Part shown: positions 1-64,000 of the stretch, one piece after another | Position numbering within the stretch: the stretch's first letter is position 1 | How the letters are laid out: each line of letters begins with the position of its first letter | Source of the DNA: Gammaproteobacteria bacterium | GTDB lineage: Bacteria > Pseudomonadota > Gammaproteobacteria > Pseudomonadales > Azotimanducaceae | Direction: 5' to 3' | NCBI GenBank assembly: GCA_009840545.1 | Contig: VXNM01000003.1 | Location: 62,001 to 126,000 of the forward strand | DNA length: 64,000 bases | Made by a program: the position numbers and the translations under genes | The notes under the pieces: model-generated | What the model was told of the DNA's origin: nothing | The model's database searches: none | The model's input: only the letters and a program-made list of their open reading frames with translations

Positions 1-656
1 TTGTTGAGGAACTTCAATCGAAAGTAAGCAATACGTCCAGCATCGAGCACGGTCTCATCGATCACTGGTCGCAAAGCGACCCACGTGCGGCTTTAGATTG
101 GTTGCTCGAAGACTCTGGAAGAGGCGACACCCGACGCAGAAGCTTCATCGAGAAGACGCTACGCGCACTAGCTCATGTGGATTCTCAATACGCATTCCAG
201 ATCGGCTTAGAGCAACCGTTGGTTGGGGAATATAACGTTGGCTTGGAATCCGATGTCATCAGTGAACTTTCGACATTTGACATCGAAACTGCTCTATCTC
301 TTCTGCCCAAGGTTCGTGAGGAGTCGAAGAGCATTTCATACGTGTGGGTGGGCCAAGCTCTTGTGAAGAAGCGAGATCCCAATAGGGCAATGGAGCTTGG
401 CGAGCAAGTGCCCGAATCCCGTCGTGACTATTACTACGGTTCAATTGCCGGTGAGTGGGCTACAACCAATCCCATTCAATTGTATGAAGAGCTTGAGCAA
501 ATGCCAGGAGCAACGCTACGGTCGACTATGGCGAGGCAATTGCTGTTCAACAACATAAGCAGTCCTATCCTCACTAAGGATCAAGTTGAACATGCGAGGT
601 CGCTACTAACAGAAGAAGATGCAAGCTATATCGATCAATGGGAACAACGCCAGTAA
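1..656 (+). CDS. Helical-repeat protein, C-terminal part (5'-truncated by window edge)
   Basis: The reading frame is open from the first bases of the window to the TAA at 654-656, so the 5' end of the gene lies outside. The visible part (about 217 residues) is built of roughly 35-residue units carrying a 'DP..A' signature, for example 'SDPRAALDWLLED' near the start. It closely matches the C-terminal third of the next gene: both carry 'LLPKVREESK' and an 'ES.R.DYY' element in the same order, so the two are tandem duplicates. No catalytic motif is visible. I infer an alpha-helical scaffold of TPR/HEAT type; the family was not recognised. If it resembles its neighbour it would be anchored in the membrane by an N-terminal helix that is not in view. 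Confidence 0.8.
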   Translation, partial: VEELQSKVSNTSSIEHGLIDHWSQSDPRAALDWLLEDSGRGDTRRRSFIEKTLRALAHVDSQYAFQIGLEQPLVGEYNVGLESDVISELSTFDIETALSLLPKVREESKSISYVWVGQALVKKRDPNRAMELGEQVPESRRDYYYGSIAGEWATTNPIQLYEELEQMPGATLRSTMARQLLFNNISSPILTKDQVEHARSLLTEEDASYIDQWEQRQ

Positions 657-714
657 CCAGGAAAATGAGCAAGTTATTTCGTATGAATCAAGAAAAACAT
701 CTTGAGTCTTGTGA

Positions 715-2541
715 ATGAGTCCAAATTCCACAGAAAGAACCGAAGGAAGACGCGACTATTTGGCGGGAACGGCGATTGGAGCGGTTCTGTCCATAGGAGC
801 AATATTTGTGTACTTGGCACTCGACTCCTCGAGCGCTGAACAGAGCAAGTTAAGTCGTTCCGTGCATGCTCCTGAACGGTCGTCTACTGTGCAACCTGGT
901 GATGCGAAGGCCACGATCTCGGGTGTATTCGAGTTTGACTCACCGACGGACTTAAATAGCTCCAAAGGTGGTTTTGCTTTCACGGCTTCCTTGCACCGAA
1001 TCGTTGCAGAATCGAGTGAGGAGGAATTGGCTAGTCTTCTTGTGCAATCCGTAGACGTTGCACACCCACGTCTTCGCGACGAAATTCAGAGAACACTGGG
1101 TCGCGGACTTGCCGCGAGCAACCCTCATCATGCGTTGAGCAAAGTCAAAGACCTTCCTTCCGAACAACAACGCTCATTTGTAAGTGGAGTGTTTCAGGAA
1201 TGGGCTTTTGTGGACCCGGACAGAGCGATAGATTCTGCGACGGATCTGGCCAGAGGCAGTGTAACTTCGGCCACACAAGCAGTACTAAGGGCACGAAGTG
1301 ATTTGTCCGACAGTTTGAGCCAGAAAGTCGCCAAAGAGCTCGGAGCAGAGGCCGATGCATTGCTTATGACAAGTCGGGAAGACGTCGAGGAAGTTGTCGA
1401 TGATCCAGAGCAAACATGGAATTTGTTGATAAATGACAACCTACACGACACGTATCAGCTCGAAGCACTCGTTAGAGTTGCCGAATTGTGGGTTGAAAGA
1501 GATGGGGTTGAGATTATTTCTAAGCTCTATCCAGATAGTAGCACACAATTTGGTGGTAGTCAGGCTGTGACGAGTAATGTGGTAGCTGCCGTAAGTGCCC
1601 GGGATCCTGAAGCCGCTTTCGAGTACGTGCTGGGCTTGTCTGGACCAGACCGCTACAAAATTCCAACGATCTTGGCAACATGGGCGGAAATTAGCCCAAT
1701 TGATGCCATAAAAGCGCTTTCCAAACTTGAGCTTGACATCGAAGGTAACTCTTTCCGACGAAACTTCGTTCACATTTGGGCCCTTCGTGACCCAAATGGG
1801 GTTGTTCAGCATATCAGACAGTTTGAGCCACCGATGCAATTGTTGGCTACAGAACAAGTGATAGGAACTGTGGCTCGAACTTCTCCGCAAGAGGCAGTAA
1901 AGCTGCTCGAGAGTGTGGCCGACATCTTCGAAGATACTTCAAGCATCGAATACAGGCTCGCGATGAGTTGGGGTGCGCTTGACCCGAATGCAGCTCTCGA
2001 GTGGGTATTGGCTGACGCCCGCCTTAACAACCCTCGGCGGTCGCAAATGCTAGCAGGCCTTGTTAGTTCGTTGACGTATATCGATCCAGTACGGGCATTT
2101 GAAGTGGCGTTGGAGCAGCCTCTAAAAGAGCATGGTGGCGGAATGGAGTCAGATGTCATACGCTCTCTGTGCTATTCGGGAAACGTTGAATTGGCAATCG
2201 AACTGTTGCCCAAGGTACGAGAGGAATCAAAGAAGAGCGCAAATATGAGTATTGGGCATGGTTTGATAGAAGCGAGGCAGACAAAGCGGGCACTGTCGTT
2301 CGGTGAAGAACTGCCAGAGTCACAACGAATGGATTATTACTCGTCGGTAGCAATCTCATGGGCTGGTGCAAGGCCACTGGAAATGCTGGAGGAGCTTCCT
2401 CGGCTACCTGATGAGCAAAAGTCAAGCATGGCGGCGACACTTGCCGAAGTAAACAAGTTTGATCCTGTCCTCTCAGATGAGCAAATGGAACAGGTCAAAA
2501 CGTTTTTGAATGAAGCAGACGCCGAGGGAGTTGAATTCTAG
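715..2541 (+). CDS. Membrane-anchored helical-repeat protein, 608 aa
   Basis: The protein has a short basic N-terminus, one transmembrane helix at about residues 17-36 ('AIGAVLSIGAIFVYLAL'), a polar linker to about residue 60, then a long all-helical region to the end. This region consists of roughly 35-residue repeats with a 'W...DP..A' signature: FVDPDRAI, ARDPEAAF, LRDPNGVV, LDPNAALEW and IDPVRAFE. It is a tandem paralog of the truncated gene just upstream, 58 bp away and on the same strand. The topology suggests an inner-membrane anchor with a periplasmic scaffold. No enzyme motif is seen and the function is unknown. The ATG at 715 is the first start after the previous stop that precedes the hydrophobic helix; the Shine-Dalgarno is weak. 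Confidence 0.85.
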   Translation: MSPNSTERTEGRRDYLAGTAIGAVLSIGAIFVYLALDSSSAEQSKLSRSVHAPERSSTVQPGDAKATISGVFEFDSPTDLNSSKGGFAFTASLHRIVAESSEEELASLLVQSVDVAHPRLRDEIQRTLGRGLAASNPHHALSKVKDLPSEQQRSFVSGVFQEWAFVDPDRAIDSATDLARGSVTSATQAVLRARSDLSDSLSQKVAKELGAEADALLMTSREDVEEVVDDPEQTWNLLINDNLHDTYQLEALVRVAELWVERDGVEIISKLYPDSSTQFGGSQAVTSNVVAAVSARDPEAAFEYVLGLSGPDRYKIPTILATWAEISPIDAIKALSKLELDIEGNSFRRNFVHIWALRDPNGVVQHIRQFEPPMQLLATEQVIGTVARTSPQEAVKLLESVADIFEDTSSIEYRLAMSWGALDPNAALEWVLADARLNNPRRSQMLAGLVSSLTYIDPVRAFEVALEQPLKEHGGGMESDVIRSLCYSGNVELAIELLPKVREESKKSANMSIGHGLIEARQTKRALSFGEELPESQRMDYYSSVAISWAGARPLEMLEELPRLPDEQKSSMAATLAEVNKFDPVLSDEQMEQVKTFLNEADAEGVEF

Positions 2542-2609
2542 AAGAGCTTGTAGATTGGACAGGTTATCTCCAAAACAGGGCTAGGATCAACCGGTGGGCA
2601 AGTAATCTC

Positions 2610-2938
2610 TCAATTTTCGCCCCTAATGTTCATGTACTTTGATTCCAACCTTTTACGTTCCCGAATGGCCAATGGTGCTTTGGGTACTTCCATAAGTCGC
2701 GCTTCAGTAGGATTAGGTTCGAAGTAGCGCTGGAACGAGATGCATTACCGTAGATCGACTGGGAAATGGTCTACCTCAGAGCCTGCACGGAGTTCTCTTT
2801 CATTAGACTTCTCAATAGAATCCAAGTCGTTCAATCCCTTCCGGAAGAGCACAGGGAATTGTTTTTCATTCATGCGCTCGCCTAAAGTCGCACTGGGAAT
2901 TCGTGACTCTGTCTTCTTTAACTCTGCGTCGAACCAGT
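2610..2938 (-). pseudogene. Possible decayed gene remnant downstream of the HAD hydrolase
   Basis: In one minus-strand frame this otherwise empty stretch reads as protein-like sequence on both sides of a single in-frame TAA at 2745-2747. After the TAA it reads 'RYFEPNPTEARLMEV' and continues to a TGA at 2610-2612. Before the TAA it reads 'WFDAELKKTESRIPS' and similar polar helical sequence up to the end of the HAD gene. There is no start codon with a ribosome site. I did not recognise the family. It may be a nonsense-interrupted remnant, or chance. Confidence 0.25.
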
Positions 2939-3553
2939 AAGTCTCAAGAGAGCTTTTAACACCGTGACCGTGTCGCTTTTCCTGGGAACATGTACAGCTT
3001 GCATACCGCTGTCAATTGCGCCAACGACATTCTCACTATTGTCGTCCAGAAACAGGACCGTACTTGGGCAAGTACTCATTTGATTTGAAACATTCAAGTA
3101 CGCTTCAACATCTGGTTTGCGCAATCCAATGGTCGATGAATTGAAGATTGCTCGAAAGACAGAGAGCTCTTCTCTAAACTCGCTCCCCCAGACTGATTCG
3201 TGCTCTAGGTTTGAATTGGTGAAGCAGTAAACAGGCAGCTCAGCTGCGAGTTGACGTATCAACACTAGCACGTCTTGAAATGGTTGTCCCACCAATGCGT
3301 TCCAACCAATCCTCCAATATTCGAGACTCATCTCAATCCCAAGTTGAGTGCTTAGACCGTCCGCAAGTTGGTTAAATGTTGTCTTTCCTGTTTCGTAATC
3401 TTTGTAGTGTTGCTCAATTGACCAACGTCCTACGAATTCGTCAAATCCAACTCCAGAAGCTTCGGACCAGTGCCTAAACACCCGTCGAGGATGTACCGAG
3501 ACTACAACTCCTCCCATGTCAAACAGTACGTGACAGATTCGATCAAATTCCAA
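2918..3553 (-). CDS. HAD-superfamily hydrolase, 211 aa
   Basis: This is a HAD-like phosphatase of the YihX/epoxide-hydrolase N-terminal type with an alpha-helical cap inserted after motif I. Motif I is 'FDMGGVVV' (nucleophile Asp about residue 12, with Gly at the acid/base position instead of the usual DxD, as in several members of this subfamily). Motif II is 'CFTNSN' (about 110), motif III Lys lies in 'LRKPDVEAY' (about 146) and motif IV is 'LFLDDNSEN' (about 168). Length is typical. The substrate cannot be told from sequence; sugar phosphates or small phosphoesters are usual for the group. It is divergent from the acyltransferase to its right, with a 167-bp gap. Confidence 0.85.
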   Translation of the reverse strand: MEFDRICHVLFDMGGVVVSVHPRRVFRHWSEASGVGFDEFVGRWSIEQHYKDYETGKTTFNQLADGLSTQLGIEMSLEYWRIGWNALVGQPFQDVLVLIRQLAAELPVYCFTNSNLEHESVWGSEFREELSVFRAIFNSSTIGLRKPDVEAYLNVSNQMSTCPSTVLFLDDNSENVVGAIDSGMQAVHVPRKSDTVTVLKALLRLTGSTQS

Positions 3554-3720
3554 AGTATCCTGTCCTAGTTGTTCGATTTGGCCGATTCTGTTGAAGAAAG
3601 CCCAGCTACCTTAGAATTTCTTCAGTACGCCGAAGGGGTTCGAAAATTCAACGGCTAAGCGACCGAATAGTAGCAGGAGTTCTCCGCACTCTTGCAATAT
3701 TCCCACTCCGTGTTCTCCGA

Positions 3721-4521
3721 ATGTTTGGGAGGTTCTACGGTTGGACAACCAGCCTATCGTCATCGCGAGTTGCCCGAACCACTCGAACCAACTTGAGCCT
3801 TTGCTATCCCAACATGGATCCAAAGCAGCTTCGTGAATTAGCAAGGAGGTCGCTATGCGAGACCGGATGCACTATTTTCGAGATGGCAGCAATCTGGTAT
3901 TGGAATACCGAAGCCTTGAAGAGTCTCATCGTCCGATTTGATGGCAGACATCTCCTAGAGCAGGAACTCGAACGAGGAGGAGTGATTTGTGTATGTCCTC
4001 ATTGGGGGAATTGGGAAGTCGCATCGTTCGCATTCGGTTTGAACTACAAAGCAACCGCTCTCTATGATGCGAGACGACTGGCTGACCATGTCGATCACGT
4101 TACAGAAATGCGAAGCCGGTTTGGGTTGTCCATGGCTTCAATCTTGCCGTCGGGCCTTAAAGTCTTGTTGAGAGCATTAAGATCGTCAGAGGTAGTGCTC
4201 GTGCTACCCGATCAAGTACCGACACGAGGCAAAAATGTGATTGTTAAGTTCATGGAAGTCGAGGCCGTCACAACAACGATTGTCCAATCACTTTCTCAGC
4301 ACACGGGGGCCTCGATTGTCATGCTGACGTTCGAACGTGTGCCGAATGGATTTCACATTCGAGTGGAACCCATGTCACCTGCAGTCCTGGACGGCGACCC
4401 TAGTATCTCGGCTCAAACTATCAATGACGAAATCGCACGTGCAATTCAGCGTGACCCAGCCCAATATCAATGGGAATACAAGCGATTTCGGCGCATTCCT
4501 GGGCTTGATTACTACAGCTAA
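3721..4521 (+). CDS. LpxL/HtrB-type lysophospholipid or lipid A acyltransferase
   Basis: The family transfers an acyl chain to lipid A precursors or related lipids at the inner face of the cytoplasmic membrane. The HX4E catalytic motif is seen as 'HWGNWE' (about residues 94-99), followed by the family's 'LPDQ' block and a C-terminal 'QYQWEYKRFRR' block. From ATG 3721 the protein has 266 residues, somewhat short. The same frame is open upstream to a TGA at 3592-3594 and reads 'VLRTLAIFPLRVLR', which is just the membrane-proximal N-terminal helix expected for LpxL. No ATG, GTG or TTG lies in that extension, so the true start is unclear: possibly ATT at 3616, or a frameshift. It converges with the acyl-CoA synthetase gene. 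Confidence 0.85.
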   Translation: MFGRFYGWTTSLSSSRVARTTRTNLSLCYPNMDPKQLRELARRSLCETGCTIFEMAAIWYWNTEALKSLIVRFDGRHLLEQELERGGVICVCPHWGNWEVASFAFGLNYKATALYDARRLADHVDHVTEMRSRFGLSMASILPSGLKVLLRALRSSEVVLVLPDQVPTRGKNVIVKFMEVEAVTTTIVQSLSQHTGASIVMLTFERVPNGFHIRVEPMSPAVLDGDPSISAQTINDEIARAIQRDPAQYQWEYKRFRRIPGLDYYS

Positions 4522-4547
4522 TCGTGAGGAAAGCTCTACGTGGTTAC

Positions 4548-6353
4548 CTAGAAACGAGCATCTCCGCTTCGAATTTCAGCTAGGAATTTTTCGTCGAGTC
4601 TTGAGTAGTTTGCATCCCGCGGTTTGAGAACGTAAATCGGATCTTCAACAACAGAAACGTCGTACCCCTCGTCGCGCAAGTCCTTCTTCACCATTTTGAA
4701 AGTGCCAGTTACTTCTTGTGCGGGTTGCACGCGGACAAAAACGGGGCGAGCATATGGCGGCAGATTCTTCTGCACATACTCGGAGAAAGTTGTAACGTCC
4801 AACTGATCCAGACCCTCGTTTAGGCAGACGGCTGCCATTCCGGCACGTCCTTCCGATCCTGGGATCTCGACCCCGAAAACATTGCTCATCGAAATCTCTT
4901 CGAATCCATTTAAAATCTCTCCCACTTCATTGGTGGACACATTCTCCGATCTCCAACGGAACGTGTCTCCAAGTCTGTCTACAAACTGGTAGTGCTTGTA
5001 CCCTAGTGAGAATCCAACATCCACGGTCTTGAGCAAATCTCCAGTGTTGAACCAGCTGTCTCCTTGCTCGAACACATCGCGCAACACTTTGCCTTCCGTG
5101 GCCGAAGAGTCGGTATAGCCTTCAAATGCTGAATTTGGACTGATGTAACCAATGCAAAGACCTGGCTCTCCGTCTTCAACTTCTACACACCTGCCATTCT
5201 CGTCTCTGACTACCTCGGCACTCTCTGGATCGTAGCGTACCAACGCAACCGTCGAAGCGGTTAGTCCCACTGTACAGTCCTTGTTCAAGATGTTCGCGAA
5301 CGCAACATTGCCCTCGCTCGCTCCGTAGAACTCGGTCACCCGTTTAATTCCAAATCTTCGTTTGAAATCAATCCAAATATCGGGCCGCAGACCATTTCCA
5401 ATCATTGTGTGAAGTGGATTTACTGCGTCGTCCGCTTTTTCAGGTGAGTTGTAGAGGTAGCGGAGCATCTCTCCCACGTAGACCAGATGGCTTACTTTGT
5501 GCTGGCGAAGGTCATCAAGGAATCTACTTGCGGAGAATCGCCTTTGCAGGACAATGGAAGCTCCACTTAGCATGCAAGCCCCAACTCCTATGATTAGCCC
5601 TGTACCGTGGTACAGCGGTAGGCACAGATAGACGCGATCAGGTTGCTTGCATCGCAGACCAGCAATATGGGAGAGACTCGCCATTTGCAGAAAACGGCGA
5701 TTCGACATGACCGCTGCCTTTGGTAGTCCGGTTGTACCTGATGTGAAAATATAGAACGATGTCTCGCGAAGCGTTACTTGGTCCTGAGCTGCGGGTTCGG
5801 TTGGTTCCAAATTCGAGCTCAATGCACATAGATCCGACGCCCATTCGGGGATCTCACTTGACTCGTCGTCACGTACTGCAACAAATCCGTCGTTTCCTAG
5901 CGCTACAGAGTCACGGACTCCAGCGATTGCATCGCTAAGCTCAGTGCCGAATACACACAACTTTGAATCGGAAGTTGTAATGCAGTGCTGGAGAGGCTTC
6001 TCGCGAAGGTTGTTGTTGATGAGCGCAGCTACAGCCCCAAGCTTGTTAATTGCAACACACAACGTGATGAATTCTGGTCGGTTTTCCATCATGAGGGACA
6101 CCACATCCCCGCGACCCACTCCCAAATTCGCAAGTGCTCCTGCCAAGCGGCACGCCTCGTCGTTTAGTTCGCGCCAGGTTTGGGTACGGTCACCGAAGAT
6201 AACAGCGACATCGCCACCATACTTTTGTGCTGTTGCACTCACGTGCCGTCCAAAACAATCAACTTCGTCCAAGGGACGTGGTTTCATTCCCTTTTTTAGC
6301 GTCAGGAGCGTTGGAACATCCCCAAGAACCGAAGCAAAATCCGAAAAACTCAT
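4548..6353 (-). CDS. FATP-type long/very-long-chain acyl-CoA synthetase, 601 aa
   Basis: This adenylate-forming enzyme activates fatty acids (or bile-acid/sterol-side-chain-like acids) to CoA esters. The AMP-binding P-loop 'YIFTSGTTGLPKAAV' is at residues 201-215. Further on come 'EFYGASEGN' and 'FNTGDLL', then 'DRLGDTFRWRSENVST', the VLACS/FATP signature that separates this group from FadD. The length is typical of the family. It is probably in an operon with the small membrane protein and the MBL hydrolase upstream (60-bp gap). Together with the acyl-CoA dehydrogenase and CoA-transferase nearby it suggests degradation of a hydrophobic carboxylic acid, but the substrate is not fixed by sequence. 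Confidence 0.92.
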   Translation of the reverse strand: MSFSDFASVLGDVPTLLTLKKGMKPRPLDEVDCFGRHVSATAQKYGGDVAVIFGDRTQTWRELNDEACRLAGALANLGVGRGDVVSLMMENRPEFITLCVAINKLGAVAALINNNLREKPLQHCITTSDSKLCVFGTELSDAIAGVRDSVALGNDGFVAVRDDESSEIPEWASDLCALSSNLEPTEPAAQDQVTLRETSFYIFTSGTTGLPKAAVMSNRRFLQMASLSHIAGLRCKQPDRVYLCLPLYHGTGLIIGVGACMLSGASIVLQRRFSASRFLDDLRQHKVSHLVYVGEMLRYLYNSPEKADDAVNPLHTMIGNGLRPDIWIDFKRRFGIKRVTEFYGASEGNVAFANILNKDCTVGLTASTVALVRYDPESAEVVRDENGRCVEVEDGEPGLCIGYISPNSAFEGYTDSSATEGKVLRDVFEQGDSWFNTGDLLKTVDVGFSLGYKHYQFVDRLGDTFRWRSENVSTNEVGEILNGFEEISMSNVFGVEIPGSEGRAGMAAVCLNEGLDQLDVTTFSEYVQKNLPPYARPVFVRVQPAQEVTGTFKMVKKDLRDEGYDVSVVEDPIYVLKPRDANYSRLDEKFLAEIRSGDARF

Positions 6354-6413
6354 TGCCGGCTACCTCGCGTAAATTGATGCAGTTGAATAATAGAACAATC
6401 GATGGAGATCAAG

Positions 6414-6716
6414 CTACTTGGATTGATTGAGTTCATCCCGCGCCGGACCAATTCGGGGTGCTGCCAATTCAGCCTCCGTTCGCTGCATCCATCGTCTGAT
6501 TTTTCGATCAATACCTGGAATGCACATTCCAATCAACAAAATCCCCAAAGGCAACATCCAAAAACCAAGAATTGGCAAGAAACCCAGAACTCCGCCTATG
6601 CAAAGCCCAATTCCAAGAGGAAAGCGTGCGATTAGAGGCAACCTCTCTCCAAATTCCAAGCCTTTGAGAACTAGCCTTTTTGCGGCACGAAAGAAAGCGT
6701 TCTTGGTCATTTTCAA
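6414..6716 (-). CDS. Small inner-membrane protein, 100 aa
   Basis: The protein has a basic N-terminus, then a hydrophobic hairpin: 'FPLGIGLCIGGVLGFLPILG' at about residues 32-51 and 'MLPLGILLIGMCIPG' at about 54-68. A basic helix 'RKIRRWMQR' follows. This resembles the small PGPGW-type or 'exopolysaccharide-synthesis-like' membrane proteins common in proteobacteria, none with a settled function. Its ATG overlaps the stop of the MBL gene by 4 nt (ATGA), so translation is probably coupled. The acyl-CoA synthetase follows 60 bp downstream. Confidence 0.75.
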   Translation of the reverse strand: MKMTKNAFFRAAKRLVLKGLEFGERLPLIARFPLGIGLCIGGVLGFLPILGFWMLPLGILLIGMCIPGIDRKIRRWMQRTEAELAAPRIGPARDELNQSK

Positions 6717-7873
6717 ACCATGAGTGGAGAATCGTCGGGCTCGTCGTGGTGCCCGGGTGTGGCGCGTCTGCTCAAGTCGGGGTCAATTGACGTGAACCAA
6801 TAGCGATCCTCTGAACCCATCGATCGCTCTAGTCGATTTCGGTGCATAAGCAAATGGCAATGGGCAATTGCTTCGCCCAACGCCATCATTTGCTGCCTTG
6901 GGTCCAACTTCCGCTTGAAGAGTACCGGCAAGAGATCCATCGCTGTTCGTGGTTCAACGCAGTGCTCTTCAATGGCTAGCATCCGGTCCTCATGATGGTT
7001 GATTAAATCACGTAGTCGTTCTCGTATCCCATAAAAAGGCAGATTGTGTGCAGGAAGGACCAATGTATCTGCTGGCAAGTCGAGGAACCTGTCATGCGAA
7101 TCCATCCATGCCTTAAGAGGATTTGCTTGGGGCTCGGTGGGAAACACGCTAACGTTCGACGTGATAATTGGAAGAATTTGGTCGCCGGATAACAGTACCT
7201 TGAGGCTCATGCAATGCAAACACGCATGCTCGGGCGAGTGCCCGGAACCAACGGTTACTCGCCAGTCGTGCCCTCCGATTGTGAGTATGTCGCCATCGAC
7301 AAGTCTTTGAAATCCAGAGGGAAATGTAGGTGTGCCATTGAAAGCAGTTTCTTGGCGATTGTTGCGCATTCCGGAAGCAACTCTCTTGCGCCAGGACTCT
7401 CGAGCTTTCTGCATAAACCGTGGGTCAATCCCGGCTCTGGTGTAAAACTCGGCACCTTCCCAGCTGTTGGAGTATGAACCTCCGCCTGCGAACATGGTCC
7501 TTGCCTGGTAATACTCCCCATGAGTCATCAAAAGCGGAACTCGAAATCGATTCGTGATCATTCCGGCTTGACCAATGTGGTCGGGATGCATGTGTGTGCA
7601 GATAACACCTAGGATCGGCTTATTCTTCAGACGCTTTTCGAATATCTGTTCCCACAATTGCTTCGTCTGGTCGTTTCCCAATCCGGTGTCCACCACGTAC
7701 CACCCACTCTCATCTTCCAAAAGATAGAGATTGATGTGATCGAGTGAACCGCCCATAGGCATTGTCAGCCATTGAACGCCGGGAGCAACTTCAACTAGAC
7801 TTCCGGGTTTCGGATGCTCACTGAATGGATAACTCAGTTTGCGTTGCAGGGATTGATGCGAAGATTCTGGCAT
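6713..7873 (-). CDS. Metallo-beta-lactamase-fold hydrolase (LACTB2-like)
   Basis: The MBL fold is clear. 'CTHMHPDHIGQAG' carries the HxHxDH di-metal motif. A later 'GSGHSPEHACL' gives the next His ligand, 'LSGDQILP' the bridging Asp, and 'LPAHNLPFYG' the last His. A C-terminal helical region with 'RTAMDLLPVLFKRKL' looks like the winged-helix lid of LACTB2-type proteins. Members hydrolyse thioesters, phosphodiesters or other esters. The context beside an acyl-CoA synthetase suggests an acyl-CoA or thioester substrate, but this is inference. I start at the ATG at 7873 ('MPESSHQSL'); an in-frame ATG at 7939 adds 22 low-complexity residues and seems less likely. Confidence 0.85.
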   Translation of the reverse strand: MPESSHQSLQRKLSYPFSEHPKPGSLVEVAPGVQWLTMPMGGSLDHINLYLLEDESGWYVVDTGLGNDQTKQLWEQIFEKRLKNKPILGVICTHMHPDHIGQAGMITNRFRVPLLMTHGEYYQARTMFAGGGSYSNSWEGAEFYTRAGIDPRFMQKARESWRKRVASGMRNNRQETAFNGTPTFPSGFQRLVDGDILTIGGHDWRVTVGSGHSPEHACLHCMSLKVLLSGDQILPIITSNVSVFPTEPQANPLKAWMDSHDRFLDLPADTLVLPAHNLPFYGIRERLRDLINHHEDRMLAIEEHCVEPRTAMDLLPVLFKRKLDPRQQMMALGEAIAHCHLLMHRNRLERSMGSEDRYWFTSIDPDLSRRATPGHHDEPDDSPLMV

Positions 7874-7982
7874 GCGGGTAGAGGTTGCGGCACTCGTGCG
7901 TAACCACCGCACAGAGGAAGACTGTCGATCTCTCTGCAATTATAGTTTTCTCGCAAAACGTCGATTTGGCTATATGGACCAC

Positions 7983-8331
7983 CTATCGGGTCGCGCAGGT
8001 ACGACAGAGTTCATTCGCATGTTCCCATGCAGATTCGTCCTGGGCAATGCATCTCAATTTGCCTTGCATGTCTACGATGAATGTACGAGGAGTACTAGTA
8101 ACCCCCATCGCTGGTGAAATTCCTCGACTGCTCGTACTCAGACAGACATTCGACCATCCAGGGTTTTGCTGGGTAGTTGTCAATTAGGGCACGCAGAGCA
8201 ACGACGCGTTTTCGTATCCAAGTTTCCTTTTTGTCGTTCGTCTCGCCTTGCTCGAGAAAGGTTCTCCCGGAAAAGTCGCCAAGACGCTCTAACAAATAGA
8301 CGATGCTTCGCACTTCTGAATGACTTTGCAT
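7983..8331 (-). pseudogene. Frameshifted remnant of a TlpA/redoxin-type thioredoxin-fold protein
   Basis: The minus strand encodes 'MGVTSTPRTFIVDMQGKL' near 8050-8110. This is the cis-Pro strand of a TlpA or peroxiredoxin-like domain (compare 'ygv.giPttflID.dGki'). The preceding helix region ('RALIDNYPAKPWMVE') is encoded in a different frame, which runs into a TAG near 8095, so at least one frameshift lies around 8100-8120. The active-site CxxC region is not recognisable further upstream. The whole 669-bp space between the MBL gene and the acyl-CoA dehydrogenase holds no intact gene. A sequencing error is an alternative to decay. Confidence 0.4.
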
Positions 8332-8608
8332 GCAGTCGGTTGGTGTCGGCGTAACTCGGGACTAATTCTCGCGGAAGACTATAGCCAACGTCTGCCAAAC
8401 GACAGCTAGGATAGCACTGTGCTAGCAATGGAATCGCTTGCAAGTCGACCACATATGTGGTCGAGTTCCGACGCAATCAGAGTCTCTACCGACCTCAGGT
8501 ACTTGTGAACACTCACTGTGTACGATTCAAGTAACATTTAGCCAATCCGCAAGTTCCGCAGTATTCGGAACGAACGCGCAAAAAAGACATCGATTGGAGG
8601 GAAATACG

Positions 8609-9865
8609 ATGCCAATGAATGTTAGCCCTGTGCCAACCCTTGACGAGGAAGTCAACCACGTTCGAATGGCAACCGCAGAAATCATCAATGAGCACATTCT
8701 TCCGTACGAAGGCAAACTTTGGGCTCGCAACCTCGATGGAACGACACCGTCTCAACAGGCCCAGTCGGAAGCAGCGGACCTGCGCCGAAACGTACAAAAC
8801 GAAGTCAAGAGAGCGAAGCTTTGGGCTCCTCATCTTCCACCAGAATTCGGTGGGATGGGTCTTAGTTTCATGCAACACGCCTACATGAACGAAGTACTTG
8901 CTTATGCTCCCGGTGCAGCCTCATTGTTTGGAGTAGTGGCTCCTAATTCCGGAAACCAGAAAATCCTCGTGAAGTACGGTACACCGCAGCAGCACGAAAA
9001 ATGGTTGATCCCCCTTACGGAGGGTCGTATGCAATCTGGGTTTTCCATGACCGAGCCTATGAATCCTGGCTCAGACCCACGCTCTTTGACTACCCGTGCC
9101 GTTCTAGATGGAGATGAATGGGTAATCAATGGACACAAGTGGTTTACATCAAATGGCCATGCAGCCGACTTCTATATCGTGATGTGCAGAACAGCGGACA
9201 TGGACGATCCAACGGGAGCGAACGAGAAAATGACTCAAATCATCGTTCCACGAACGACTCCCGGAGTAAACATCATTCGGGGGGTGCCCGTGTGGGGCAA
9301 GCGATCAAGCCACTGCGAAATCAAGTACGAAAACGTCAGGGTCCCCAAAGAAAACCAATTGGGCAGAACCGGTACAGGCCATCAAGCCGCTCAAGATCGG
9401 CTCGGTGCAGGGCGCATCTATCACTGCATGAACTCAGTGGGCGCGATGTGGAGATGCTTCGATCTTATGGTGGATCGAATCATCAAACGCAAAGTGCATG
9501 GCGGCGAGACACTGGAACACAAACAATTTATGCAGGGATTCATAGCCGACTCCTACATGGACATTCAGTCCTCTCGACTCATGGTTGTGGACTGCGCACA
9601 GAAAATGGAGGCGGGCGCAGATTCGCGGACTGACATATCGTCAATCAAGGTCTATGTACCAGCGGCTTACCACAGAGTAGTCGATCGTGCTATTCAGGTT
9701 TACGGAGCGGCAGGTGTGTCGGGAGACTATCCCTTCGCAGACATGTACACCGGAGCAAGAACGCTGCGTATCGCGGACGGACCCGATGAAGTCCACAAAA
9801 TTCTGATTGCCAAAAACGTGCTTCGACGCTATCACGCCGGAGAGTCCTGGGACTTTGGAAACTAG
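8609..9865 (+). CDS. Acyl-CoA dehydrogenase family protein, 418 aa
   Basis: This FAD-dependent alpha,beta-dehydrogenase of acyl-CoA thioesters has the full three-domain ACAD layout: a helical N-terminus, a beta-domain with the FAD/substrate signature 'GFSMTEPMNPGSDP' and 'INGHKWFTSNG', and a C-terminal helical domain with 'IQVYGAAGVSGDYPFADMY'. 'RIADGPDEVHK' near the end is typical of the ACAD10/11 and FadE subgroup. The start is set by GGAGGG at 8596-8601, 7 nt before ATG 8609. The hydratase gene follows 9 nt after its stop, so the two are probably cotranscribed. Confidence 0.93.
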   Translation: MPMNVSPVPTLDEEVNHVRMATAEIINEHILPYEGKLWARNLDGTTPSQQAQSEAADLRRNVQNEVKRAKLWAPHLPPEFGGMGLSFMQHAYMNEVLAYAPGAASLFGVVAPNSGNQKILVKYGTPQQHEKWLIPLTEGRMQSGFSMTEPMNPGSDPRSLTTRAVLDGDEWVINGHKWFTSNGHAADFYIVMCRTADMDDPTGANEKMTQIIVPRTTPGVNIIRGVPVWGKRSSHCEIKYENVRVPKENQLGRTGTGHQAAQDRLGAGRIYHCMNSVGAMWRCFDLMVDRIIKRKVHGGETLEHKQFMQGFIADSYMDIQSSRLMVVDCAQKMEAGADSRTDISSIKVYVPAAYHRVVDRAIQVYGAAGVSGDYPFADMYTGARTLRIADGPDEVHKILIAKNVLRRYHAGESWDFGN

Positions 9866-9874
9866 GGGTTGGGT

Positions 9875-10579
9875 TTGAATACACTCGTTGCAGAAATAGC
9901 ACGGGCCATGCGCGCAAGGAGTGCTATGCCCAAAATGCCGGATGCTCTGACAATTGATGAAGGCTACGCGATACAAAGCCAAGTAGTTGATACGCTTGCC
10001 GATGGCCCAGTTGCTGGGATAAAGGCTGGCATGACTGCGGAAGGTCCGCAAAAGATGTTCGGTCTGACGCACCCACTTGTGGGTTCCCTATATCAATGGG
10101 GACGACTAGATTCGGGATCCTCGTTCCCTTCGCTTCCTGGAGTGAGTTTGGAGTGTGAAATCGGACTGATTGTCAATGATCAAGGTGTAGCCAAGTCTGC
10201 TGGGCCAGTAATCGAGATCCCCTTTCTTTCGTGGTCCTCGTCGGAAGATGCCAAAGGATCGAATGTCGCAGCAATCAACGTAGGAGCAGACCGCTATATC
10301 GTGGGCGAGTTTTTCCCTCTTCGAGATGATTACGAATCGCTCTCTGTGAAGCTAACCCGTGATAAAGAAACTTTGTGCGAGGCGAGCCTGTCGGAAGCGT
10401 TGGGAGGACCTGCGAAAGCGATTGAATGGATGCTTGAAGAGTCCACCAAAAGGGGACTAACTCTCTCCGACGACATGCTTCTGATTACAGGAGCTTGTGG
10501 TGGAATTCGACCGGCAGAGCCAGGATTCCATGTGGCGGACTACGGCGAACTAGGTTCGATTGAGTTCACCGTAACTTAA
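9875..10579 (+). CDS. 2-oxopent-4-enoate hydratase-like protein (FAH fold)
   Basis: This is the MhpD/fumarylacetoacetase-like fold, which hydrates 2-hydroxy-2,4-dienoates in aromatic meta-cleavage pathways or decarboxylates related oxo-acids. Visible are 'AGIKAGMT' (substrate Lys region), the metal-binding Glu pair in 'LECEIGLIV', and the C-terminal 'LITGACGGIRPAEPG' loop. At about 235 residues it is slightly short for MhpD (about 260). AGGGG at 9864-9868 sits 6 nt before a TTG at 9875, which I prefer as start; a TTG at 9869 would be too close. It follows the acyl-CoA dehydrogenase directly. Whether it serves the homogentisate genes next door is unknown: it is not a classical fumarylacetoacetase. 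Confidence 0.75.
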   Translation: MNTLVAEIARAMRARSAMPKMPDALTIDEGYAIQSQVVDTLADGPVAGIKAGMTAEGPQKMFGLTHPLVGSLYQWGRLDSGSSFPSLPGVSLECEIGLIVNDQGVAKSAGPVIEIPFLSWSSSEDAKGSNVAAINVGADRYIVGEFFPLRDDYESLSVKLTRDKETLCEASLSEALGGPAKAIEWMLEESTKRGLTLSDDMLLITGACGGIRPAEPGFHVADYGELGSIEFTVT

Positions 10580-10589
10580 ATGGTTGGGG

Positions 10590-11705
10590 CTACGAAGGAC
10601 TCGTCCAACTTGTCGCGTATCCCTCGATCTCATACTCTGACGAACACGCTTCGAGTGGGTCGCGAGCATCCACCATCACTGCCACCTCATTCGTGTGAGT
10701 ACTTGGTTGCTCGTACATCCGAGTGAGAGCTCCCGGATGTGGTCCATGGGTGATTCCACCAGGATGAAAAGTCATCATTCCTGCATCGATGTGATCGCGA
10801 CTGAAGAAATTCCCATCATGAAAAAAGAGAACTTCGTCGTAGTCTTCGTTGTTGTGAAAGAACGGAACTTTAATAGCTGTTTCGTCGGTCTCAAAGGGAC
10901 GCGGAACGAATGTACTTATCAAAAACCGCTCACTTGCAAAGGTCGCATGCACTGATGGTGGCAAGTGATAGCGGTGACTGGTGATCGGCATTATGTCTTG
11001 GACATTTAATCGAATTGGGGCTAGATCGCCAGTCCAACCAACGGCATCAAGTGGGTTGTATGGATAGGAAAGCGTCGTAACGGAATCGCGTTTCTTAACT
11101 TTGACGTCCCAGTTTGATTCGTCCTGTTGATCAAAGAATGCTTCATCCATTGTCGGAGTATCAAGGCTTGCGGGATCAAAAATAGCGTGGGGACCCAACA
11201 GTCCCCGTTCTGGCAACTGAATTTGTGCTCCTTTGGCTTCAATTAATAGTGCCTGTATTGACACCTTGCCCGCAAGTCTCCACATCGTTCCTCGAGGGAT
11301 TACGACATAATCGCCAGACCGCACTTCCATATGTCCAAAGTCACAAAAGAAGTCTGCTTCTCCTCCATGCACAAACACTGCCAAATCTCCGTCCGCATCT
11401 CGGCAGAGACATGCCATTGATTGATTGGTATGCCAATACGAAATACTCACGAATTCGTTTTGCAGGATTTTGGTTGCTTGCCAAGGATCCAACGAAGCCG
11501 GTATGGTGTTGAGATTGAATGCCTTGGGTTGCAATGGTCCGTCGACAGCAGTCCAACCAGTCGGAGGTCTGCGATGATAAAGCCGGGCAGAAGGCCCGCT
11601 AAATCCCTCTCTTCCCAATTCGCGCTCGAATGTACCCTCAGGAAGATCTCGATGGGCCTGACGAGATGTCTGACCTTGTTGCCAAGTTGCGTTAAACGGT
11701 TTCAC
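10590..11705 (-). CDS. hmgA: Homogentisate 1,2-dioxygenase, 371 aa
   Basis: This non-heme Fe(II) enzyme opens the ring of homogentisate to maleylacetoacetate in tyrosine/phenylalanine breakdown. It is a cupin-fold protein with the family's 'FFHNNEDYDEVLFFHDG' block (iron His and Glu region) and 'HPGGITHGPHPGAL', which holds the final His ligand and active-site His. At 371 residues it is shorter than the usual proteobacterial or eukaryotic form (about 430), and resembles the compact bacterial/archaeal variant. The start overlaps the 3' end of the hpd gene by 14 nt, so the two form one transcript. It converges with the hydratase gene, whose stop lies 10 nt away. Confidence 0.88.
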   Translation of the reverse strand: MKPFNATWQQGQTSRQAHRDLPEGTFERELGREGFSGPSARLYHRRPPTGWTAVDGPLQPKAFNLNTIPASLDPWQATKILQNEFVSISYWHTNQSMACLCRDADGDLAVFVHGGEADFFCDFGHMEVRSGDYVVIPRGTMWRLAGKVSIQALLIEAKGAQIQLPERGLLGPHAIFDPASLDTPTMDEAFFDQQDESNWDVKVKKRDSVTTLSYPYNPLDAVGWTGDLAPIRLNVQDIMPITSHRYHLPPSVHATFASERFLISTFVPRPFETDETAIKVPFFHNNEDYDEVLFFHDGNFFSRDHIDAGMMTFHPGGITHGPHPGALTRMYEQPSTHTNEVAVMVDARDPLEACSSEYEIEGYATSWTSPS

Positions 11706-12741
11706 TGAGCACTCCTCTTCGTTGTTGATCTCGTTCTACACTTTCGAAAAGTGCTTGAAAGTTACCTTCACCAAAGCCCGTATTTCCCAAACGTTGAATG
11801 ATTTCAAAGAATATGGGACCAATCATGTCTTGAGTGAAAATCTGCAAGAGAAATCCTTCCTCCGGAGATCCGTCTATGAGAATCTGGCGTTCTTGCATTT
11901 CTCGAACGTCCTGACCGTGATCCTTCACGCGGTCACCAAGCATCTCGTAGTACGTGTCAGGAGTTGATTGAAACTCGATTCCGTTACTTCGCAACCTGTC
12001 TACCGCACTGTAAATGTCATCTGTATGCAACGCGATGTGCTGAATGCCCTCGCCGTGGTAACGCTGTAGGTATTCCTCAATCTGTGATTTGTCGTCTGCA
12101 GATTCGTTAAGGGGAATTCGTAACTTGCCGCAAGAGCCCGTCATGGCTTTTGAGACAAGTCCTGTTTGAACACCGTGAATCTGAAAACGTTGTGCTTCGT
12201 GAAAGTCAAAAACCTGCTCGTAGAAGTCAGCAAACTTCATTAAGTTGCCCCGCTCCAGATTGTGTGTGAGATGATCGATGTGTGAAAGTGGCCCAGCGGG
12301 ACACCCGGTCGATTTTGGAGAAAGCTGAAAATCAACATCGTAGATCGTTTGATCTCCATATCGATCCACCAGGTAGATCAGTGAGCCTCCGACTCCCAGA
12401 ATTGCGGGGATCGACAACTCCATCGGTCCAACCGCAGCCTCGATTCGGGTAGCTCCTCTCCGCTCAGCGAGATCTACAGCTTGTCTTGCATCCTGAACGC
12501 GAAACGCAATAGCGTTTGCCGAATCTCCATGTTTTGCAGCGAAGAGCGAAGCTCGTGTATCTGGCTCTCCGTTCAGAATGAAACTAATATCGTTTTGTTG
12601 GTACAGATGGACGTTCTTGCTTCGATGTTTTCCCACCAAAGAGAAACCAAGCTTTTCGAACCCTTCGCGCAAGCAGTTTGGGTCCGGGCTTGTAAACTCA
12701 ACAAATTCAAAGCCATCAGTTCCGATGAGTTCCCTGGGCAC
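11692..12741 (-). CDS. hpd: 4-hydroxyphenylpyruvate dioxygenase, 349 aa
   Basis: The enzyme converts 4-hydroxyphenylpyruvate to homogentisate and is a two-domain VOC-fold protein. The Fe(II) triad is visible as His157 ('HIDHLTHN'), His235 ('GIQHIALHTDD') and Glu313 ('GPIFFEIIQR'). The C-terminal 'GFGEGNFQALFESVERDQ' is the conserved gating helix. The start is GTG at 12739-12741, with GGAAG 6 nt upstream on the minus strand. It is divergent from a MarR regulator 42 bp away and cotranscribed with homogentisate dioxygenase. Maleylacetoacetate isomerase and a classical fumarylacetoacetase are not seen in the window. Confidence 0.94.
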   Translation of the reverse strand: MPRELIGTDGFEFVEFTSPDPNCLREGFEKLGFSLVGKHRSKNVHLYQQNDISFILNGEPDTRASLFAAKHGDSANAIAFRVQDARQAVDLAERRGATRIEAAVGPMELSIPAILGVGGSLIYLVDRYGDQTIYDVDFQLSPKSTGCPAGPLSHIDHLTHNLERGNLMKFADFYEQVFDFHEAQRFQIHGVQTGLVSKAMTGSCGKLRIPLNESADDKSQIEEYLQRYHGEGIQHIALHTDDIYSAVDRLRSNGIEFQSTPDTYYEMLGDRVKDHGQDVREMQERQILIDGSPEEGFLLQIFTQDMIGPIFFEIIQRLGNTGFGEGNFQALFESVERDQQRRGVLSETV

Positions 12742-12776
12742 AGTGTTCTTCCGTTCAAACCTCTTACCAAAATATA

Positions 12777-12790
12777 GTTACAAATGAAAC
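12777..12790. promoter_or_regulatory. Candidate MarR operator overlapping the marR start
   Basis: The hpd-marR spacer is only 42 bp. Across the marR start codon lies an imperfect palindrome of the form GTTnCAnnTGnAAC (14 bp). Size and symmetry fit MarR-family operators, and binding here would block both divergent genes. Inferred from symmetry only. Confidence 0.3.
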
Positions 12791-13242
12791 AAAAATCAAC
12801 ACTTGAGCTTCAGAACTTCATGCCGTATCGGCTCTCAGTTCTGACAAATCGAATCAGCACCCTTATTTCAACTGCTTACAGCGAGTCGTTCGGAATTCGC
12901 ATTCCAGAATGGCGAACAATTGCTGTGCTTGGCGACACATCCCGTTTAACAAACAGCCAAATCGCCGAACGAACCGCAATGGATAAAGTAACGGTATCTC
13001 GAGCTGTGAGAGATCTTGTTCAGAAACGGTTGGTTGCACGACGGACATCTAGAAAAGACAGACGAGTGGTATACCTTAATCTGACTCGCGAAGGGAAAAG
13101 TGTCTACTTGCAAATAGTTCCCATGGCCCTTCGCTATGAGGCTCAAATACTCGGAATCCTCGAAGAAAATGAACGGGAGTACCTTGACCATTTGCTTACT
13201 AAATTACAGCTTGGAGTCGATGAACTGAGCGCGGGACCTTAG
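12784..13242 (+). CDS. MarR-family transcriptional regulator, 152 aa
   Basis: This is a winged-helix repressor with the usual MarR length. The recognition region reads 'LTNSQIAERTAMDKVTVSR' (about residues 57-75), followed by the wing 'KDRRVVYLNLTREGK' with the conserved DxR. Dimerisation helices lie at both ends. It is divergent from hpd-hmgA across a 42-bp spacer, so control of tyrosine catabolism with homogentisate or a related acid as ligand is likely (inference from position). The next gene, a CoA-transferase fusion, starts 92 bp downstream on the same strand. Confidence 0.9.
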   Translation: MKQKSTLELQNFMPYRLSVLTNRISTLISTAYSESFGIRIPEWRTIAVLGDTSRLTNSQIAERTAMDKVTVSRAVRDLVQKRLVARRTSRKDRRVVYLNLTREGKSVYLQIVPMALRYEAQILGILEENEREYLDHLLTKLQLGVDELSAGP

Positions 13243-13334
13243 CGAGGCAAGCTCCCCTCGACCGCAAACACGCTGTTAGTATCATGGAAGCCGACTTCGA
13301 CGAGCCTCTTTGCACGGCGTAGGGAACGTTCCAC

Positions 13335-15665
13335 GTGAAACCTTTGAAGAGTTATCGAGTAATTGAGCTTGGCAACGGTCCAGTCACGGGTCTCGCGGGA
13401 ATGGTGCTCGCGGATTTTGGTGCGGACGTGATTAAGATTGATCCCCCAGGAGGCGATCCGTTCCGCGAAATGCCGGCGTCTTTGCTTTGGACTAGAGGCA
13501 AGAGACAGCTCACCGTGGATTTGCGCAATGCCGCAGAATTGGAGAAATTGCGTACCCTCATCATCGATACAGCAGACGGCGTGATGACTACGCTGCGCAG
13601 ACAGAAACGAGAGTCCTTGAGCTTGGATTCAGCATCTCTTCAGGAATCCAGACCTGATCTTGTCTATGGCTCAGTATCCGGATTCGGCGAGAAAGGTCCT
13701 TACTCACACTACCCGGGGTATGAAGGGCTGGTCGCAGCAAAATCCGGGAGGATGATGAACTTCGCTGGAGTTGCAGACAGACCGGGGCCAAATTTCTCTG
13801 CACTACAGGTCGGAATACATGCAACATCTCAAACCTTGGCATCGGGAATGCTGGCTTCCTTCGAATGTCGGCGCAAATCAGGCAAAGGACTGTCCTTCGA
13901 AACTTCACTGCTTCGAGGAATGATCCCCTACGAAATGGGGGTGTCAGCCTTGTCGCAACTCTATGACAAAGGAATCGTCCCTAGACCGCAGCGTGAACGT
14001 GATCGGACCGTTTCGATGCCGACTCTGAACTACCATCCTGTCCGTACCAAGGATGGAAAATGGCTACAACTAGGAAATTTGCTTCCCCACCTACTCGACA
14101 ATTTCTTTCGTGCTAGCGGATTCGACTACGTCTTCACAAATCCGAGTTACACAGGAGATCCCTTCCGCTGGGATCGAGAAGTACTTGAAAAATTCCGTGA
14201 CGCTATGTTTGAGCACATGCAAACGCGCACGGCCAGCGATTGGATGGCTCACTATGTGAAGGACGGCGAAGTTGCTGCTCATCCATACCAATCGTCGCAG
14301 GAGGCGCTATCAGATCCTGACGTCGTGATGAACGGTCACGTTGTCACAAAGGGAGAAACTCGGCAACTTGGATTGATTGCTAATTTGACTGAAACTCCTG
14401 GAGAAGTCGGTGGTGCCATTAAAGGAACGACATTTCTCGAGTTGCAAGATAGAAGTCCTGCCCCAAAACCTGCCTCCAACGGCAGTCCCACCCTCCCATT
14501 GGAGGGCGTAACTATCGTTGAGAGTGCAACAATTATTGCTGCACCTCTAGGTGCCTCAACACTATCCGATCTTGGTGCAAGGGTGATCAAAATTGAACCG
14601 CTGACCGGAGATCCATTCCGTGGCATGATGAGAGCGCTCGGCGCTTCAAAATGCAATGTTGGGAAGGAGTCAATCTGCATTGATCTAAAGTCCCGGGAGG
14701 GACAAGCTATCGCCCACAAACTCGCAAAGCAGAGCGACATCTGGCTGCACAACTATCGCGTGGGAGTACCGGAGAAACTTGGAATCGGGTATCAAGAACT
14801 CTCCGCAATCAATCCAGATCTGATTTATGTTTCCGCAAACGGCTATGGTCCAAACGGGCCGGGAGCGAAACGCCCTTCAACCCATCCTGTCCCCGGTGCG
14901 GCATTGGGAGGTGTTGTATGGCAGATTGGAGAGATGCCCGACCCTGAGAAAGAACTCAACAACGCTGAATTGCGCGATATGGCTCGGAAACTGCTACGAG
15001 CTAACGAAGTCAATCCCGATCCTAATACATCAATGGTCATCGCAACTACGGCAATCCTAGGTCTATGTGCCCGATCCGCATCGGGCAAGGGTCAGAAGAT
15101 TTTCTTGGACATGTTCGGAGCAAATGCGTATGCGAACTGGGACGACTTCCTCTCTTATCCTGACAAGCCTCCAAGACCTAGTGTAGATTCCAATGGATTT
15201 GGACTAGGTCCGCTCTATCGACTGTATGAAGCGGCGGATGGTTGGGTCTTTCTAGCTGCAGTTACACCCAACGAGAAACGATTAGTCGGGCAGACATTCG
15301 ATCTGGACATAGGAAACGAGAGCTTTGAATCGAGACTAGAAGGCTTGTTCAAGACTAAATCGGTAGTAGAGTGGGAGACCGAACTCAACGAAATAGGAAT
15401 TGGTTGTGTCGAAGCGAGTGGCCCCGTGCCGCCAATGTTTTTCATGGTCGATGAGCACGTCGCCCAAGAAGGCATCCTTGTTGAAGCAACGCATCCCGAA
15501 TGGGGAACTTACAAGCGACTCGGGCCAATGTCAGTATTCGACAAGGGTTCCTATGCAGGGACAGAAGCTGCTGGTGGTTCGACGACTTCCCTATTGAAAG
15601 AGCTTGGATATGACGACAACGAGATCAGCGAACTCGTTGAATCAAATGTTGTTCGAGCCCGTTGA
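13335..15665 (+). CDS. Double-length CaiB/BaiF (class III) CoA-transferase fusion, 776 aa
   Basis: Two CaiB/BaiF domains are joined in one chain: residues about 1-385 ('VIELGNGPVTGLAGMVLADF...DVIKIDPPGGDPFR') and about 392-776 ('VTIVESATIIAAPLGASTLSDLGARVIKIEPLTGDPFR'-like block). Class III CoA-transferases swap CoA between carboxylic acids through an aspartyl-CoA anhydride. In domain 1 the position of the catalytic Asp ('D...G' before the 'GMLASFE.RR.SGKG' block) reads 'ALQVG', with no Asp. In domain 2 'DPNTSMVIATTAI' keeps an Asp at the matching place, with Ser for Gly. So only the second half looks catalytic. The start is GTG 13335 behind AGGGAA. It converges with the giant TPR gene. Confidence 0.88.
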   Translation: MKPLKSYRVIELGNGPVTGLAGMVLADFGADVIKIDPPGGDPFREMPASLLWTRGKRQLTVDLRNAAELEKLRTLIIDTADGVMTTLRRQKRESLSLDSASLQESRPDLVYGSVSGFGEKGPYSHYPGYEGLVAAKSGRMMNFAGVADRPGPNFSALQVGIHATSQTLASGMLASFECRRKSGKGLSFETSLLRGMIPYEMGVSALSQLYDKGIVPRPQRERDRTVSMPTLNYHPVRTKDGKWLQLGNLLPHLLDNFFRASGFDYVFTNPSYTGDPFRWDREVLEKFRDAMFEHMQTRTASDWMAHYVKDGEVAAHPYQSSQEALSDPDVVMNGHVVTKGETRQLGLIANLTETPGEVGGAIKGTTFLELQDRSPAPKPASNGSPTLPLEGVTIVESATIIAAPLGASTLSDLGARVIKIEPLTGDPFRGMMRALGASKCNVGKESICIDLKSREGQAIAHKLAKQSDIWLHNYRVGVPEKLGIGYQELSAINPDLIYVSANGYGPNGPGAKRPSTHPVPGAALGGVVWQIGEMPDPEKELNNAELRDMARKLLRANEVNPDPNTSMVIATTAILGLCARSASGKGQKIFLDMFGANAYANWDDFLSYPDKPPRPSVDSNGFGLGPLYRLYEAADGWVFLAAVTPNEKRLVGQTFDLDIGNESFESRLEGLFKTKSVVEWETELNEIGIGCVEASGPVPPMFFMVDEHVAQEGILVEATHPEWGTYKRLGPMSVFDKGSYAGTEAAGGSTTSLLKELGYDDNEISELVESNVVRAR

Positions 15666-15668
15666 CAC

Positions 15669-15685
15669 AAGCCTTCGTAAGGTTT
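15669..15685. terminator. Possible bidirectional terminator hairpin between convergent genes
   Basis: In the 38-bp space between the convergent CoA-transferase and giant TPR genes lies AAGCCTT-CGT-AAGGTTT, a 7-bp stem (one G-T pair) with a 3-nt loop. There is no long T-run, so strength is doubtful. Confidence 0.3.
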
Positions 15686-15703
15686 GGAGCTCAATCAGGG
15701 TGG

Positions 15704-18700
15704 CTACGATGACTCTTCTTCCTCCTCTTCGTCTTCTTCGATTAGCCCTCCAGCTTCTTTGATAGATTCGTAAGCATTTTCCAACCTAAAGATTCGGGGA
15801 CCCAAGCTTTCCGCGTATTCTGTATCCTTCGCTTCCTCAGCAATTCCCCTCAGCTCAATGAGTAGGCTGAGTCCAGACTTTTCCGTTTCTCCTAGCCTTG
15901 CAATAGCCAACGCAACGGTAGGTTCTTGTGACTTTCGCAGCGACTTGACGAGGTCCAATTTGCGTTCTTCCGCGACTATGTCCTGCTCCAGTGCAGTTCG
16001 AGCTATTTGCGAATCGACATCAAAATCGAGCTCTGTCGCGATTGAAAGAAATGAAGCAAGTGTGCCTTGAGGGCGTTCTTCGTCGTCCTGATTTAAAAGC
16101 CAGTCTTGGAGAGACAATGCGATGTCATGTGCTCTTTCCATTGAATTCTGCAATTTGGAAAGCCTTGCCATGCGAACCAGTGCCAAATACGCGCCGACTT
16201 GGCTAATTGACTTGTCTCCAAGCCATGATTTGAACTGTCGAATGAGCGAGTCGATCGCCTCAAAGTCCTCAAAGTCAACCATGTCGTCCAGCGCGTAAAA
16301 GAACATTTCTGATCCAACGGAAGGTTGATCAGGTTCCGTCACGCTTCTGTAGGAACGGCCAGTGTGCTGGTTGTCCAGACCCAAGATTCGAACCAATGTC
16401 TGGATACTTGCCATTTTTTGAGCTTCAGTACTAACAACGTACCTAGATCCAATTCCCATGCGTTCAGGTTGCATCGAGGACTCATCAGTCGTCAGCGGAT
16501 AGTAGAGTCTCTTGAGGTACCTGTGGCCCTTCGCAAAGTCCCTCGCACGGTAATGAGCACGGATGAGCTGAACAAGCTTTAGTGCTTCGTACACTTCGAT
16601 TTCCTCGGCCATTTGAGAAATGTCTGGGTGAATTCGTTCTGCTTGGCCGATTACTTCTGATGGAGGATAGGCCACTGAGAGCGCGCGAACTGCAAAAGCC
16701 TTCCATACGTTCTGAATCTGCTCATCGTTGTCAAAGGGTCTAACTAACGGAATCACTCTTTGAACAAGAGCTTGTGCATTTTCCGGTGGAAGATTTTCGT
16801 TTGCACCCTCAACCAGTGTGAGAATATTCGAAGGTGAGCTCTGCGGCATGTTGTACATAATCATATTGGATGACTGACCGCTAAATTCTCCATATCGAAT
16901 CTGATTTAGGACAAGCATTTCGTAACAATCAACCGCCTCATCGTATCTTCCGGATTTTGCCAGTAGACGCGCAATCTTCTGGAGTCTGTCGGGACTCGAT
17001 TCACTAATTCGGCGAGCCCTAGCAATGAGAGCGTCCGATTCGGATTCGGTCAACTGAACATCGGCATCGGCGGCTAAAGTAAGCCACATCATGAACTCAT
17101 GCCCATCAGCCGTAGCGTCGACAACCCTTGCTGAGAGTTCGTCTAAACGTTGCGACATTTCGTTTGGAAAATGCTGGTATGCCTTGGAGGTCTGTTCGTA
17201 CATCGACATTGAAGCTTGTCGCTCCCAGGGCGATAAAGCAACCAAGAAGCTTTCCAATTCCCGTCCCAGAGGTGCTTTTGATACAAGAACCTCCAGCAAG
17301 GTTGGAATCTCCTCCTCTTCCTCTATTTGTCCTCCTGAAACAATGTATCCGATTGGGCCAGGTAAAGCGCTCACCCCGAATCTCATGGAACTGGACATGT
17401 ACATAACGTTCGACGACGGTTTGCCTTTACTCGGATACTGAATCAGCAGCGGTTGAATATTTCTACTGCCGTAAAACCGGCTCATCGAATCGCCAAGACC
17501 TGCTGCCTGAGAACCACGCCAGAGCGAACGTAGCTGATTTGGCACCTCATCAGGATCTATACTTTCGGAGTTTGCGCTTTCCTGCAATCTGGTGAAGACT
17601 GCGTCAAGTCCCTTAGGCAAAAAATCCTGTGAACCGTAGTTGGCCATGACGCCTCGAATTCTTCTTAGAAGGTCTTCAGTGGGGTCTCTTTGTCCGGGAC
17701 CTACAACTTCATCGTTTGTCCTAAAAATCTCTTCACGAATTTCCGCCCGCCGCAAGTCGGGGCTACCACCTAGCGCCATTGACAATGCCAAATCATAGTT
17801 TTCAAACTTGAGAGCAGAGATATAGTAGGCCATTCGTACATTGTTGTTATTGTCTTCTAATCTGTGATATGCTTCCAACCAATCCAAGACTTCTGTTGAA
17901 TACAAGCTCGACCAAATCAAGCGTTCGATAAAGTACTTTTCATCCGGAAACTTTTTGTGCAATGCCTCATAAATATCTGCTAGTTTTCTCCCTACTTCCA
18001 ATATTTCTGGATCATTGCCCCCGTAATAGTATGATGTTTGATTCACCATCAATTTGGCAACTTCTAAATCGTCAATGTTCCCCTGGAGGATATCGTCAAC
18101 AGACTTCAAATATTGGTCTTTGAAGACTGTATACAAAGCATCTCTAAAGTAAAACCACAGGTTAGAATTCTGTGCAGTATTTTGGAAATCAAGCAGGGCA
18201 CGATACGCAGCGTCAATGTCTCCCGTGTGATATTCTCTCATTAGACTCGCGATTTGACTGGAGCCTCGAATCTTTGATGCAAAATCACTAACAATGTCCA
18301 GATATGAGCTTATGTTTGAATCGTGAATATTGAACAAAATGACCATTGACTGCATTCTTTGTCTGACATACTCGTCTTGCAGATTCATCTTGTCAAGAAG
18401 TTCCGCCACAGTGGTCTTTACTCGGTCTTGAAGAGTTTGATCTAGAGGGCTAGAGAAGAAATCACCAAGTACTGTAGAAACGTCTATTCCAATGGAAACC
18501 TGGTTTTCACGAAGGTTTCCGACAAAGTGCTCAAATAGCAATACAAGCTCTTCAATTCCTCCACGCTCCTTGGTGTAGTACCACAAACTTGCGATGCGAT
18601 AGTAATACCGTCGCAGAGTCTCTTTGACATCAGCATCTCTCATGAATTCTTCGCTGATGGGTACCAAACGTTCTCCAAGAATGTCCTCCAGTTCAATCAT

Positions 18701-21700
18701 GAAAAGCGGATCGTCATAGAGAAATTGCATCAGGTCTTTGCGGTTCTCCTTCAGATGAGGAACAGCTACATTCACGAGCCTCAAGAAGCTCGCATCATCA
18801 AAGACAACTGACGCGTAGCGTAATCCTGCACGGTAATTGCCTTCATTCATGTAATCTCGAAAGAGCCTATCCAATGGTTCAGGCGTCTCGAGAATATTGC
18901 TAATGCGAGCTACCCTCTCGATATCCATATCTTCAAGCGCTTGGTTCAAAGCCGCTTCCATTCTCGTTTGGTCGTATGGAATTGACTTGACCTCGAGATC
19001 CGGCAGTTTTTCCACCAAAGTGGGCTTCGGCAGGATGCCTGCCGTGTTGTAGTGAAACTGCAAACTTTCTGTGAAATCCTCATCTTCACTGAAGTGCTGG
19101 ACAAGAATTAGGTCAACTTCATCGGAGACATCAGTGTTATCTGTCGCTATACAAAGCCTGCGTAAAAGCTGGGCCAGATGGTTTAAACGGGAGAATCGAG
19201 CCAACACGATTGACTCCCCTTCTGTGTCTTCACTTTCTTCTGAGGCCTCTTGCTCCAAAACCTCAATGACCTTGGCGAGTTCTTCGTCAAAGAGAGTGCG
19301 AAATTTACCAAGTTTTGCATCCGACATTTGTGGAGAATCTGGCCATGTGGCGATCAATCCTTGTACAAGGATGTCGTAAAAAGTCCTGAATTCGCGGGTG
19401 ACGCTGGTGTTGACTCGGCTACTTGGCGCCATGTACATGATCATAGGCATGGCCATGCCTGCTCCCATTCGAGTCTCACTCTTGGGAGGTGCGGCATGCA
19501 GTGCAACAGGCAGTCCGCGCATCACCTTGTCCAACGCGCTGGCGTACAGCGCGTTCGCCACGTCCAGCTGGCCGTTCCCCTCCCGCAGCGCGGCCGTCTT
19601 GAACTGCAGCTCCAGGCTGTCCCGGTTCACCGTCAGGGCCTGGCTGTACGAAGCCAGCGCCTGCTTGCTGTATCCCGCCTCCAGGAACAGGTCCGCCTTC
19701 GTCTTCACCACGTCGATCTGGCCCGTGATGTCCCGAACCAGCGACAGCGAGCGCTCCGCGCCCACCGTGTCCCCCTGGGTCAGCAGCGTGCGCGCGATGC
19801 TGATGTACACCTCCGGCGGCAGCTGCTGCCGCAGCCCGATCAAGCGGCGGCCGTACCTCAGCTGACGCTCCGGATCGCCCTCGTTCTGGTAGATCGTGAA
19901 GAACCCCGCGTTCGGTGTCGCCATCGTCACGATCTCCCGAAGCACCGCCAGCCGGCGGATCCCCGCCTCCGACACCGAGTTCTCCATCGCCTCGAACTCG
20001 CCCTCCCGGTCGTTCGTCTCCTGCGCGATCTCCGACAGCAGCGTGTACAGGTAGAACTTGTCCTCGCGGCCCGTGATCCGCTCCAGGATCACCCGGTGCG
20101 TCCATCGGAACACCGACTCCACCTCCGCGCTCAGCTGCTGGAAGAACATCCGCTGGCCCACCATGTTGATGATCCCGTCCACGGCCACCACGAACTCGTT
20201 GTCGTCCACCGCGTGCTCCGCCACGTACTGCAGCAGGGCCACCGCCTCCATCGTCCGGTCGTCCTCCTTCATCAGGTCCGCCATCAGCAGAAGGTTGTCG
20301 CTGTGCTCCGGCTGCTCGATCAGGGCCCGGCGGTAGCTCTCGATCGCCTCGTCCGAGAAGCCCCCCATCGACAGCACGCTCGCCTCGAACTCTCCGCTCA
20401 CCGCCTCCGCGTCGTACCGGCGCAACTCCTCCAGCCAGTGCTGGATGTCCTCGTACTTCTCGTTCGTTCCCTCCGCAAGGTCGTACGCCAGAAGGTTCAG
20501 CACGATGTTCTGGATGTGCTCCAGGCGGTGCTCCGGGTCGATCTGCTCCAGACGGCGCAGCACCTCGTCGTACTTCGAGTACTCCTGCAGCTGGAGGTAC
20601 ACCAGGCCCAGCTGACGCAGCTTGTCCACCTCCGGCATGTCCGTGCTCCGCGCGAACTCCTTAACGATCTCGGTGGCCGAGAAGGCGTCCCCCACCTCGG
20701 TGTAGATCCGCACCAGAAGGTTCATCTCGTTCCGGTCCGCCTCGCCCGAGTACAGCTTCCCCTCCAGGTCCACCGCCATGTCCGCCAGCGCGTTCAGCTC
20801 CGCCGCGATCTGCAAAAGCTGGCTCTCCGCGAAGCTCCGACGCGCCGGCGCCTCCTCCGCGACCCAGATCTCGCGCCACAGCTCCAGCGCCGTCTCCTGG
20901 TTGCCCACCACGTTGTGCAGCCACGCCAGCCGCATCCGGTCGTCGTACCCCAGCTTCCCCTCGTGCTCCCGGATCGCCTCGAACACGTCCAGCGCCCGCT
21001 CGAACTTCCTGAGTCGCTCGAACGAGTCCGCCACCACCCGAAGATCGCTCGAGTCCGGCGGCAACGACGCCCACAGCTCCTCCACCGCCTGCTCCGCCTC
21101 GACCTCCCGGCCCCGCGCGAAGTGCGTCTCGAACAGAAACACGTTCCCGTACACGCTCGGACCGTGCGCCGCAGCGTGGCGCTCCACCATCGCCGTCGCC
21201 TCCGCAACGTAGCCCATCTGGTTCATGAACTCCCCGCCCAGAACCAGAACCTCGATCCGGTCCCGGTTGCTCTCCTCGAACCGCTCCCATACCTCCAGGG
21301 CCCGCTCCGGCTCCGCAACGTTGATGTGGTACGACGCCAGACCCACGTACCACTGCACCACCATCGGCTCCCGCTCGATCAGATTCTCGTACTCCGACAC
21401 CATCTCCGAGGACTTCCCCGCCGTGTCGTAGATCTGGATCAGCCGCATCCGCGCCTCCACGTCCGACGTGTCCCGGTTGATCGCGTGGAACAGATCGATC
21501 GCGTCGTCGTACCGCTCCAGGTCGATCAGCAGGTCGATCCGCAGATCCAGAAGATCCTCGTTCTCCACCCCACGAGCCTCCAGCTCCACCACCAGGTCGT
21601 CCATCCGACCCTCGCCACGGTACGCCTCGTCCACCAAAGTCAGCGCGTACAGCGCGTCGAACCGAAGCTCCGTCGAGTCGTACGCCCGCCACGCGTGCTC

Positions 21701-22402
21701 CCGAGCCGTCGCGTGGTCGCCCGCCTTCAACGCCCACTCCGCCACCCGAACCAGCTGGCGAAAGTGCCGCGGCGACTCCGAGTCCGGCCGGTACAGCTCC
21801 AGCGCACGGTCCGGATGGCCCAGAACCGCCAGCGTGATCGCCGCCCGGTTCTTGAACTCCTGGTCCCGGTCCCGGGCAAGATCCACCAGTCCCTCCACGT
21901 TCCGACGGTCCACCCCGATCATCGCCAGCCGGATCCGGATGAACTCCCGCTCCTCCTCCAGATCCGTCGCGTCCAGCGCCTTCCGGTACCACTCCGCCGC
22001 GCCCGACTCGTCCCCGCTCGCGTCCAGAAGACGCGCCTTCAGCAACGTCCCGTCCACCGTCTCCGAAAGCTCCAGGGCCGTGTCCACCACCTCCAGGGCC
22101 CGCTCCCGGTCCCCGTACTGCCAGTGCAGGTGCGCCTGCGATAGACGCGACTTCGAACGCTCCAGTGCCGGACGAGTCTCGTCCGACGCCACCAGCTCCA
22201 GACCCTCCAGCGCGCCCTCCACGCTCTTCGTCTCCGTCACCCAATGACTGTACACCGCGTCCACCAGACCCACGTCCAGACGACCCTCCGACGCGTTCGA
22301 CGCGCCCAGAGCCTCCATCGGGCCCTCCTGTGACCACGCCGATAATGTACAAAGCACAAAAAGGCTAGTGAAAAGAGTGCGGAAACAAGATGAGTGCTTC
22401 AT
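15704..22402 (-). CDS. Giant secreted TPR protein, copy 1 (2232 aa)
   Basis: A Sec signal peptide (residues 1-24, 'LFVLCTLSAWS') leads a very long chain of TPR-like helical hairpins. Residues about 26-964 hold many clear units (such as 'WQYGDRERALEVVDTALEL' and 'AGDHATAREHAWRAY'). They are encoded by GC-rich DNA that looks identical to the second giant gene. A Met-rich linker ('MGAGMAMPMIMYMAPSS') follows, then about 1270 residues of more degenerate helical repeats in ordinary-GC DNA, with further Met-rich stretches, ending in an acidic tail ('EEDEEEEEESS'). No catalytic motif is seen. It is the last gene of the minus-strand MoxR/VWA block, 283 bp after copy 2. That spacer holds no clear gene and could carry its own promoter. 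I infer a large periplasmic scaffold or clamp working with the MoxR system. Confidence 0.9.
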   Translation of the reverse strand: MKHSSCFRTLFTSLFVLCTLSAWSQEGPMEALGASNASEGRLDVGLVDAVYSHWVTETKSVEGALEGLELVASDETRPALERSKSRLSQAHLHWQYGDRERALEVVDTALELSETVDGTLLKARLLDASGDESGAAEWYRKALDATDLEEEREFIRIRLAMIGVDRRNVEGLVDLARDRDQEFKNRAAITLAVLGHPDRALELYRPDSESPRHFRQLVRVAEWALKAGDHATAREHAWRAYDSTELRFDALYALTLVDEAYRGEGRMDDLVVELEARGVENEDLLDLRIDLLIDLERYDDAIDLFHAINRDTSDVEARMRLIQIYDTAGKSSEMVSEYENLIEREPMVVQWYVGLASYHINVAEPERALEVWERFEESNRDRIEVLVLGGEFMNQMGYVAEATAMVERHAAAHGPSVYGNVFLFETHFARGREVEAEQAVEELWASLPPDSSDLRVVADSFERLRKFERALDVFEAIREHEGKLGYDDRMRLAWLHNVVGNQETALELWREIWVAEEAPARRSFAESQLLQIAAELNALADMAVDLEGKLYSGEADRNEMNLLVRIYTEVGDAFSATEIVKEFARSTDMPEVDKLRQLGLVYLQLQEYSKYDEVLRRLEQIDPEHRLEHIQNIVLNLLAYDLAEGTNEKYEDIQHWLEELRRYDAEAVSGEFEASVLSMGGFSDEAIESYRRALIEQPEHSDNLLLMADLMKEDDRTMEAVALLQYVAEHAVDDNEFVVAVDGIINMVGQRMFFQQLSAEVESVFRWTHRVILERITGREDKFYLYTLLSEIAQETNDREGEFEAMENSVSEAGIRRLAVLREIVTMATPNAGFFTIYQNEGDPERQLRYGRRLIGLRQQLPPEVYISIARTLLTQGDTVGAERSLSLVRDITGQIDVVKTKADLFLEAGYSKQALASYSQALTVNRDSLELQFKTAALREGNGQLDVANALYASALDKVMRGLPVALHAAPPKSETRMGAGMAMPMIMYMAPSSRVNTSVTREFRTFYDILVQGLIATWPDSPQMSDAKLGKFRTLFDEELAKVIEVLEQEASEESEDTEGESIVLARFSRLNHLAQLLRRLCIATDNTDVSDEVDLILVQHFSEDEDFTESLQFHYNTAGILPKPTLVEKLPDLEVKSIPYDQTRMEAALNQALEDMDIERVARISNILETPEPLDRLFRDYMNEGNYRAGLRYASVVFDDASFLRLVNVAVPHLKENRKDLMQFLYDDPLFMIELEDILGERLVPISEEFMRDADVKETLRRYYYRIASLWYYTKERGGIEELVLLFEHFVGNLRENQVSIGIDVSTVLGDFFSSPLDQTLQDRVKTTVAELLDKMNLQDEYVRQRMQSMVILFNIHDSNISSYLDIVSDFASKIRGSSQIASLMREYHTGDIDAAYRALLDFQNTAQNSNLWFYFRDALYTVFKDQYLKSVDDILQGNIDDLEVAKLMVNQTSYYYGGNDPEILEVGRKLADIYEALHKKFPDEKYFIERLIWSSLYSTEVLDWLEAYHRLEDNNNNVRMAYYISALKFENYDLALSMALGGSPDLRRAEIREEIFRTNDEVVGPGQRDPTEDLLRRIRGVMANYGSQDFLPKGLDAVFTRLQESANSESIDPDEVPNQLRSLWRGSQAAGLGDSMSRFYGSRNIQPLLIQYPSKGKPSSNVMYMSSSMRFGVSALPGPIGYIVSGGQIEEEEEIPTLLEVLVSKAPLGRELESFLVALSPWERQASMSMYEQTSKAYQHFPNEMSQRLDELSARVVDATADGHEFMMWLTLAADADVQLTESESDALIARARRISESSPDRLQKIARLLAKSGRYDEAVDCYEMLVLNQIRYGEFSGQSSNMIMYNMPQSSPSNILTLVEGANENLPPENAQALVQRVIPLVRPFDNDEQIQNVWKAFAVRALSVAYPPSEVIGQAERIHPDISQMAEEIEVYEALKLVQLIRAHYRARDFAKGHRYLKRLYYPLTTDESSMQPERMGIGSRYVVSTEAQKMASIQTLVRILGLDNQHTGRSYRSVTEPDQPSVGSEMFFYALDDMVDFEDFEAIDSLIRQFKSWLGDKSISQVGAYLALVRMARLSKLQNSMERAHDIALSLQDWLLNQDDEERPQGTLASFLSIATELDFDVDSQIARTALEQDIVAEERKLDLVKSLRKSQEPTVALAIARLGETEKSGLSLLIELRGIAEEAKDTEYAESLGPRIFRLENAYESIKEAGGLIEEDEEEEEESS
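19509..22329. repeat. 2821-bp GC-rich exact repeat, copy A
   Basis: This segment matches 26470-29290 at a constant offset of 6961 bp, with no mismatch found by eye. It is bounded by the codon after the signal-peptide cleavage site (right end) and the start of a Met-rich linker (left end). A hand count of one 60-bp line inside (21061-21120) gives 46 G+C; a line outside in the same gene (17881-17940) gives 22. Confidence 0.95.
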
Positions 22403-22685
22403 AAGTTACTTTAACTTCTCAATGATTTGTAGGGGTCGGATTGGGTGAGTTCGTCTTGCACTTATTCTAAGTCAGAAAGCAACATCGAATCCAATTGTTG
22501 TACGAACAACAACGAGACCAAGACCTCGACGAACTACTGAAACAAAGATTGCTACATGTAAACAGACAACTTCAGCCCGTGTACGCAATGGAAGCACAGA
22601 ACCTTCTAACCCGTATGCCACGAGCGAAGTCGCATCAAAAATCACACGCTTGTCTGTCAAACGTGTGCCCTTCGCTAGCCTATAG

Positions 22686-25600
22686 CTAAGACGACTCTAT
22701 GGCATCCAATCCTCCAGCGATTTCAACCGCCTCGTACGAGTTTTCGAGTGTAAGAATTCTAGTCTCGATTTTCTGTAGGAAATCCCCATCGTTGGAACTG
22801 TCCGCAATCGGACTTAGCTTTCGCAATAAACGTAGCCCCGCCGTATCCACGTTCACGCGTTTGACCACGTTCAATAAATCTGTCGTATCTAGCTGTTGCC
22901 GGATCAAGTCCAGGAATTCCAGCTCTTGGTCGACACCGAGCAATTCTTGATCGAACACAATTTGGCAAATCTCCGGAGCAATCGGTAAATTGCCCTCCAA
23001 TCCCATCAATGCAATTGATCGAACTAGGCCAGTGTCGATTTGCTCAACAGACTTTGTCAACAACCAGTTTTGAATTTGACCTGCGATTTCTTGAGCGCGG
23101 CTCGATTCTTCTTTGGCTATCAACATTGTGACTAGCTGTGTTAATCCATTAAGCACTGGAGATGTTTCGATTTCATCGTCATCTAACCAATCTAGAAACA
23201 CTCCAGCAGTCGAATCAATCCCTTGGGAGTCATCGAAGTTTAGTGCTTCGCCCAGTAACGATACGAACAGATCTGCGCTTGTGGGTATCGAAGGAGTCGA
23301 AACTACAATGGGCGATGATCCCATGCCTGGCAATTGAATTCCCAAAAGTGTGGCCAATGATTGAATGTTGCTCAATGTCTGATAGGACGATCCTAAACCC
23401 ATCATTCGGGGATTGACCGAGACAGGCTCTGTAAGTTGGATGGACGTCGATGCACTTTCGGACGTGAACAGCGTACGCGTCAATTGGTTTGCTTGCCGCG
23501 TGTTTCCAGTTAGGTGATTGAGTCTCACAAGTTCGACGAGTCGAATCCCGTCAAATCCTTTCACAGAGTCGTCCGTTCGATCGACATCGGGAATGAGCTC
23601 CTTCAGGTTTTGCACTACCTCGGAAGGATCGTACGCCATAGAAAAAGCTCTGATTGCAAATGCTTCCCATGTGCTTCGAAATTCGGGTGTGTCTCCCAAT
23701 GGTCGGACTACTGCAACTACACGTCGAACGAATGTTTGCAGCTTTTCTTCTGGAAGATGTTTCGCAGCTTCTTCTATCAACTGCAATACGCCCGAGTCCT
23801 CGCCATTAGAAGGACCGTAGAAGTAGATCCTTCCTGAGGGCGCAAACTCATTGAGATTTGCTCGCCGGATGACCAGTAATTCATAACAATCGGTGGCTTG
23901 GTCGAAATGGCCCTGCTTTGACAAGAGCGCTGCGAAATCAGACATTTGCTGGTTGTTCGGGGATTTCATCTCGCGTGCACGGGAGACAAATGCTTCCGAC
24001 TCCTCCACTGACAGTGAAGTCTCCGAGTCCATTACGAGTCTCATCCACAATGAAAATTCAACGTCGCTCGCGACTCGGGCAACAACTTTTTGGGTCAACT
24101 CGCCCATTCGTTTCGTGAGATGTTCAGGAAACTCACGATATGCCTTTGAAACTAGATCTTTCATTGGTTCCCAACGCAACTGCTCGTTTTGTGACACGGA
24201 AGTCAAGAGCAATTCGAGCTCTTCACCCAACGGGGCTTTCGAAGCAAGAAACTCTAATAGAGTGGGTTCTTGTTCGTCTTCATCGGTTTCATCTTGCATA
24301 CCGATTCCGCCAATAATGACCCCCATTGAAAGATACATCGTGTCGCTTGTGGGACTACCCTTGCTAGGCCATTGCAGCAATACGGGCAGGAAATTTCGCA
24401 TTCCGTAGAATCCGCTGGCCGCATCTCCAATGCTTGCGGCTTGGACACCGCGCCACAGCGAACGCAACATATTCTTGACCTCGTCCTCGTTCAGAGTTTC
24501 TTCTGCAACTCTCTCTTGAATCCTAGAGATCATGGATTCCAGCCCTGCGGGCATCATGCCACTTCTCATCATCCGATTGAAAGGATCATTTCCCCGGACA
24601 ATACTCAGAATGGCCGCAGGGTCGAAGTAGTCATACGGTTGAGCAGAGTCATTGCGAGTCAAGATGCCTTCGCGGATAGCTGGCATTCGAAGATCCGGAC
24701 CGCCATCCAACGCTATCTCCAAAGCTTGATCGTACAATTCTTCCTTAATTGCAAGCAGGTAGTAAGCCATTCGAATGGACTCTTCGCTATTGTCAATTTC
24801 GTAGTAGTCTTGCAGGTGACTTAACAGTCCATCCAATTGTGCCCCATTTAACGCGTTTAACGCAGCTTTGCCGCCAAGGATTTGCAATGCCAGCTCCTTG
24901 TCGTCCGCAAACCGTTCGAACAAGCTTGCGAGAAGACTCAATCGCTCCTCTGAATCTGGAAGAACATCATGGTCTTCGTAGGTTCGCGCACTTAGGATCC
25001 ACTTGGCCAACTCCACGTCGTCCATAGTTCCTTCACGTATTTGCTGAAGTGATTTCAGATACTGTTCCTCAAATACCGTATATAGGGGATCGCCAGCATA
25101 GAAGCCAATAGTCTCGTTTTCACGATAGATTTCAATGATTGAACTGTAGGCCGCGTCGAGTTCACCCTCATAGAAGTTGCGCAAAACTGATTTGGCTTCA
25201 TCGCCACCCGGCGCAACGGTGTAGTAATGATCGACAATGTCAAAGAACGTTTCCAAGTTCTCAGGGGCTACCTTGAAGTTGTAGATCATAGACATCGCAT
25301 ACGACTGCGTGAACTCATCTTGAATGTCGATTTTTTGCAACAATTCCTTAGTTGCCTCCATGAATCGTTCGCGAAGTTCTTCGCTCAACGGAGTCTCCAT
25401 GAGCTGCGCATGAATAGCGAACAAGTCAATTGCCATGGAGACTTGATTTGCCCGAACGCCCTTCACCACATGTTCAAACATCATTACCATTTCATCGGGA
25501 ACTCCACGTTTGTTTACGTAGAACCACAATCCTGCAGTCCCCATGAACCCGAACCGCTGAATCTCTCTCTGCACTTCGGGGTCTCTTAGGAAGGATTCGT

Positions 25601-28600
25601 CGAAGACAGCGACCGTAATTCCCAAACGTTCTTCAATCTCCAAGAGAAAGACGGGGTGATTGAGCAGAAACCTCATCAGATGGGCAGGCTCTTCCTGCAG
25701 CATTGGGACGGCGGTGTTTAAGAGCCTGGTGTAGTTAGCATCGTCAAGAGATATAGACGCGTAGCGCAGTGCGGCGTAATTCTCATTTCGCAGGATTTCT
25801 CGAAAAATGCGATCAAGCGGCTCTGGATACTCGACAATTCTTCCAATGCGTACAAGCTTCTCTAATTGTGGTCCATCTATCGCACGTCGCAATTCTGTTT
25901 CTACTCGCGTAAGGTCTGAAGGATATTTCTCGGTTTCATCCTCTTCTATCGCTTGGGCAATTTGCGGGGCAGGTTCCGTTCCTAATTTGGTGTAGTGATT
26001 GCGCAATGTGTCAATGTAGTTTTCGTCGTCTGCGAAATGCTCTAGCAGCCGTTGATCCAATTCGCTCGATACTTCAACTTGATCGGTTGCGAAGCACAGA
26101 CGTCGGAACATGTGCGATAGGTGATACAGGCGCGAGTAGCGTGCAAGCGAAATCGTCTCTTTTTCTTCTTCATCGGATGTCGTCTCTTCCTCTGACTCTT
26201 CCTTTGCCTCTTCTTCGATCTGTGCTATGGCTTTGTCAAACTCTTCGTTGAACATGCCCAGAAAGTTGTCAAGCAGTTCTTGTTCCTTTTCAGCAGAACT
26301 TGGCCACGTGGCGATCAGTCCCTGCATCAACATCTCGTAGTAGGAGCGATAGTCTCGAGTGACACCCGTATTGACTCCTCGGGATCCCGCCATGGAGACT
26401 ACTCCTCCCATGGAAACCATCATGCTTGAAGCACTTCGTGATGTGGGTGGTGCGGCGTGCAACGCGGCGGGCAGTCCGCGCATCACCTTGTCCAACGCGC
26501 TGGCGTACAGCGCGTTCGCCACGTCCAGCTGGCCGTTCCCCTCCCGCAGCGCGGCCGTCTTGAACTGCAGCTCCAGGCTGTCCCGGTTCACCGTCAGGGC
26601 CTGGCTGTACGAAGCCAGCGCCTGCTTGCTGTATCCCGCCTCCAGGAACAGGTCCGCCTTCGTCTTCACCACGTCGATCTGGCCCGTGATGTCCCGAACC
26701 AGCGACAGCGAGCGCTCCGCGCCCACCGTGTCCCCCTGGGTCAGCAGCGTGCGCGCGATGCTGATGTACACCTCCGGCGGCAGCTGCTGCCGCAGCCCGA
26801 TCAAGCGGCGGCCGTACCTCAGCTGACGCTCCGGATCGCCCTCGTTCTGGTAGATCGTGAAGAACCCCGCGTTCGGTGTCGCCATCGTCACGATCTCCCG
26901 AAGCACCGCCAGCCGGCGGATCCCCGCCTCCGACACCGAGTTCTCCATCGCCTCGAACTCGCCCTCCCGGTCGTTCGTCTCCTGCGCGATCTCCGACAGC
27001 AGCGTGTACAGGTAGAACTTGTCCTCGCGGCCCGTGATCCGCTCCAGGATCACCCGGTGCGTCCATCGGAACACCGACTCCACCTCCGCGCTCAGCTGCT
27101 GGAAGAACATCCGCTGGCCCACCATGTTGATGATCCCGTCCACGGCCACCACGAACTCGTTGTCGTCCACCGCGTGCTCCGCCACGTACTGCAGCAGGGC
27201 CACCGCCTCCATCGTCCGGTCGTCCTCCTTCATCAGGTCCGCCATCAGCAGAAGGTTGTCGCTGTGCTCCGGCTGCTCGATCAGGGCCCGGCGGTAGCTC
27301 TCGATCGCCTCGTCCGAGAAGCCCCCCATCGACAGCACGCTCGCCTCGAACTCTCCGCTCACCGCCTCCGCGTCGTACCGGCGCAACTCCTCCAGCCAGT
27401 GCTGGATGTCCTCGTACTTCTCGTTCGTTCCCTCCGCAAGGTCGTACGCCAGAAGGTTCAGCACGATGTTCTGGATGTGCTCCAGGCGGTGCTCCGGGTC
27501 GATCTGCTCCAGACGGCGCAGCACCTCGTCGTACTTCGAGTACTCCTGCAGCTGGAGGTACACCAGGCCCAGCTGACGCAGCTTGTCCACCTCCGGCATG
27601 TCCGTGCTCCGCGCGAACTCCTTAACGATCTCGGTGGCCGAGAAGGCGTCCCCCACCTCGGTGTAGATCCGCACCAGAAGGTTCATCTCGTTCCGGTCCG
27701 CCTCGCCCGAGTACAGCTTCCCCTCCAGGTCCACCGCCATGTCCGCCAGCGCGTTCAGCTCCGCCGCGATCTGCAAAAGCTGGCTCTCCGCGAAGCTCCG
27801 ACGCGCCGGCGCCTCCTCCGCGACCCAGATCTCGCGCCACAGCTCCAGCGCCGTCTCCTGGTTGCCCACCACGTTGTGCAGCCACGCCAGCCGCATCCGG
27901 TCGTCGTACCCCAGCTTCCCCTCGTGCTCCCGGATCGCCTCGAACACGTCCAGCGCCCGCTCGAACTTCCTGAGTCGCTCGAACGAGTCCGCCACCACCC
28001 GAAGATCGCTCGAGTCCGGCGGCAACGACGCCCACAGCTCCTCCACCGCCTGCTCCGCCTCGACCTCCCGGCCCCGCGCGAAGTGCGTCTCGAACAGAAA
28101 CACGTTCCCGTACACGCTCGGACCGTGCGCCGCAGCGTGGCGCTCCACCATCGCCGTCGCCTCCGCAACGTAGCCCATCTGGTTCATGAACTCCCCGCCC
28201 AGAACCAGAACCTCGATCCGGTCCCGGTTGCTCTCCTCGAACCGCTCCCATACCTCCAGGGCCCGCTCCGGCTCCGCAACGTTGATGTGGTACGACGCCA
28301 GACCCACGTACCACTGCACCACCATCGGCTCCCGCTCGATCAGATTCTCGTACTCCGACACCATCTCCGAGGACTTCCCCGCCGTGTCGTAGATCTGGAT
28401 CAGCCGCATCCGCGCCTCCACGTCCGACGTGTCCCGGTTGATCGCGTGGAACAGATCGATCGCGTCGTCGTACCGCTCCAGGTCGATCAGCAGGTCGATC
28501 CGCAGATCCAGAAGATCCTCGTTCTCCACCCCACGAGCCTCCAGCTCCACCACCAGGTCGTCCATCCGACCCTCGCCACGGTACGCCTCGTCCACCAAAG

Positions 28601-29363
28601 TCAGCGCGTACAGCGCGTCGAACCGAAGCTCCGTCGAGTCGTACGCCCGCCACGCGTGCTCCCGAGCCGTCGCGTGGTCGCCCGCCTTCAACGCCCACTC
28701 CGCCACCCGAACCAGCTGGCGAAAGTGCCGCGGCGACTCCGAGTCCGGCCGGTACAGCTCCAGCGCACGGTCCGGATGGCCCAGAACCGCCAGCGTGATC
28801 GCCGCCCGGTTCTTGAACTCCTGGTCCCGGTCCCGGGCAAGATCCACCAGTCCCTCCACGTTCCGACGGTCCACCCCGATCATCGCCAGCCGGATCCGGA
28901 TGAACTCCCGCTCCTCCTCCAGATCCGTCGCGTCCAGCGCCTTCCGGTACCACTCCGCCGCGCCCGACTCGTCCCCGCTCGCGTCCAGAAGACGCGCCTT
29001 CAGCAACGTCCCGTCCACCGTCTCCGAAAGCTCCAGGGCCGTGTCCACCACCTCCAGGGCCCGCTCCCGGTCCCCGTACTGCCAGTGCAGGTGCGCCTGC
29101 GATAGACGCGACTTCGAACGCTCCAGTGCCGGACGAGTCTCGTCCGACGCCACCAGCTCCAGACCCTCCAGCGCGCCCTCCACGCTCTTCGTCTCCGTCA
29201 CCCAATGACTGTACACCGCGTCCACCAGACCCACGTCCAGACGACCCTCCGACGCGTTCGACGCGCCCAGAGCCTCCATCGGGCCCTCCTCAGCCCAGGC
29301 GGACAATCCGCCTAGCGCAAGCAGTACGAAGAAGTGAAATTTGAGGGGAAGACGATTGTTCAT
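22686..29363 (-). CDS. Giant secreted TPR protein, copy 2 (about 2225 aa)
   Basis: This is a paralog of copy 1 with the same architecture. A different signal peptide ('FFVLLALGGLSAWA', ATG at 29363) is followed by an N-terminal TPR module of about 940 residues that is identical to copy 1. Then come a Met/Gly/Ser linker ('SMMVSMGGVVSMAG') and about 1260 residues of degenerate helical repeats, only moderately similar to copy 1, with no acidic tail. An in-frame ATG at 29423 would add 20 polar residues before the signal peptide and is less likely. It lies 217 bp downstream of the VWA protein gene, same strand, in the same block. The divergent halves may bind different partners while the identical halves bind a common one (inference). 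Confidence 0.9.
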   Translation of the reverse strand: MNNRLPLKFHFFVLLALGGLSAWAEEGPMEALGASNASEGRLDVGLVDAVYSHWVTETKSVEGALEGLELVASDETRPALERSKSRLSQAHLHWQYGDRERALEVVDTALELSETVDGTLLKARLLDASGDESGAAEWYRKALDATDLEEEREFIRIRLAMIGVDRRNVEGLVDLARDRDQEFKNRAAITLAVLGHPDRALELYRPDSESPRHFRQLVRVAEWALKAGDHATAREHAWRAYDSTELRFDALYALTLVDEAYRGEGRMDDLVVELEARGVENEDLLDLRIDLLIDLERYDDAIDLFHAINRDTSDVEARMRLIQIYDTAGKSSEMVSEYENLIEREPMVVQWYVGLASYHINVAEPERALEVWERFEESNRDRIEVLVLGGEFMNQMGYVAEATAMVERHAAAHGPSVYGNVFLFETHFARGREVEAEQAVEELWASLPPDSSDLRVVADSFERLRKFERALDVFEAIREHEGKLGYDDRMRLAWLHNVVGNQETALELWREIWVAEEAPARRSFAESQLLQIAAELNALADMAVDLEGKLYSGEADRNEMNLLVRIYTEVGDAFSATEIVKEFARSTDMPEVDKLRQLGLVYLQLQEYSKYDEVLRRLEQIDPEHRLEHIQNIVLNLLAYDLAEGTNEKYEDIQHWLEELRRYDAEAVSGEFEASVLSMGGFSDEAIESYRRALIEQPEHSDNLLLMADLMKEDDRTMEAVALLQYVAEHAVDDNEFVVAVDGIINMVGQRMFFQQLSAEVESVFRWTHRVILERITGREDKFYLYTLLSEIAQETNDREGEFEAMENSVSEAGIRRLAVLREIVTMATPNAGFFTIYQNEGDPERQLRYGRRLIGLRQQLPPEVYISIARTLLTQGDTVGAERSLSLVRDITGQIDVVKTKADLFLEAGYSKQALASYSQALTVNRDSLELQFKTAALREGNGQLDVANALYASALDKVMRGLPAALHAAPPTSRSASSMMVSMGGVVSMAGSRGVNTGVTRDYRSYYEMLMQGLIATWPSSAEKEQELLDNFLGMFNEEFDKAIAQIEEEAKEESEEETTSDEEEKETISLARYSRLYHLSHMFRRLCFATDQVEVSSELDQRLLEHFADDENYIDTLRNHYTKLGTEPAPQIAQAIEEDETEKYPSDLTRVETELRRAIDGPQLEKLVRIGRIVEYPEPLDRIFREILRNENYAALRYASISLDDANYTRLLNTAVPMLQEEPAHLMRFLLNHPVFLLEIEERLGITVAVFDESFLRDPEVQREIQRFGFMGTAGLWFYVNKRGVPDEMVMMFEHVVKGVRANQVSMAIDLFAIHAQLMETPLSEELRERFMEATKELLQKIDIQDEFTQSYAMSMIYNFKVAPENLETFFDIVDHYYTVAPGGDEAKSVLRNFYEGELDAAYSSIIEIYRENETIGFYAGDPLYTVFEEQYLKSLQQIREGTMDDVELAKWILSARTYEDHDVLPDSEERLSLLASLFERFADDKELALQILGGKAALNALNGAQLDGLLSHLQDYYEIDNSEESIRMAYYLLAIKEELYDQALEIALDGGPDLRMPAIREGILTRNDSAQPYDYFDPAAILSIVRGNDPFNRMMRSGMMPAGLESMISRIQERVAEETLNEDEVKNMLRSLWRGVQAASIGDAASGFYGMRNFLPVLLQWPSKGSPTSDTMYLSMGVIIGGIGMQDETDEDEQEPTLLEFLASKAPLGEELELLLTSVSQNEQLRWEPMKDLVSKAYREFPEHLTKRMGELTQKVVARVASDVEFSLWMRLVMDSETSLSVEESEAFVSRAREMKSPNNQQMSDFAALLSKQGHFDQATDCYELLVIRRANLNEFAPSGRIYFYGPSNGEDSGVLQLIEEAAKHLPEEKLQTFVRRVVAVVRPLGDTPEFRSTWEAFAIRAFSMAYDPSEVVQNLKELIPDVDRTDDSVKGFDGIRLVELVRLNHLTGNTRQANQLTRTLFTSESASTSIQLTEPVSVNPRMMGLGSSYQTLSNIQSLATLLGIQLPGMGSSPIVVSTPSIPTSADLFVSLLGEALNFDDSQGIDSTAGVFLDWLDDDEIETSPVLNGLTQLVTMLIAKEESSRAQEIAGQIQNWLLTKSVEQIDTGLVRSIALMGLEGNLPIAPEICQIVFDQELLGVDQELEFLDLIRQQLDTTDLLNVVKRVNVDTAGLRLLRKLSPIADSSNDGDFLQKIETRILTLENSYEAVEIAGGLDAIESS
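26470..29290. repeat. 2821-bp GC-rich exact repeat, copy B
   Basis: Second copy of the 19509-22329 segment, same orientation. The flanks differ at once on both sides: the signal-peptide codons on the right, and on the left 'GLPAALHAAPP' here against 'GLPVALHAAPP' in copy A, then unrelated linker codons. The GC-rich codon choice leaves long spurious open frames on the opposite strand in both copies. Confidence 0.95.
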
Positions 29364-29580
29364 TGGTTTGTGAGCTTTTGTATTACAGTGAGAGATGAGG
29401 GTCGAGTGAGCTCGTATTGCCAACTTAGGTCAAGTACGAGAATTCTTCCTTTGGGAGTCGATGCTTTTGATGCCACAGCAGAATTGACCAGATACCTTGC
29501 TGCCCATTTTGGGGAATTTGTTTCCGCGAACTAATCCATCTCGCAAGATGTGAGGAGGTTCGCATGTCGGCCACGTTCGA

Positions 29581-32076
29581 TCATGATCCGCGCGGCCAGC
29601 GTCTGTAAAGAAGGTCGCCCAAGTAAAACAGAATAGCCAAGAGCAACAACCAAGGCCATACTTGAACAACAACAAACGAAAGTTCGCCTGAACTTACACT
29701 CGCTAGAGCAATTGAATCGTCGTCCAGATCCAATAGATTCAAGCCACCGGTAGCTTCTGACAATCCTACGAGATCGAGCCCGTCCATTGGATCCACTTGA
29801 TTTTCCTGAACTTCGTCCGAGACAGCTAAACTTGCACTTCTCCAAATCGAATCGTTTGCGCTACCGGATATTCCTATAAGCAAGTCTTCTTCCGATCCTG
29901 AGAACAAGTCTAATTCAAAGAGTCCGGGAGCTGTTTCTGTAAATGCGTACGTGTCTTCACCGACTAGCGATGAGTCCAAGTTATAAAGTTGAGCCTCGGG
30001 AACGAGTGTTTCGTTCGGTGAAACACGATTTGCCACAACTGTCGTCTTTCCGAAGCGACGTTGCGTGTCGATTTCAAAACTATTGGTAAACGAAGCATTC
30101 CGCCGAACAATCCGACCCAAAAACTCGGGGTACTCTTCCCATGCACCCCAATTTCGAGTGCCTTCTCCAACGGGTTCGGTCATTAGCGTAGTGACCCGAC
30201 CCAATCCATAGCGCCACGTCGCGAGAACAGGATGCTCCGTATCGGCTACTTCCACAAGGACTTCCGCTCCGTCCCGAGCCTCTACCTCAACGTATCCGTT
30301 CAGTGCAGGAACTTCGTCAGTTTGCACTTCTCCCCACCATCCTTGACCACGACTGGTTTCCAAATCGAACAGACCTCGCTTGTACATGGGGGACTTCTTT
30401 GTGGAAGTCTGTTTGAAAATCATTTCAACTAGCTGAAATTGATTCCCAACCGCATAGAATCGGCCACCTCCCCAATTTGCGATATCGGACATGATTAAGT
30501 TGTGTCCGCCCTGGCCAACCAAGATAGTGGAGACCGTGATACGGTCACGGTTGATCCGTCGCGTCATGGATTCGTAAGGAGAATCCTCTACTCCTGCATC
30601 CGTTATTAGAACGATGTGTTTGAACCGTGTATTGACGTTCTGCAGGCCGTAGTAGGCTTCTTGGATTGCCGGAAAAAGTACGGTGCCGCCTATTGCTTTC
30701 ATTCGACCTATGGCACGGTCAATTTCAATCTTGTTTGTTGCGGGTTGCATTGGAACCGCCCAATGCTTGTTTCCGTAGAACTCGACAATACCGATGCGAT
30801 CATGTGGCTTCATACGCCTTACGGCGATTCTTGCAATATGCTTGGCGAGCTCAATTCGAGTCCCACCCATCGATCCCGATGTATCCAAGATAATCGCTAG
30901 ACCAACGCTCGGATCGATCTTGTCTTGATCTCCGGGAATCTCGACCGGCAATAGATCGCTCAACGGAGAATCGTGGTAACCGCCATCTCCGAATGCCGCT
31001 TCCCCTCCGCTATGAATCAATCCGAGACCATCACTTTGAACAGCATCGGCAATCTTGTTCTGTACGCTCTCCTCGACGACGCTCGTAGGAGCATCGTCAA
31101 GCATTACTACATCGTACTTTGACAGATCGATATCATCCGTCACAGATGAGGCGACCGGCGCCTCAATTTCAAATCCTGCACCCAATAGATCGGACAATGA
31201 TGATTCTGCTCCGACCTGTCGATTGCCCAAGTACAACACTCGAATAGGATCTTGTATCGCAACGACGTGCCGCCATTGATTGTTGGTGAGATCTAAATCT
31301 TGGTCTTCGGGTACTGAAACTTCGACTTCGATATCCATAAATCCCGGTTCGTCCGTTTTGAACTCGAGCAAGACAATGGTACGACCATCGCTCGCCAACC
31401 CCTCTGCATGAGCGATGATTTCATCGTCATGTACTGCAGTTACTTCCAGCTCTGGAACAGTTCCTATGATTTCGACAAACAGAGAAACTTTCTCGCCAGG
31501 ACGAACATCTGTTGAGCGAACATCGCTAATGTAGACATCCGGAACTGGGTCGATTGAAATGTTGTGTACGGGAATCTCTCGTTCTTGCAAAAGGTCGAAC
31601 GCCCTTCCCCAATGCCGATCTGTGGCTAAACCATCTGACACGACGGTGACTGATCCACTGACTCCAAATGGAATTGACTGAGCTGCAATCTCAAGCGCAT
31701 CCCCTAGAGGCGACTTTTCATCGGCGTTCATATGTACGAAATTGAGAGAGTCGACTGCTGGTTCAGTTCCGCCGATCTGCACGACACTCACCGAACCTTC
31801 TCCACTGAACTTTCCAATTACCTCTGCCGCTAACTCAACTGCTCGGGATTTACTCTCCTCTGACAAACTATTGGACTGGTCAAGGATGACCGCGTAGTGT
31901 TTGTTTGGCAAATTCGAAACAACTACCGGTTGCATCAAACCTACAACCAAAGACAAAAACACCAAGGTTCGAATAATGCCATGCCAGACTCGCTTAGGAC
32001 GACTTGGCAAGAACCAGAGAGCGGGAACCAGAAGCGCTAACAGACCAAACAGTGGATAGTTGAATGACAGTTCCAT
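29581..32076 (-). CDS. Membrane protein with two VWA-type MIDAS motifs and a GATase-like middle domain, 831 aa
   Basis: Two N-terminal membrane helices (about residues 8-23 and 35-53) precede a first VWA-like domain with 'LDQSNS' (66-70). A beta-rich stretch follows, then a class I glutamine-amidotransferase-like domain ('VVMLDDAPTS', 'LGLIHSGGEAAFGDGG', about 280-380). Next is a full VWA domain with 'LDTSGSMGG' (398-404) and 'LITDAGVEDSP', a C-terminal beta region and a final helix ('WPWLLLLAILFYLGDLLY'). This layout is known from BatA/BatB-linked 'VWA and glutamine-amidotransferase-like' membrane proteins of MoxR clusters. The ATG at 32076 shares its A with the TAA of the preceding gene (TAATG), which fixes the start and implies coupling. 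The role is probably metal-dependent protein binding in the periplasm under control of the MoxR ATPase. Confidence 0.88.
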   Translation of the reverse strand: MELSFNYPLFGLLALLVPALWFLPSRPKRVWHGIIRTLVFLSLVVGLMQPVVVSNLPNKHYAVILDQSNSLSEESKSRAVELAAEVIGKFSGEGSVSVVQIGGTEPAVDSLNFVHMNADEKSPLGDALEIAAQSIPFGVSGSVTVVSDGLATDRHWGRAFDLLQEREIPVHNISIDPVPDVYISDVRSTDVRPGEKVSLFVEIIGTVPELEVTAVHDDEIIAHAEGLASDGRTIVLLEFKTDEPGFMDIEVEVSVPEDQDLDLTNNQWRHVVAIQDPIRVLYLGNRQVGAESSLSDLLGAGFEIEAPVASSVTDDIDLSKYDVVMLDDAPTSVVEESVQNKIADAVQSDGLGLIHSGGEAAFGDGGYHDSPLSDLLPVEIPGDQDKIDPSVGLAIILDTSGSMGGTRIELAKHIARIAVRRMKPHDRIGIVEFYGNKHWAVPMQPATNKIEIDRAIGRMKAIGGTVLFPAIQEAYYGLQNVNTRFKHIVLITDAGVEDSPYESMTRRINRDRITVSTILVGQGGHNLIMSDIANWGGGRFYAVGNQFQLVEMIFKQTSTKKSPMYKRGLFDLETSRGQGWWGEVQTDEVPALNGYVEVEARDGAEVLVEVADTEHPVLATWRYGLGRVTTLMTEPVGEGTRNWGAWEEYPEFLGRIVRRNASFTNSFEIDTQRRFGKTTVVANRVSPNETLVPEAQLYNLDSSLVGEDTYAFTETAPGLFELDLFSGSEEDLLIGISGSANDSIWRSASLAVSDEVQENQVDPMDGLDLVGLSEATGGLNLLDLDDDSIALASVSSGELSFVVVQVWPWLLLLAILFYLGDLLYRRWPRGS

Positions 32077-33788
32077 TACGGCATCAGTCCTCTCTGGTAG
32101 AGATACCACTCCAATCCTAGAAGCAATACGGCGAGCAACGCCAGCCATGTTGCGATGCCCCATATTGTCTGAGAATTGGAAGTTTCAATTGCAGCATCCG
32201 TCAGATTCTGAGAACCCGTTCGAACTGCGGCTGCAGGGTCCAACAACGACACCTGCAATGAAGTACCGTCGCGCAACTCAAGTGTTCCTGCTTCATTCCT
32301 AACATAGGATGCTCCGATTGCATATTCCGCTAGCAAATCGGAACTCGCGAGAGAAGATCCTGATGTCTGTTCTACTGGTTGCCGACCCGCAGCCAAATAC
32401 GCATACCACGGCTCTTGATTGGCCAAGTAACGAATCGACTTCGAAATAAAGATGGGAAAACTCATGCTGTCCTTGAAATTGAAACTCTCGCTTACCAATT
32501 CACTCCAGACAGAAACATACCGCACATCCGAATAGTCAAGCTGTACGCTGATATCTTGGTTCAATTCGGTTGCCATAGCAGCGGAATCTATTTCCGCTAG
32601 ACCCAAGTCGGCGACGCTTTGATGAAGAGCTTCCATTCCTTCGAGCTCGCCCGAGTAACCAATGACGAATGCCTTAGATTGCTCGACGATTGGCGTCGTG
32701 CGTAAATACGGAATTGATGTTTCGGAATCATTGGGACCAAGGACTGCAACGCTTGCTCCTGATCCTACGATCTCTATTCCCGCATCCGCGTCAATCGCTC
32801 TTCTAATGGGTGTGGGTACGTCTTCACCGATTGATATGGACACTCGTTCTTTGGTGGGAAGAGTAACAAGAGCTTCATTGTCAAAAGCTAGGTCGTCAGG
32901 TTCTTCAATTGCGACGGAAAACACAGATCCGTCGGCGACAACATCTCGGACTCGAAATTCGTTTGGAGAAATCGATTCCAATCGATTTGTGGCCAAGTCC
33001 TGATCACCGATCTGAACTCGAAAGTCTTCACTGTTCACACTCAGTCCGTCAGCAAGAATTCGAAAGAGAACATCGACCTTATCCCATTCACCAGACAACG
33101 GTTCTCCGATTCCAAGTGCAACAATTCCTCTGTTCTCAAAGTCGTCCAGAGAATCAAAACGACGAGCCACTCTATAGCCAGCGGGCAATCGATCCAAAGC
33201 ATGTTCAGAGATCGGTGCGCCTCCATATACGACAACATTGACCTCCGTTGGATAACTGTTGTTGCGGGGCAAGAGTCTTAACAGTTCGTCGATTGACGAA
33301 CGGGCAGCTACCGGCTCGAATTCTTCTAACCTACGCTCAAGAACGAGCTTTTCCTCGCCCGGTGCCAATACTCGAACATTTTGTGCTCCCGACAAGAAGA
33401 CCTCACGAGAATCGCGTGAGTACTTGGAAACGTCATTGAGAAGCTGATTTTTCGATTGCTGGAAGATGTCGCCGGTCGATGCATGGGCAGATCCGTCGAG
33501 TACAAGAATGTTGAAACCCGCAGTACGTTGCGCTCCCGTAAGCGGTCCTCCAAATCCAATCCACAACAACCAGCAAATGAGCAAGGCCAGAAGATAGGCC
33601 AAAATGTGTCGAAATCGCTGCCGGAGAACTCGTACTGGAGCTTCCCGAACGGCTGCAGCCCAAAACATTGTGGTAGCGACAGGCAATTCTGTATAGCGAA
33701 TACGGAGTTGCTGCAAGAGAAACAATAGTCCCGCCAAAGCCAACAAACCCAGGCCGACAAGGAGTGGCGACAGATTGAAGAAACTCAT
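32076..33788 (-). CDS. BatA-like membrane protein with degenerate VWA domain, 570 aa
   Basis: The N-terminus matches the BatA/aerotolerance N-terminal domain: two hydrophobic helices (about residues 5-27 and 60-80) around 'RYTELPVATTMFW'. The following VWA-like core has 'NILVLDGSAHAS', where the MIDAS DxSxS is reduced to DGSAH. A long beta-rich periplasmic region and a C-terminal helix ('WGIATWLALLAVLLLGLEWY') complete it. It overlaps DUF58 by 4 nt (ATGA) upstream and the VWA-GATase gene by 1 nt downstream. It probably forms a membrane complex with the next protein. The broken MIDAS suggests structural rather than metal-dependent binding. Confidence 0.85.
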   Translation of the reverse strand: MSFFNLSPLLVGLGLLALAGLLFLLQQLRIRYTELPVATTMFWAAAVREAPVRVLRQRFRHILAYLLALLICWLLWIGFGGPLTGAQRTAGFNILVLDGSAHASTGDIFQQSKNQLLNDVSKYSRDSREVFLSGAQNVRVLAPGEEKLVLERRLEEFEPVAARSSIDELLRLLPRNNSYPTEVNVVVYGGAPISEHALDRLPAGYRVARRFDSLDDFENRGIVALGIGEPLSGEWDKVDVLFRILADGLSVNSEDFRVQIGDQDLATNRLESISPNEFRVRDVVADGSVFSVAIEEPDDLAFDNEALVTLPTKERVSISIGEDVPTPIRRAIDADAGIEIVGSGASVAVLGPNDSETSIPYLRTTPIVEQSKAFVIGYSGELEGMEALHQSVADLGLAEIDSAAMATELNQDISVQLDYSDVRYVSVWSELVSESFNFKDSMSFPIFISKSIRYLANQEPWYAYLAAGRQPVEQTSGSSLASSDLLAEYAIGASYVRNEAGTLELRDGTSLQVSLLDPAAAVRTGSQNLTDAAIETSNSQTIWGIATWLALLAVLLLGLEWYLYQRGLMP

Positions 33789-34693
33789 ACTGTCAAAGCT
33801 CCCGATTCGAACAGCCCTGCTAGTTGATCCAAAACGTCCTGGTCCGCGTTGAGACGAACGAGGCCAATTCCTTGATCGGAAGCGAAGTTCGTCAGTCGCT
33901 GATTGAACTCGTCGTAAATTCTGCGGTAGCGGTTGAGCACGGCGGGCTCAACAGTTACATCGACCGCATCGGAGGTTTCGCAGTCAACAAGTCGAATGTC
34001 TCCCACCAGATCCTCGTTTTGCGTTGGATCGCTATCGGAATCCTTTACTAACTGGACCAAAAGAAGCTTGTGTCTGCACGTCTTGAGCGAATCTGTGACC
34101 GAGTCCAATCCTTGCGGATCGAAAAAGTCTGAGAGGACTACGAGCAATCCAGGTCTGAGTTTTCTGAAACTAAGTTGATGAATGGATTGCGATAGTTGAG
34201 TGCCATCCTGCTCCGTAAGACTCACCATCCTGCGCCCAAGAAGCGTTAGTTGCTTTTTTCCAGCAATAGGCCTCGAGTGCATTTCCAATTCATTCGAAAA
34301 GGAAAGAAGTGCAACCACGTCATGCTGGCTCAAAGAGATGGATGAGAGTGCCAAAGCCGAACGAAGTGCTGCGTGTACACGTGGTTCATCTTCAAGAAAC
34401 ATGCTTCGAGAACGGTCGACTAGCAGGTAGAGGGGTAGATCTTGGTACTCCTCAAATACGTGTACAAACAATCGACCGAGTCTACGATAAATATTCCAGT
34501 CGACAGCCCGAAGGTCATCCCCCGCCACATATTGCTTGAAGTCCTTGAACTCCAAGCCGATACCTCGGTCGTGTGTAAGCTGCTCGCCAAGACGACCCTG
34601 GCGAAGAAAACGCTTGATCCTAAGATTGAATGTCTCTAGAGACTCAAGAAACTCTGGGTCGAAGAGTTCCTCAAACGTGAGTTGAGCCGCCAC
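33785..34693 (-). CDS. DUF58 protein, MoxR partner, 302 aa
   Basis: The DUF58 signature 'GIGLEFKDFKQYVAGDDLR' followed by 'AVDWNIYRRLG' lies at about residues 44-73. A VWA-like MIDAS 'LVDRSRSM' (Asp93, Ser95, Ser97) and a later 'LVVLSDFFDPQG' follow. DUF58 proteins are encoded next to MoxR ATPases in most bacteria and are believed to be their adaptor or client. It has no transmembrane helix, so it is probably cytoplasmic or peripheral. It lies 16 bp after moxR and overlaps the BatA-like gene by 4 nt. Confidence 0.92.
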   Translation of the reverse strand: MAAQLTFEELFDPEFLESLETFNLRIKRFLRQGRLGEQLTHDRGIGLEFKDFKQYVAGDDLRAVDWNIYRRLGRLFVHVFEEYQDLPLYLLVDRSRSMFLEDEPRVHAALRSALALSSISLSQHDVVALLSFSNELEMHSRPIAGKKQLTLLGRRMVSLTEQDGTQLSQSIHQLSFRKLRPGLLVVLSDFFDPQGLDSVTDSLKTCRHKLLLVQLVKDSDSDPTQNEDLVGDIRLVDCETSDAVDVTVEPAVLNRYRRIYDEFNQRLTNFASDQGIGLVRLNADQDVLDQLAGLFESGALTV

Positions 34694-34709
34694 GATTCGT
34701 GCTAATCGA

Positions 34710-35735
34710 TCAGTCGACCGATCTAGGTAACTTTACCTGCTCAAGAATGTCCTCAATGATGCTATCGGGCGTTACATTGCTAGCCTGCGCTTGGAAGTTG
34801 AGGATTATTCGATGACGAAGCACCGGATACGCCACCGCCTTGATATCGTCCGTACTAATGGAATATCGATCGTTTAGTATCGCCTGGACCTTGGCCGCCA
34901 ACATCAATCCCTGTACTCCCCTTGGGCTTGACCCAAGCGATACATATGCAGTGGTCTTGTCCGTTGCATACGAACTATTGGGTTGCGTTGCCATCACTAG
35001 TCGAATGGCATAGGTTTTTGCGGTCGTCGGTACTGCAACCGCACGGGCAATTTCGCGGAGTTTCACGATTTCCGCACCGTCTGTGATGTGACTGATGTCT
35101 ACATCTTCAGTTCCAGTCGTTCGGTCAATAATCTCGTAATACTCGTTCTCCTCGGGGTAATCCACAAGGAGTTTGAACAAGAAACGGTCTAGCTGAGCTT
35201 CAGGTAGAGGATAGGTACCCTCTTGCTCCACGGGATTCTGCGTAGCCATTACACAGTACGGCTCGTCAAGTGTCAGCGTTCGATTCCCCACTGTAACTTG
35301 CCTTTCCTGCATTGCCTCAAGCAATGCCGACTGAGTCTTGGGCGTTGCTCGGTTGATCTCGTCAGCAAGGACCAGATTTGCTATGAGAGGACCTTCTTGA
35401 AAGCTAAGTTCGTGCGCACCACTGGCAGTTTCAGTCAAAACCATTGTCCCCTGAATGTCCGCAGGCATCATGTCGGGAGTGAACTGAATTCTCGAAAACT
35501 TTACGCTCACTGCATCACTAAGGCAGCGGACGAGCATCGTCTTGCCCAGACCAGGAACACCCTCGAGAAGTACATGGCCGCCAGCCATTAGAGCCGTAAG
35601 AACTCCATCGACGACAGTGGGCTGTCCAACCATCATCTTATTTACTTCGGATCGTATGTCTTGGAATACCGATTTGAAATGCGCCGCTTGTTCAGCGGCG
35701 CGGGAATCTACATTGGTAGTTGCTTGTTCGGCCAT
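34710..35735 (-). CDS. moxR: MoxR-family AAA+ ATPase, 341 aa
   Basis: This is a MoxR chaperone-like ATPase. Walker A is 'EGVPGLGKTML' (about residues 58-68), Walker B 'LVLADEINRA' (121-130), sensor 1 'MATQNPVEQEG' (about 173-183), and the arginine finger region is 'LPEAQLDRF'. 'SLGSSPRGVQGL' is the family's sensor-2 signature. The length is standard. MoxR proteins work with VWA-domain partners to assemble or activate protein complexes (methanol dehydrogenase in Paracoccus; envelope or stress functions elsewhere). Here the partners are encoded immediately downstream, and the secreted TPR proteins further on are candidate periplasmic clients. Confidence 0.95.
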   Translation of the reverse strand: MAEQATTNVDSRAAEQAAHFKSVFQDIRSEVNKMMVGQPTVVDGVLTALMAGGHVLLEGVPGLGKTMLVRCLSDAVSVKFSRIQFTPDMMPADIQGTMVLTETASGAHELSFQEGPLIANLVLADEINRATPKTQSALLEAMQERQVTVGNRTLTLDEPYCVMATQNPVEQEGTYPLPEAQLDRFLFKLLVDYPEENEYYEIIDRTTGTEDVDISHITDGAEIVKLREIARAVAVPTTAKTYAIRLVMATQPNSSYATDKTTAYVSLGSSPRGVQGLMLAAKVQAILNDRYSISTDDIKAVAYPVLRHRIILNFQAQASNVTPDSIIEDILEQVKLPRSVD

Positions 35736-35739
35736 TCAA

Positions 35740-37272
35740 TCATTCCCCTTGTTCTGTTGGTGCTTGTCGCATCGACGTGAAATAGTTACTGACAACGTTA
35801 CGCATCCAAGGTTTAAGCTCGTGATGGGCCACTTTGCCGATTGACTCGTCTATCGAACCCCTATCCTTGCTTTCCTCATTCGCCACTTGGCTCGGATGCG
35901 GCACAGATCGTTCCCTTTGTATTTTGACGCGACCAGGATTTACTTGCGACCGTAACTGGTCCGGCATTGGCACGCCAAGTAACATTGCAGCCACACCTCG
36001 AGTTTTCTTTCTTGCTCCAGCACCACCTCTACCATTCAGGTCGTCTCTCTCGTCCTGTCCCATCATTCCTGATGGAGACAGTTGACGATCTACTGGAGGT
36101 TTTCTCTGATTGATCATGGGACGGGCAGCACTGGTTGCTTCTTGCTTCTCGTCTTCCTCGTCGTCCGATTCCAAGTCCACGCCCGTGTCAAAGTCATTCT
36201 CAAGTGGTCGCGAAACGTTTTCAGTCATTTCAGCGGAGGACGACTGCCGGCCGGAGCCTGATCCTTTTCCTCCAGCGATGCCTTTCGCTGACTCGTCACC
36301 AGGTTCGTCCTCATCGGGACGTTCTTTCTTTTCCTTGTTCTCTCGGTCTTTGGGAGGCTCCTTCGATTCTTGCTGTTTCTTTTCAGGGTCTCCCTCACCC
36401 GACAGACTTGACGAAGAGCTTCCGGCTTTGTTGTCCTGCGACGCTCCGCCACTCAATCCAACTTGCATGGATTCGGAGGGGTCGCTGTCAGAAGGATTGG
36501 CCTTTCGAAGAGCGGAATCCTGCGACTTGGATTCTTGCGATTCGAGGACGGCTCCTTCTCCAGTTCGGTCAGTTGAGACGTCTTGCGGAGGAGTTTGAGT
36601 ATCTTCCTCCGACTCCATCGGAGTCTCGACAGTTTCCTCCTCGAATACAAAGTCTTCGAGAGTGTTTAACGCAAGCAGTTCCTCTGGGATCGGATTAGCT
36701 TCCAAGCTTGGGTTGAACGCAACAAACTGAACAAGCATTCCCGCCACCAAGAACACTACCGCAAAAACTCCATGCCCCCACTTGGTTGTATAAATTGCGG
36801 GCGCCGCAATTTTTATGTCTCGCAATTTGGTGTTAGTGGCCTTTTCAGCATATGGGATTGCATCGGCCACAGCAGCACTCTCAAATTCAGAAAGGTTACT
36901 TGAGTTCAAAAACTCGTCGGCAGCTTGAAGACGGTCTTTGTAGCCAAGTTCTCGATCAAATAGAGCCAACGCATAGTTTCGACTCACCTTGCGCGAGACG
37001 AAACCAATCAATGCTGCAAGCAATACATAAACCACCGGAACAACAAGAGCAAGAATTACTGTAAGTAGTGGGTTCAGTACCCAAGCTTGCGTGCCGGCGA
37101 AGCGATCAGCGAGCGCAATCACTACGAACGCTAAAGGAACGATCAAAGCGACGATGTGAACATGCCCCATCGCCTTTTCAACCGCGTTTTTTAGCGCATA
37201 GCGCCTTAGATAACCTGCACCTCGAACAGCAAGTCCGTCAAGGTGCAGGCGTAGGTTTTCTAAATTAACCAC
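35740..37272 (-). CDS. Inner-membrane protein with long acidic/Ser-rich disordered tail, about 510 aa
   Basis: Three hydrophobic helices are visible ('HIVALIVPLAFVVIALAD', 'LLTVILALVVPVVYVLLAAL' and 'VFAVVFLVAGMLVQFVAF'), the first two as a hairpin and the third after a helical loop with 'YKDRLQAADEFL'. This is followed by about 250 residues rich in Glu, Ser, Asp and Lys with no fold, and a basic 'RSQVNPGRVKIQRERS' segment near the end. The layout recalls DUF4175-like proteins of MoxR clusters, but I do not recognise it firmly. The start is uncertain: a GTG at 37272 overlaps the previous stop by 8 nt and is preferred over an ATG at 37311. moxR starts 5 nt after its stop. The long tail may tether or recruit partners. 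Confidence 0.75.
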   Translation of the reverse strand: MVNLENLRLHLDGLAVRGAGYLRRYALKNAVEKAMGHVHIVALIVPLAFVVIALADRFAGTQAWVLNPLLTVILALVVPVVYVLLAALIGFVSRKVSRNYALALFDRELGYKDRLQAADEFLNSSNLSEFESAAVADAIPYAEKATNTKLRDIKIAAPAIYTTKWGHGVFAVVFLVAGMLVQFVAFNPSLEANPIPEELLALNTLEDFVFEEETVETPMESEEDTQTPPQDVSTDRTGEGAVLESQESKSQDSALRKANPSDSDPSESMQVGLSGGASQDNKAGSSSSSLSGEGDPEKKQQESKEPPKDRENKEKKERPDEDEPGDESAKGIAGGKGSGSGRQSSSAEMTENVSRPLENDFDTGVDLESDDEEDEKQEATSAARPMINQRKPPVDRQLSPSGMMGQDERDDLNGRGGAGARKKTRGVAAMLLGVPMPDQLRSQVNPGRVKIQRERSVPHPSQVANEESKDRGSIDESIGKVAHHELKPWMRNVVSNYFTSMRQAPTEQGE

Positions 37273-38908
37273 CCTGAGTGTCCGACTCGAACAGATCCGA
37301 ATCGGAGTCAATCTTCGGTCGCAATCTCTCTAGTGCCTCAGTTGCAGACTCCGATTGCGACTGTGGCAGTCCACCAAGATTTAGGGCTTTGTCGTAGTTG
37401 GCGTATGCCCTTGCTTCCTGACCCATAGCTTCAAGCGCTCGTCCACGGTCGAAGTGCGAAATCGAATCCAATTCGGGATCGCCTTGGAATGCAGCAGCGA
37501 GGAAGTGACTGTATGCTTCCCTTGCTTCGTTTCTTGCAAGATATCGATCACCAACAATCGACCGAACTTGCTGCTTGAACCTCGGCTGATCGGACCTCGG
37601 CGTAAACTCAAGAGCTTTTTCGCCTAGAGTGATGATTAAATCCGTGAATTGGTCTCTGGACTCAACATCGGAATAGACATCGAATACGAAGTTAGCAACA
37701 TACATGAACTTTCGTCTCTCTTCGTTTACGGCCAGTCCATAGTCAATTGCAGAAACCAAACGATCTTGCGATGTTTCATTCTCAAGACCCAAGCTGAAGA
37801 ACTCACTAACGGCTTCTTCGACATTTCGGTCGGTCTGGTTTTCCTCTATATAGGTATACAGCGCTTCCTGATCTTCCGCAGCTGCTGCCATGTAGAACTG
37901 AAAGTCTGCGTCGGAGTAATTGCTATTCGTCGTGCGAGTAACACCGATGAATCCTTGCGAGGGATCCAGAACAATTCGATAGCCCGAGAGAATGCTCATG
38001 CCAGAAACTAACAGCACGTCCGAAGAGGGTTGATCTGGAGTGGTAACCGCATATTCCTCGGGGAAGGTTCTGCCCTGCTCTTCCAGAGCCGCGCGAATCT
38101 GCTTTTCCTCTTCCTTCGCCGCAGCGTAGTCGTTCCACCAGTTCGTGTAGAGGTCCTGAGGATAGAGAGCGGCCATGTCGGAAATCTTCGTAGTATCGTC
38201 AAAGCCGAAATAAGCTTCATCGACAACACCTGCGTTTCGATCGTCAATAATCTCTCGGTTCAAAACCGTGTGATAGCCCTTTGTGCTCATCTTCATGAAC
38301 GCTTGTTGGCCTCCGTTGTAGTTGACGGGTACAAAAACCGATCCGCCAATTACTTCCACACCTTCGACAAAGGACTCTGACTCCGCTCTTACGTCCGCTG
38401 CGACAAGCTCGCCTTCAGGATGTAGCGCGAGTGTCTCTTCCTGTATGTCCAGAGTCATTCCAAACTCTCGCAGAAGAGGCCATCCAATAATCGCCACAAT
38501 GTCGATTTGGTCCAGATGTTTGTCGTACTTGCCTGTAAGTTCGCCACAAACGGTTCCTTGTTCGGGAACTATTTCAGCTCTGGGCACTTCCACTCTGAAG
38601 TTCTCGTTGAGAATCCTCATATTGGTCTCGCCTTCGCCAAAGCGAACATTACCGAATACGCAAGACTGAATCATCATTGCATAGGGCATGTCGTAGTCGA
38701 CGATGACGTGCGTGTCTTTGAACCAAACTTCCGTTTGCAGCTCAACACGCGCAAGGATCTTGTCACCAATAACCTTGATGTCCAACGCGCCGCCGGGTGA
38801 GCCGGAGGCAGATTGTTGCGCAGCCACATATATAGGCGCGACAAGTACACAGAGCAATGTCGCAATTGCACCTATGGAGCGCACGGAGAATCTTTTTCTG
38901 GAATCCAT
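37265..38908 (-). CDS. Secreted retropepsin-like/TPR paralog C, about 547 aa
   Basis: A signal peptide ('IATLLCVLVAPIYVAAQ') is followed by two lobes resembling aspartic proteases of the retropepsin type. Lobe 1 runs from 'ILARVELQTEVWFKD' through 'VIVDYDMPYAMMI' (where a DTG/DSG active site is expected) to 'IIGWPLLREFGMTLDIQ'. Lobe 2 runs from 'VFVPVNYNGGQQAFMKM' to 'VSGMSILSGYRIVLD'. Neither lobe keeps a catalytic D-T/S-G, so it is probably inactive. A C-terminal helical part with TPR-like units ends the chain. It is the third of three tandem paralogs. The start is ATG 38908 or the in-frame GTG 38917. The fold assignment is my inference from motif pattern; no function is known. Confidence 0.8.
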   Translation of the reverse strand: MDSRKRFSVRSIGAIATLLCVLVAPIYVAAQQSASGSPGGALDIKVIGDKILARVELQTEVWFKDTHVIVDYDMPYAMMIQSCVFGNVRFGEGETNMRILNENFRVEVPRAEIVPEQGTVCGELTGKYDKHLDQIDIVAIIGWPLLREFGMTLDIQEETLALHPEGELVAADVRAESESFVEGVEVIGGSVFVPVNYNGGQQAFMKMSTKGYHTVLNREIIDDRNAGVVDEAYFGFDDTTKISDMAALYPQDLYTNWWNDYAAAKEEEKQIRAALEEQGRTFPEEYAVTTPDQPSSDVLLVSGMSILSGYRIVLDPSQGFIGVTRTTNSNYSDADFQFYMAAAAEDQEALYTYIEENQTDRNVEEAVSEFFSLGLENETSQDRLVSAIDYGLAVNEERRKFMYVANFVFDVYSDVESRDQFTDLIITLGEKALEFTPRSDQPRFKQQVRSIVGDRYLARNEAREAYSHFLAAAFQGDPELDSISHFDRGRALEAMGQEARAYANYDKALNLGGLPQSQSESATEALERLRPKIDSDSDLFESDTQGG

Positions 38909-38995
38909 ATCTTTCACCGTTGGTAGTGATTGAGTTAGTTACAGTTGCAACATTATTGCACACTCGGTGCAACTAATGATTGCGAAAGGCCAATA

Positions 38996-40666
38996 TTAGC
39001 CTTCCTCGGTGTCCTTTTCAAGGAGTTCATCGTTTGGGTCGAGCCGAATCCTGATTCGAGAAAGTGCTTCATTGGCATTTTTTGACAGGTCTGGCGGCAG
39101 GCCCAGTGAAGTTGCTTTGTCGTAACTTGCGTACGCCCGTCGGTCCCTGCCCAGTGCTTCATAAGCTCGCCCAAGTTCGTAGCTTACACGTGAGTCAAGA
39201 GCTGGATCGCTATTGAACGCCGCTGACATGAAAAACCTCAACGCTTGTTCTGGATCGTTCTGAGCCAAATAACGGTCGCCCAGTAGCAATTGAACGTGCT
39301 GTCGAAACCTGGGAGATTCGGACCTCGCAATCATGGGTAACGAAAGCTTGCCCAATGCGATGATTAACTCGGTATTGCGTTCCAGGGATGCCTCATCTGC
39401 TGCCAATCCAAAAAGGTAATCCAAAACGTACATAAATTGTCGACGTTCTTCATTGACATTCATTCCAAATTGAATGGCTTCAACGAGTCGGTCTTCATCA
39501 ATTCCGCTCTCCATGCCAATTGCGAACACCTGCGATACGGCCTCTTCGACGTGTCGACTTTCGGGATTGTTCTCCATGAATTTGAAAAGCTCATCCACAT
39601 CACGAGATACAGATGCCATGTAGAACTGATGGTCGGCTTCAGAATAGTTGCTATTTAAAGTACGCGTAACTCCCACAAAGCCTTGATGCGGATCCAACAC
39701 CCATCGGTAACCCGCTAGAACACTCAATCCTGCAATCAAGAGAACATCACCGCTCGGTTGATCGGGGCGTTTGGCTTCTAGTTGTTCCGGAAAAGGTCGA
39801 CCTTCCTGTTCAAATTGCTCACGCATTAGCTTTTCAGTAGCGCGCGCCTCAGAATATGCGTTCCACCACTGTGTGTACAAATCTTGTGGAAAGAGCGCGG
39901 CCATGTCCGATACTTTCAGCGATTCATCGAACCCAAAGTAAGCTTCGTCAAGAACACCGGATTCACGATCATCCAGCAGTTCCCTATTTAGAACTGTGTG
40001 ATAGCCACTTGTCTTGAATTTCATGAAAGCTGACTGGCCGCCGCTATAGTTCACGGGAATGAACAACGAGCTACCAATGATTTCTAGTCCTTCCACAAAG
40101 ACATCTGAACCGTTGCGCACTTCATCGGGTTCGAGTTCCTCTTGCGGGTGTAGCACCAGTTTCTTCTCCTGAATGTCCAACGTAAGGCCAAAGTTGTGCA
40201 GAACGGGCCAGCCAACAATGGCAAGTACATCAATCTGATTCAGGAAATTGTCGTACCGAGCGGTGAGGTCGCTAGTTGTACTTCCTCTTTCGTTAACGAT
40301 TCTGGAACGCGAAATTTCTAGGTCAAAGTTCTCTTGACGGACTTTAAGAGTGGCTTCGTCGCTCCCAAACCGCAATCCCGCGCTGGGATTGATCATCATC
40401 GCCTCGGGCATGGAGAGGTCCAAGACTATGTGGGTATCTTTGAACCAGACTTCAGAAACCAATTCCACTCGAGCGAGAATGAAGTCTCCGGCAATTTTTA
40501 TGTCAAGAGTTCCTCCTGTGCCCTGCGAAGTCGCGCTTTCATGCGCTTGGCAAACGCTTGCTGTCAGTGTGGCTGATAGGAACGCACTAACGGCCAGCAC
40601 TTTCAGACTTGGTTGAAAAGCAATAAGAATCAGGTTTTTCAGGCCTGGCCAAGAGTCTTGATTCAT
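38996..40666 (-). CDS. Secreted retropepsin-like/TPR paralog B, 556 aa
   Basis: The architecture matches paralog C. It has a long signal peptide ('LAVSAFLSATLTASVCQA'), lobe 1 with 'IVLDLSMPEAMMI' and 'IVGWPVLHNFGLTLDIQ', and lobe 2 with 'LFIPVNYSGGQSAFMKF' and 'IAGLSVLAGYRWVLD'. TPR-like helices follow, including 'ALDSRVSYELGRAYEALG'. The putative active-site loop again lacks DTG. The conserved 'MAALFPQDLY' block and 'KRPDQPSGDVLL' are shared by all three paralogs. It lies 45 bp downstream of paralog A and 87 bp upstream of paralog C. The protein is probably periplasmic. The chain has diverged well below identity from its sisters, in contrast with the giant TPR pair. Confidence 0.8.
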   Translation of the reverse strand: MNQDSWPGLKNLILIAFQPSLKVLAVSAFLSATLTASVCQAHESATSQGTGGTLDIKIAGDFILARVELVSEVWFKDTHIVLDLSMPEAMMINPSAGLRFGSDEATLKVRQENFDLEISRSRIVNERGSTTSDLTARYDNFLNQIDVLAIVGWPVLHNFGLTLDIQEKKLVLHPQEELEPDEVRNGSDVFVEGLEIIGSSLFIPVNYSGGQSAFMKFKTSGYHTVLNRELLDDRESGVLDEAYFGFDESLKVSDMAALFPQDLYTQWWNAYSEARATEKLMREQFEQEGRPFPEQLEAKRPDQPSGDVLLIAGLSVLAGYRWVLDPHQGFVGVTRTLNSNYSEADHQFYMASVSRDVDELFKFMENNPESRHVEEAVSQVFAIGMESGIDEDRLVEAIQFGMNVNEERRQFMYVLDYLFGLAADEASLERNTELIIALGKLSLPMIARSESPRFRQHVQLLLGDRYLAQNDPEQALRFFMSAAFNSDPALDSRVSYELGRAYEALGRDRRAYASYDKATSLGLPPDLSKNANEALSRIRIRLDPNDELLEKDTEEG

Positions 40667-40711
40667 GCTTCGTCGCTCAAGGATGGATACTAATTTCTCA
40701 ACTCACCATCA

Positions 40712-42382
40712 TTATGAATCAACTTTGCTTGTAGTTGCCTCCAAGGCTGGGTCATCCGGGTCAATACGAAGTCTAAGTCGTTCAAGTGCTTCGCTTGCTT
40801 TCTCAGTCTCATCAGGGGGCAGTCCTTCTTCAAGTGCTTTCGCGTAATTCACATACGCTCGGCTTTCCTTTCCCATAGCTTCGTAGGCCCGACCGAGGTT
40901 GTATCGGACAAAAGACTCCAGATCAGGATCACCATTGAATGCAGCATTCAGAAAGTGTTGCCAAGCCTTTTCCACATCGTTTCGAGCAAAATATCGATCA
41001 CCCACCATCAATTGAACGTGCTGTCTAAGCCGCGGCTGGTCCGATGTGGCTACATCCTCTAGCGCTTTTTCTCCAAATGAAACAATTAGATCGGAATTTT
41101 TGTCTCGCGATTCTGGCGTCTCATACAACTGAAAGACAAAGTCTGCGACATACTTGAACCTTCTACGGTCACTGGAAGTGTCAAGTCCAAACTGCAACGC
41201 TTCTAGTTGCCGTTCCACTGTTGCACCGGATTCGATGCCCAGGTCAATCAAGTCAGCGACAGCCTCTTCGACGTTTCTGTCTTCTCGATTCTCTTCGAGA
41301 AACGTGAAGAGCTTTTCTTCATCGTCGGCCGAAGTCGCCATATAGAACTGGTGATCTGCATCTGTGTAGTTGCTGTTTACAGTACGTGTCAATCCAAGAA
41401 ATCCCTGTCGATGATCGAGAACGATTCGATAGCCGGAGAGAACACTTAATCCTGATACGAGCAAAATATCGGAACTGGGTTGATCAGGACGCTTGACGGC
41501 ATACTCCTCGGGGAAGATCTCTCCCCGTTCCTGCATCCACGCACGGACTTCCTCTTCGATCTTTTTGTCCGCCGCATACTTATCCCACAATTTCATATAG
41601 AGATCCTGCGGATACAGCGCTGCCATGTCCGATAGCTTCATGGATTGGTCGGACCCAAAATGAACCTCGTCAACAACTCCCGACTCGCGATCATCCAATA
41701 TCTCTCTGTTGAGCACAGTGTGATAGGAATTGGTGCTCAGCTTCATGAAAGCTCGTTGTCCGCCGTCATAGTTCACGGGAATAAAGACGGAGTCTCCAAT
41801 CGTTTCAACTCCAGCAACAAACATCTCTGACGAAGCCCGCACTTCATCCATAGACAGTTCACCATCCGGATGAAAAACCATCGATTCGTCTTGAATGTCG
41901 AGCGTAAAGCCGTACGACTTCAATACTGGCCAACCCACGATCCCAACAATGTCGACTTGATCTAGTTCCTTGTCGTATCGACCCGACAACTCCGCAGACA
42001 TCTGTGGATCCCCAAGCCTCCTTTCATCCACTATTCCCGATCGAGGAATCTCCATGCGAAAACCTTCATTGAGGACTTTGAGGGAGTTCTCTCCCTCGCC
42101 AAACCGCAGGTCCCGTATCACCGGAAAGTTCAATGCAAATGCATACGGCATCTCGTAGTCCAAGACCACATACGTGTCTTTAAACCAAACTTCCGTTTGC
42201 AATTCAACTCGTGCAAGAATTCGATCGCCGATGACCTTAATTGGAACCGGTCCACCGTAGGTAATGGAACTTTCCGACTCTTGAGGAAGCGTTGCCGTAG
42301 AGCAAAACATCAATAAGCAAGCCGAAAGAAAGCCAATCTTCCAGACATAGCTTGAACTCGACCGTAGATTTGATTTTTTCAT
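40712..42382 (-). CDS. Secreted retropepsin-like/TPR paralog A, 556 aa (first gene of the block)
   Basis: The signal peptide ('IGFLSACLLMFCSTATL') is followed by lobe 1 with 'VVLDYEMPYAFAL' and 'IVGWPVLKSYGFTLDIQ', and lobe 2 with 'VFIPVNYDGGQRAFMKL' and 'VSGLSVLSGYRIVLD'. The C-terminal helical repeats include 'SFVRYNLGRAYEAMGKES'. A Cys lies in the signal region but the lipobox is not convincing. As the first of at least ten same-strand genes it probably lies next to the main promoter, in the 282-bp region to its right. I saw no clear -35/-10 pair there. Confidence 0.8.
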   Translation of the reverse strand: MKKSNLRSSSSYVWKIGFLSACLLMFCSTATLPQESESSITYGGPVPIKVIGDRILARVELQTEVWFKDTYVVLDYEMPYAFALNFPVIRDLRFGEGENSLKVLNEGFRMEIPRSGIVDERRLGDPQMSAELSGRYDKELDQVDIVGIVGWPVLKSYGFTLDIQDESMVFHPDGELSMDEVRASSEMFVAGVETIGDSVFIPVNYDGGQRAFMKLSTNSYHTVLNREILDDRESGVVDEVHFGSDQSMKLSDMAALYPQDLYMKLWDKYAADKKIEEEVRAWMQERGEIFPEEYAVKRPDQPSSDILLVSGLSVLSGYRIVLDHRQGFLGLTRTVNSNYTDADHQFYMATSADDEEKLFTFLEENREDRNVEEAVADLIDLGIESGATVERQLEALQFGLDTSSDRRRFKYVADFVFQLYETPESRDKNSDLIVSFGEKALEDVATSDQPRLRQHVQLMVGDRYFARNDVEKAWQHFLNAAFNGDPDLESFVRYNLGRAYEAMGKESRAYVNYAKALEEGLPPDETEKASEALERLRLRIDPDDPALEATTSKVDS

Positions 42383-42423
42383 GGGTTTCTCACAATGAAA
42401 GTCGCAATGAGACTGAGCCCGAC

Positions 42424-42664
42424 TTAGTTCGAAATTGCGCTCGGGACATACAGCAAATCCAATGGCTGGTGTCCAAATGGTGTAACGAGATAGTCGTTTA
42501 GTCTTTTGCCGGACTGCAAGTTTCGGGTGATGGTAGCAAATTCAAGCCAAAAATCGCCGCATGACTGTTGATGTGTAGAGACGGATCTGTTGTCCCTAAT
42601 ATGCCCGCCCCATACGAAAGTCAGCTGGTCAGTTTGCTCGACCGGACTGCAAAGCAACCCAAGA
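42424..42664 (-). other. Spacer with a possible gene remnant
   Basis: Between the TIM-barrel gene and paralog A the minus strand has an open frame without a good start. It reads 'WLSDLGLLCSPVEQTDQL' and 'GDFWLEFATITRN' and ends at 42424. The composition is protein-like but I recognise no family. It may be a leftover gene end or chance. Confidence 0.2.
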
Positions 42665-43444
42665 TCACTTAGCCAGTGAAACGCTTCCGGTTGCCAATCC
42701 CTCCGATACGAGAAAACGATAGCTCTCCTCAACGGCTTCAAACATGTCGGTGTCGCATGAATCCAATTCAACAATTAGCCAGTCCAGAACTTCTGGGTCG
42801 GCTGCATTCGCAATCCCTGCGATGTCCACGACTCCGCTTCCCACCGCAACATGTGCTTTGCCGACTTCTAGGGGTCCGTCCTTTATGTGAAGCAACGGAG
42901 CTCGTTGGCTAATGCGTCGGACTTCCTCCACTGGATCACACGCACCAAAATTTGCGGCCCAATAGGTATCCACCTCGAAGAGCACCCCAGGACATTCTCG
43001 TTGAAGCGTGTGGTACGGAAGCTCACCGTTTACGGGATTGAACTCAAACCAGTGGTTGTGTAGGAACAACTCCAAGTCGGCTTGGCCTAGCTTTTCCACA
43101 AGAGAATTCACTGTGTCCACAGTTCGATTAACAGCATCCCTGGTGTTGAAGTCGTCAGGTCCAAACCCTCCAGCTGCGCGGGTCAAGCCCAAAGCTTTTG
43201 TGACATCAATCACTTCGTTGATGTCTGCCCGATTCGCCCAAGGATGATGGCTTGATGACACATCCATTCCAAGGTCATTTACTTGTTGCTTGAAGGCCTC
43301 AGGGCTTTTTCCAAATAGTGCAAAAGGTTCCACCCCTTGATAGCCGATCTTGGCAAGTCGCTCCAACACCGAGTCAAAGTCTCTGGAGGATTCGTCGCGC
43401 AGCGAATAAAGTTGTACCGAAATGGGTTTTGGTGTATAGCTCAT
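42665..43444 (-). CDS. Sugar phosphate isomerase/epimerase-like TIM-barrel protein
   Basis: This is an AP-endonuclease-2/xylose-isomerase-like TIM barrel of about 259 residues. It starts with 'ISVQLYSLRDESSRDFDSVLERLAKIGYQGVEPF', a hallmark of the IolE/Hyi/YcjR group (quoted in pieces: 'VQLYSLRDES', 'IGYQGVEPF'). Putative metal or substrate residues are in 'SSHHPW', 'LFLHNHWFEFNP', 'VLFEVDTYWAANFG', 'LLHIKDGPL' and 'LIVELDSCD'. I start at the ATG at 43442-43444 ('MSYTPKPIS'); an upstream ATG at 43507 adds 21 residues. It is divergent from a dehydrogenase and a second TIM barrel, so the three probably serve one sugar or cyclitol pathway. Confidence 0.82.
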   Translation of the reverse strand: MSYTPKPISVQLYSLRDESSRDFDSVLERLAKIGYQGVEPFALFGKSPEAFKQQVNDLGMDVSSSHHPWANRADINEVIDVTKALGLTRAAGGFGPDDFNTRDAVNRTVDTVNSLVEKLGQADLELFLHNHWFEFNPVNGELPYHTLQRECPGVLFEVDTYWAANFGACDPVEEVRRISQRAPLLHIKDGPLEVGKAHVAVGSGVVDIAGIANAADPEVLDWLIVELDSCDTDMFEAVEESYRFLVSEGLATGSVSLAK

Positions 43445-43586
43445 AAGCGCAGGTGCCCGTTCCAACGAACCTAGCATAAACGAGGCGCAAAACACTCGAC
43501 GCCCCATCAGAAGTCTTTACAAAAACGTCAGATGATTAAGGCAGATATTCCATATCGATGAGAAATTGCGTCGCAACTGTTAGTGC

Positions 43587-43614
43587 TTGAGACTCTGTCG
43601 GTCAAGGTTATCCT
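43587..43614 (+). promoter_or_regulatory. Candidate sigma-70 promoter for the dehydrogenase/TIM-barrel pair
   Basis: TTGAGA (43587-43592) and TATCCT (43609-43614) are separated by 16 nt and lie 46 bp before the start codon of the dehydrogenase gene, in the divergent spacer. Confidence 0.35.
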
Positions 43615-43660
43615 GTAGCATTCAAAGTGAACAGAACAAAATCAGGAAGTCTTGTTTGAG

Positions 43661-44815
43661 ATGAAGTTGAAAATGGGTATGGTTGGTGGCGGAGAAGGTT
43701 CGTTCATTGGACCGGTTCATCGCATTGCCGCCGAACTGGATGGCAAGATAGAGTTGGTCGCCGGTGCATTTTCAAGCAATCCTGAGCGATCAAAGCAATC
43801 CGGCACAAACATGTACGGACTTGTGTTGGATCGATGCTATTCAAGCTACGGCGATATGTTCGAGCAGGAGTTGTCTCTTGACTCAGCTAGTCGAATTGAT
43901 TTTGTAGCAATCGTTACCCCCAACCACTTACATTTTCCCATAGCAAGAGCTGCTCTTGAATCGGGATTCCACGTGGTTTGCGACAAACCCGCAACACTGA
44001 CTCTGCAGGAGGCCGTCGATCTCAAGGAGTGCATCGACCAAGCCGGCAAACTATTTGCTTTGACGCACAACTACACCGGCTACCCGATGATTCGCGAAGC
44101 CAAGCACCTAGTTCAAACGGGAGCACTAGGCAGAGTGCGACGCGTAAACGCGGAATACATACAGGGATGGCTAGCCGATCTCGAAGAAAAAACACAGAAC
44201 AAGCAAGCTCAATGGCGTACCGATCCGAGTCGTGCCGGAGCTGCTGGATGCATGGGAGATATTGGGACCCACGCATTTCAATTGACCGAGTTTGTTACGG
44301 GTCTTGAGATTGAAGAGGTCAGTGCAGATTTGACGACGTTTGCACCTGGTCGGAAGTTGGATGACGATGGAAACGTGCTGCTCAAACTGTCGAACAATGC
44401 CAAAGGAGTGCTCTGTGCCAGTCAAGTCGCGGTTGGAGTGGAAAACGGTTTGACTCTCAGGATTTATGGTGAAGAAGGTGGAGTCGAATGGTCGCAGATG
44501 GAACCAAATTCCTTGATTGTGAGGTGGAAGGATCGTCCCTATGAAGTGAGACGAACGGGAGGAGCGGGTGTCCACCAGCCGTCAGCAAGTGTAACTCGGC
44601 TTCCAGCAGGGCATCCAGAGGGTTTTCTAGAAGCATTCGCGTTACTTTATAGAAACTTCGCGGAGTCTGTAGTGCAAGTTCAAAAGGGAAAGAAGGCTTC
44701 GAAGTGCGACAAGGATTTTCCTACGATCGAGGATGGAGTCCGAGGAATGCGGTTCATTGAAGCAGTTGTTACAAGTTCTGAAAATGACTCTCAGTGGACA
44801 CCAATTGTTAGATAA
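43661..44815 (+). CDS. Gfo/Idh/MocA-family oxidoreductase, 384 aa
   Basis: This NAD(P)-dependent sugar or cyclitol dehydrogenase has its Rossmann fold at the N-terminus ('MGMVGGGEGSFIGPVHR'). The conserved 'VCDKPATLTLQEA' supplies the active-site Lys (usually EKP), and 'GDIGTHAFQLTEFVTG' holds the catalytic Asp/His pair. Length and layout fit the family. The ATG at 43661 sits 11 nt after AGGAAG; a TTG at 43652 would be too close. It is followed after 12 nt by a TIM-barrel gene, a pairing common in inositol and glycoside oxidation clusters. The substrate is unknown. Confidence 0.92.
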   Translation: MKLKMGMVGGGEGSFIGPVHRIAAELDGKIELVAGAFSSNPERSKQSGTNMYGLVLDRCYSSYGDMFEQELSLDSASRIDFVAIVTPNHLHFPIARAALESGFHVVCDKPATLTLQEAVDLKECIDQAGKLFALTHNYTGYPMIREAKHLVQTGALGRVRRVNAEYIQGWLADLEEKTQNKQAQWRTDPSRAGAAGCMGDIGTHAFQLTEFVTGLEIEEVSADLTTFAPGRKLDDDGNVLLKLSNNAKGVLCASQVAVGVENGLTLRIYGEEGGVEWSQMEPNSLIVRWKDRPYEVRRTGGAGVHQPSASVTRLPAGHPEGFLEAFALLYRNFAESVVQVQKGKKASKCDKDFPTIEDGVRGMRFIEAVVTSSENDSQWTPIVR

Positions 44816-44827
44816 GGAGAAAATTCA

Positions 44828-45883
44828 ATGAAAACACTAAGAGGACCAGCGATTTTTCTGGCTCAGTTCATCGACGACTCTGAACCATTCGACAACATCG
44901 AATCAATGGCTGAGTGGGCAGCAAATTTGGGCTTTGTTGGCATTCAGGTTCCTATTGGAAATCCTCGTTTCATCGATGTCAAGCAAGCCGCTGAAAGCAA
45001 ATCGTATTGTGACGATCTGTCGGGTCGAGTAGGGCAGTACGGCATTGAGATATCCGAGTTGTCAACCCATCTGGAAGGTCAACTAGTAGCGGTTCACCCA
45101 GCTTACGATGAACTCTTTGATGGATTCGCCCCTGAGGAATTTCGTGGCAATCCCTCAGCACGCACCGAATGGGCAATCGAGCAAGTCAAACTGGCAGCAA
45201 GAGCGAGTCGCAATCTGAACCTCGATGCACATGTCACTTTTTCGGGCGCGTTGCTATGGCCAATGATGTATCCGTGGCCGGCGCGGCCAGCCGGATTGGT
45301 TGAGGAAGGATTTCGCGAGCTTGCAAATCGATGGCGGCCGATTCTCGACGAATTTGAGGAATACGGTGTCGATGTTTGCTACGAGATTCATCCAGGTGAA
45401 GACCTTCACGACGGCATCACATTCGAGCAGTTTCTCGACGAAGTCGACGGGCACTCACGTGCAAACATTCTCTACGACCCGAGTCACTTTCTCCTGCAAC
45501 AGTTGGACTATCTATCGTTCATCGACATCTATCACGATCGCATCAAGATGTTTCATGTAAAGGACGCAGAGTTCAATCCTACTGGACGCCAGGGGGTTTA
45601 TGGTGGCTATCAAGATTGGTTGCAACGGGCAGGTCGATTTCGTTCGTTGGGAGATGGTCAAATTGACTTCAGGTCAATTTTTTCGAAGCTGGCGGGATAC
45701 GACTATTCAGGTTGGGCTGTACTCGAATGGGAGTGCTGTTTAAAGCACCAAGAAGACGGTGCAAGGGAAGGTGCGACTTTCATACGAGACCACATTATTC
45801 GAGTCACCGACAAAGCGTTTGACGACTTCGTCGCTGTTGATTCCGATGCTGATATGAACCGCCGAGTCCTAGGATTGAATTGA
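44828..45883 (+). CDS. Xylose-isomerase-like TIM-barrel protein, 351 aa
   Basis: This sugar isomerase/epimerase of the AP-endonuclease-2 superfamily shows its metal ligands in order: Glu in 'VCYEIHPGEDLHDG', Asp in 'ILYDPSHFLLQ', His in 'KMFHVKDAEF' and Glu in 'AVLEWECCLK'. 'LSTHLEGQLV' and 'HVTFSGALLWPMMYPWP' belong to the subgroup that neighbours Gfo/Idh/MocA dehydrogenases. AAGGAG lies 7 nt before the ATG. It is probably cotranslated with the dehydrogenase just upstream. The product step is likely an isomerisation or hydrolysis of the oxidised sugar (inference). Confidence 0.9.
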   Translation: MKTLRGPAIFLAQFIDDSEPFDNIESMAEWAANLGFVGIQVPIGNPRFIDVKQAAESKSYCDDLSGRVGQYGIEISELSTHLEGQLVAVHPAYDELFDGFAPEEFRGNPSARTEWAIEQVKLAARASRNLNLDAHVTFSGALLWPMMYPWPARPAGLVEEGFRELANRWRPILDEFEEYGVDVCYEIHPGEDLHDGITFEQFLDEVDGHSRANILYDPSHFLLQQLDYLSFIDIYHDRIKMFHVKDAEFNPTGRQGVYGGYQDWLQRAGRFRSLGDGQIDFRSIFSKLAGYDYSGWAVLEWECCLKHQEDGAREGATFIRDHIIRVTDKAFDDFVAVDSDADMNRRVLGLN

Positions 45884-45971
45884 ATCGTTATTGACTGCGC
45901 AAGCCTGCATTTCCTAACTTGCTGATCGAACTAAAATACGCTTCGCGATTTCAGTCCCTTCAAAGGAATCA

Positions 45972-46865
45972 GTGCAACAGACCCGCATAGTTCTCGACTT
46001 GCTAGACATGACGAAGCCACGTGTCGTGCTTCTCATGCTCGCTTGTGCGCTTGTCGGAATGCTCTTGGCTTCGCAAAATTCGGTGTCCCTTCCGCTCATT
46101 GCGGCTGGGCTACTTGGAATTGCCTTGGTAGCCGGCAGCGCGGCCGTCATGAACCATGTCATCGATGCGGAATGGGATCGAAGAATGGCTCGGACCCAGA
46201 ACCGTCCCGTGGCAACGGGACGGATACGTCCTCGAGAAGGAATCTTGTTTTCGTTGGTTTTGGGGGTAGCTGGAGCGACCGTACTCTTTGTATTTGTCAA
46301 TCCACTAGCCGCTTGGCTCAATCTGGCTTCGTGGCTTGGCTATGGCATTTTCTATTCGATATTCTTAAAGCACAACACTTCTCAAAATATTGTTGTAGGT
46401 GGACTCTTTGGTGCCGCACCTCCTCTACTGGGATGGGTCTCAATCACCAACACCATCGAACCTGGTGCTCTCGTGCTTGTGCTCATCATTTTCCTGTGGA
46501 CTCCCCCACACTTCTGGGCACTCGCCATTGATCGCATCAAAGACTACAAGTCCGCCGGAATACCCATGTTGCCGCTCACGCATGGCGACAGATATACAAG
46601 GTGGTGGATTCTTGCGTACACCGTACTCCTGTTTGTGTCCACGCTTCTACCTTTCTTTATAGGTATGAGTGGCTGGCTCTATCTTTCGGTGGCCGTGCTG
46701 CTGGGAATTGTCTATCTAGGCTATTCGGTCGCGATGTTGGTCGTTGAAGATCCCACGTTGCCGCTAAAGTCTTTCCGTTATTCGATTACATATTTGACAG
46801 TTCTGTTTGCAGGACTTCTGCTTGATCACTACCTTCCAGAAATTACCACGGCATTGACCGTTTGA
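45972..46865 (+). CDS. ctaB: Protoheme IX farnesyltransferase, 297 aa
   Basis: This UbiA-superfamily prenyltransferase makes heme O from heme B and farnesyl diphosphate for terminal oxidases. It has about eight membrane helices. The first Asp-rich motif is 'NHVIDAEWDRRM' with 'TQNRPVATG', and the second block is 'FLWTPPHFWALAI' with 'DYKSAGIPMLP', all typical of CtaB/CyoE. The N-terminal 'DMTKPRVVLLML' fits proteobacterial CtaB. The start is GTG 45972; an ATG at 46008 is an alternative. No cytochrome oxidase subunit or ctaA gene is visible beside it, so it stands alone here. Confidence 0.95.
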   Translation: MQQTRIVLDLLDMTKPRVVLLMLACALVGMLLASQNSVSLPLIAAGLLGIALVAGSAAVMNHVIDAEWDRRMARTQNRPVATGRIRPREGILFSLVLGVAGATVLFVFVNPLAAWLNLASWLGYGIFYSIFLKHNTSQNIVVGGLFGAAPPLLGWVSITNTIEPGALVLVLIIFLWTPPHFWALAIDRIKDYKSAGIPMLPLTHGDRYTRWWILAYTVLLFVSTLLPFFIGMSGWLYLSVAVLLGIVYLGYSVAMLVVEDPTLPLKSFRYSITYLTVLFAGLLLDHYLPEITTALTV

Positions 46866-47600
46866 AGTGACTCCCTCGTCCTAGATCTGCAAGTCTGAGA
46901 CGCAACCTTCGTCACATTCAACATTCTGTGGACATGATCGTCGGCATTCGGCAAGTAACGAAATTTGACAAGATTTCATCTATTTGCCTGTGAACTACTT
47001 AAAATACTACTTGCCTAAGGTAACGGATGAGGAATGCCATCACCTACCACCAATTGGTGTCACCTATTCCTCAGTCGGACTGTCAAGCAACCACAAGTTG
47101 CAAGAGCAGCAAGTTAAAGATGTCCTTACAAGGAAATAACAAAAATGTCATACGACAGAAAACGCCGCCCCTCGAAAGGGGTAGCTCGTCGACTCTGGTC
47201 GGCTTGGCTTAGATTTGGCTCCCCTCGAATCGTTGCAGAAGAACTGCACATGAGAGAGCCGCAATCTGCAAAAGAAGACCGTTCGCCACCTCCAAATTCG
47301 ATCGGAATGAGCTCCGGCGATAGCCAAATGGAGGAAGCCGTCCTATAGCTCAATCAATCCGTCGGATGCTTTATTAAAGCTCCGAAGGAAGCGTCGATCG
47401 AAACATCCACTTTAGTGGAACAACCCAATATTTTGCTACGTACGGGTAAGGCACGCTACTACGAACGACAAGTCGTTTAGTCCGCGCTATTGCTCTTGTT
47501 CCAGGCAAGTTAAATGGAAACTAAAGTGTTCGTGCAGATCGAGTGAATGAAGTATTCGCTGCAATACACGCAAGCAAATCAGAAACACGGCAAAAGACTT
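46866..47600. other. 735-bp sparse region after ctaB
   Basis: Only one short possible gene (47145-47348) lies here. A TTGACA at 46966-46971 and a TAAAAT at 47001-47006 are too far apart to make a standard promoter. I see no RNA gene or strong hairpin. Confidence 0.5.
47145..47348 (+). CDS. Possible small basic protein, 67 aa
   Basis: ATG 47145 is preceded by AAGGAA with about 9 nt spacing, a fair ribosome site. The product begins very basic ('MSYDRKRRPSKGVARRLW') and ends polar and acidic. No family is recognised. It stands alone in a long spacer, so it may be a genuine short gene or chance. Confidence 0.35.
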   Translation: MSYDRKRRPSKGVARRLWSAWLRFGSPRIVAEELHMREPQSAKEDRSPPPNSIGMSSGDSQMEEAVL

Positions 47601-48557
47601 CTATTTCGATCGCCTATCTCGATCAATTTGCGCCATCAATGAAAAGGGTTCTTGCCGTTTGCTTTCGTCGCCAAACTCTCGATAGAGCGTTTGCACGTTG
47701 ACTCCTATTCGTTCGGAGTCTCCCCAGTCTTCGAACTGAGTTAAGGAGATATCCATCGCCGCGTCGTAAACCGACATACCAGCACGGTACCTGGCGTACG
47801 CTTCGTCCCGAATGTAAACGAGATAGTCCCGCACTGCTCGGACGCCATCCTTGTCGGTGATGGGACCATGCCCAGGAACGATGGTTTCCAAATCCAACTC
47901 CAACATGTAGTCGCACGCGGATATCCAATTGGCAACCGGACCCACCCACAAAATTGGGTGTCCCTCAATAAAGAGTATGTCTCCCGTAAACATGAGACGG
48001 TCTTCGACGCAATGTACAAGGATGTCTCCCTGCGTATGGCATGGTCCCACTCTCTTGAGTCGCAGGGTCTTGTCACCTACAGAGAGGTCGAGCAACTCAT
48101 CGAATGTTCTATTCGGCAGTGTCATGGTGATTCCTTCGAAATCAAACTTGCCAAAGCATCTCTGCAAGAATTCTCCGGTAGATCCCATGTTGGGTGTGTT
48201 GCGCATGATGTTCACGAGACGATCAGGATCGTCTTGTGCCAATTCTCGATAGGTTGCCGTTGAGGAGATGATTTCGTCAGCGCCCACGAGTTCGTTTCCG
48301 TTGCAGTGATCCTGGTTAGCGTGGGTGTTTACAAGAGTCTTAATGTGTCTGGCATCGTCCGTGGCTCTTTGCATCGCAACGAGCATTTCTTGAGTCAAAC
48401 GAAGATCGAACAATGTGTCGACCAGCAAAGATTCACCATGATCGACGATGAGCCCGGCGTTGCTCCAACCCCAACCACCATCGGGCTGAATCCAAGCAAA
48501 TGCACCGGATCCTAGGTCATGGAGCCCATGTGTAAAGGGTCTGGTTCCGAGCCCCAT
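47601..48557 (-). CDS. MBL-fold metallo-hydrolase with HxNxDH variant motif, 318 aa
   Basis: This metallo-beta-lactamase fold has the motif 'NTHANQDHCNGN', where the second His of HxHxDH is Asn. Remaining ligands appear in 'VGPCHTQGDILVH', 'LMFTGDILFIEGHP' and 'IVPGHGPITD'. MBL proteins with 'THANGDH' are common in actinobacteria and related groups, so the Asn is a subfamily trait rather than decay. It is the last gene of the F420 operon, 33 bp after fbiC, which hints at an F420-related or thioester substrate, unproven. Length is typical. Confidence 0.85.
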   Translation of the reverse strand: MGLGTRPFTHGLHDLGSGAFAWIQPDGGWGWSNAGLIVDHGESLLVDTLFDLRLTQEMLVAMQRATDDARHIKTLVNTHANQDHCNGNELVGADEIISSTATYRELAQDDPDRLVNIMRNTPNMGSTGEFLQRCFGKFDFEGITMTLPNRTFDELLDLSVGDKTLRLKRVGPCHTQGDILVHCVEDRLMFTGDILFIEGHPILWVGPVANWISACDYMLELDLETIVPGHGPITDKDGVRAVRDYLVYIRDEAYARYRAGMSVYDAAMDISLTQFEDWGDSERIGVNVQTLYREFGDESKRQEPFSLMAQIDRDRRSK

Positions 48558-48590
48558 ATGAACTACTCGCCCGGATTTGGGAGGAACTTG

Positions 48591-51017
48591 CTAAAGCGCT
48601 TGATTGCGAACCAATTCATGAGTTCGAAGGCGTTCATACTTTCTTGCAGGAGTATTTTCGATCTCATCGAGCGGCACCGCCCGGAGGCCCCGTGAGTGTA
48701 TGGATTCTTCGACATCGTCGTAAAGAGTCGTACGCTGTCTTGGTATGCGGCCAACCGAGCGTATGAGTTCTTCCATGCGATCGGGGGACGTTTCCTGTCC
48801 ATGAAGAGTACCGGCAGCACGAGAAATGCTCTCGTTCATGAGTGTCCCGCCCAAGTCATTGCATCCTGCATTCAATGCTGCTGCGACTCCTTTGTGACCG
48901 AGTTTCACCCAACTGGCTTGAATGTTGGTTATGTGCGGATGAAGAACGAGACGGGCGACCGCGTGCATCAAAATTGCTTCGCGAAAGGTAGGTCCACGCC
49001 GCGCCTTTCCCTTTAAGTACATGGGTGCTTCCATGTGTACAAATGGCAACGGCACAAATTCCGTGAAACCTCCAGTTTTTTTCTGTAGGTCGCTTATACG
49101 TATGAGGTGCCTCGCCCAATGCTTGGGTTCCTCTATATGCCCGTACATGATGGTGGCTGTGGTCCTGAATCCTACTTCGTGCGCAGTCTCCATAACTTCG
49201 AGCCACTGAGCCGTGTTGATTTTGTCCGCACAAATCACTGCACGGACCTCGTCATCGAGTATTTCCGCGGCCGTTCCAGGCAATGTACCAAGCCCGGCTT
49301 CCTTAAGTTCCTGAAGATACCCCTTAAGCGATCGATTTGAGGTTGCCGCTCCCTGCCACACTTCAAGAGGCGAAAACGCATGGATGTGTATATTGGGCAC
49401 CGCATTCTTTACGGCACTCAGAATGTCAACGTACTTGGATCCGGTGTATTCGGGGTGGATCCCGCCCTGCATACAAACTTCAGTAGCACCACGATCCCAT
49501 GCTTCAGTGACGCGTCGTTGGATTTCTTCATCGGATAAATCGTAGGGTCGCCCTCGAAGGTTCTCTGAGAGTTTGCCTTTTGAAAATGCGCAGAACTGAC
49601 ATTTGAAGTAGCAGATGTTCGTGTAGTTGATATTGCGATTGACAACATACGAAACAACATCGCCATTTACTTGCTTGCGTAATTCGTCGGCGGACTGAAC
49701 AACTGCATCGAACTCGTCTCCGCGTGCTTCAAATAGCGAGACGATCTGAGCCTCATTGAGATCTTCACCGTATCTTGCTTGTTCTAGAACTCCACTCAAT
49801 CGAGTTGATCGTGAGGACGGTTGCGCGACTCGATCAAGAAATTCGTTTGGAGGGTCCTGTGTGTCTCCAGGACACCAGGAATCCACTCTAGGCATTCCTT
49901 CTGCATCAACTTTGTCGAGAAGTGTTGTCTTTAATTCGTCTGCAATCCAGGTGTCGGCATCTCGAATGTATTCGGGATAGACCGTCAATCTTTCGTGGAG
50001 GTACTTGCCCGCCGATTCGGTGGCGCGGCTCAATTCCTGCAAGTGCGGCCAGGGAGCTTCTGGATTTACATAGTCCGGTGTCAATGGAGACACTCCGCCC
50101 CAGTCGTTGATTCCCGAGTTCACGATTTGCGGCAATACACCAGGACTCAGATTGGGTGGTGCTTGAATGCTCATTTCGGACCCAAAGAGAATTCGTGCGA
50201 CTGCAATAGTCCAAAGTAGTTCATCGAGATCCGGCTCGGGAGCATTCTTCATCTTGGTGCCCGGCTTAGCTCGGAAGTTTTGAATGATCACTTCCTGAAT
50301 GTGACCGTACTCTTGATGAATGTTTCGGATCGCCAACAGGGACTCAATCCGTTCCAACCTAGTCTCGCCAATTCCAATCAATATTCCGGTGGTAGTTGGA
50401 ACTCGCCCTTCTCCAAGGCGGCGCAAGGTATCCAATCGAACCTCGGGGATCTTGTCTGGAGATCCGTAGTGAGGCAATCCTTTTTCCGTAAGACGATCGG
50501 ACGCCGACTCAAGCATGATTCCCATAGACGGCGCAATCGTGCGCAAGGAGGTTAGTTCTTCGGTGGTTAGGTTGCCGGGATTCAAGTGAGGCAGCAGACC
50601 TGTTTCTTCCAACACTCTTTTTGCCGCTCCTCCCAAGTACTCGATTGTGGAGGAGTAGCCATGACTTTCCAGCCACTCTCGTGCTGCTCGATAGCGCAGT
50701 TCCGGTTTTTCTCCCAGCGTAAACAGGGCTTCTTTGCATCCCATCTCCGCACCGGAGCGGGCAACGTCGATCACTTCCTCGGGTGAGAGATAGACAGACT
50801 CAAGGTGACGTGGTGTTTGTGCGAAAGTGCAGTAGTGACAGACATCGCGACACAATTGCGTCAGCGGAATAAAGACCTTTTTCGAATAGGTAATCGTGTC
50901 GCCAAATCCCAGGTCTCGTAGTGTGCAGGCGAGTTGAGCGATTTCAGACGTGTCAGAAACGCTTTCCAAGCGAAGAGCTTGCTCATCATTTGGTTTTGGC
51001 TGAATTGAGAAACTCAT
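48591..51017 (-). CDS. fbiC: 7,8-didemethyl-8-hydroxy-5-deazariboflavin synthase (CofG-CofH fusion), 808 aa
   Basis: Two radical-SAM modules in one chain make the F0 chromophore of coenzyme F420 from tyrosine and 5-amino-6-ribitylaminouracil. The N-terminal CofG half carries 'CRDVCHYC' (Cys56, 60, 63), the C-terminal CofH half 'CYFKCQFC' (about 467-474). 'GCNDLGGTLMNESISRAAG' near the C-terminus is typical of CofH. The fused form is usual in actinobacteria and in the few proteobacteria with F420; archaea and cyanobacteria have split genes. It sits 42 bp after cofC on the minus strand in a complete F420 operon. Confidence 0.96.
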   Translation of the reverse strand: MSFSIQPKPNDEQALRLESVSDTSEIAQLACTLRDLGFGDTITYSKKVFIPLTQLCRDVCHYCTFAQTPRHLESVYLSPEEVIDVARSGAEMGCKEALFTLGEKPELRYRAAREWLESHGYSSTIEYLGGAAKRVLEETGLLPHLNPGNLTTEELTSLRTIAPSMGIMLESASDRLTEKGLPHYGSPDKIPEVRLDTLRRLGEGRVPTTTGILIGIGETRLERIESLLAIRNIHQEYGHIQEVIIQNFRAKPGTKMKNAPEPDLDELLWTIAVARILFGSEMSIQAPPNLSPGVLPQIVNSGINDWGGVSPLTPDYVNPEAPWPHLQELSRATESAGKYLHERLTVYPEYIRDADTWIADELKTTLLDKVDAEGMPRVDSWCPGDTQDPPNEFLDRVAQPSSRSTRLSGVLEQARYGEDLNEAQIVSLFEARGDEFDAVVQSADELRKQVNGDVVSYVVNRNINYTNICYFKCQFCAFSKGKLSENLRGRPYDLSDEEIQRRVTEAWDRGATEVCMQGGIHPEYTGSKYVDILSAVKNAVPNIHIHAFSPLEVWQGAATSNRSLKGYLQELKEAGLGTLPGTAAEILDDEVRAVICADKINTAQWLEVMETAHEVGFRTTATIMYGHIEEPKHWARHLIRISDLQKKTGGFTEFVPLPFVHMEAPMYLKGKARRGPTFREAILMHAVARLVLHPHITNIQASWVKLGHKGVAAALNAGCNDLGGTLMNESISRAAGTLHGQETSPDRMEELIRSVGRIPRQRTTLYDDVEESIHSRGLRAVPLDEIENTPARKYERLRTHELVRNQAL

Positions 51018-51059
51018 GGGTTGGCTACAACTGTTAGGAGGAGTTCGATTGTCGGAAGT

Positions 51060-51710
51060 TCAAGATGCTGATGCTTCAAGCATCGCATCTAGTCCATAGT
51101 TGCGAATTACTTGGGCAGTCTCGCTCGTTCTGCCAAGCTCCAATACCTTGCGCAGGTCAAAAATCGTATCAATATCGTGTCCCATATTAGGCAAATGAAT
51201 TGCGACGGGGGTGATACCCACTCTTTCTGCAGCTTCTTTATGGGGTACAAAACTCTTGCCATCAAAAATGTATTCAATCGCATCCGGAGGCGTGCAGATC
51301 AATCCGTTGGTGCCGATCTCTCGATCATCAGGCACTATCGTAACCTCACGATGGCAGCTGACAGCATAGTCAACATCACTACTTCGGATCAGCGGAATAT
51401 CGGCAGGAACGATAAACGTCGACCTAGCAGCAAATCGTTTCATTGCGAATTTCGCCGCTTCTGTTACTGCTTGTGCCAATGTTGATCCGTTGTCGTGATA
51501 TTTTTCTATCCCTTGAATTCCAACGTCTTCCAATGCATCTTTTGAAGGAGACGACACGATTACACCCTCAAGCGATGAAGCACCTACCAATGCTTGAAGC
51601 ACATCGTGAAGCATGGCTTGCGACAAAACTCCCCGTTGCTCTACGTCGAGATGCTCGGCGAGCCGACTTTTGCCGGAAGGTACCCCTTTATATGGAACTA
51701 TCGCCCACAT
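51060..51710 (-). CDS. cofC: Phospholactate/3-phosphoglycerate guanylyltransferase (CofC/FbiD), 216 aa
   Basis: This is a nucleotidyltransferase of the CofC family that activates 2-phospho-L-lactate (or phosphoenolpyruvate, or 3-phosphoglycerate in some bacteria) with GTP for F420 assembly. It has 'WAIVPYKGVPSGKSRLAEHL' at the N-terminus (nucleotide-binding GxxKSRLA) and 'IVPADIPLI' with the metal-binding Asp in the middle. 'DREIGTNGLICTPP' is the family's substrate loop. It starts 6 nt after the stop of cofD. Which three-carbon acid it uses cannot be read off by eye. Confidence 0.93.
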   Translation of the reverse strand: MWAIVPYKGVPSGKSRLAEHLDVEQRGVLSQAMLHDVLQALVGASSLEGVIVSSPSKDALEDVGIQGIEKYHDNGSTLAQAVTEAAKFAMKRFAARSTFIVPADIPLIRSSDVDYAVSCHREVTIVPDDREIGTNGLICTPPDAIEYIFDGKSFVPHKEAAERVGITPVAIHLPNMGHDIDTIFDLRKVLELGRTSETAQVIRNYGLDAMLEASAS

Positions 51711-51716
51711 TGCACT

Positions 51717-52652
51717 TCAGTCGCTAGAGAGTGTCTCGCAAAAGCCCAGAACGTCGCTAGCAAGTTGAACTCGATCATCGAAAGTGCGCATTATCGTTTG
51801 AAACTCGGCAGTTCGTAAGCCCATTCTGTTAATTTCGGCCGAGTGATTTGCGTCTTCCTGATCCAACACGAAACCGGAAATCAGGTCTTGGTAGTGGCTT
51901 GCAACTGTCGTCGCACTCGGTTGGATTCCCAATTCACGCATCATCTTGGCAGTTGGACCCTTGAGAGCAAGCCCCTTAACGATTGGAGAAACAGCGACGA
52001 CTGGAACACTAGTAGTCCGCAGGAAACCAGCCAATTCTGAGATGGACAGTAAAGGATCAATCGAAAGATAGGGATTGGAGGGACACAGAATCACCTTCGA
52101 AATAGAATCCAGATTCAGCTCCGGATTCAAGCGTGCGGCAGCACCGCCTTGATACTCGATACCTGTAACGGTTGGCTCGCACTGTCTTCTTACAAAATAA
52201 TCCTGAAACGGGAGTATTCCTTCGTTAGTCGCGACCATGGTTCGAACCGGGTCGTCACTCATGGGCAGGACTCGATGCTCGATTTGAAATGAGTGAGCAA
52301 TTTCTTGCGTTGCCTCGGTCAATGTCGATCCCGTGCTGAGCAAGGACGATCGATAGACATGAGTAGCGAGATCCTTGTCTCCTAGTCGGAACCAAGTGTC
52401 CCCACCAAGCTGCTTCATGCTCGATTCGAAACTCCATGTCTCGTCCTCCCGTCCCCAACCAGTCTCCTTGTTAGCTCGATCGGCCAAGGTGTATACAAGA
52501 GTGTCCACGTCGGGCGAGATGTGCAATCCGAAATGTTCGAAGTCATCGCCGGTATTGACAAGAAAGACGACATCCTCCGGTGACATCACGTGAGCGAGTC
52601 CCAATGCGAGCTTTGCGCCGCCCACACCTCCAGTAAGAGCAAGTACAGTCAT
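51717..52652 (-). CDS. cofD: 2-phospho-L-lactate transferase (CofD/FbiA), 311 aa
   Basis: It joins the activated three-carbon acid to F0, giving F420-0 (or dehydro-F420-0). The start 'LALTGGVGGAKLALGLAHV' is the classic CofD nucleotide-binding loop. 'NTGDDFEHFGLHISPDVDTLVYTLAD' follows (given in pieces: 'NTGDDFEHFGLHISPD', 'DTLVYTLA'), as do 'GWGREDETW' and 'CPSNPYLSIDPLL'. Length is standard. Its start overlaps the end of cofE by 4 nt (ATGA), so translation is coupled. Confidence 0.96.
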   Translation of the reverse strand: MTVLALTGGVGGAKLALGLAHVMSPEDVVFLVNTGDDFEHFGLHISPDVDTLVYTLADRANKETGWGREDETWSFESSMKQLGGDTWFRLGDKDLATHVYRSSLLSTGSTLTEATQEIAHSFQIEHRVLPMSDDPVRTMVATNEGILPFQDYFVRRQCEPTVTGIEYQGGAAARLNPELNLDSISKVILCPSNPYLSIDPLLSISELAGFLRTTSVPVVAVSPIVKGLALKGPTAKMMRELGIQPSATTVASHYQDLISGFVLDQEDANHSAEINRMGLRTAEFQTIMRTFDDRVQLASDVLGFCETLSSD

Positions 52653-53407
52653 CGAAACAAGTCTTCTTCGATGGGGCGATTGATTGCCGACGCATCTTCG
52701 ATTCCCGGAGGCGCAGCAACACCTCGAACCACTACTGCGGGTACTCGTTCCGTAGTCTCGCCCATGACAAGCGTCGCGGCAGTGGCGATGCTGTCAGCCA
52801 CATTGACAAGCGTTACTTTCAATTCGCGTTCAAAAAGATCCTGACCTCCCCGTCGATCGTCCAAAACACACACATTGGCCGCCCCGATCGCGATGCCTAC
52901 AGTGCCAAGTCGCCATGGACGATTTGCAGAGTCGGAAATGATCACGCCAATGTTCTTGCCTGTGGTTCTACTGAGAGTTTCCTGAAGTCGACGAGCACTT
53001 GCATCGGGGTCGACGGGAAGCAGCAAGCACGAATCTCCAGAGCCATGATCGATGTTGGATTGATCGATTCCTGCATGAGCTCCAACGTGGCCCAGTCGGT
53101 GTCTCGAAATGAGTACGCCGGGTTTCGTGCGCACCACCTCAGTCGACTCTCGAAGAATGAGCTCAACTAATCGAGGATCCTTCTCGGTCTCGTCAGCCAA
53201 TCGAATTGCTTCGTCAGAAGGTTCTACGCTGTCTAGTTGAACCTGCCTGCCTTCCGCTTTGGAAACGATTTTTTGAGCTACGACAACTACATCCAAGTCT
53301 TGTAGTTGTACGTCACAATCGGACAGCCTCTCAATTAGAAGTTCTCCGAGGTTATCTCCCTTCTCAATAAGCGGGAGACCTCGTATCGGAATCAGAGAAA
53401 AGCTCAA
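52649..53407 (-). CDS. cofE: F420-0:gamma-glutamyl ligase (CofE), 252 aa
   Basis: This GTP-dependent ligase adds the glutamate tail to F420-0. Seen are 'DVVVVAQKIVSKAEGRQV', 'HRLGHVGAHAGIDQSNID' (the HAGID/N signature) and 'IISDSANRPWRLGTVGIAIG', all diagnostic of CofE. At 252 residues it has only the ligase domain: the C-terminal nitroreductase-like domain of mycobacterial FbiB, which reduces dehydro-F420, is absent. It overlaps npdG upstream and cofD downstream by 4 nt each. Confidence 0.95.
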   Translation of the reverse strand: MSFSLIPIRGLPLIEKGDNLGELLIERLSDCDVQLQDLDVVVVAQKIVSKAEGRQVQLDSVEPSDEAIRLADETEKDPRLVELILRESTEVVRTKPGVLISRHRLGHVGAHAGIDQSNIDHGSGDSCLLLPVDPDASARRLQETLSRTTGKNIGVIISDSANRPWRLGTVGIAIGAANVCVLDDRRGGQDLFERELKVTLVNVADSIATAATLVMGETTERVPAVVVRGVAAPPGIEDASAINRPIEEDLFR

Positions 53408-54075
53408 CTGGGGTGAGAATCCTGACCCACGATTTTTATTCCGGAATGGGAGATGTCATGACGACGATTGATCTGGATCAGAATACTGGTCAATGCTTCA
53501 GCCGCTGCCGCGTTCTCAATTGGACCTGCATGCCAACCTCGCAGACCCGCCTGTTCAATCAACTCGATAACTTTGTTCCTCGCAGCCCGCTTGTTTCCGG
53601 CGACCAGGACATCGCATTCCACTTGGACATCACGTTGTAGGAGATGGGCAGCAACGTTTTGAAAAGCACTCACCACCATGACTGAATTCCCGAGAAACTC
53701 TTGGGCCCTCTTTCCAGCGCTCCCTTCGGATGGTAGCTGCACAGTACCCACCTTGGGTGGAATCAACGGGACTGTTACATCGATCAAAATCTTGCCGTTC
53801 AATCCCTCACGCACTGACTCCAAAGTTGTAATCTGGTGAGCGGCTGGGACAGTCAGAACAACAATGCTTCCGTTTTGCGCGGCATCCGGGTTTTCCATAG
53901 CCTCAGCTTCGGTATTTGGACTGACTTTTAGAAGATTGGCTACTGCATCATCGGCCTTTTTTTGAGTTCGTGACCCGATAATGATCTTGTGGCCAGACCG
54001 GCTCCAACGTATTGCCAATCCAGTCCCTAGGTCTCCCGTACCACCCAAAATGGAAATGACCTCGTGCTGTGACAT
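53404..54075 (-). CDS. npdG: NADPH:F420 oxidoreductase (NpdG/Fno), about 223 aa
   Basis: It moves hydride between NADPH and F420. The Rossmann N-terminus reads 'ISILGGTGDLGTGLAIR' with 'IIGSRTQKKA' after it, as in archaeal and actinobacterial F420:NADP oxidoreductases. 'VVSAFQNVAAHLLQ' and 'GWHAGPIENAAAAEALT' are family blocks for F420 and dimer contacts. I start at ATG 54075 behind GGAAG; an ATG at 54105 adds 10 residues. It lies 72 bp after the permease gene and is the first F420 gene of the operon, so reduced F420 can be made from NADPH as soon as the cofactor is present. Confidence 0.92.
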   Translation of the reverse strand: MSQHEVISILGGTGDLGTGLAIRWSRSGHKIIIGSRTQKKADDAVANLLKVSPNTEAEAMENPDAAQNGSIVVLTVPAAHQITTLESVREGLNGKILIDVTVPLIPPKVGTVQLPSEGSAGKRAQEFLGNSVMVVSAFQNVAAHLLQRDVQVECDVLVAGNKRAARNKVIELIEQAGLRGWHAGPIENAAAAEALTSILIQINRRHDISHSGIKIVGQDSHPS

Positions 54076-54177
54076 ATTGAAAAGCCGCTTCCAGAAAGTG
54101 AGCATTATCCGTAATCGAAGAGTTTAGCGAGCTCAATCACTAGTGTCGGGACGCTGCCAGAAGTGAAAATCTCGACA

Positions 54178-54996
54178 CTAGTGTTCCACATTTCCGGTAA
54201 TTGAATCTCGGAGGACATCGCCGACTTTGTTCAAGGCGAGCAATGTAAATACGAGGAAACCCGCCGGAAAAGCGAGTTGCCAAGGGGACGAATGCATTTC
54301 TTTCGTACCGTCGGCAATTAACACTCCCAGGCTGGTCTGCGGCTCCTGAATTCCCAGACCGAGAAAGCTTATGAAACTCTCTGCGATGATCACGCCTGGA
54401 ATAGTCAGCGTAGCGTAGACAAACGCCGTTCCGATGATGTTGGGTAAGACGTGCTTCCAAACGATCCAGACTTGGGAGGCCCCCAATGCATTTGCAGCCA
54501 GAATGTACTGTTCGTTCCGTACCACGAGTGTCTGTCCTCGCACAATGCGTGAAATATCGAGCCAGGAAACCGCTCCTAGTCCAACAAAGAGCAAATAGAC
54601 GTTACGACCGAAGAGGACTACGAGCAGAATCACAATCAACACGAATGGCAACGCATACATGCCATCCACAATACGCATCATGACTTGGTCAGCCCGTCCT
54701 CCCGCAAGTCCCGCAATTGCGCCCCAAGGAACTCCAATCAGGAAACTGACGCACGTTGCCAAGAGGGCGACAATCAGGCTAATCCGTCCTCCAACAAGCG
54801 TTCTCGTCAATACGTCTCGTCCCGAAGCGTCTGTACCAAACCAATGATCGATTGAAGGAGCTTGATTGATGTTGTCCCAATCGATTTCCTGGTATTCCCA
54901 AGGCAAGAACATGGGACCAAGAACCACCAGCACTAGCACACATGCGAGCGTCGCAAGAGCAACTCGAAAACCGATTTTCTGCTGCGCAGTATTCAC
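54178..54996 (-). CDS. oppC: Peptide/nickel-type ABC transporter permease (DppC/OppC), 272 aa
   Basis: This inner-membrane permease has about six helices. The N-terminal OppC region holds the family's 'HWFGTDASGRDVLTRTL' block, and the EAA loop is in 'AANALGASQVWIVWKHVLPN'. The start is GTG at 54996, overlapping the upstream permease stop by 4 nt (GTGA). The open frame extends far upstream, but that part is only the shadow of the other permease gene. It forms the channel with OppB. No ATPase gene is present nearby. Confidence 0.93.
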   Translation of the reverse strand: MNTAQQKIGFRVALATLACVLVLVVLGPMFLPWEYQEIDWDNINQAPSIDHWFGTDASGRDVLTRTLVGGRISLIVALLATCVSFLIGVPWGAIAGLAGGRADQVMMRIVDGMYALPFVLIVILLVVLFGRNVYLLFVGLGAVSWLDISRIVRGQTLVVRNEQYILAANALGASQVWIVWKHVLPNIIGTAFVYATLTIPGVIIAESFISFLGLGIQEPQTSLGVLIADGTKEMHSSPWQLAFPAGFLVFTLLALNKVGDVLRDSITGNVEH

Positions 54997-55928
54997 GTGG
55001 CTTGTGCCTGGCTTTGAGATCGGATTCGCGGGTCGAAGCGAAAGTACAACGTATCCACGACAAAGTTCAGCATCAAAATCAAAGCCGCGTAGACGACCAC
55101 ACCACCCATGACAAGCGTATAGTCGCGATTCAGCGCACCTTGAACAAAGTAGCGTCCTAGTCCTGGCAAGGAAAAGACTTCCTCGATCACTAGGGAGCCT
55201 GCGATGACGGTCGCGGCGGCAGGACCCAAGAACGACAACACAGGAATCATTGCCGAAGGCAAGACATGGTGAATGGCAAGTCTCAACGAATTGAGACCCT
55301 TGGATCGAGCCGTCAATACGTGGTTTTGCCGCAAAGTGTCTATGCAAGAGCCACGCATAAGCTTGGCTGTTGCAGCAGCGTGCGGAATAGCCAATGCAAT
55401 GGAAGGCAAAATCAGACTGGTTGCTGCGTCCATTCCTCCCGCGGGCAACCAACGTAGCGTGACTGCAAACAGCAAAACGAACAACGGCCCAGTGACAATG
55501 GGGGGCAAAGCAAGTCCAAAAGTGGTGGTAGAGGACAAGCAGTTGTCTAACCAAGAGTTGTGGCGAAACGCTGCCGCGCAACCTATTGGTATTCCCAAGA
55601 CGAGAGCAATCACCAATGCCAAAGCCCCAACACTCAAGCTAACCGGCAGGCCCGCCGCAATCAATTCGTTTACAGTGAAATCGTGATGCTTGAGGGATGG
55701 GCCGAGATCGAACCTGACCAAGTTCCAGACATAACGCCCATACTGAATGGGGAGAGGATCGTCAAGGTTGTAGGCTTTAAGGAGATTTTCCTCCACCTCC
55801 GGAGGCATGCGACGATCTCCGTCAAATGGACCACCCGGTGCAAGCCGAAGAAGAAAAAAAGCGACACTGATTACTACCCAAAAGGTAATCAGCATGAAAG
55901 CAATTCGCTTGAAAACGAATCGAGCCAC
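54993..55928 (-). CDS. oppB: Peptide/nickel-type ABC transporter permease (DppB/OppB), 311 aa
   Basis: The first helix 'FVFKRIAFMLITFWVVISVAFF' with 'RLAPGGPF' is typical of OppB. The EAA loop appears in 'TARSKGLNSLRLAIHHVLP', and 'VIEEVFSLPGLGRYFVQGAL' is the family's C-terminal block. About six membrane helices are seen. It lies 11 bp after the binding-protein gene and overlaps oppC by 4 nt. It probably imports oligopeptides or similar solutes using ATPases encoded elsewhere. Confidence 0.94.
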   Translation of the reverse strand: MARFVFKRIAFMLITFWVVISVAFFLLRLAPGGPFDGDRRMPPEVEENLLKAYNLDDPLPIQYGRYVWNLVRFDLGPSLKHHDFTVNELIAAGLPVSLSVGALALVIALVLGIPIGCAAAFRHNSWLDNCLSSTTTFGLALPPIVTGPLFVLLFAVTLRWLPAGGMDAATSLILPSIALAIPHAAATAKLMRGSCIDTLRQNHVLTARSKGLNSLRLAIHHVLPSAMIPVLSFLGPAAATVIAGSLVIEEVFSLPGLGRYFVQGALNRDYTLVMGGVVVYAALILMLNFVVDTLYFRFDPRIRSQSQAQAT

Positions 55929-55939
55929 TGTTCAGAGCT

Positions 55940-57517
55940 CTACTTCAATGTCATGTACCGAACACCGTGAGAATTGCGTGGGTTGGTGTACCAACCGCCT
56001 ACACGGGGATTTACAAGATTTCGGACTGTGACTGAGTACAGCGGGATGACGGGAAATTCATTCAATGCAACAGATTCGGCTTGCTGGAGCAACTTCTCGC
56101 GTTCTTTCTGACCAACCGTGTTCTTTGCTTGTTCCAGGAGTCCATCAAACTCCGCCGACTGATACCTTCCATAGTTATTCGACCCTATTTGAGACCAAAG
56201 CAGTTCGATGTAGTGCTCAGGGTTGTTTTCCCCAAACCAGCCTGCTTGCGCCACTTCAAAGTCGCCGCTATGAAGGTCACTGAAATGCACTTTTAGTTCG
56301 GTGTTGTGGAGCGAAGTCTGAACGCCGATCTCCTGCCACATCGCTGCAATAGCCACGTGAACCTGCTTGCTCTCTGCTCCAGTGAAGTACCGCAACGTCA
56401 CTTTTAGAGGCTCTTCTTCGGTGAAGCCTGCTTGTGCCAGCAGAGATCTTGCCAAAGCGAGGTCAGGTGAGTTCGTCGTAATTGACGGCTTGTACCCAGG
56501 AACCATAGGCGGAACCATGGATGCATTCGCTATTTCTTCGCTGCGGAGGACTTTTCGCGTGAGCTTGTCCCGGTCGATTGCTAGACCTAACGCGCGCCGA
56601 ACGCGAACATCGTCGAACGGTGCCCTTGTTACATTGAAGACTAGGTACATTGTTGAAAGTAAGGGAGATAGTTGAAGTTGGTCAGGATGAGACTCTCGCA
56701 ACGATTCAATCTCTCCTGCCGGGAAGTCTCCGACAATGTCCAACTCCTCAGCCAAATACCGGTGGTAGCCGGCAAGCGCGTCTGCAACGGGAACATATTT
56801 GACGCTCTCGATCTTCACGTTTCCATGTTCATAGAAGTGAGGGTTTCTTTGCAGCTCAACTGCTTGCTGCGGTTTCCAATCAGTCAGTGAGTAAGGCCCG
56901 TTCGACACCCAGTTTTCCGGCTTTATCCAGTCCGATCCATGTTTCTCGATCACATGTTTAGGCACCGGATATCCCGTCGGATAGAACAAACGTTCGGTAA
57001 AGTAAGGAAATGGTCGCTCCAATCGGATTTCTAGTGTCTTGGAGTCTTGAGCGAACACTCCGAGCTCGCTTGATTCGAGCTCTCCACCATTGATTTCTCG
57101 AGCGTTCTCAATTCCATATAAAAAGAATGCCAGGGGAGCCGCAGTCTCAGGGTCGACCAACCGTCTGAAGCTATAGACAAAGTCCTCTGCTGTTACAGGG
57201 GTGCCGTCCGACCAGGCGTTGTCTCGCAGGAGAAACGTCCAAACAAGCCCATCACTCGATACATCCCACGACTCTGCGCTACCAGGAACTATTGCTCCCT
57301 TGGCATCCATGGTTGTAAGCCCTAGGAACATGTCCTTCAGAATGTGTTCCTCGACGTTGAGGGTGTACCTGTGAGGGTCGAGAGTCTGTGGATCTCCGGG
57401 ACTACCAATTCGCAGAGAAGATTTCTCTTCTGCAGCCAGACCGCCAACAAGCGGCAATGAAAATAGAGCCGCCGTAAACCACTGGCAAATCGTCTGAAAA
57501 CGATTGCTATGAATCAT
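55940..57517 (-). CDS. oppA: Peptide ABC transporter periplasmic binding protein (OppA-like), 525 aa
   Basis: A signal peptide ('WFTAALFSLPLVGGLAAE') is followed by a family-5 solute-binding protein with 'GDPQTLDPHRYT', 'WTFLLRDNAWSDGTPVTAEDFVYSFRR' (given as 'LRDNAWSDGTPVTAEDF') and 'FNVTRAPFDDVRVRRALGLA'. 'SNNYGRYQSAEFDGLLEQA' is close to E. coli OppA, which favours oligopeptides over nickel or dipeptides. It overlaps the CFA-synthase-like gene by 4 nt (ATGA) upstream, so the transporter is translationally coupled to that enzyme. Confidence 0.95.
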   Translation of the reverse strand: MIHSNRFQTICQWFTAALFSLPLVGGLAAEEKSSLRIGSPGDPQTLDPHRYTLNVEEHILKDMFLGLTTMDAKGAIVPGSAESWDVSSDGLVWTFLLRDNAWSDGTPVTAEDFVYSFRRLVDPETAAPLAFFLYGIENAREINGGELESSELGVFAQDSKTLEIRLERPFPYFTERLFYPTGYPVPKHVIEKHGSDWIKPENWVSNGPYSLTDWKPQQAVELQRNPHFYEHGNVKIESVKYVPVADALAGYHRYLAEELDIVGDFPAGEIESLRESHPDQLQLSPLLSTMYLVFNVTRAPFDDVRVRRALGLAIDRDKLTRKVLRSEEIANASMVPPMVPGYKPSITTNSPDLALARSLLAQAGFTEEEPLKVTLRYFTGAESKQVHVAIAAMWQEIGVQTSLHNTELKVHFSDLHSGDFEVAQAGWFGENNPEHYIELLWSQIGSNNYGRYQSAEFDGLLEQAKNTVGQKEREKLLQQAESVALNEFPVIPLYSVTVRNLVNPRVGGWYTNPRNSHGVRYMTLK

Positions 57518-58686
57518 TCGTATACGTAGTCTCGAGTCAAGGGGGCAGAGTCGTTTCGGTGTCCTAGTTGAAATTGAAACACCAGAAGCGAGGCCAACTC
57601 AAACGCCGTCTGAGACGCACAGAGATAGAACTCCCAGATTCTGCAAAACTTTTCTCCATGAGTTCGCACGAATTCCTCGCGAACGTTTTGAAATCTCCGG
57701 TTCCATTCCTCAAGTGTGGACGCGTAGTGTCTTCGCCACACTTCTATATCTCCTGGGATAAGCCCTGAGTTTTCAATGGCTTTAGAAACTTCCGATAAAG
57801 AGGGAATATAGCCGCCAGGAAAAATGTGCTTTCGAATCCAAGGGTTCGTGGCAGTCGGAGGCGCATGGCTTCCAATAGTGTGAATCAAGGCCAGGCCGTC
57901 CTTGGTCAGTAAAGACTTCACTTTCTTGAAGTAAGTTAGAAAATTGTGCTTTCCTACATGCTCGAACATACCAACCGACACAATACCGTCATACTTTCCC
58001 TCATGGTTTCGGTAATCCTGCAATTCAAACTTCACTCGATTTCCAAGATTTCTCTCAGCAGCTCTTTCTTCAGCGACTCGCAGTTGCTCGTTTGAAAGTG
58101 TTATACCAGTGACCGAAACGTCGTAGTTTTCAGCAAGGTGCATTGCAAGCGATCCCCAGCCCGAGCCGATATCTAGTACTTTCGCGTTTGGTTTCAGGCA
58201 CAGCTTCTTTGCGATGTGTTCACACTTGGCTTGCTGGGCGGCTTCCAAGGACATATCTTCTTTTGGGAAATATGCACATGAGTAGTGCATGTCACTATCA
58301 AGAAAATTTCGGAACAGTCGTTCATCTATGTCGTAATGATGAGCAACATTGCTCAGACTGAGACTGATGTTGTTCCAAGACTGGACAAGTGCTGGAATGA
58401 AGAACAAGGGCGATCTGATCGAAAACGATGACTCCAAGTTGGCACGCAAAACCGTGAGAAGGTCTGACAATCGATTGTCTTGAACATCCCATTCTTGGTC
58501 GATGTAGGTCTCGCCCAGATTCATAAAAGGGTTTCGAGCTATCTTCCCAAGCGTTCCTTTCTTGCGAATGAGCCAGCTGACAGAGGGTTCGCCAGAGCCA
58601 AAGTTATGCTCTCCTCCATCAGGCATGACGACCTGTAAGGTGCCATCTTTGACCAATCTCTTAAGCAGGTCGAGCGCTAACGACAT
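57514..58686 (-). CDS. cfa: Cyclopropane-fatty-acyl-phospholipid synthase-like methyltransferase, 390 aa
   Basis: This SAM-dependent enzyme adds a methylene or methyl group to double bonds of membrane lipids. It has an N-terminal lipid-binding part ('NPFMNLGETYIDQEW'), then 'HYDIDERLFRNFLD' and 'MHYSCAYF'. The SAM motif is 'VLDIGSGWGSLAMHLA', followed by 'VGMFEHVG' (bicarbonate/active-site Glu-His) and 'HIFPGGYIPS'. Length fits the family. It is the first gene of the opp-F420 operon. A hairpin that could hide its ribosome site lies just upstream (58695-58710). A link between CFA and F420 is not established in the literature I know; shared regulation is inferred from the overlaps. Confidence 0.92.
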   Translation of the reverse strand: MSLALDLLKRLVKDGTLQVVMPDGGEHNFGSGEPSVSWLIRKKGTLGKIARNPFMNLGETYIDQEWDVQDNRLSDLLTVLRANLESSFSIRSPLFFIPALVQSWNNISLSLSNVAHHYDIDERLFRNFLDSDMHYSCAYFPKEDMSLEAAQQAKCEHIAKKLCLKPNAKVLDIGSGWGSLAMHLAENYDVSVTGITLSNEQLRVAEERAAERNLGNRVKFELQDYRNHEGKYDGIVSVGMFEHVGKHNFLTYFKKVKSLLTKDGLALIHTIGSHAPPTATNPWIRKHIFPGGYIPSLSEVSKAIENSGLIPGDIEVWRRHYASTLEEWNRRFQNVREEFVRTHGEKFCRIWEFYLCASQTAFELASLLVFQFQLGHRNDSAPLTRDYVYE

Positions 58687-58694
58687 ACGTGACT

Positions 58695-58710
58695 CGCCTT
58701 CAGTAAGGCG
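58695..58710 (-). promoter_or_regulatory. Hairpin overlapping the Shine-Dalgarno of the cfa-like gene
   Basis: On the minus strand CGCCTT-ACTG-AAGGCG forms a perfect 6-bp stem with a 4-nt loop. The AAGG in the 3' arm ends the stem 8 nt before the ATG, the right place for the ribosome site, so folding would hide it. Control of the operon's first gene by RNA structure is possible. Confidence 0.35.
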
Positions 58711-58847
58711 TGATCTCCCCTCAGTATTAGTTTACTTTGGACGGCAAGTCACATGTCGGACAAGAGCCTTAGCTCAAACGGTTCGAGCGACTATGTCTTA
58801 GGATTGAGGCTGACAATCGGAAAGTAATAAGCTGAATACTTGGTGGA

Positions 58848-59681
58848 CTAAACTTCCTTCGACATCTGCTCTTGAATCAAAATGCGGTTCAACTCTGCAC
58901 GGTAAAACGCAGCCCTCAATACAAGCACTGACAAAGAAATTGCCACCAAAGGTGTCGCCCAGAGGTACAACTCCATGAGATTTGTTACTGGAAGTGAGAC
59001 AAAGGCAACAATTTCAAGCCCAATTGCCACCGTTGCGAACATTAGAAGAGTAAGCGTGTTTTTTGCGTTTCGAAAGCTCGGGTTCTTATTCTTGAGTTCT
59101 CCGACTGTGTGTTTCGCACTAGGATCGGATTCAAGATCAAGCCGTTGGTAGTGTACGAAACCAACTACCAGAGCGGCAAAGCCTCCAAGCAAAAGCAACG
59201 CTCGGGGAGTGGCTAGCAGGCGTAGGGGTTCAGGCACAAATAAGGTCACGACTGCAAGCAATACGATCATTGTGAGTGCCACTGCCCCGAAAAATCGTGA
59301 ATATGGTTTTGTCGGAACAGGTCTCAACCGAGTCTCTGTCGCTCGAAAGGATCTTTGATTGCTCGATGAGCTCATCCAACCCGGATCTTTGACTCGTAAC
59401 AATGGGATAGCCAGAAGAAACCATAGAGGCAAGCAAAGCAACCAAGAACACAGCTTCAAGACTGTGGGTATAGGTGCTATCCATAGACAAAGATGTACCA
59501 GCAATGCGGCCATTGTTCCTATACACAGTCCGATTGTGTATTTGCGAGACTTACGTGACTGTTCAACCACGGTATAGTGTGGATGGGGTTTAGTTCTTAT
59601 TGGCAACACCCAGCACAGCGGAAAACAAATAAACAGAATCTGACACCAAAGCCCGATTGGGCTTATAAGTAGGTATTCCAT
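58848..59681 (-). CDS. Multi-spanning membrane protein of unknown function, 277 aa
   Basis: About seven hydrophobic segments are seen, among them 'GLWCQILFICFPLCWVL', 'LCSWLLCLPLWFLLAIPLL', 'VALTMIVLLAVVTLFV' and 'LLLLGGFAALVVGFV'. The loops are basic and there is no catalytic motif. The start is ATG 59681 ('MEYLLISPIG'). The frame runs on upstream, but that part is the decayed hydrolase and is not part of this protein. I do not recognise the family. Confidence 0.7.
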   Translation of the reverse strand: MEYLLISPIGLWCQILFICFPLCWVLPIRTKPHPHYTVVEQSRKSRKYTIGLCIGTMAALLVHLCLWIAPIPTVLKLCSWLLCLPLWFLLAIPLLRVKDPGWMSSSSNQRSFRATETRLRPVPTKPYSRFFGAVALTMIVLLAVVTLFVPEPLRLLATPRALLLLGGFAALVVGFVHYQRLDLESDPSAKHTVGELKNKNPSFRNAKNTLTLLMFATVAIGLEIVAFVSLPVTNLMELYLWATPLVAISLSVLVLRAAFYRAELNRILIQEQMSKEV

Positions 59682-59709
59682 AGTGCGATTTAGTTGAAGT
59701 CGCTTATCA

Positions 59710-60066
59710 CTTAACGAGCAGTTCAACCCGATTCTATGAAATCCCGTGATTCTCAGTAAATTGTTGAAATAGCCGGTTCTGGCAGATCGTGGCTCAGTTT
59801 CCCAATAATTCGTGCCCGACAATTCAACGGTCACCACGCAAGATCCTCCGACCCAAATTGATGGGCAAGTGGGTCAGCCAATACGTGGACTACAAATAAG
59901 GGCGTTTGGCCGTTCCTCAGAAACTATGGCTACAAGTTGTATCAGTTCCGCACTACGTCGGGGGGAGTGGTCGTAAGTTTAGTCGCGCGGGACTCTGCAT
60001 GGTTCGTAGAGCGGTCCGCCAAACTGTCGATCAGAGCTTTGTTGAGCGACAATACTGGCCGCGCTT
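59710..60066 (-). pseudogene. Decayed alpha/beta-hydrolase paralog (C-terminal part)
   Basis: The minus strand reads 'CRARIIGKLSHDLPEP' where the intact hydrolase 1.6 kb to the right reads 'CRLRIIEKLGHDLPEP'. The DNA similarity continues to the stop codon on one side (TCGTTAAG against TCGTTAG) and, patchily, to 60066 on the other (AGCGGTCCGCCAAAC against TGCGGTCCACCAAAC). The frame is broken by several indels and a TGA. The nucleophile half is missing, and the remnant starts right at the stop codon of the secreted-protein gene. Confidence 0.75.
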
Positions 60067-60067
60067 T

Positions 60068-60967
60068 TTAGAACTGAAAGAAGTTGGTTTCCGCTTGTTC
60101 GGGCAATAAATAACGCAACGGTTGCTCGCACTCAATGTCTGTGAATGTAGATTCAGCGAATGTGTACAACTTTCCCACGACGATCGCTGATGCATCCATT
60201 TCCATGGTCATTCGGTTCACCGCAAACCCATTGCAACTCTCTACCTGTGTGTACTGAAACTCCATCGACAGTGTCTTTAGCTTGAACATAAAACGCTTTC
60301 TTACCGGTTTTTCGAGCATTAGTATGAGGCTCCTTGGCGATTGATCATGCTTGCCCACTGTAACTTTGGCGATCCAGTTCATCTTGTCCCGCAACCCGGC
60401 GAACTCGTCGTCGTCCTCGTCGTCTATGGGCATAGCGAAATCAAAGACGAACACCGCCTCCGCATCCGACTCCTCTACAACTCTGCCAGTTGAAGCATCA
60501 AATGGAAGTGGTGGCAGGAACAGGAACGGACTCGCCGAGGTCAAGTTCAAGCTAATTGTCGCTTGCTCACTCTCGTGGCGTATACGACCATCCTCACTAA
60601 CAAAATACTCGAAGCTGCTTTCCGAAGGTTCTTCATCCGAACTTTCCTCTCTTTCTGAGTGTGTGTAGGAACTTATGGGCACACCCAAGTACATCTTGGA
60701 CATGGCAGATGCGATCAAATCTTGGTGCTGATCTGAAAGAGAAGAAGCTGAAAGACCTTCCTTGGTTTGGATACGACGTTCTTCTCTATATGCATGAATA
60801 GACTCAACCGTATTCAAGACTGTGAATTGCGAATCGTTCGATTCGGATATCTCTTCAGCCTGTTCCTCCAAGTCCGCAAGTGTGGCAGAAAATGTAATGC
60901 AACAGCAAAACACGGCCAAACCCACACAGCCTTGCAACGGCCGTCCCCTATAGGTAATTGATTTCAT
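60068..60967 (-). CDS. Secreted protein of unknown function, 299 aa
   Basis: A signal peptide ('LQGCVGLAVFCCCITFSATLA') is followed by an acidic, polar domain with 'SDEEPSESSFEYF' and 'AMPIDDEDDDEFAGL' and a beta-rich C-terminal half. GGGGAAC lies 6 nt before ATG 60967 on the minus strand, favouring it over an ATG at 60997. No motif or family is recognised. It sits between the intact hydrolase and its decayed copy. The 300-bp region to its right (60998-61297) shows no gene or clear promoter. Confidence 0.75.
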   Translation of the reverse strand: MKSITYRGRPLQGCVGLAVFCCCITFSATLADLEEQAEEISESNDSQFTVLNTVESIHAYREERRIQTKEGLSASSLSDQHQDLIASAMSKMYLGVPISSYTHSEREESSDEEPSESSFEYFVSEDGRIRHESEQATISLNLTSASPFLFLPPLPFDASTGRVVEESDAEAVFVFDFAMPIDDEDDDEFAGLRDKMNWIAKVTVGKHDQSPRSLILMLEKPVRKRFMFKLKTLSMEFQYTQVESCNGFAVNRMTMEMDASAIVVGKLYTFAESTFTDIECEQPLRYLLPEQAETNFFQF

Positions 60968-61297
60968 ATCTAGTTCCCCGCTATATCTGACATTCAAAGG
61001 GACTCATGAACGCTTGCCGAACACGGACCTGCAACCGAGAACTTGCACATAGCAAATCCTGCCTGGACTGGTCTGCTCTCTAGCAAGCAAGATTTGTGCC
61101 ATTGCCTTGAGTTTTGTGAGATCACAGAGGGTACCTCGGAGGAACAGAAATCTGGGTACAAAATGCTGTTAATCGACAGCCTCTAGTTGAAGCCTTGACG
61201 TGGCACAACAACAATTGCCATTTGGGCTAATTGCTCGTTTGAACAAGGATCAGTCTTGAAGGCCCCTTTTATTCTGGAAGACCCCGCCGCAGACTAA

Positions 61298-62191
61298 CTA
61301 ACGAGAGGCTTCAATCGAACCTATGTGATCGAGCATTTCTTCCAACAATATTGGAATCACTGGTTCAGGTAGGTCGTGACCTAGTTTCTCAATAATTCGT
61401 AATCGACAATTTGGCAATGAGGATGCCAGATCTTTGGACCCAAATGGATCGACCAGGGGATCGGCATCACCGTGAAGCGCAAGCGATGGTGTCTCGACCT
61501 GTTTCAAGTTCTCTCGTCGGTCCCCGTCGGACACAATGGCGGCTAGTTGTCTCAAAACTCCGTTTGGTCTGTGTGAACGGTCATAGGCTTGTTCAACGAA
61601 TCTACCGATGCCGACTTCACAGGAATCGTAATGCGGTCCACCAAACAAGCGGTCTGAGTTCCGCGTTGCTTCAATATGTTCTTCGCGAGTTGGAGTGACA
61701 ATGCTGGTTGCCAATGCGCCGATCACCTCTGGACCAGGCTTCGGTGTCTCCAAACTACCAGTGGAGCTCATAAGCAAAGAGAGACTGAAGACACGTTCAG
61801 GATGATTGATCGCCATATACTGCGCAATCATTCCTCCCATCGATACTCCCACAATGTGCGCACCTGATTGTCCAATGTGATCTAGCAGAGCTATCGAGTC
61901 AGAGGCCATATCCGCGAGGGTGTAACTCGGGTTCATTGAGTTAGGGTCGTCCAATGCCTGTAGTAATTCGGGAATCGTTGGCGGCTCCGAATCGTTTTCG
62001 AACGAAAGTCCTGTATCTCTGTTGTCGAAGACAACCGGCCGATATCCCGCTTCGACGAACCCATCTAACAATGAGTCAGGCCAATGAATCAACTGGCAGC
62101 CCAGCCCGTGTATTAGAAGGATGGGTGTTGAGGCACGGGAGCCTCGGTGTTCGAAGCAGATGGTGCCGCTTGGTGCCCTAAATACTGGCAT
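61298..62191 (-). CDS. Alpha/beta-fold hydrolase, 297 aa
   Basis: The fold and triad are clear: oxyanion 'LIHGLGCQLIHW', nucleophile Ser in 'GVSMGGMIAQ', acid Asp in 'LHGDADPLVDP', and His in 'EKLGHDLPEP'. 'FDNRDTGLS' is a conserved block of the haloperoxidase/esterase-like group. The substrate is unknown. The start is taken as ATG 62191 ('MPVFRAPSG'); an ATG at 62233 would add a hydrophobic stretch that could be a signal, so the export status is uncertain. A broken paralog lies at 59710-60066. Confidence 0.88.
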   Translation of the reverse strand: MPVFRAPSGTICFEHRGSRASTPILLIHGLGCQLIHWPDSLLDGFVEAGYRPVVFDNRDTGLSFENDSEPPTIPELLQALDDPNSMNPSYTLADMASDSIALLDHIGQSGAHIVGVSMGGMIAQYMAINHPERVFSLSLLMSSTGSLETPKPGPEVIGALATSIVTPTREEHIEATRNSDRLFGGPHYDSCEVGIGRFVEQAYDRSHRPNGVLRQLAAIVSDGDRRENLKQVETPSLALHGDADPLVDPFGSKDLASSLPNCRLRIIEKLGHDLPEPVIPILLEEMLDHIGSIEASR

Positions 62192-62375
62192 TAGGCTCGA
62201 TAGACATGGGATTGGCAGCAATATTAGCACCAACGAATTTCGTAGATGGTTCGTGAAGGAGTAATGGATTTGGCAGGTATTTGTGAAAGCACGGAAATGG
62301 GGCTTTTTTGCGAGTATTTCCTTCGTTAATAGGTGTTTGTGCAGAGTTGCAAAACCGCTCTAGACGCCATTCAAC

Positions 62376-62987
62376 GTGTCATACAATGCGAGAAACTCGA
62401 CACGATCAGCAACCTCAAGCTTGTTGCCAGTTAGTCAAGTGATTAAAGAAAACGAACTAATCAATTCCCTCAAGAAGGACATCTTGCCACGTCTGCTGGA
62501 TGGAGCGCTGCAAGGTGTTTACGCATTTGTACTGATTTATTTGGCCCAAACGCTCAAACCGGAGACTATGGTTTCCAATTGGAAAGACTCGATCTGGTTT
62601 TTGTGTTTTATGTTGCTGTGGGGAGCGCAACACGCCGTCTTTCGAATGGTGTTGCTTCGAAGAGCAAGTCGCGTGGAAAGTCGCTATAAAGGCTTGCCTG
62701 ACGGCTTGTACTTCATAGTGACTCGAGCTATGACTCCGCATACGGGTGACGCGTTTTTTCAAGCATTGGGACTGTATTTATTGATGCTTTGGTATTTCGA
62801 TTCGTGGATGCTTCATCTTCCCGAGTACATGGCTAATCCTATCTGGTCACTTGCTGTTGTACCGTTATGGCTGTTGCAAAATCGATTTCTAAGAATGATC
62901 TTGGAGGAACGCGGAGGCAACGCCTTCTATAAGCATATGTACGGCACGAAAATCGTGGATGTAACGGACGTAGAGACGCAAGACTGA
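62376..62987 (+). CDS. Membrane protein of unknown function, 203 aa
   Basis: Four to five hydrophobic segments are seen: 'LQGVYAFVLIYLAQTL', 'SIWFLCFMLLWGAQHAVF', 'DAFFQALGLYLLMLWYF' and 'PIWSLAVVPLWLLQN'. A short charged C-terminus follows. No motif is recognised. The first codon may be GTG 62376 with a weak ribosome site, or a later start may be used. Confidence 0.65.
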   Translation: MSYNARNSTRSATSSLLPVSQVIKENELINSLKKDILPRLLDGALQGVYAFVLIYLAQTLKPETMVSNWKDSIWFLCFMLLWGAQHAVFRMVLLRRASRVESRYKGLPDGLYFIVTRAMTPHTGDAFFQALGLYLLMLWYFDSWMLHLPEYMANPIWSLAVVPLWLLQNRFLRMILEERGGNAFYKHMYGTKIVDVTDVETQD

Positions 62988-63348
62988 AGGTCAGGTCTCT
63001 GCTTCTTTGCCATCTCCATTACAGGATCACTGGCTTTTAGGAATGCGTTCTGCCGTTGTGAAGTTCCTCCCTTCCCTTTTGTGCATATTCCCCCTGGCAG
63101 CCCCCGTTGTAACGCTTGAGCAGTCGGGTGAATTTGCCCGAAATTTCGTGCAGACAAAAGTGCGAGTGCCTAAAGCAACAACTATGGAGATACTGCGCTA
63201 GTGAGCTTCAAGTAGCCTTGTCGAGCAGCAGCAATCACTCGATAAAATCCTCGCGGAATCGTGCATCTCATTCGCCAAATTCTCTTTTGGGCAGTAGTGA
63301 GAGCGCACCGTCCGACGTCGACTCAAATAGAAATCCAAGGAAATTCTT
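62988..63348. other. 361-bp spacer without a convincing gene
   Basis: A plus-strand frame from about 63043 starts like a signal peptide ('MRSAVVKFLPSLLCIFPLA') but stops at 63201 after about 50 residues and has a badly spaced ribosome site. It may be a truncated secreted-protein gene. Nothing else is seen. Confidence 0.4.
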
Positions 63349-63746
63349 ATGACAGACTCAGTGTTGCCCTTTCTCATGTTTCAGAACAAAAAGGCACAAG
63401 AAGCCATTGCTTTTAAGTTGAGCTAATTCCCAACAGCAGCGTGGAGGAAATTCGGCACTATGGAGATTCCAATCCGGACTTTGCAGAGTTGATCATGTTT
63501 GCAACAGTATCAATCGGTGGTCAGAAGGTTCTTTTTAGCGATAGTCCCATTGAGCACGCATTCAATTTCACTCCATCAACATCGTTGTTTGTGGCATGTG
63601 AGTCAGAAGACGAGATTAAGTCACTTGCAGAAGCTCTCGGGGAAGGCGGAAGAGTGCTCATGCCTTTGGACTCTTACGGTTTCAGCAAGCAGTTCACATG
63701 GGTTGAAGATCACTTCGGCGTGTCGTGGCAGTTGAATGTTTGGTAA
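63349..63746 (+). pseudogene. VOC-family (PhnB-like) protein interrupted by a frameshift
   Basis: AAGGAA precedes ATG 63349 by 6 nt. The first frame reads 'LPFLMFQNKKAQEAIAF' and stops at TAA 63424-63426. The expected continuation, 'IPNSSVEEIRHYG', and the rest to 'FGVSWQLNVW' (stop at 63746) lie in another frame. Together they make a full PhnB/3-demethylubiquinone-methyltransferase-like VOC protein of about 131 residues, so one small indel near 63420-63428 splits it. It is either a real lesion or a sequencing error. Confidence 0.8.
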
Positions 63747-63915
63747 TACTCCAGACACAATTCCCTGTCTCTGTGAAGTGCATCGAAGGCCAATTCAAGT
63801 GCGGAATACGTAATGGGTTCATCTGTATGTTTGTTGTGTTTTTTGTGGTACTTCGCTGGCTGCAAGAGTACAATTTGAGAGCAATCGCCACCACCGCTGG
63901 CATTGGAGGCTATTT

Positions 63916-64000
63916 ATGAAGAAACACTTTTTAGGAATTGCACTAGCGGTAGTTCTTTTCCTTGCTGCAGCGAGCGTTACGGCTGCGGATTTTCAAGATG
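63916..64000 (+). CDS. Start of a secreted-protein gene (3'-truncated by window edge)
   Basis: GGAGG at 63905-63909 lies 6 nt before ATG 63916. The 28 visible residues form a clear Sec signal peptide ('MKKHFLGIALAVVLFLAAAS') with a likely cleavage after 'VTAA' before 'DFQD'. The rest is outside the window, so the product is unknown. Confidence 0.8.
   Translation, partial: MKKHFLGIALAVVLFLAAASVTAADFQD

What the first reader, a model, noticed from the sequence alone, without database searches (positions are those of the whole stretch)
19509..29290. Exact 2821-bp repeat covering precisely the mature N-terminal module of two otherwise diverged giant genes
Copies at 19509-22329 and 26470-29290 show no mismatch by eye, while the roughly 1265-residue C-terminal halves of the same proteins are only moderately similar and the signal peptides differ. 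The right border falls on the signal-peptidase site and the left on a Met-rich linker, so the exchanged unit is a protein domain. This points to recent gene conversion or module replacement, with selection for a shared N-terminal half.
Basis: seen in the sequence. Interest (0 to 1): 0.85.

Follow-up and report, generated by a model that had tools for sequence, protein, structure and literature searches.

The report
GC-rich gene-conversion tract between paralogues
Two neighbouring giant bacterial genes share a 2.8-kb stretch that is letter-for-letter identical, apparently because it is repeatedly copied between them, and that stretch alone has drifted to an extreme G+C-rich spelling, which makes it a natural test of whether gene conversion in bacteria is biased towards G and C.

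Summary
The repeat is real: 19509-22329 and 26470-29290 are identical over 2,821 bp with no mismatch. Inside the repeat third-codon-position G+C (GC3) is 0.925; the C-terminal halves of the same genes are at 0.48 and 0.51, and 419 other ORFs in a 733-kb sample of this genome have mean 0.498, maximum 0.637. The step falls within about 25 codons of the border.

The duplication is old: the two C-halves pair with two separate orthologues in sister genome G003. In G003 and G014 contigs end in shared 55-69-mers at the repeat edges, so the N-halves look homogenised there too. This is long-running concerted evolution, not one recent module swap, and the borders are not a fixed protein domain.

Conserved A/T third positions became G/C at 67 of 69 sites, against 1 of 76 the other way; a family member outside the array, G002_C55, shows 27 and 31. 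Amino-acid-changing sites lean the same way. Horizontal transfer and codon selection fit poorly. Conversion-linked AT-to-GC bias fits best, but the G-over-C asymmetry is not predicted by simple, strand-symmetric GC-biased conversion and remains unexplained.

The parts
15704..22402 (-). gene 1: 2,232-aa secreted TPR-type protein (N-half in the repeat, C-half unique)
   Evidence: ORF; Pfam TPR families, best TPR_14 3e-13; signal peptide judged by eye
22686..29363 (-). gene 2: about 2,225-aa paralogue (mechanical ORF runs to 29423 from TTG; ATG at 29363 precedes the signal peptide)
   Evidence: ORF; TPR families; start chosen by eye
19509..22329 (-). repeat copy 1, N-terminal TPR half of gene 1, GC3 0.925
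   Evidence: exact identity; composition
26470..29290 (-). repeat copy 2, N-terminal TPR half of gene 2, GC3 0.925
   Evidence: exact identity; composition
15704..19508 (-). unique C-half of gene 1, GC3 0.476, orthologue G003 C33
22686..26469 (-). unique C-half of gene 2, GC3 0.513, orthologue G003 C79
29581..32163 (-). vWA / GATase1-like protein directly upstream; a homologue lies beside the array in G002, G003, G007 (partial) and G014
   Evidence: Pfam; places
33785..34693 (-). DUF58 protein of the same gene cluster
   Evidence: Pfam PF01882 1.4e-26
34710..35735 (-). MoxR-type AAA ATPase of the same gene cluster
   Evidence: Pfam PF07726 7.1e-62
37265..42382 (-). three tandem paralogues (37265-38917, 38996-40666, 40712-42382), 53-57% aa identity, GC3 0.49-0.52: a neighbouring tandem family that is not homogenised (weak TPR hits in two of the three)

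Best explanation
Two tandem giant TPR genes exchange their N-terminal halves by repeated ectopic gene conversion. Shown here: the two halves are identical in this genome, the duplication is older than the split from G003, contig structure indicates homogenised copies in G003 and G014 as well, and a strong AT-to-GC substitution bias is confined to the homogenised tract and affects both silent and amino-acid-changing sites. Inferred: the C-halves, linkers and signal peptides have diverged too far to recombine, so they set the borders, and the bias is a property of the conversion process (GC-favouring repair of mismatches in the heteroduplex, or biased repair synthesis). Over a long time this drove GC3 from about 0.5 to 0.93. 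Taking the genome's GC3 near 0.5 as the no-conversion equilibrium, the excess corresponds to a scaled bias of about ln(0.925/0.075), roughly 2.5 (my estimate). The strong preference for G over C at four-fold sites on the coding strand requires an added strand-specific element, for instance heteroduplex always formed with the same strand; that part is conjecture.
For: Exact 2,821-bp identity with C-halves 35.9% aa identical and one-to-one orthologous with G003. G003 and G014 contigs end in shared 55-, 55-, 69- and 55-mers at the repeat edges, while G003 and G000 differ at 2 of 24 and 4 of 53 edge bases. GC3 0.925 in the tract against 0.48/0.51 in the C-halves and mean 0.498, sd 0.042, max 0.637 in 419 other mechanical ORFs of a 732,862-base sample. 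Polarised third positions: 67 of 69 W>S, 1 of 76 S>W; positions 1+2: 105 of 723 W>S, 44 of 570 S>W (p 6e-7); G002_C55, a member outside the array: 27 of 69 and 31 of 76; 98 of 723 and 90 of 570. Unhomogenised A-, B- and C-type paralogues in G002, G007 and G011 share no exact run of 25 nt; those that are not part of the G007 duplicated pair have N-half GC3 0.46-0.52. The duplicated C-type pair shows a weaker third-position shift: G007 59 W>S to 33 S>W (p 0.009) and G005 21 to 8 (p 0.024); all 8 third-position N-half comparisons of unduplicated A and B types give p 0.24 or more. GC3 rises along the tract from 0.82-0.85 to 0.98 (Spearman p 4e-5). ORFs of the tuf/ribosomal-protein region (recognised by eye) show hardly any codon bias, four-fold sites 23-27% each.
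Against: Strand symmetry fails: at four-fold sites with the self-complementary flank C_G the counts are G 76, C 4 (genome 1452, 1576), and for T_A 21, 1 (genome 655, 854); simple GC-biased conversion predicts equality. In G007 the present exact tract (4,278 bp) reaches into the C-half, but the C-half shows no W>S excess (61 to 60), and positions 1+2 of the duplicated N-halves show none either (G007 18 to 16, G005 6 to 10). The G007 and G005 signals may share one ancestral branch, and the third duplicated comparison (G005 5' part, 14 to 8, p 0.29) is not significant. The control G002_C55 has a shorter frame (1,741 codons) and a long branch, so it may be under relaxed constraint. Polarisation takes the consensus of 16 sister-clade sequences as ancestral. 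There is no population data, and the complete N-half is known from this one genome of its clade; for G003 and G014 only edges are seen.
Confidence: 0.66

Rival explanations
1. Horizontal import: the N-half came from a high-GC organism into an ancestor and conversion merely copied it to both genes.
For: High-GC members exist in the family: N-half GC3 0.79-0.88 in 16 sequences of two other genera. Composition alone looks foreign.
Against: The N-half groups with G002_C55 inside the genus (SH-aLRT 99) and a clade with the 16 high-GC sequences is rejected (log-likelihood 23.9 lower, p-AU 0.00027). The C-half has a compatible position. In 13 of the 16 high-GC sequences C exceeds G at four-fold sites of the N-half, unlike this tract. 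G014 shares only 38-39% C-half identity, yet its 3' repeat edge is GC-rich (16 of 17 codons end in G or C; G003 edges 13 of 18 and 16 of 18), so an old import would have to have escaped drift back. Unsampled donors cannot be excluded.
Confidence: 0.12
2. Selection on codon choice or mRNA in the N-half (expression, folding) produced one-codon-per-amino-acid usage.
For: Effective codon number 25.8 in the repeat against a sample mean of 57.6; one dominant codon for most amino acids. The G-over-C preference at four-fold sites looks codon-like.
Against: The step lies at the recombination border, inside a gene translated as one piece. Amino-acid-changing sites share the bias, 105 W>S to 44 S>W; K/(K+R) falls to 0.20 against 0.28-0.37 in 18 relatives. 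The tuf/ribosomal-protein region of this genome shows hardly any codon bias.
Confidence: 0.08
3. Conversion is real, but the composition comes from a mutation bias of repair synthesis (an error-prone polymerase copying one strand, or copying through RNA), not from biased mismatch repair.
For: Strand asymmetry G 76: C 4 in a symmetric flank is natural for single-strand synthesis; gradient along the tract.
Against: A mutator process should speed up protein change, but the G000 N-half branch (0.16) is shorter than that of G002_C55 (0.52), though the latter may be relaxed. No reverse transcriptase appeared among the 20 other window ORFs scanned with Pfam; the remaining ORFs were not scanned.
Confidence: 0.2
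4. Assembly artefact: one module was written into both places.
For: No reads were available for G000.
Against: G003 breaks at both repeat edges with exact 55-mers and nearly the same spacing; its contig C33 has the length and match of the public record L031, whose title has the SPAdes form NODE_length_cov. The composition step cannot come from copying.
Confidence: 0.02

Closest known systems
Gene conversion between M. tuberculosis paralogues (preprint PMC13061034; abstract start in a listing and passages read)
   Same: Bacterial paralogues under recurrent conversion; the authors report T>C enrichment in paralogous regions and suggest that repair asymmetries could reshape their composition over time
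   Different: Short tracts (median 101 bp), with GC content not associated with conversion frequency there; here one 2.8-kb tract already carries an extreme composition step
GC-biased gene conversion in bacteria (Lassalle et al. 2015, PMC4450053; abstract and passages read)
   Same: Higher GC tied to recombination and independent of codon preference
   Different: That work compares core gene families with and without recombination; the terms paralog, duplicate, ectopic and strand do not occur in its main text. Here it is one sharply bounded tract between paralogues, far stronger and strand-asymmetric
Primate X-chromosome palindromes (PMC8981503; passages read)
   Same: Near-identical copies kept by conversion, GC above flanks, replacements biased to GC
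   Different: Eukaryotic; arms 46.3% against flanks 41.2% GC (human), whereas here the tract is 66.8% and the C-halves of the same genes 46.7-48.5%
Histone and ribosomal multigene families (as cited in PMC8981503; originals not read)
   Same: Conversion between copies associated with raised GC
   Different: Eukaryotic, multi-copy (recalled)
Bat-like MoxR / DUF58 / vWA / TPR clusters (recalled; Pfam and NCBIfam hits)
   Same: MoxR, DUF58, vWA and TPR genes side by side
   Different: Giant secreted TPR proteins of over 2,200 aa in tandem; none of the six proteins scanned passes an NCBIfam cut-off

Membership tests
Concerted evolution by gene conversion | Paralogues more alike within a genome than orthologues between genomes, in the converted part only | tested here: met
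   N-half 0 differences within G000; 6 of 77 edge bases differ from G003; C-halves pair by orthologue. Only the edges of G003 could be compared
Concerted evolution by gene conversion | Duplication older than the species split | tested here: met
   C-half tree, both pairs at SH-aLRT 100
GC-biased gene conversion | Excess W>S substitutions at silent and non-silent sites | tested here: met
   G000: 67 to 1 and 105 to 44; in G007 and G005 at third positions only
GC-biased gene conversion | Bias limited to the recombining tract | tested here: met
   GC3 0.97 to 0.40 and 0.45 within 25 codons at the border; G007 is only a partial fit
GC-biased gene conversion | Independent of optimal codons | tested here: met
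   Hardly any codon bias in the tuf/ribosomal-protein region
GC-biased gene conversion | Strand-symmetric (G and C gain alike) | tested here: not met
   C_G flank G 76, C 4; T_A flank G 21, C 1; G_C flank G 8, C 17
GC-biased gene conversion | W>S variants transmitted in excess (polymorphism or crosses) | not testable with these tools
   one genome per species held
Horizontally acquired module | Phylogeny places the module with the donor group | tested here: not met
   p-AU 0.00027 against the sampled high-GC relatives; unsampled donors remain possible

The most novel reading that the evidence does not exclude
A bacterial gene-conversion tract with a strand-asymmetric AT-to-GC bias strong enough to take a 2.8-kb half of a gene from GC3 about 0.5 to 0.93 and shift its amino-acid composition. 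It would be a realised, extreme, single-locus case of biased conversion in a bacterium, with an imprint (G over C, T kept before C) that could identify the repair enzymes and strand polarity.
Probability: 0.5. Interest if true: 0.86.

Novelty: new variant of a known kind. Interest (0 to 1): 0.76.

Why it matters
Whether gene conversion in bacteria favours G and C is disputed: Lassalle et al. [quoted passage not shown] tuberculosis suggests that it could reshape paralogues over time (passages). Here two halves of one gene, transcribed and replicated together, differ in whether they recombine with a neighbour, so expression and location effects largely cancel. It also warns that sharp GC islands and foreign-looking codon usage need not mean horizontal transfer, and that short-read genomes can lose exactly such tracts.

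Tried and rejected
Antisense coding: the 964-aa plus-strand ORF 19250-22144 is codon-aligned with the sense gene and open because third-position A is almost absent (sense TTA 0, TCA 0, CTA 1), so it is treated as a by-product; no further test was made.

Translation selection, horizontal transfer and assembly collapse: see rivals.

tuf pair as an internal control: each of five genomes has one match over the family cut-off, so no test.

Recombination motif: E. coli Chi (recalled) occurs once on the coding strand and not on the other, not informative.

Missing N-halves of G003 and G014: not found in their genomes (G003 gives only a weak hit, E 1e-4). The one scan of genome contigs returned one locus, a C-half contig; that collection holds no contigs under 3,000 bases, so a collapsed 2.8-kb repeat contig could not appear.

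Structure of the N-half: requests met a full queue, one was accepted and had not finished; no model was used. Sequence comparison with solved structures gave 8 weak hits, mostly OGT and NatA-like chains, best E 8e-4.

Literature: eight searches (54 was about the gene cluster). In these listings the nearest bacterial paralogue case was PMC13061034; I saw none with a composition step of this size. Most subscription journals are not in the library. [quoted passage not shown]

Corrected on the way: G003's left border was first taken as about 38 nt further left (note); the computed value is 31. In one search the G014 5' edge was translated in a wrong frame and that value is not used. The sample counts (181 ORFs, including the two giant genes) are replaced. 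In one search a shared-suffix count of 0 for G003 came from comparing opposite strands; one search repeats it correctly.

Full report
What is there. The window is part of contig 8 of a 3.39-Mb, 14-contig genome. The only named relative fetched is a Gammaproteobacteria MAG contig whose length, 8,117 bases, equals G003 C33, so I take them as the same. Two minus-strand genes, 15704-22402 and 22686-29423 (ATG probably 29363), encode proteins of about 2,230 aa with signal peptides (by eye) and TPR-like repeats. The rest of the proteins is 35.9% identical.

The composition step. GC3 is 0.925 in the repeat and 0.476 / 0.513 in the two C-halves. In 732,862 sampled bases of this genome, window included, 419 other mechanical ORFs of at least 200 codons have mean GC3 0.498 (sd 0.042, maximum 0.637), and the highest of 2,274 200-codon windows is 0.725. 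Effective codon number is 25.8 in the repeat, 56.1 and 58.1 in the C-halves, 57.6 on average over ORFs of at least 250 codons in the sample, the two giant genes included. At the right border GC3 drops from 0.97 to 0.40 and 0.45 within 25 codons. GC1 and GC2 are 0.71 and 0.37 against 0.56-0.66 and 0.31-0.37 in genus relatives, and the share of G, A, R, P residues is 0.269 against 0.204-0.237.

History. P0001 finds relatives in 12 of 58 genomes, 11 of them among the 18 same-genus genomes, own included. Two or more family genes or pieces occur in 10 of these 11 (G010 has one; G004 has two pieces on two contigs). Full-length A-, B- and C-type pairs that are not homogenised are 63-68% identical in the N-half and 30-34% in the C-half (amino acids); pairs with G002_C55 are lower (51-53% and 22-25%) and partial sequences range more widely. 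In G002, G007 and G011 no two such paralogues share an exact run of 25 nt. The C-half tree pairs gene 2 with G003 C79 and gene 1 with G003 C33; nucleotide identity is 85.0% and 88.0%. So the duplication predates the split, and the identity of the N-halves must have been restored since.

Evidence from other assemblies. G003 contigs C137, C79 and C33 overlap by exactly 55 bases at the two repeat edges, and the unique stretch between copies is 4,124 bases (4,140 in G000). G014 contigs C18, C19 and C23 overlap by 69 and 55 bases. Two pairs of G005 contig ends and two of G008 also share 55 bases inside the family; two G013 pairs share 26. A 55-base overlap is what a k=55 assembler leaves at a collapsed repeat (my reading). 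Edge bases of G003 differ from G000 at 6 of 77 compared positions. The borders differ: G003's repeat is 31 bp longer on the left and 2 bp on the right, and G014's right break lies about 80 residues further on. In G007 a pair on one contig is identical over 4,278 bp, from within the N-half into the C-half.

Direction of change. Sites at least 80% conserved among 16 genus sequences of the sister clade were used as ancestral states. In G000, 67 of 69 A/T third positions became G/C and 1 of 76 went the other way; at positions 1 and 2 it was 105 of 723 against 44 of 570. G002_C55, the N-half's nearest relative, on a contig of its own, gives 27 of 69 against 31 of 76 and 98 of 723 against 90 of 570; G010 leans slightly to A/T (36 of 723 against 60 of 570, p 0.018; third positions 23 and 31). 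A stricter polarisation, requiring G002_C55 to agree, gave 27 to 0 at third positions. The duplicated C-type pair shows a small third-position shift: G007 59 to 33, G005 21 to 8, G005 5' part 14 to 8 (not significant); their positions 1+2 show none. The eight unduplicated A- and B-type N-half comparisons and the four C-half comparisons are balanced at third positions (p 0.19 or more). Against the eight pooled comparisons the Fisher p values are 0.008 and 0.014.

Why not transfer or codon selection. The N-half sits with G002_C55 inside the genus, and grouping it with 16 high-GC family sequences is rejected at p-AU 0.00027. ORFs of the tuf/ribosomal-protein region, recognised by eye, have GC3 0.46-0.63 and pooled four-fold sites 23-27% each. 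The bias includes amino-acid-changing sites and stops at the border of homology.

What does not fit. Plain GC-biased conversion treats the strands alike. Here four-fold sites are G 0.77, C 0.11, T 0.09, A 0.02, and in self-complementary contexts G outnumbers C 76 to 4 (C_G) and 21 to 1 (T_A), though not in G_C (8 to 17). Genome-wide the C_G counts are 1452 and 1576. Pyrimidine-ending two-fold and isoleucine codons are 220 C to 13 T, yet T survives mainly before C (12 of 66, against 1 of 167 otherwise); a weaker tendency of the same sign exists genome-wide. This looks like a neighbour- and strand-dependent DNA process. Heteroduplex that always uses the same strand, together with unequal repair of G:G and C:C mismatches, would do this, but that is conjecture. 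G007 does not show the asymmetry: its C_G counts are G 17, C 22 and G 19, C 24.

Likely role of the proteins. The genes follow a cluster with a MoxR ATPase, DUF58, vWA proteins and three smaller tandem paralogues, and a homologue of the adjacent vWA gene lies beside the array in G002, G003, G007 and G014. By inference, the conserved N-half is a periplasmic TPR scaffold that docks a shared partner and the fast-evolving C-half binds variable partners; nothing here tests this.

Relation to print. A 2026 preprint on M. tuberculosis reports T>C enrichment in converting paralogues and suggests that such repair asymmetries could reshape composition over time (passages). This locus would be an extreme realised case in another phylum. 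Lassalle et al. argue for the bias from core genes; Ely argues against.

Verdict. The interpretation needs three changes: recurrent rather than only recent, limited by homology rather than by a domain, and coupled to an extreme AT-to-GC bias that is the real surprise.

Noticed in passing
L083:335-2644 (G000:C2) and L135 (G000:C5:589800-594000): A 770-codon ORF (with a masked stretch) of nine or more degenerate tandem units (124-nt core, spacing 201-246) has GC3 0.61, sixth highest of the 419 sampled ORFs, and a 75% identical relative on C5 lies in a region whose one long ORF (612 codons) has GC3 0.686, above all 419. Codons ending in C are favoured in the first, not G. A second repetitive, GC3-raised family in the same genome.
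   Followed up: partly
37265-42382: Three tandem paralogues at 53-57% aa identity next to the array are not homogenised and have ordinary GC3.
   Followed up: partly
19250-22144 (+): 964-aa antisense ORF, codon-aligned with gene 1, open because A-ending codons are nearly absent; an annotation trap.
   Followed up: partly
G003, G014, G008, G013 array contigs: The middle of some N-halves was not found in these genomes; collapsed repeats seem to be lost before or during binning, so such tracts may be under-reported.
   Followed up: partly
codons 26-964 of gene 1: GC3 rises along the tract from 0.82-0.85 (codons 26-125) to 0.98 (codons 676-825), then 0.94-0.97 to the border: a polarity gradient.
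   Followed up: partly
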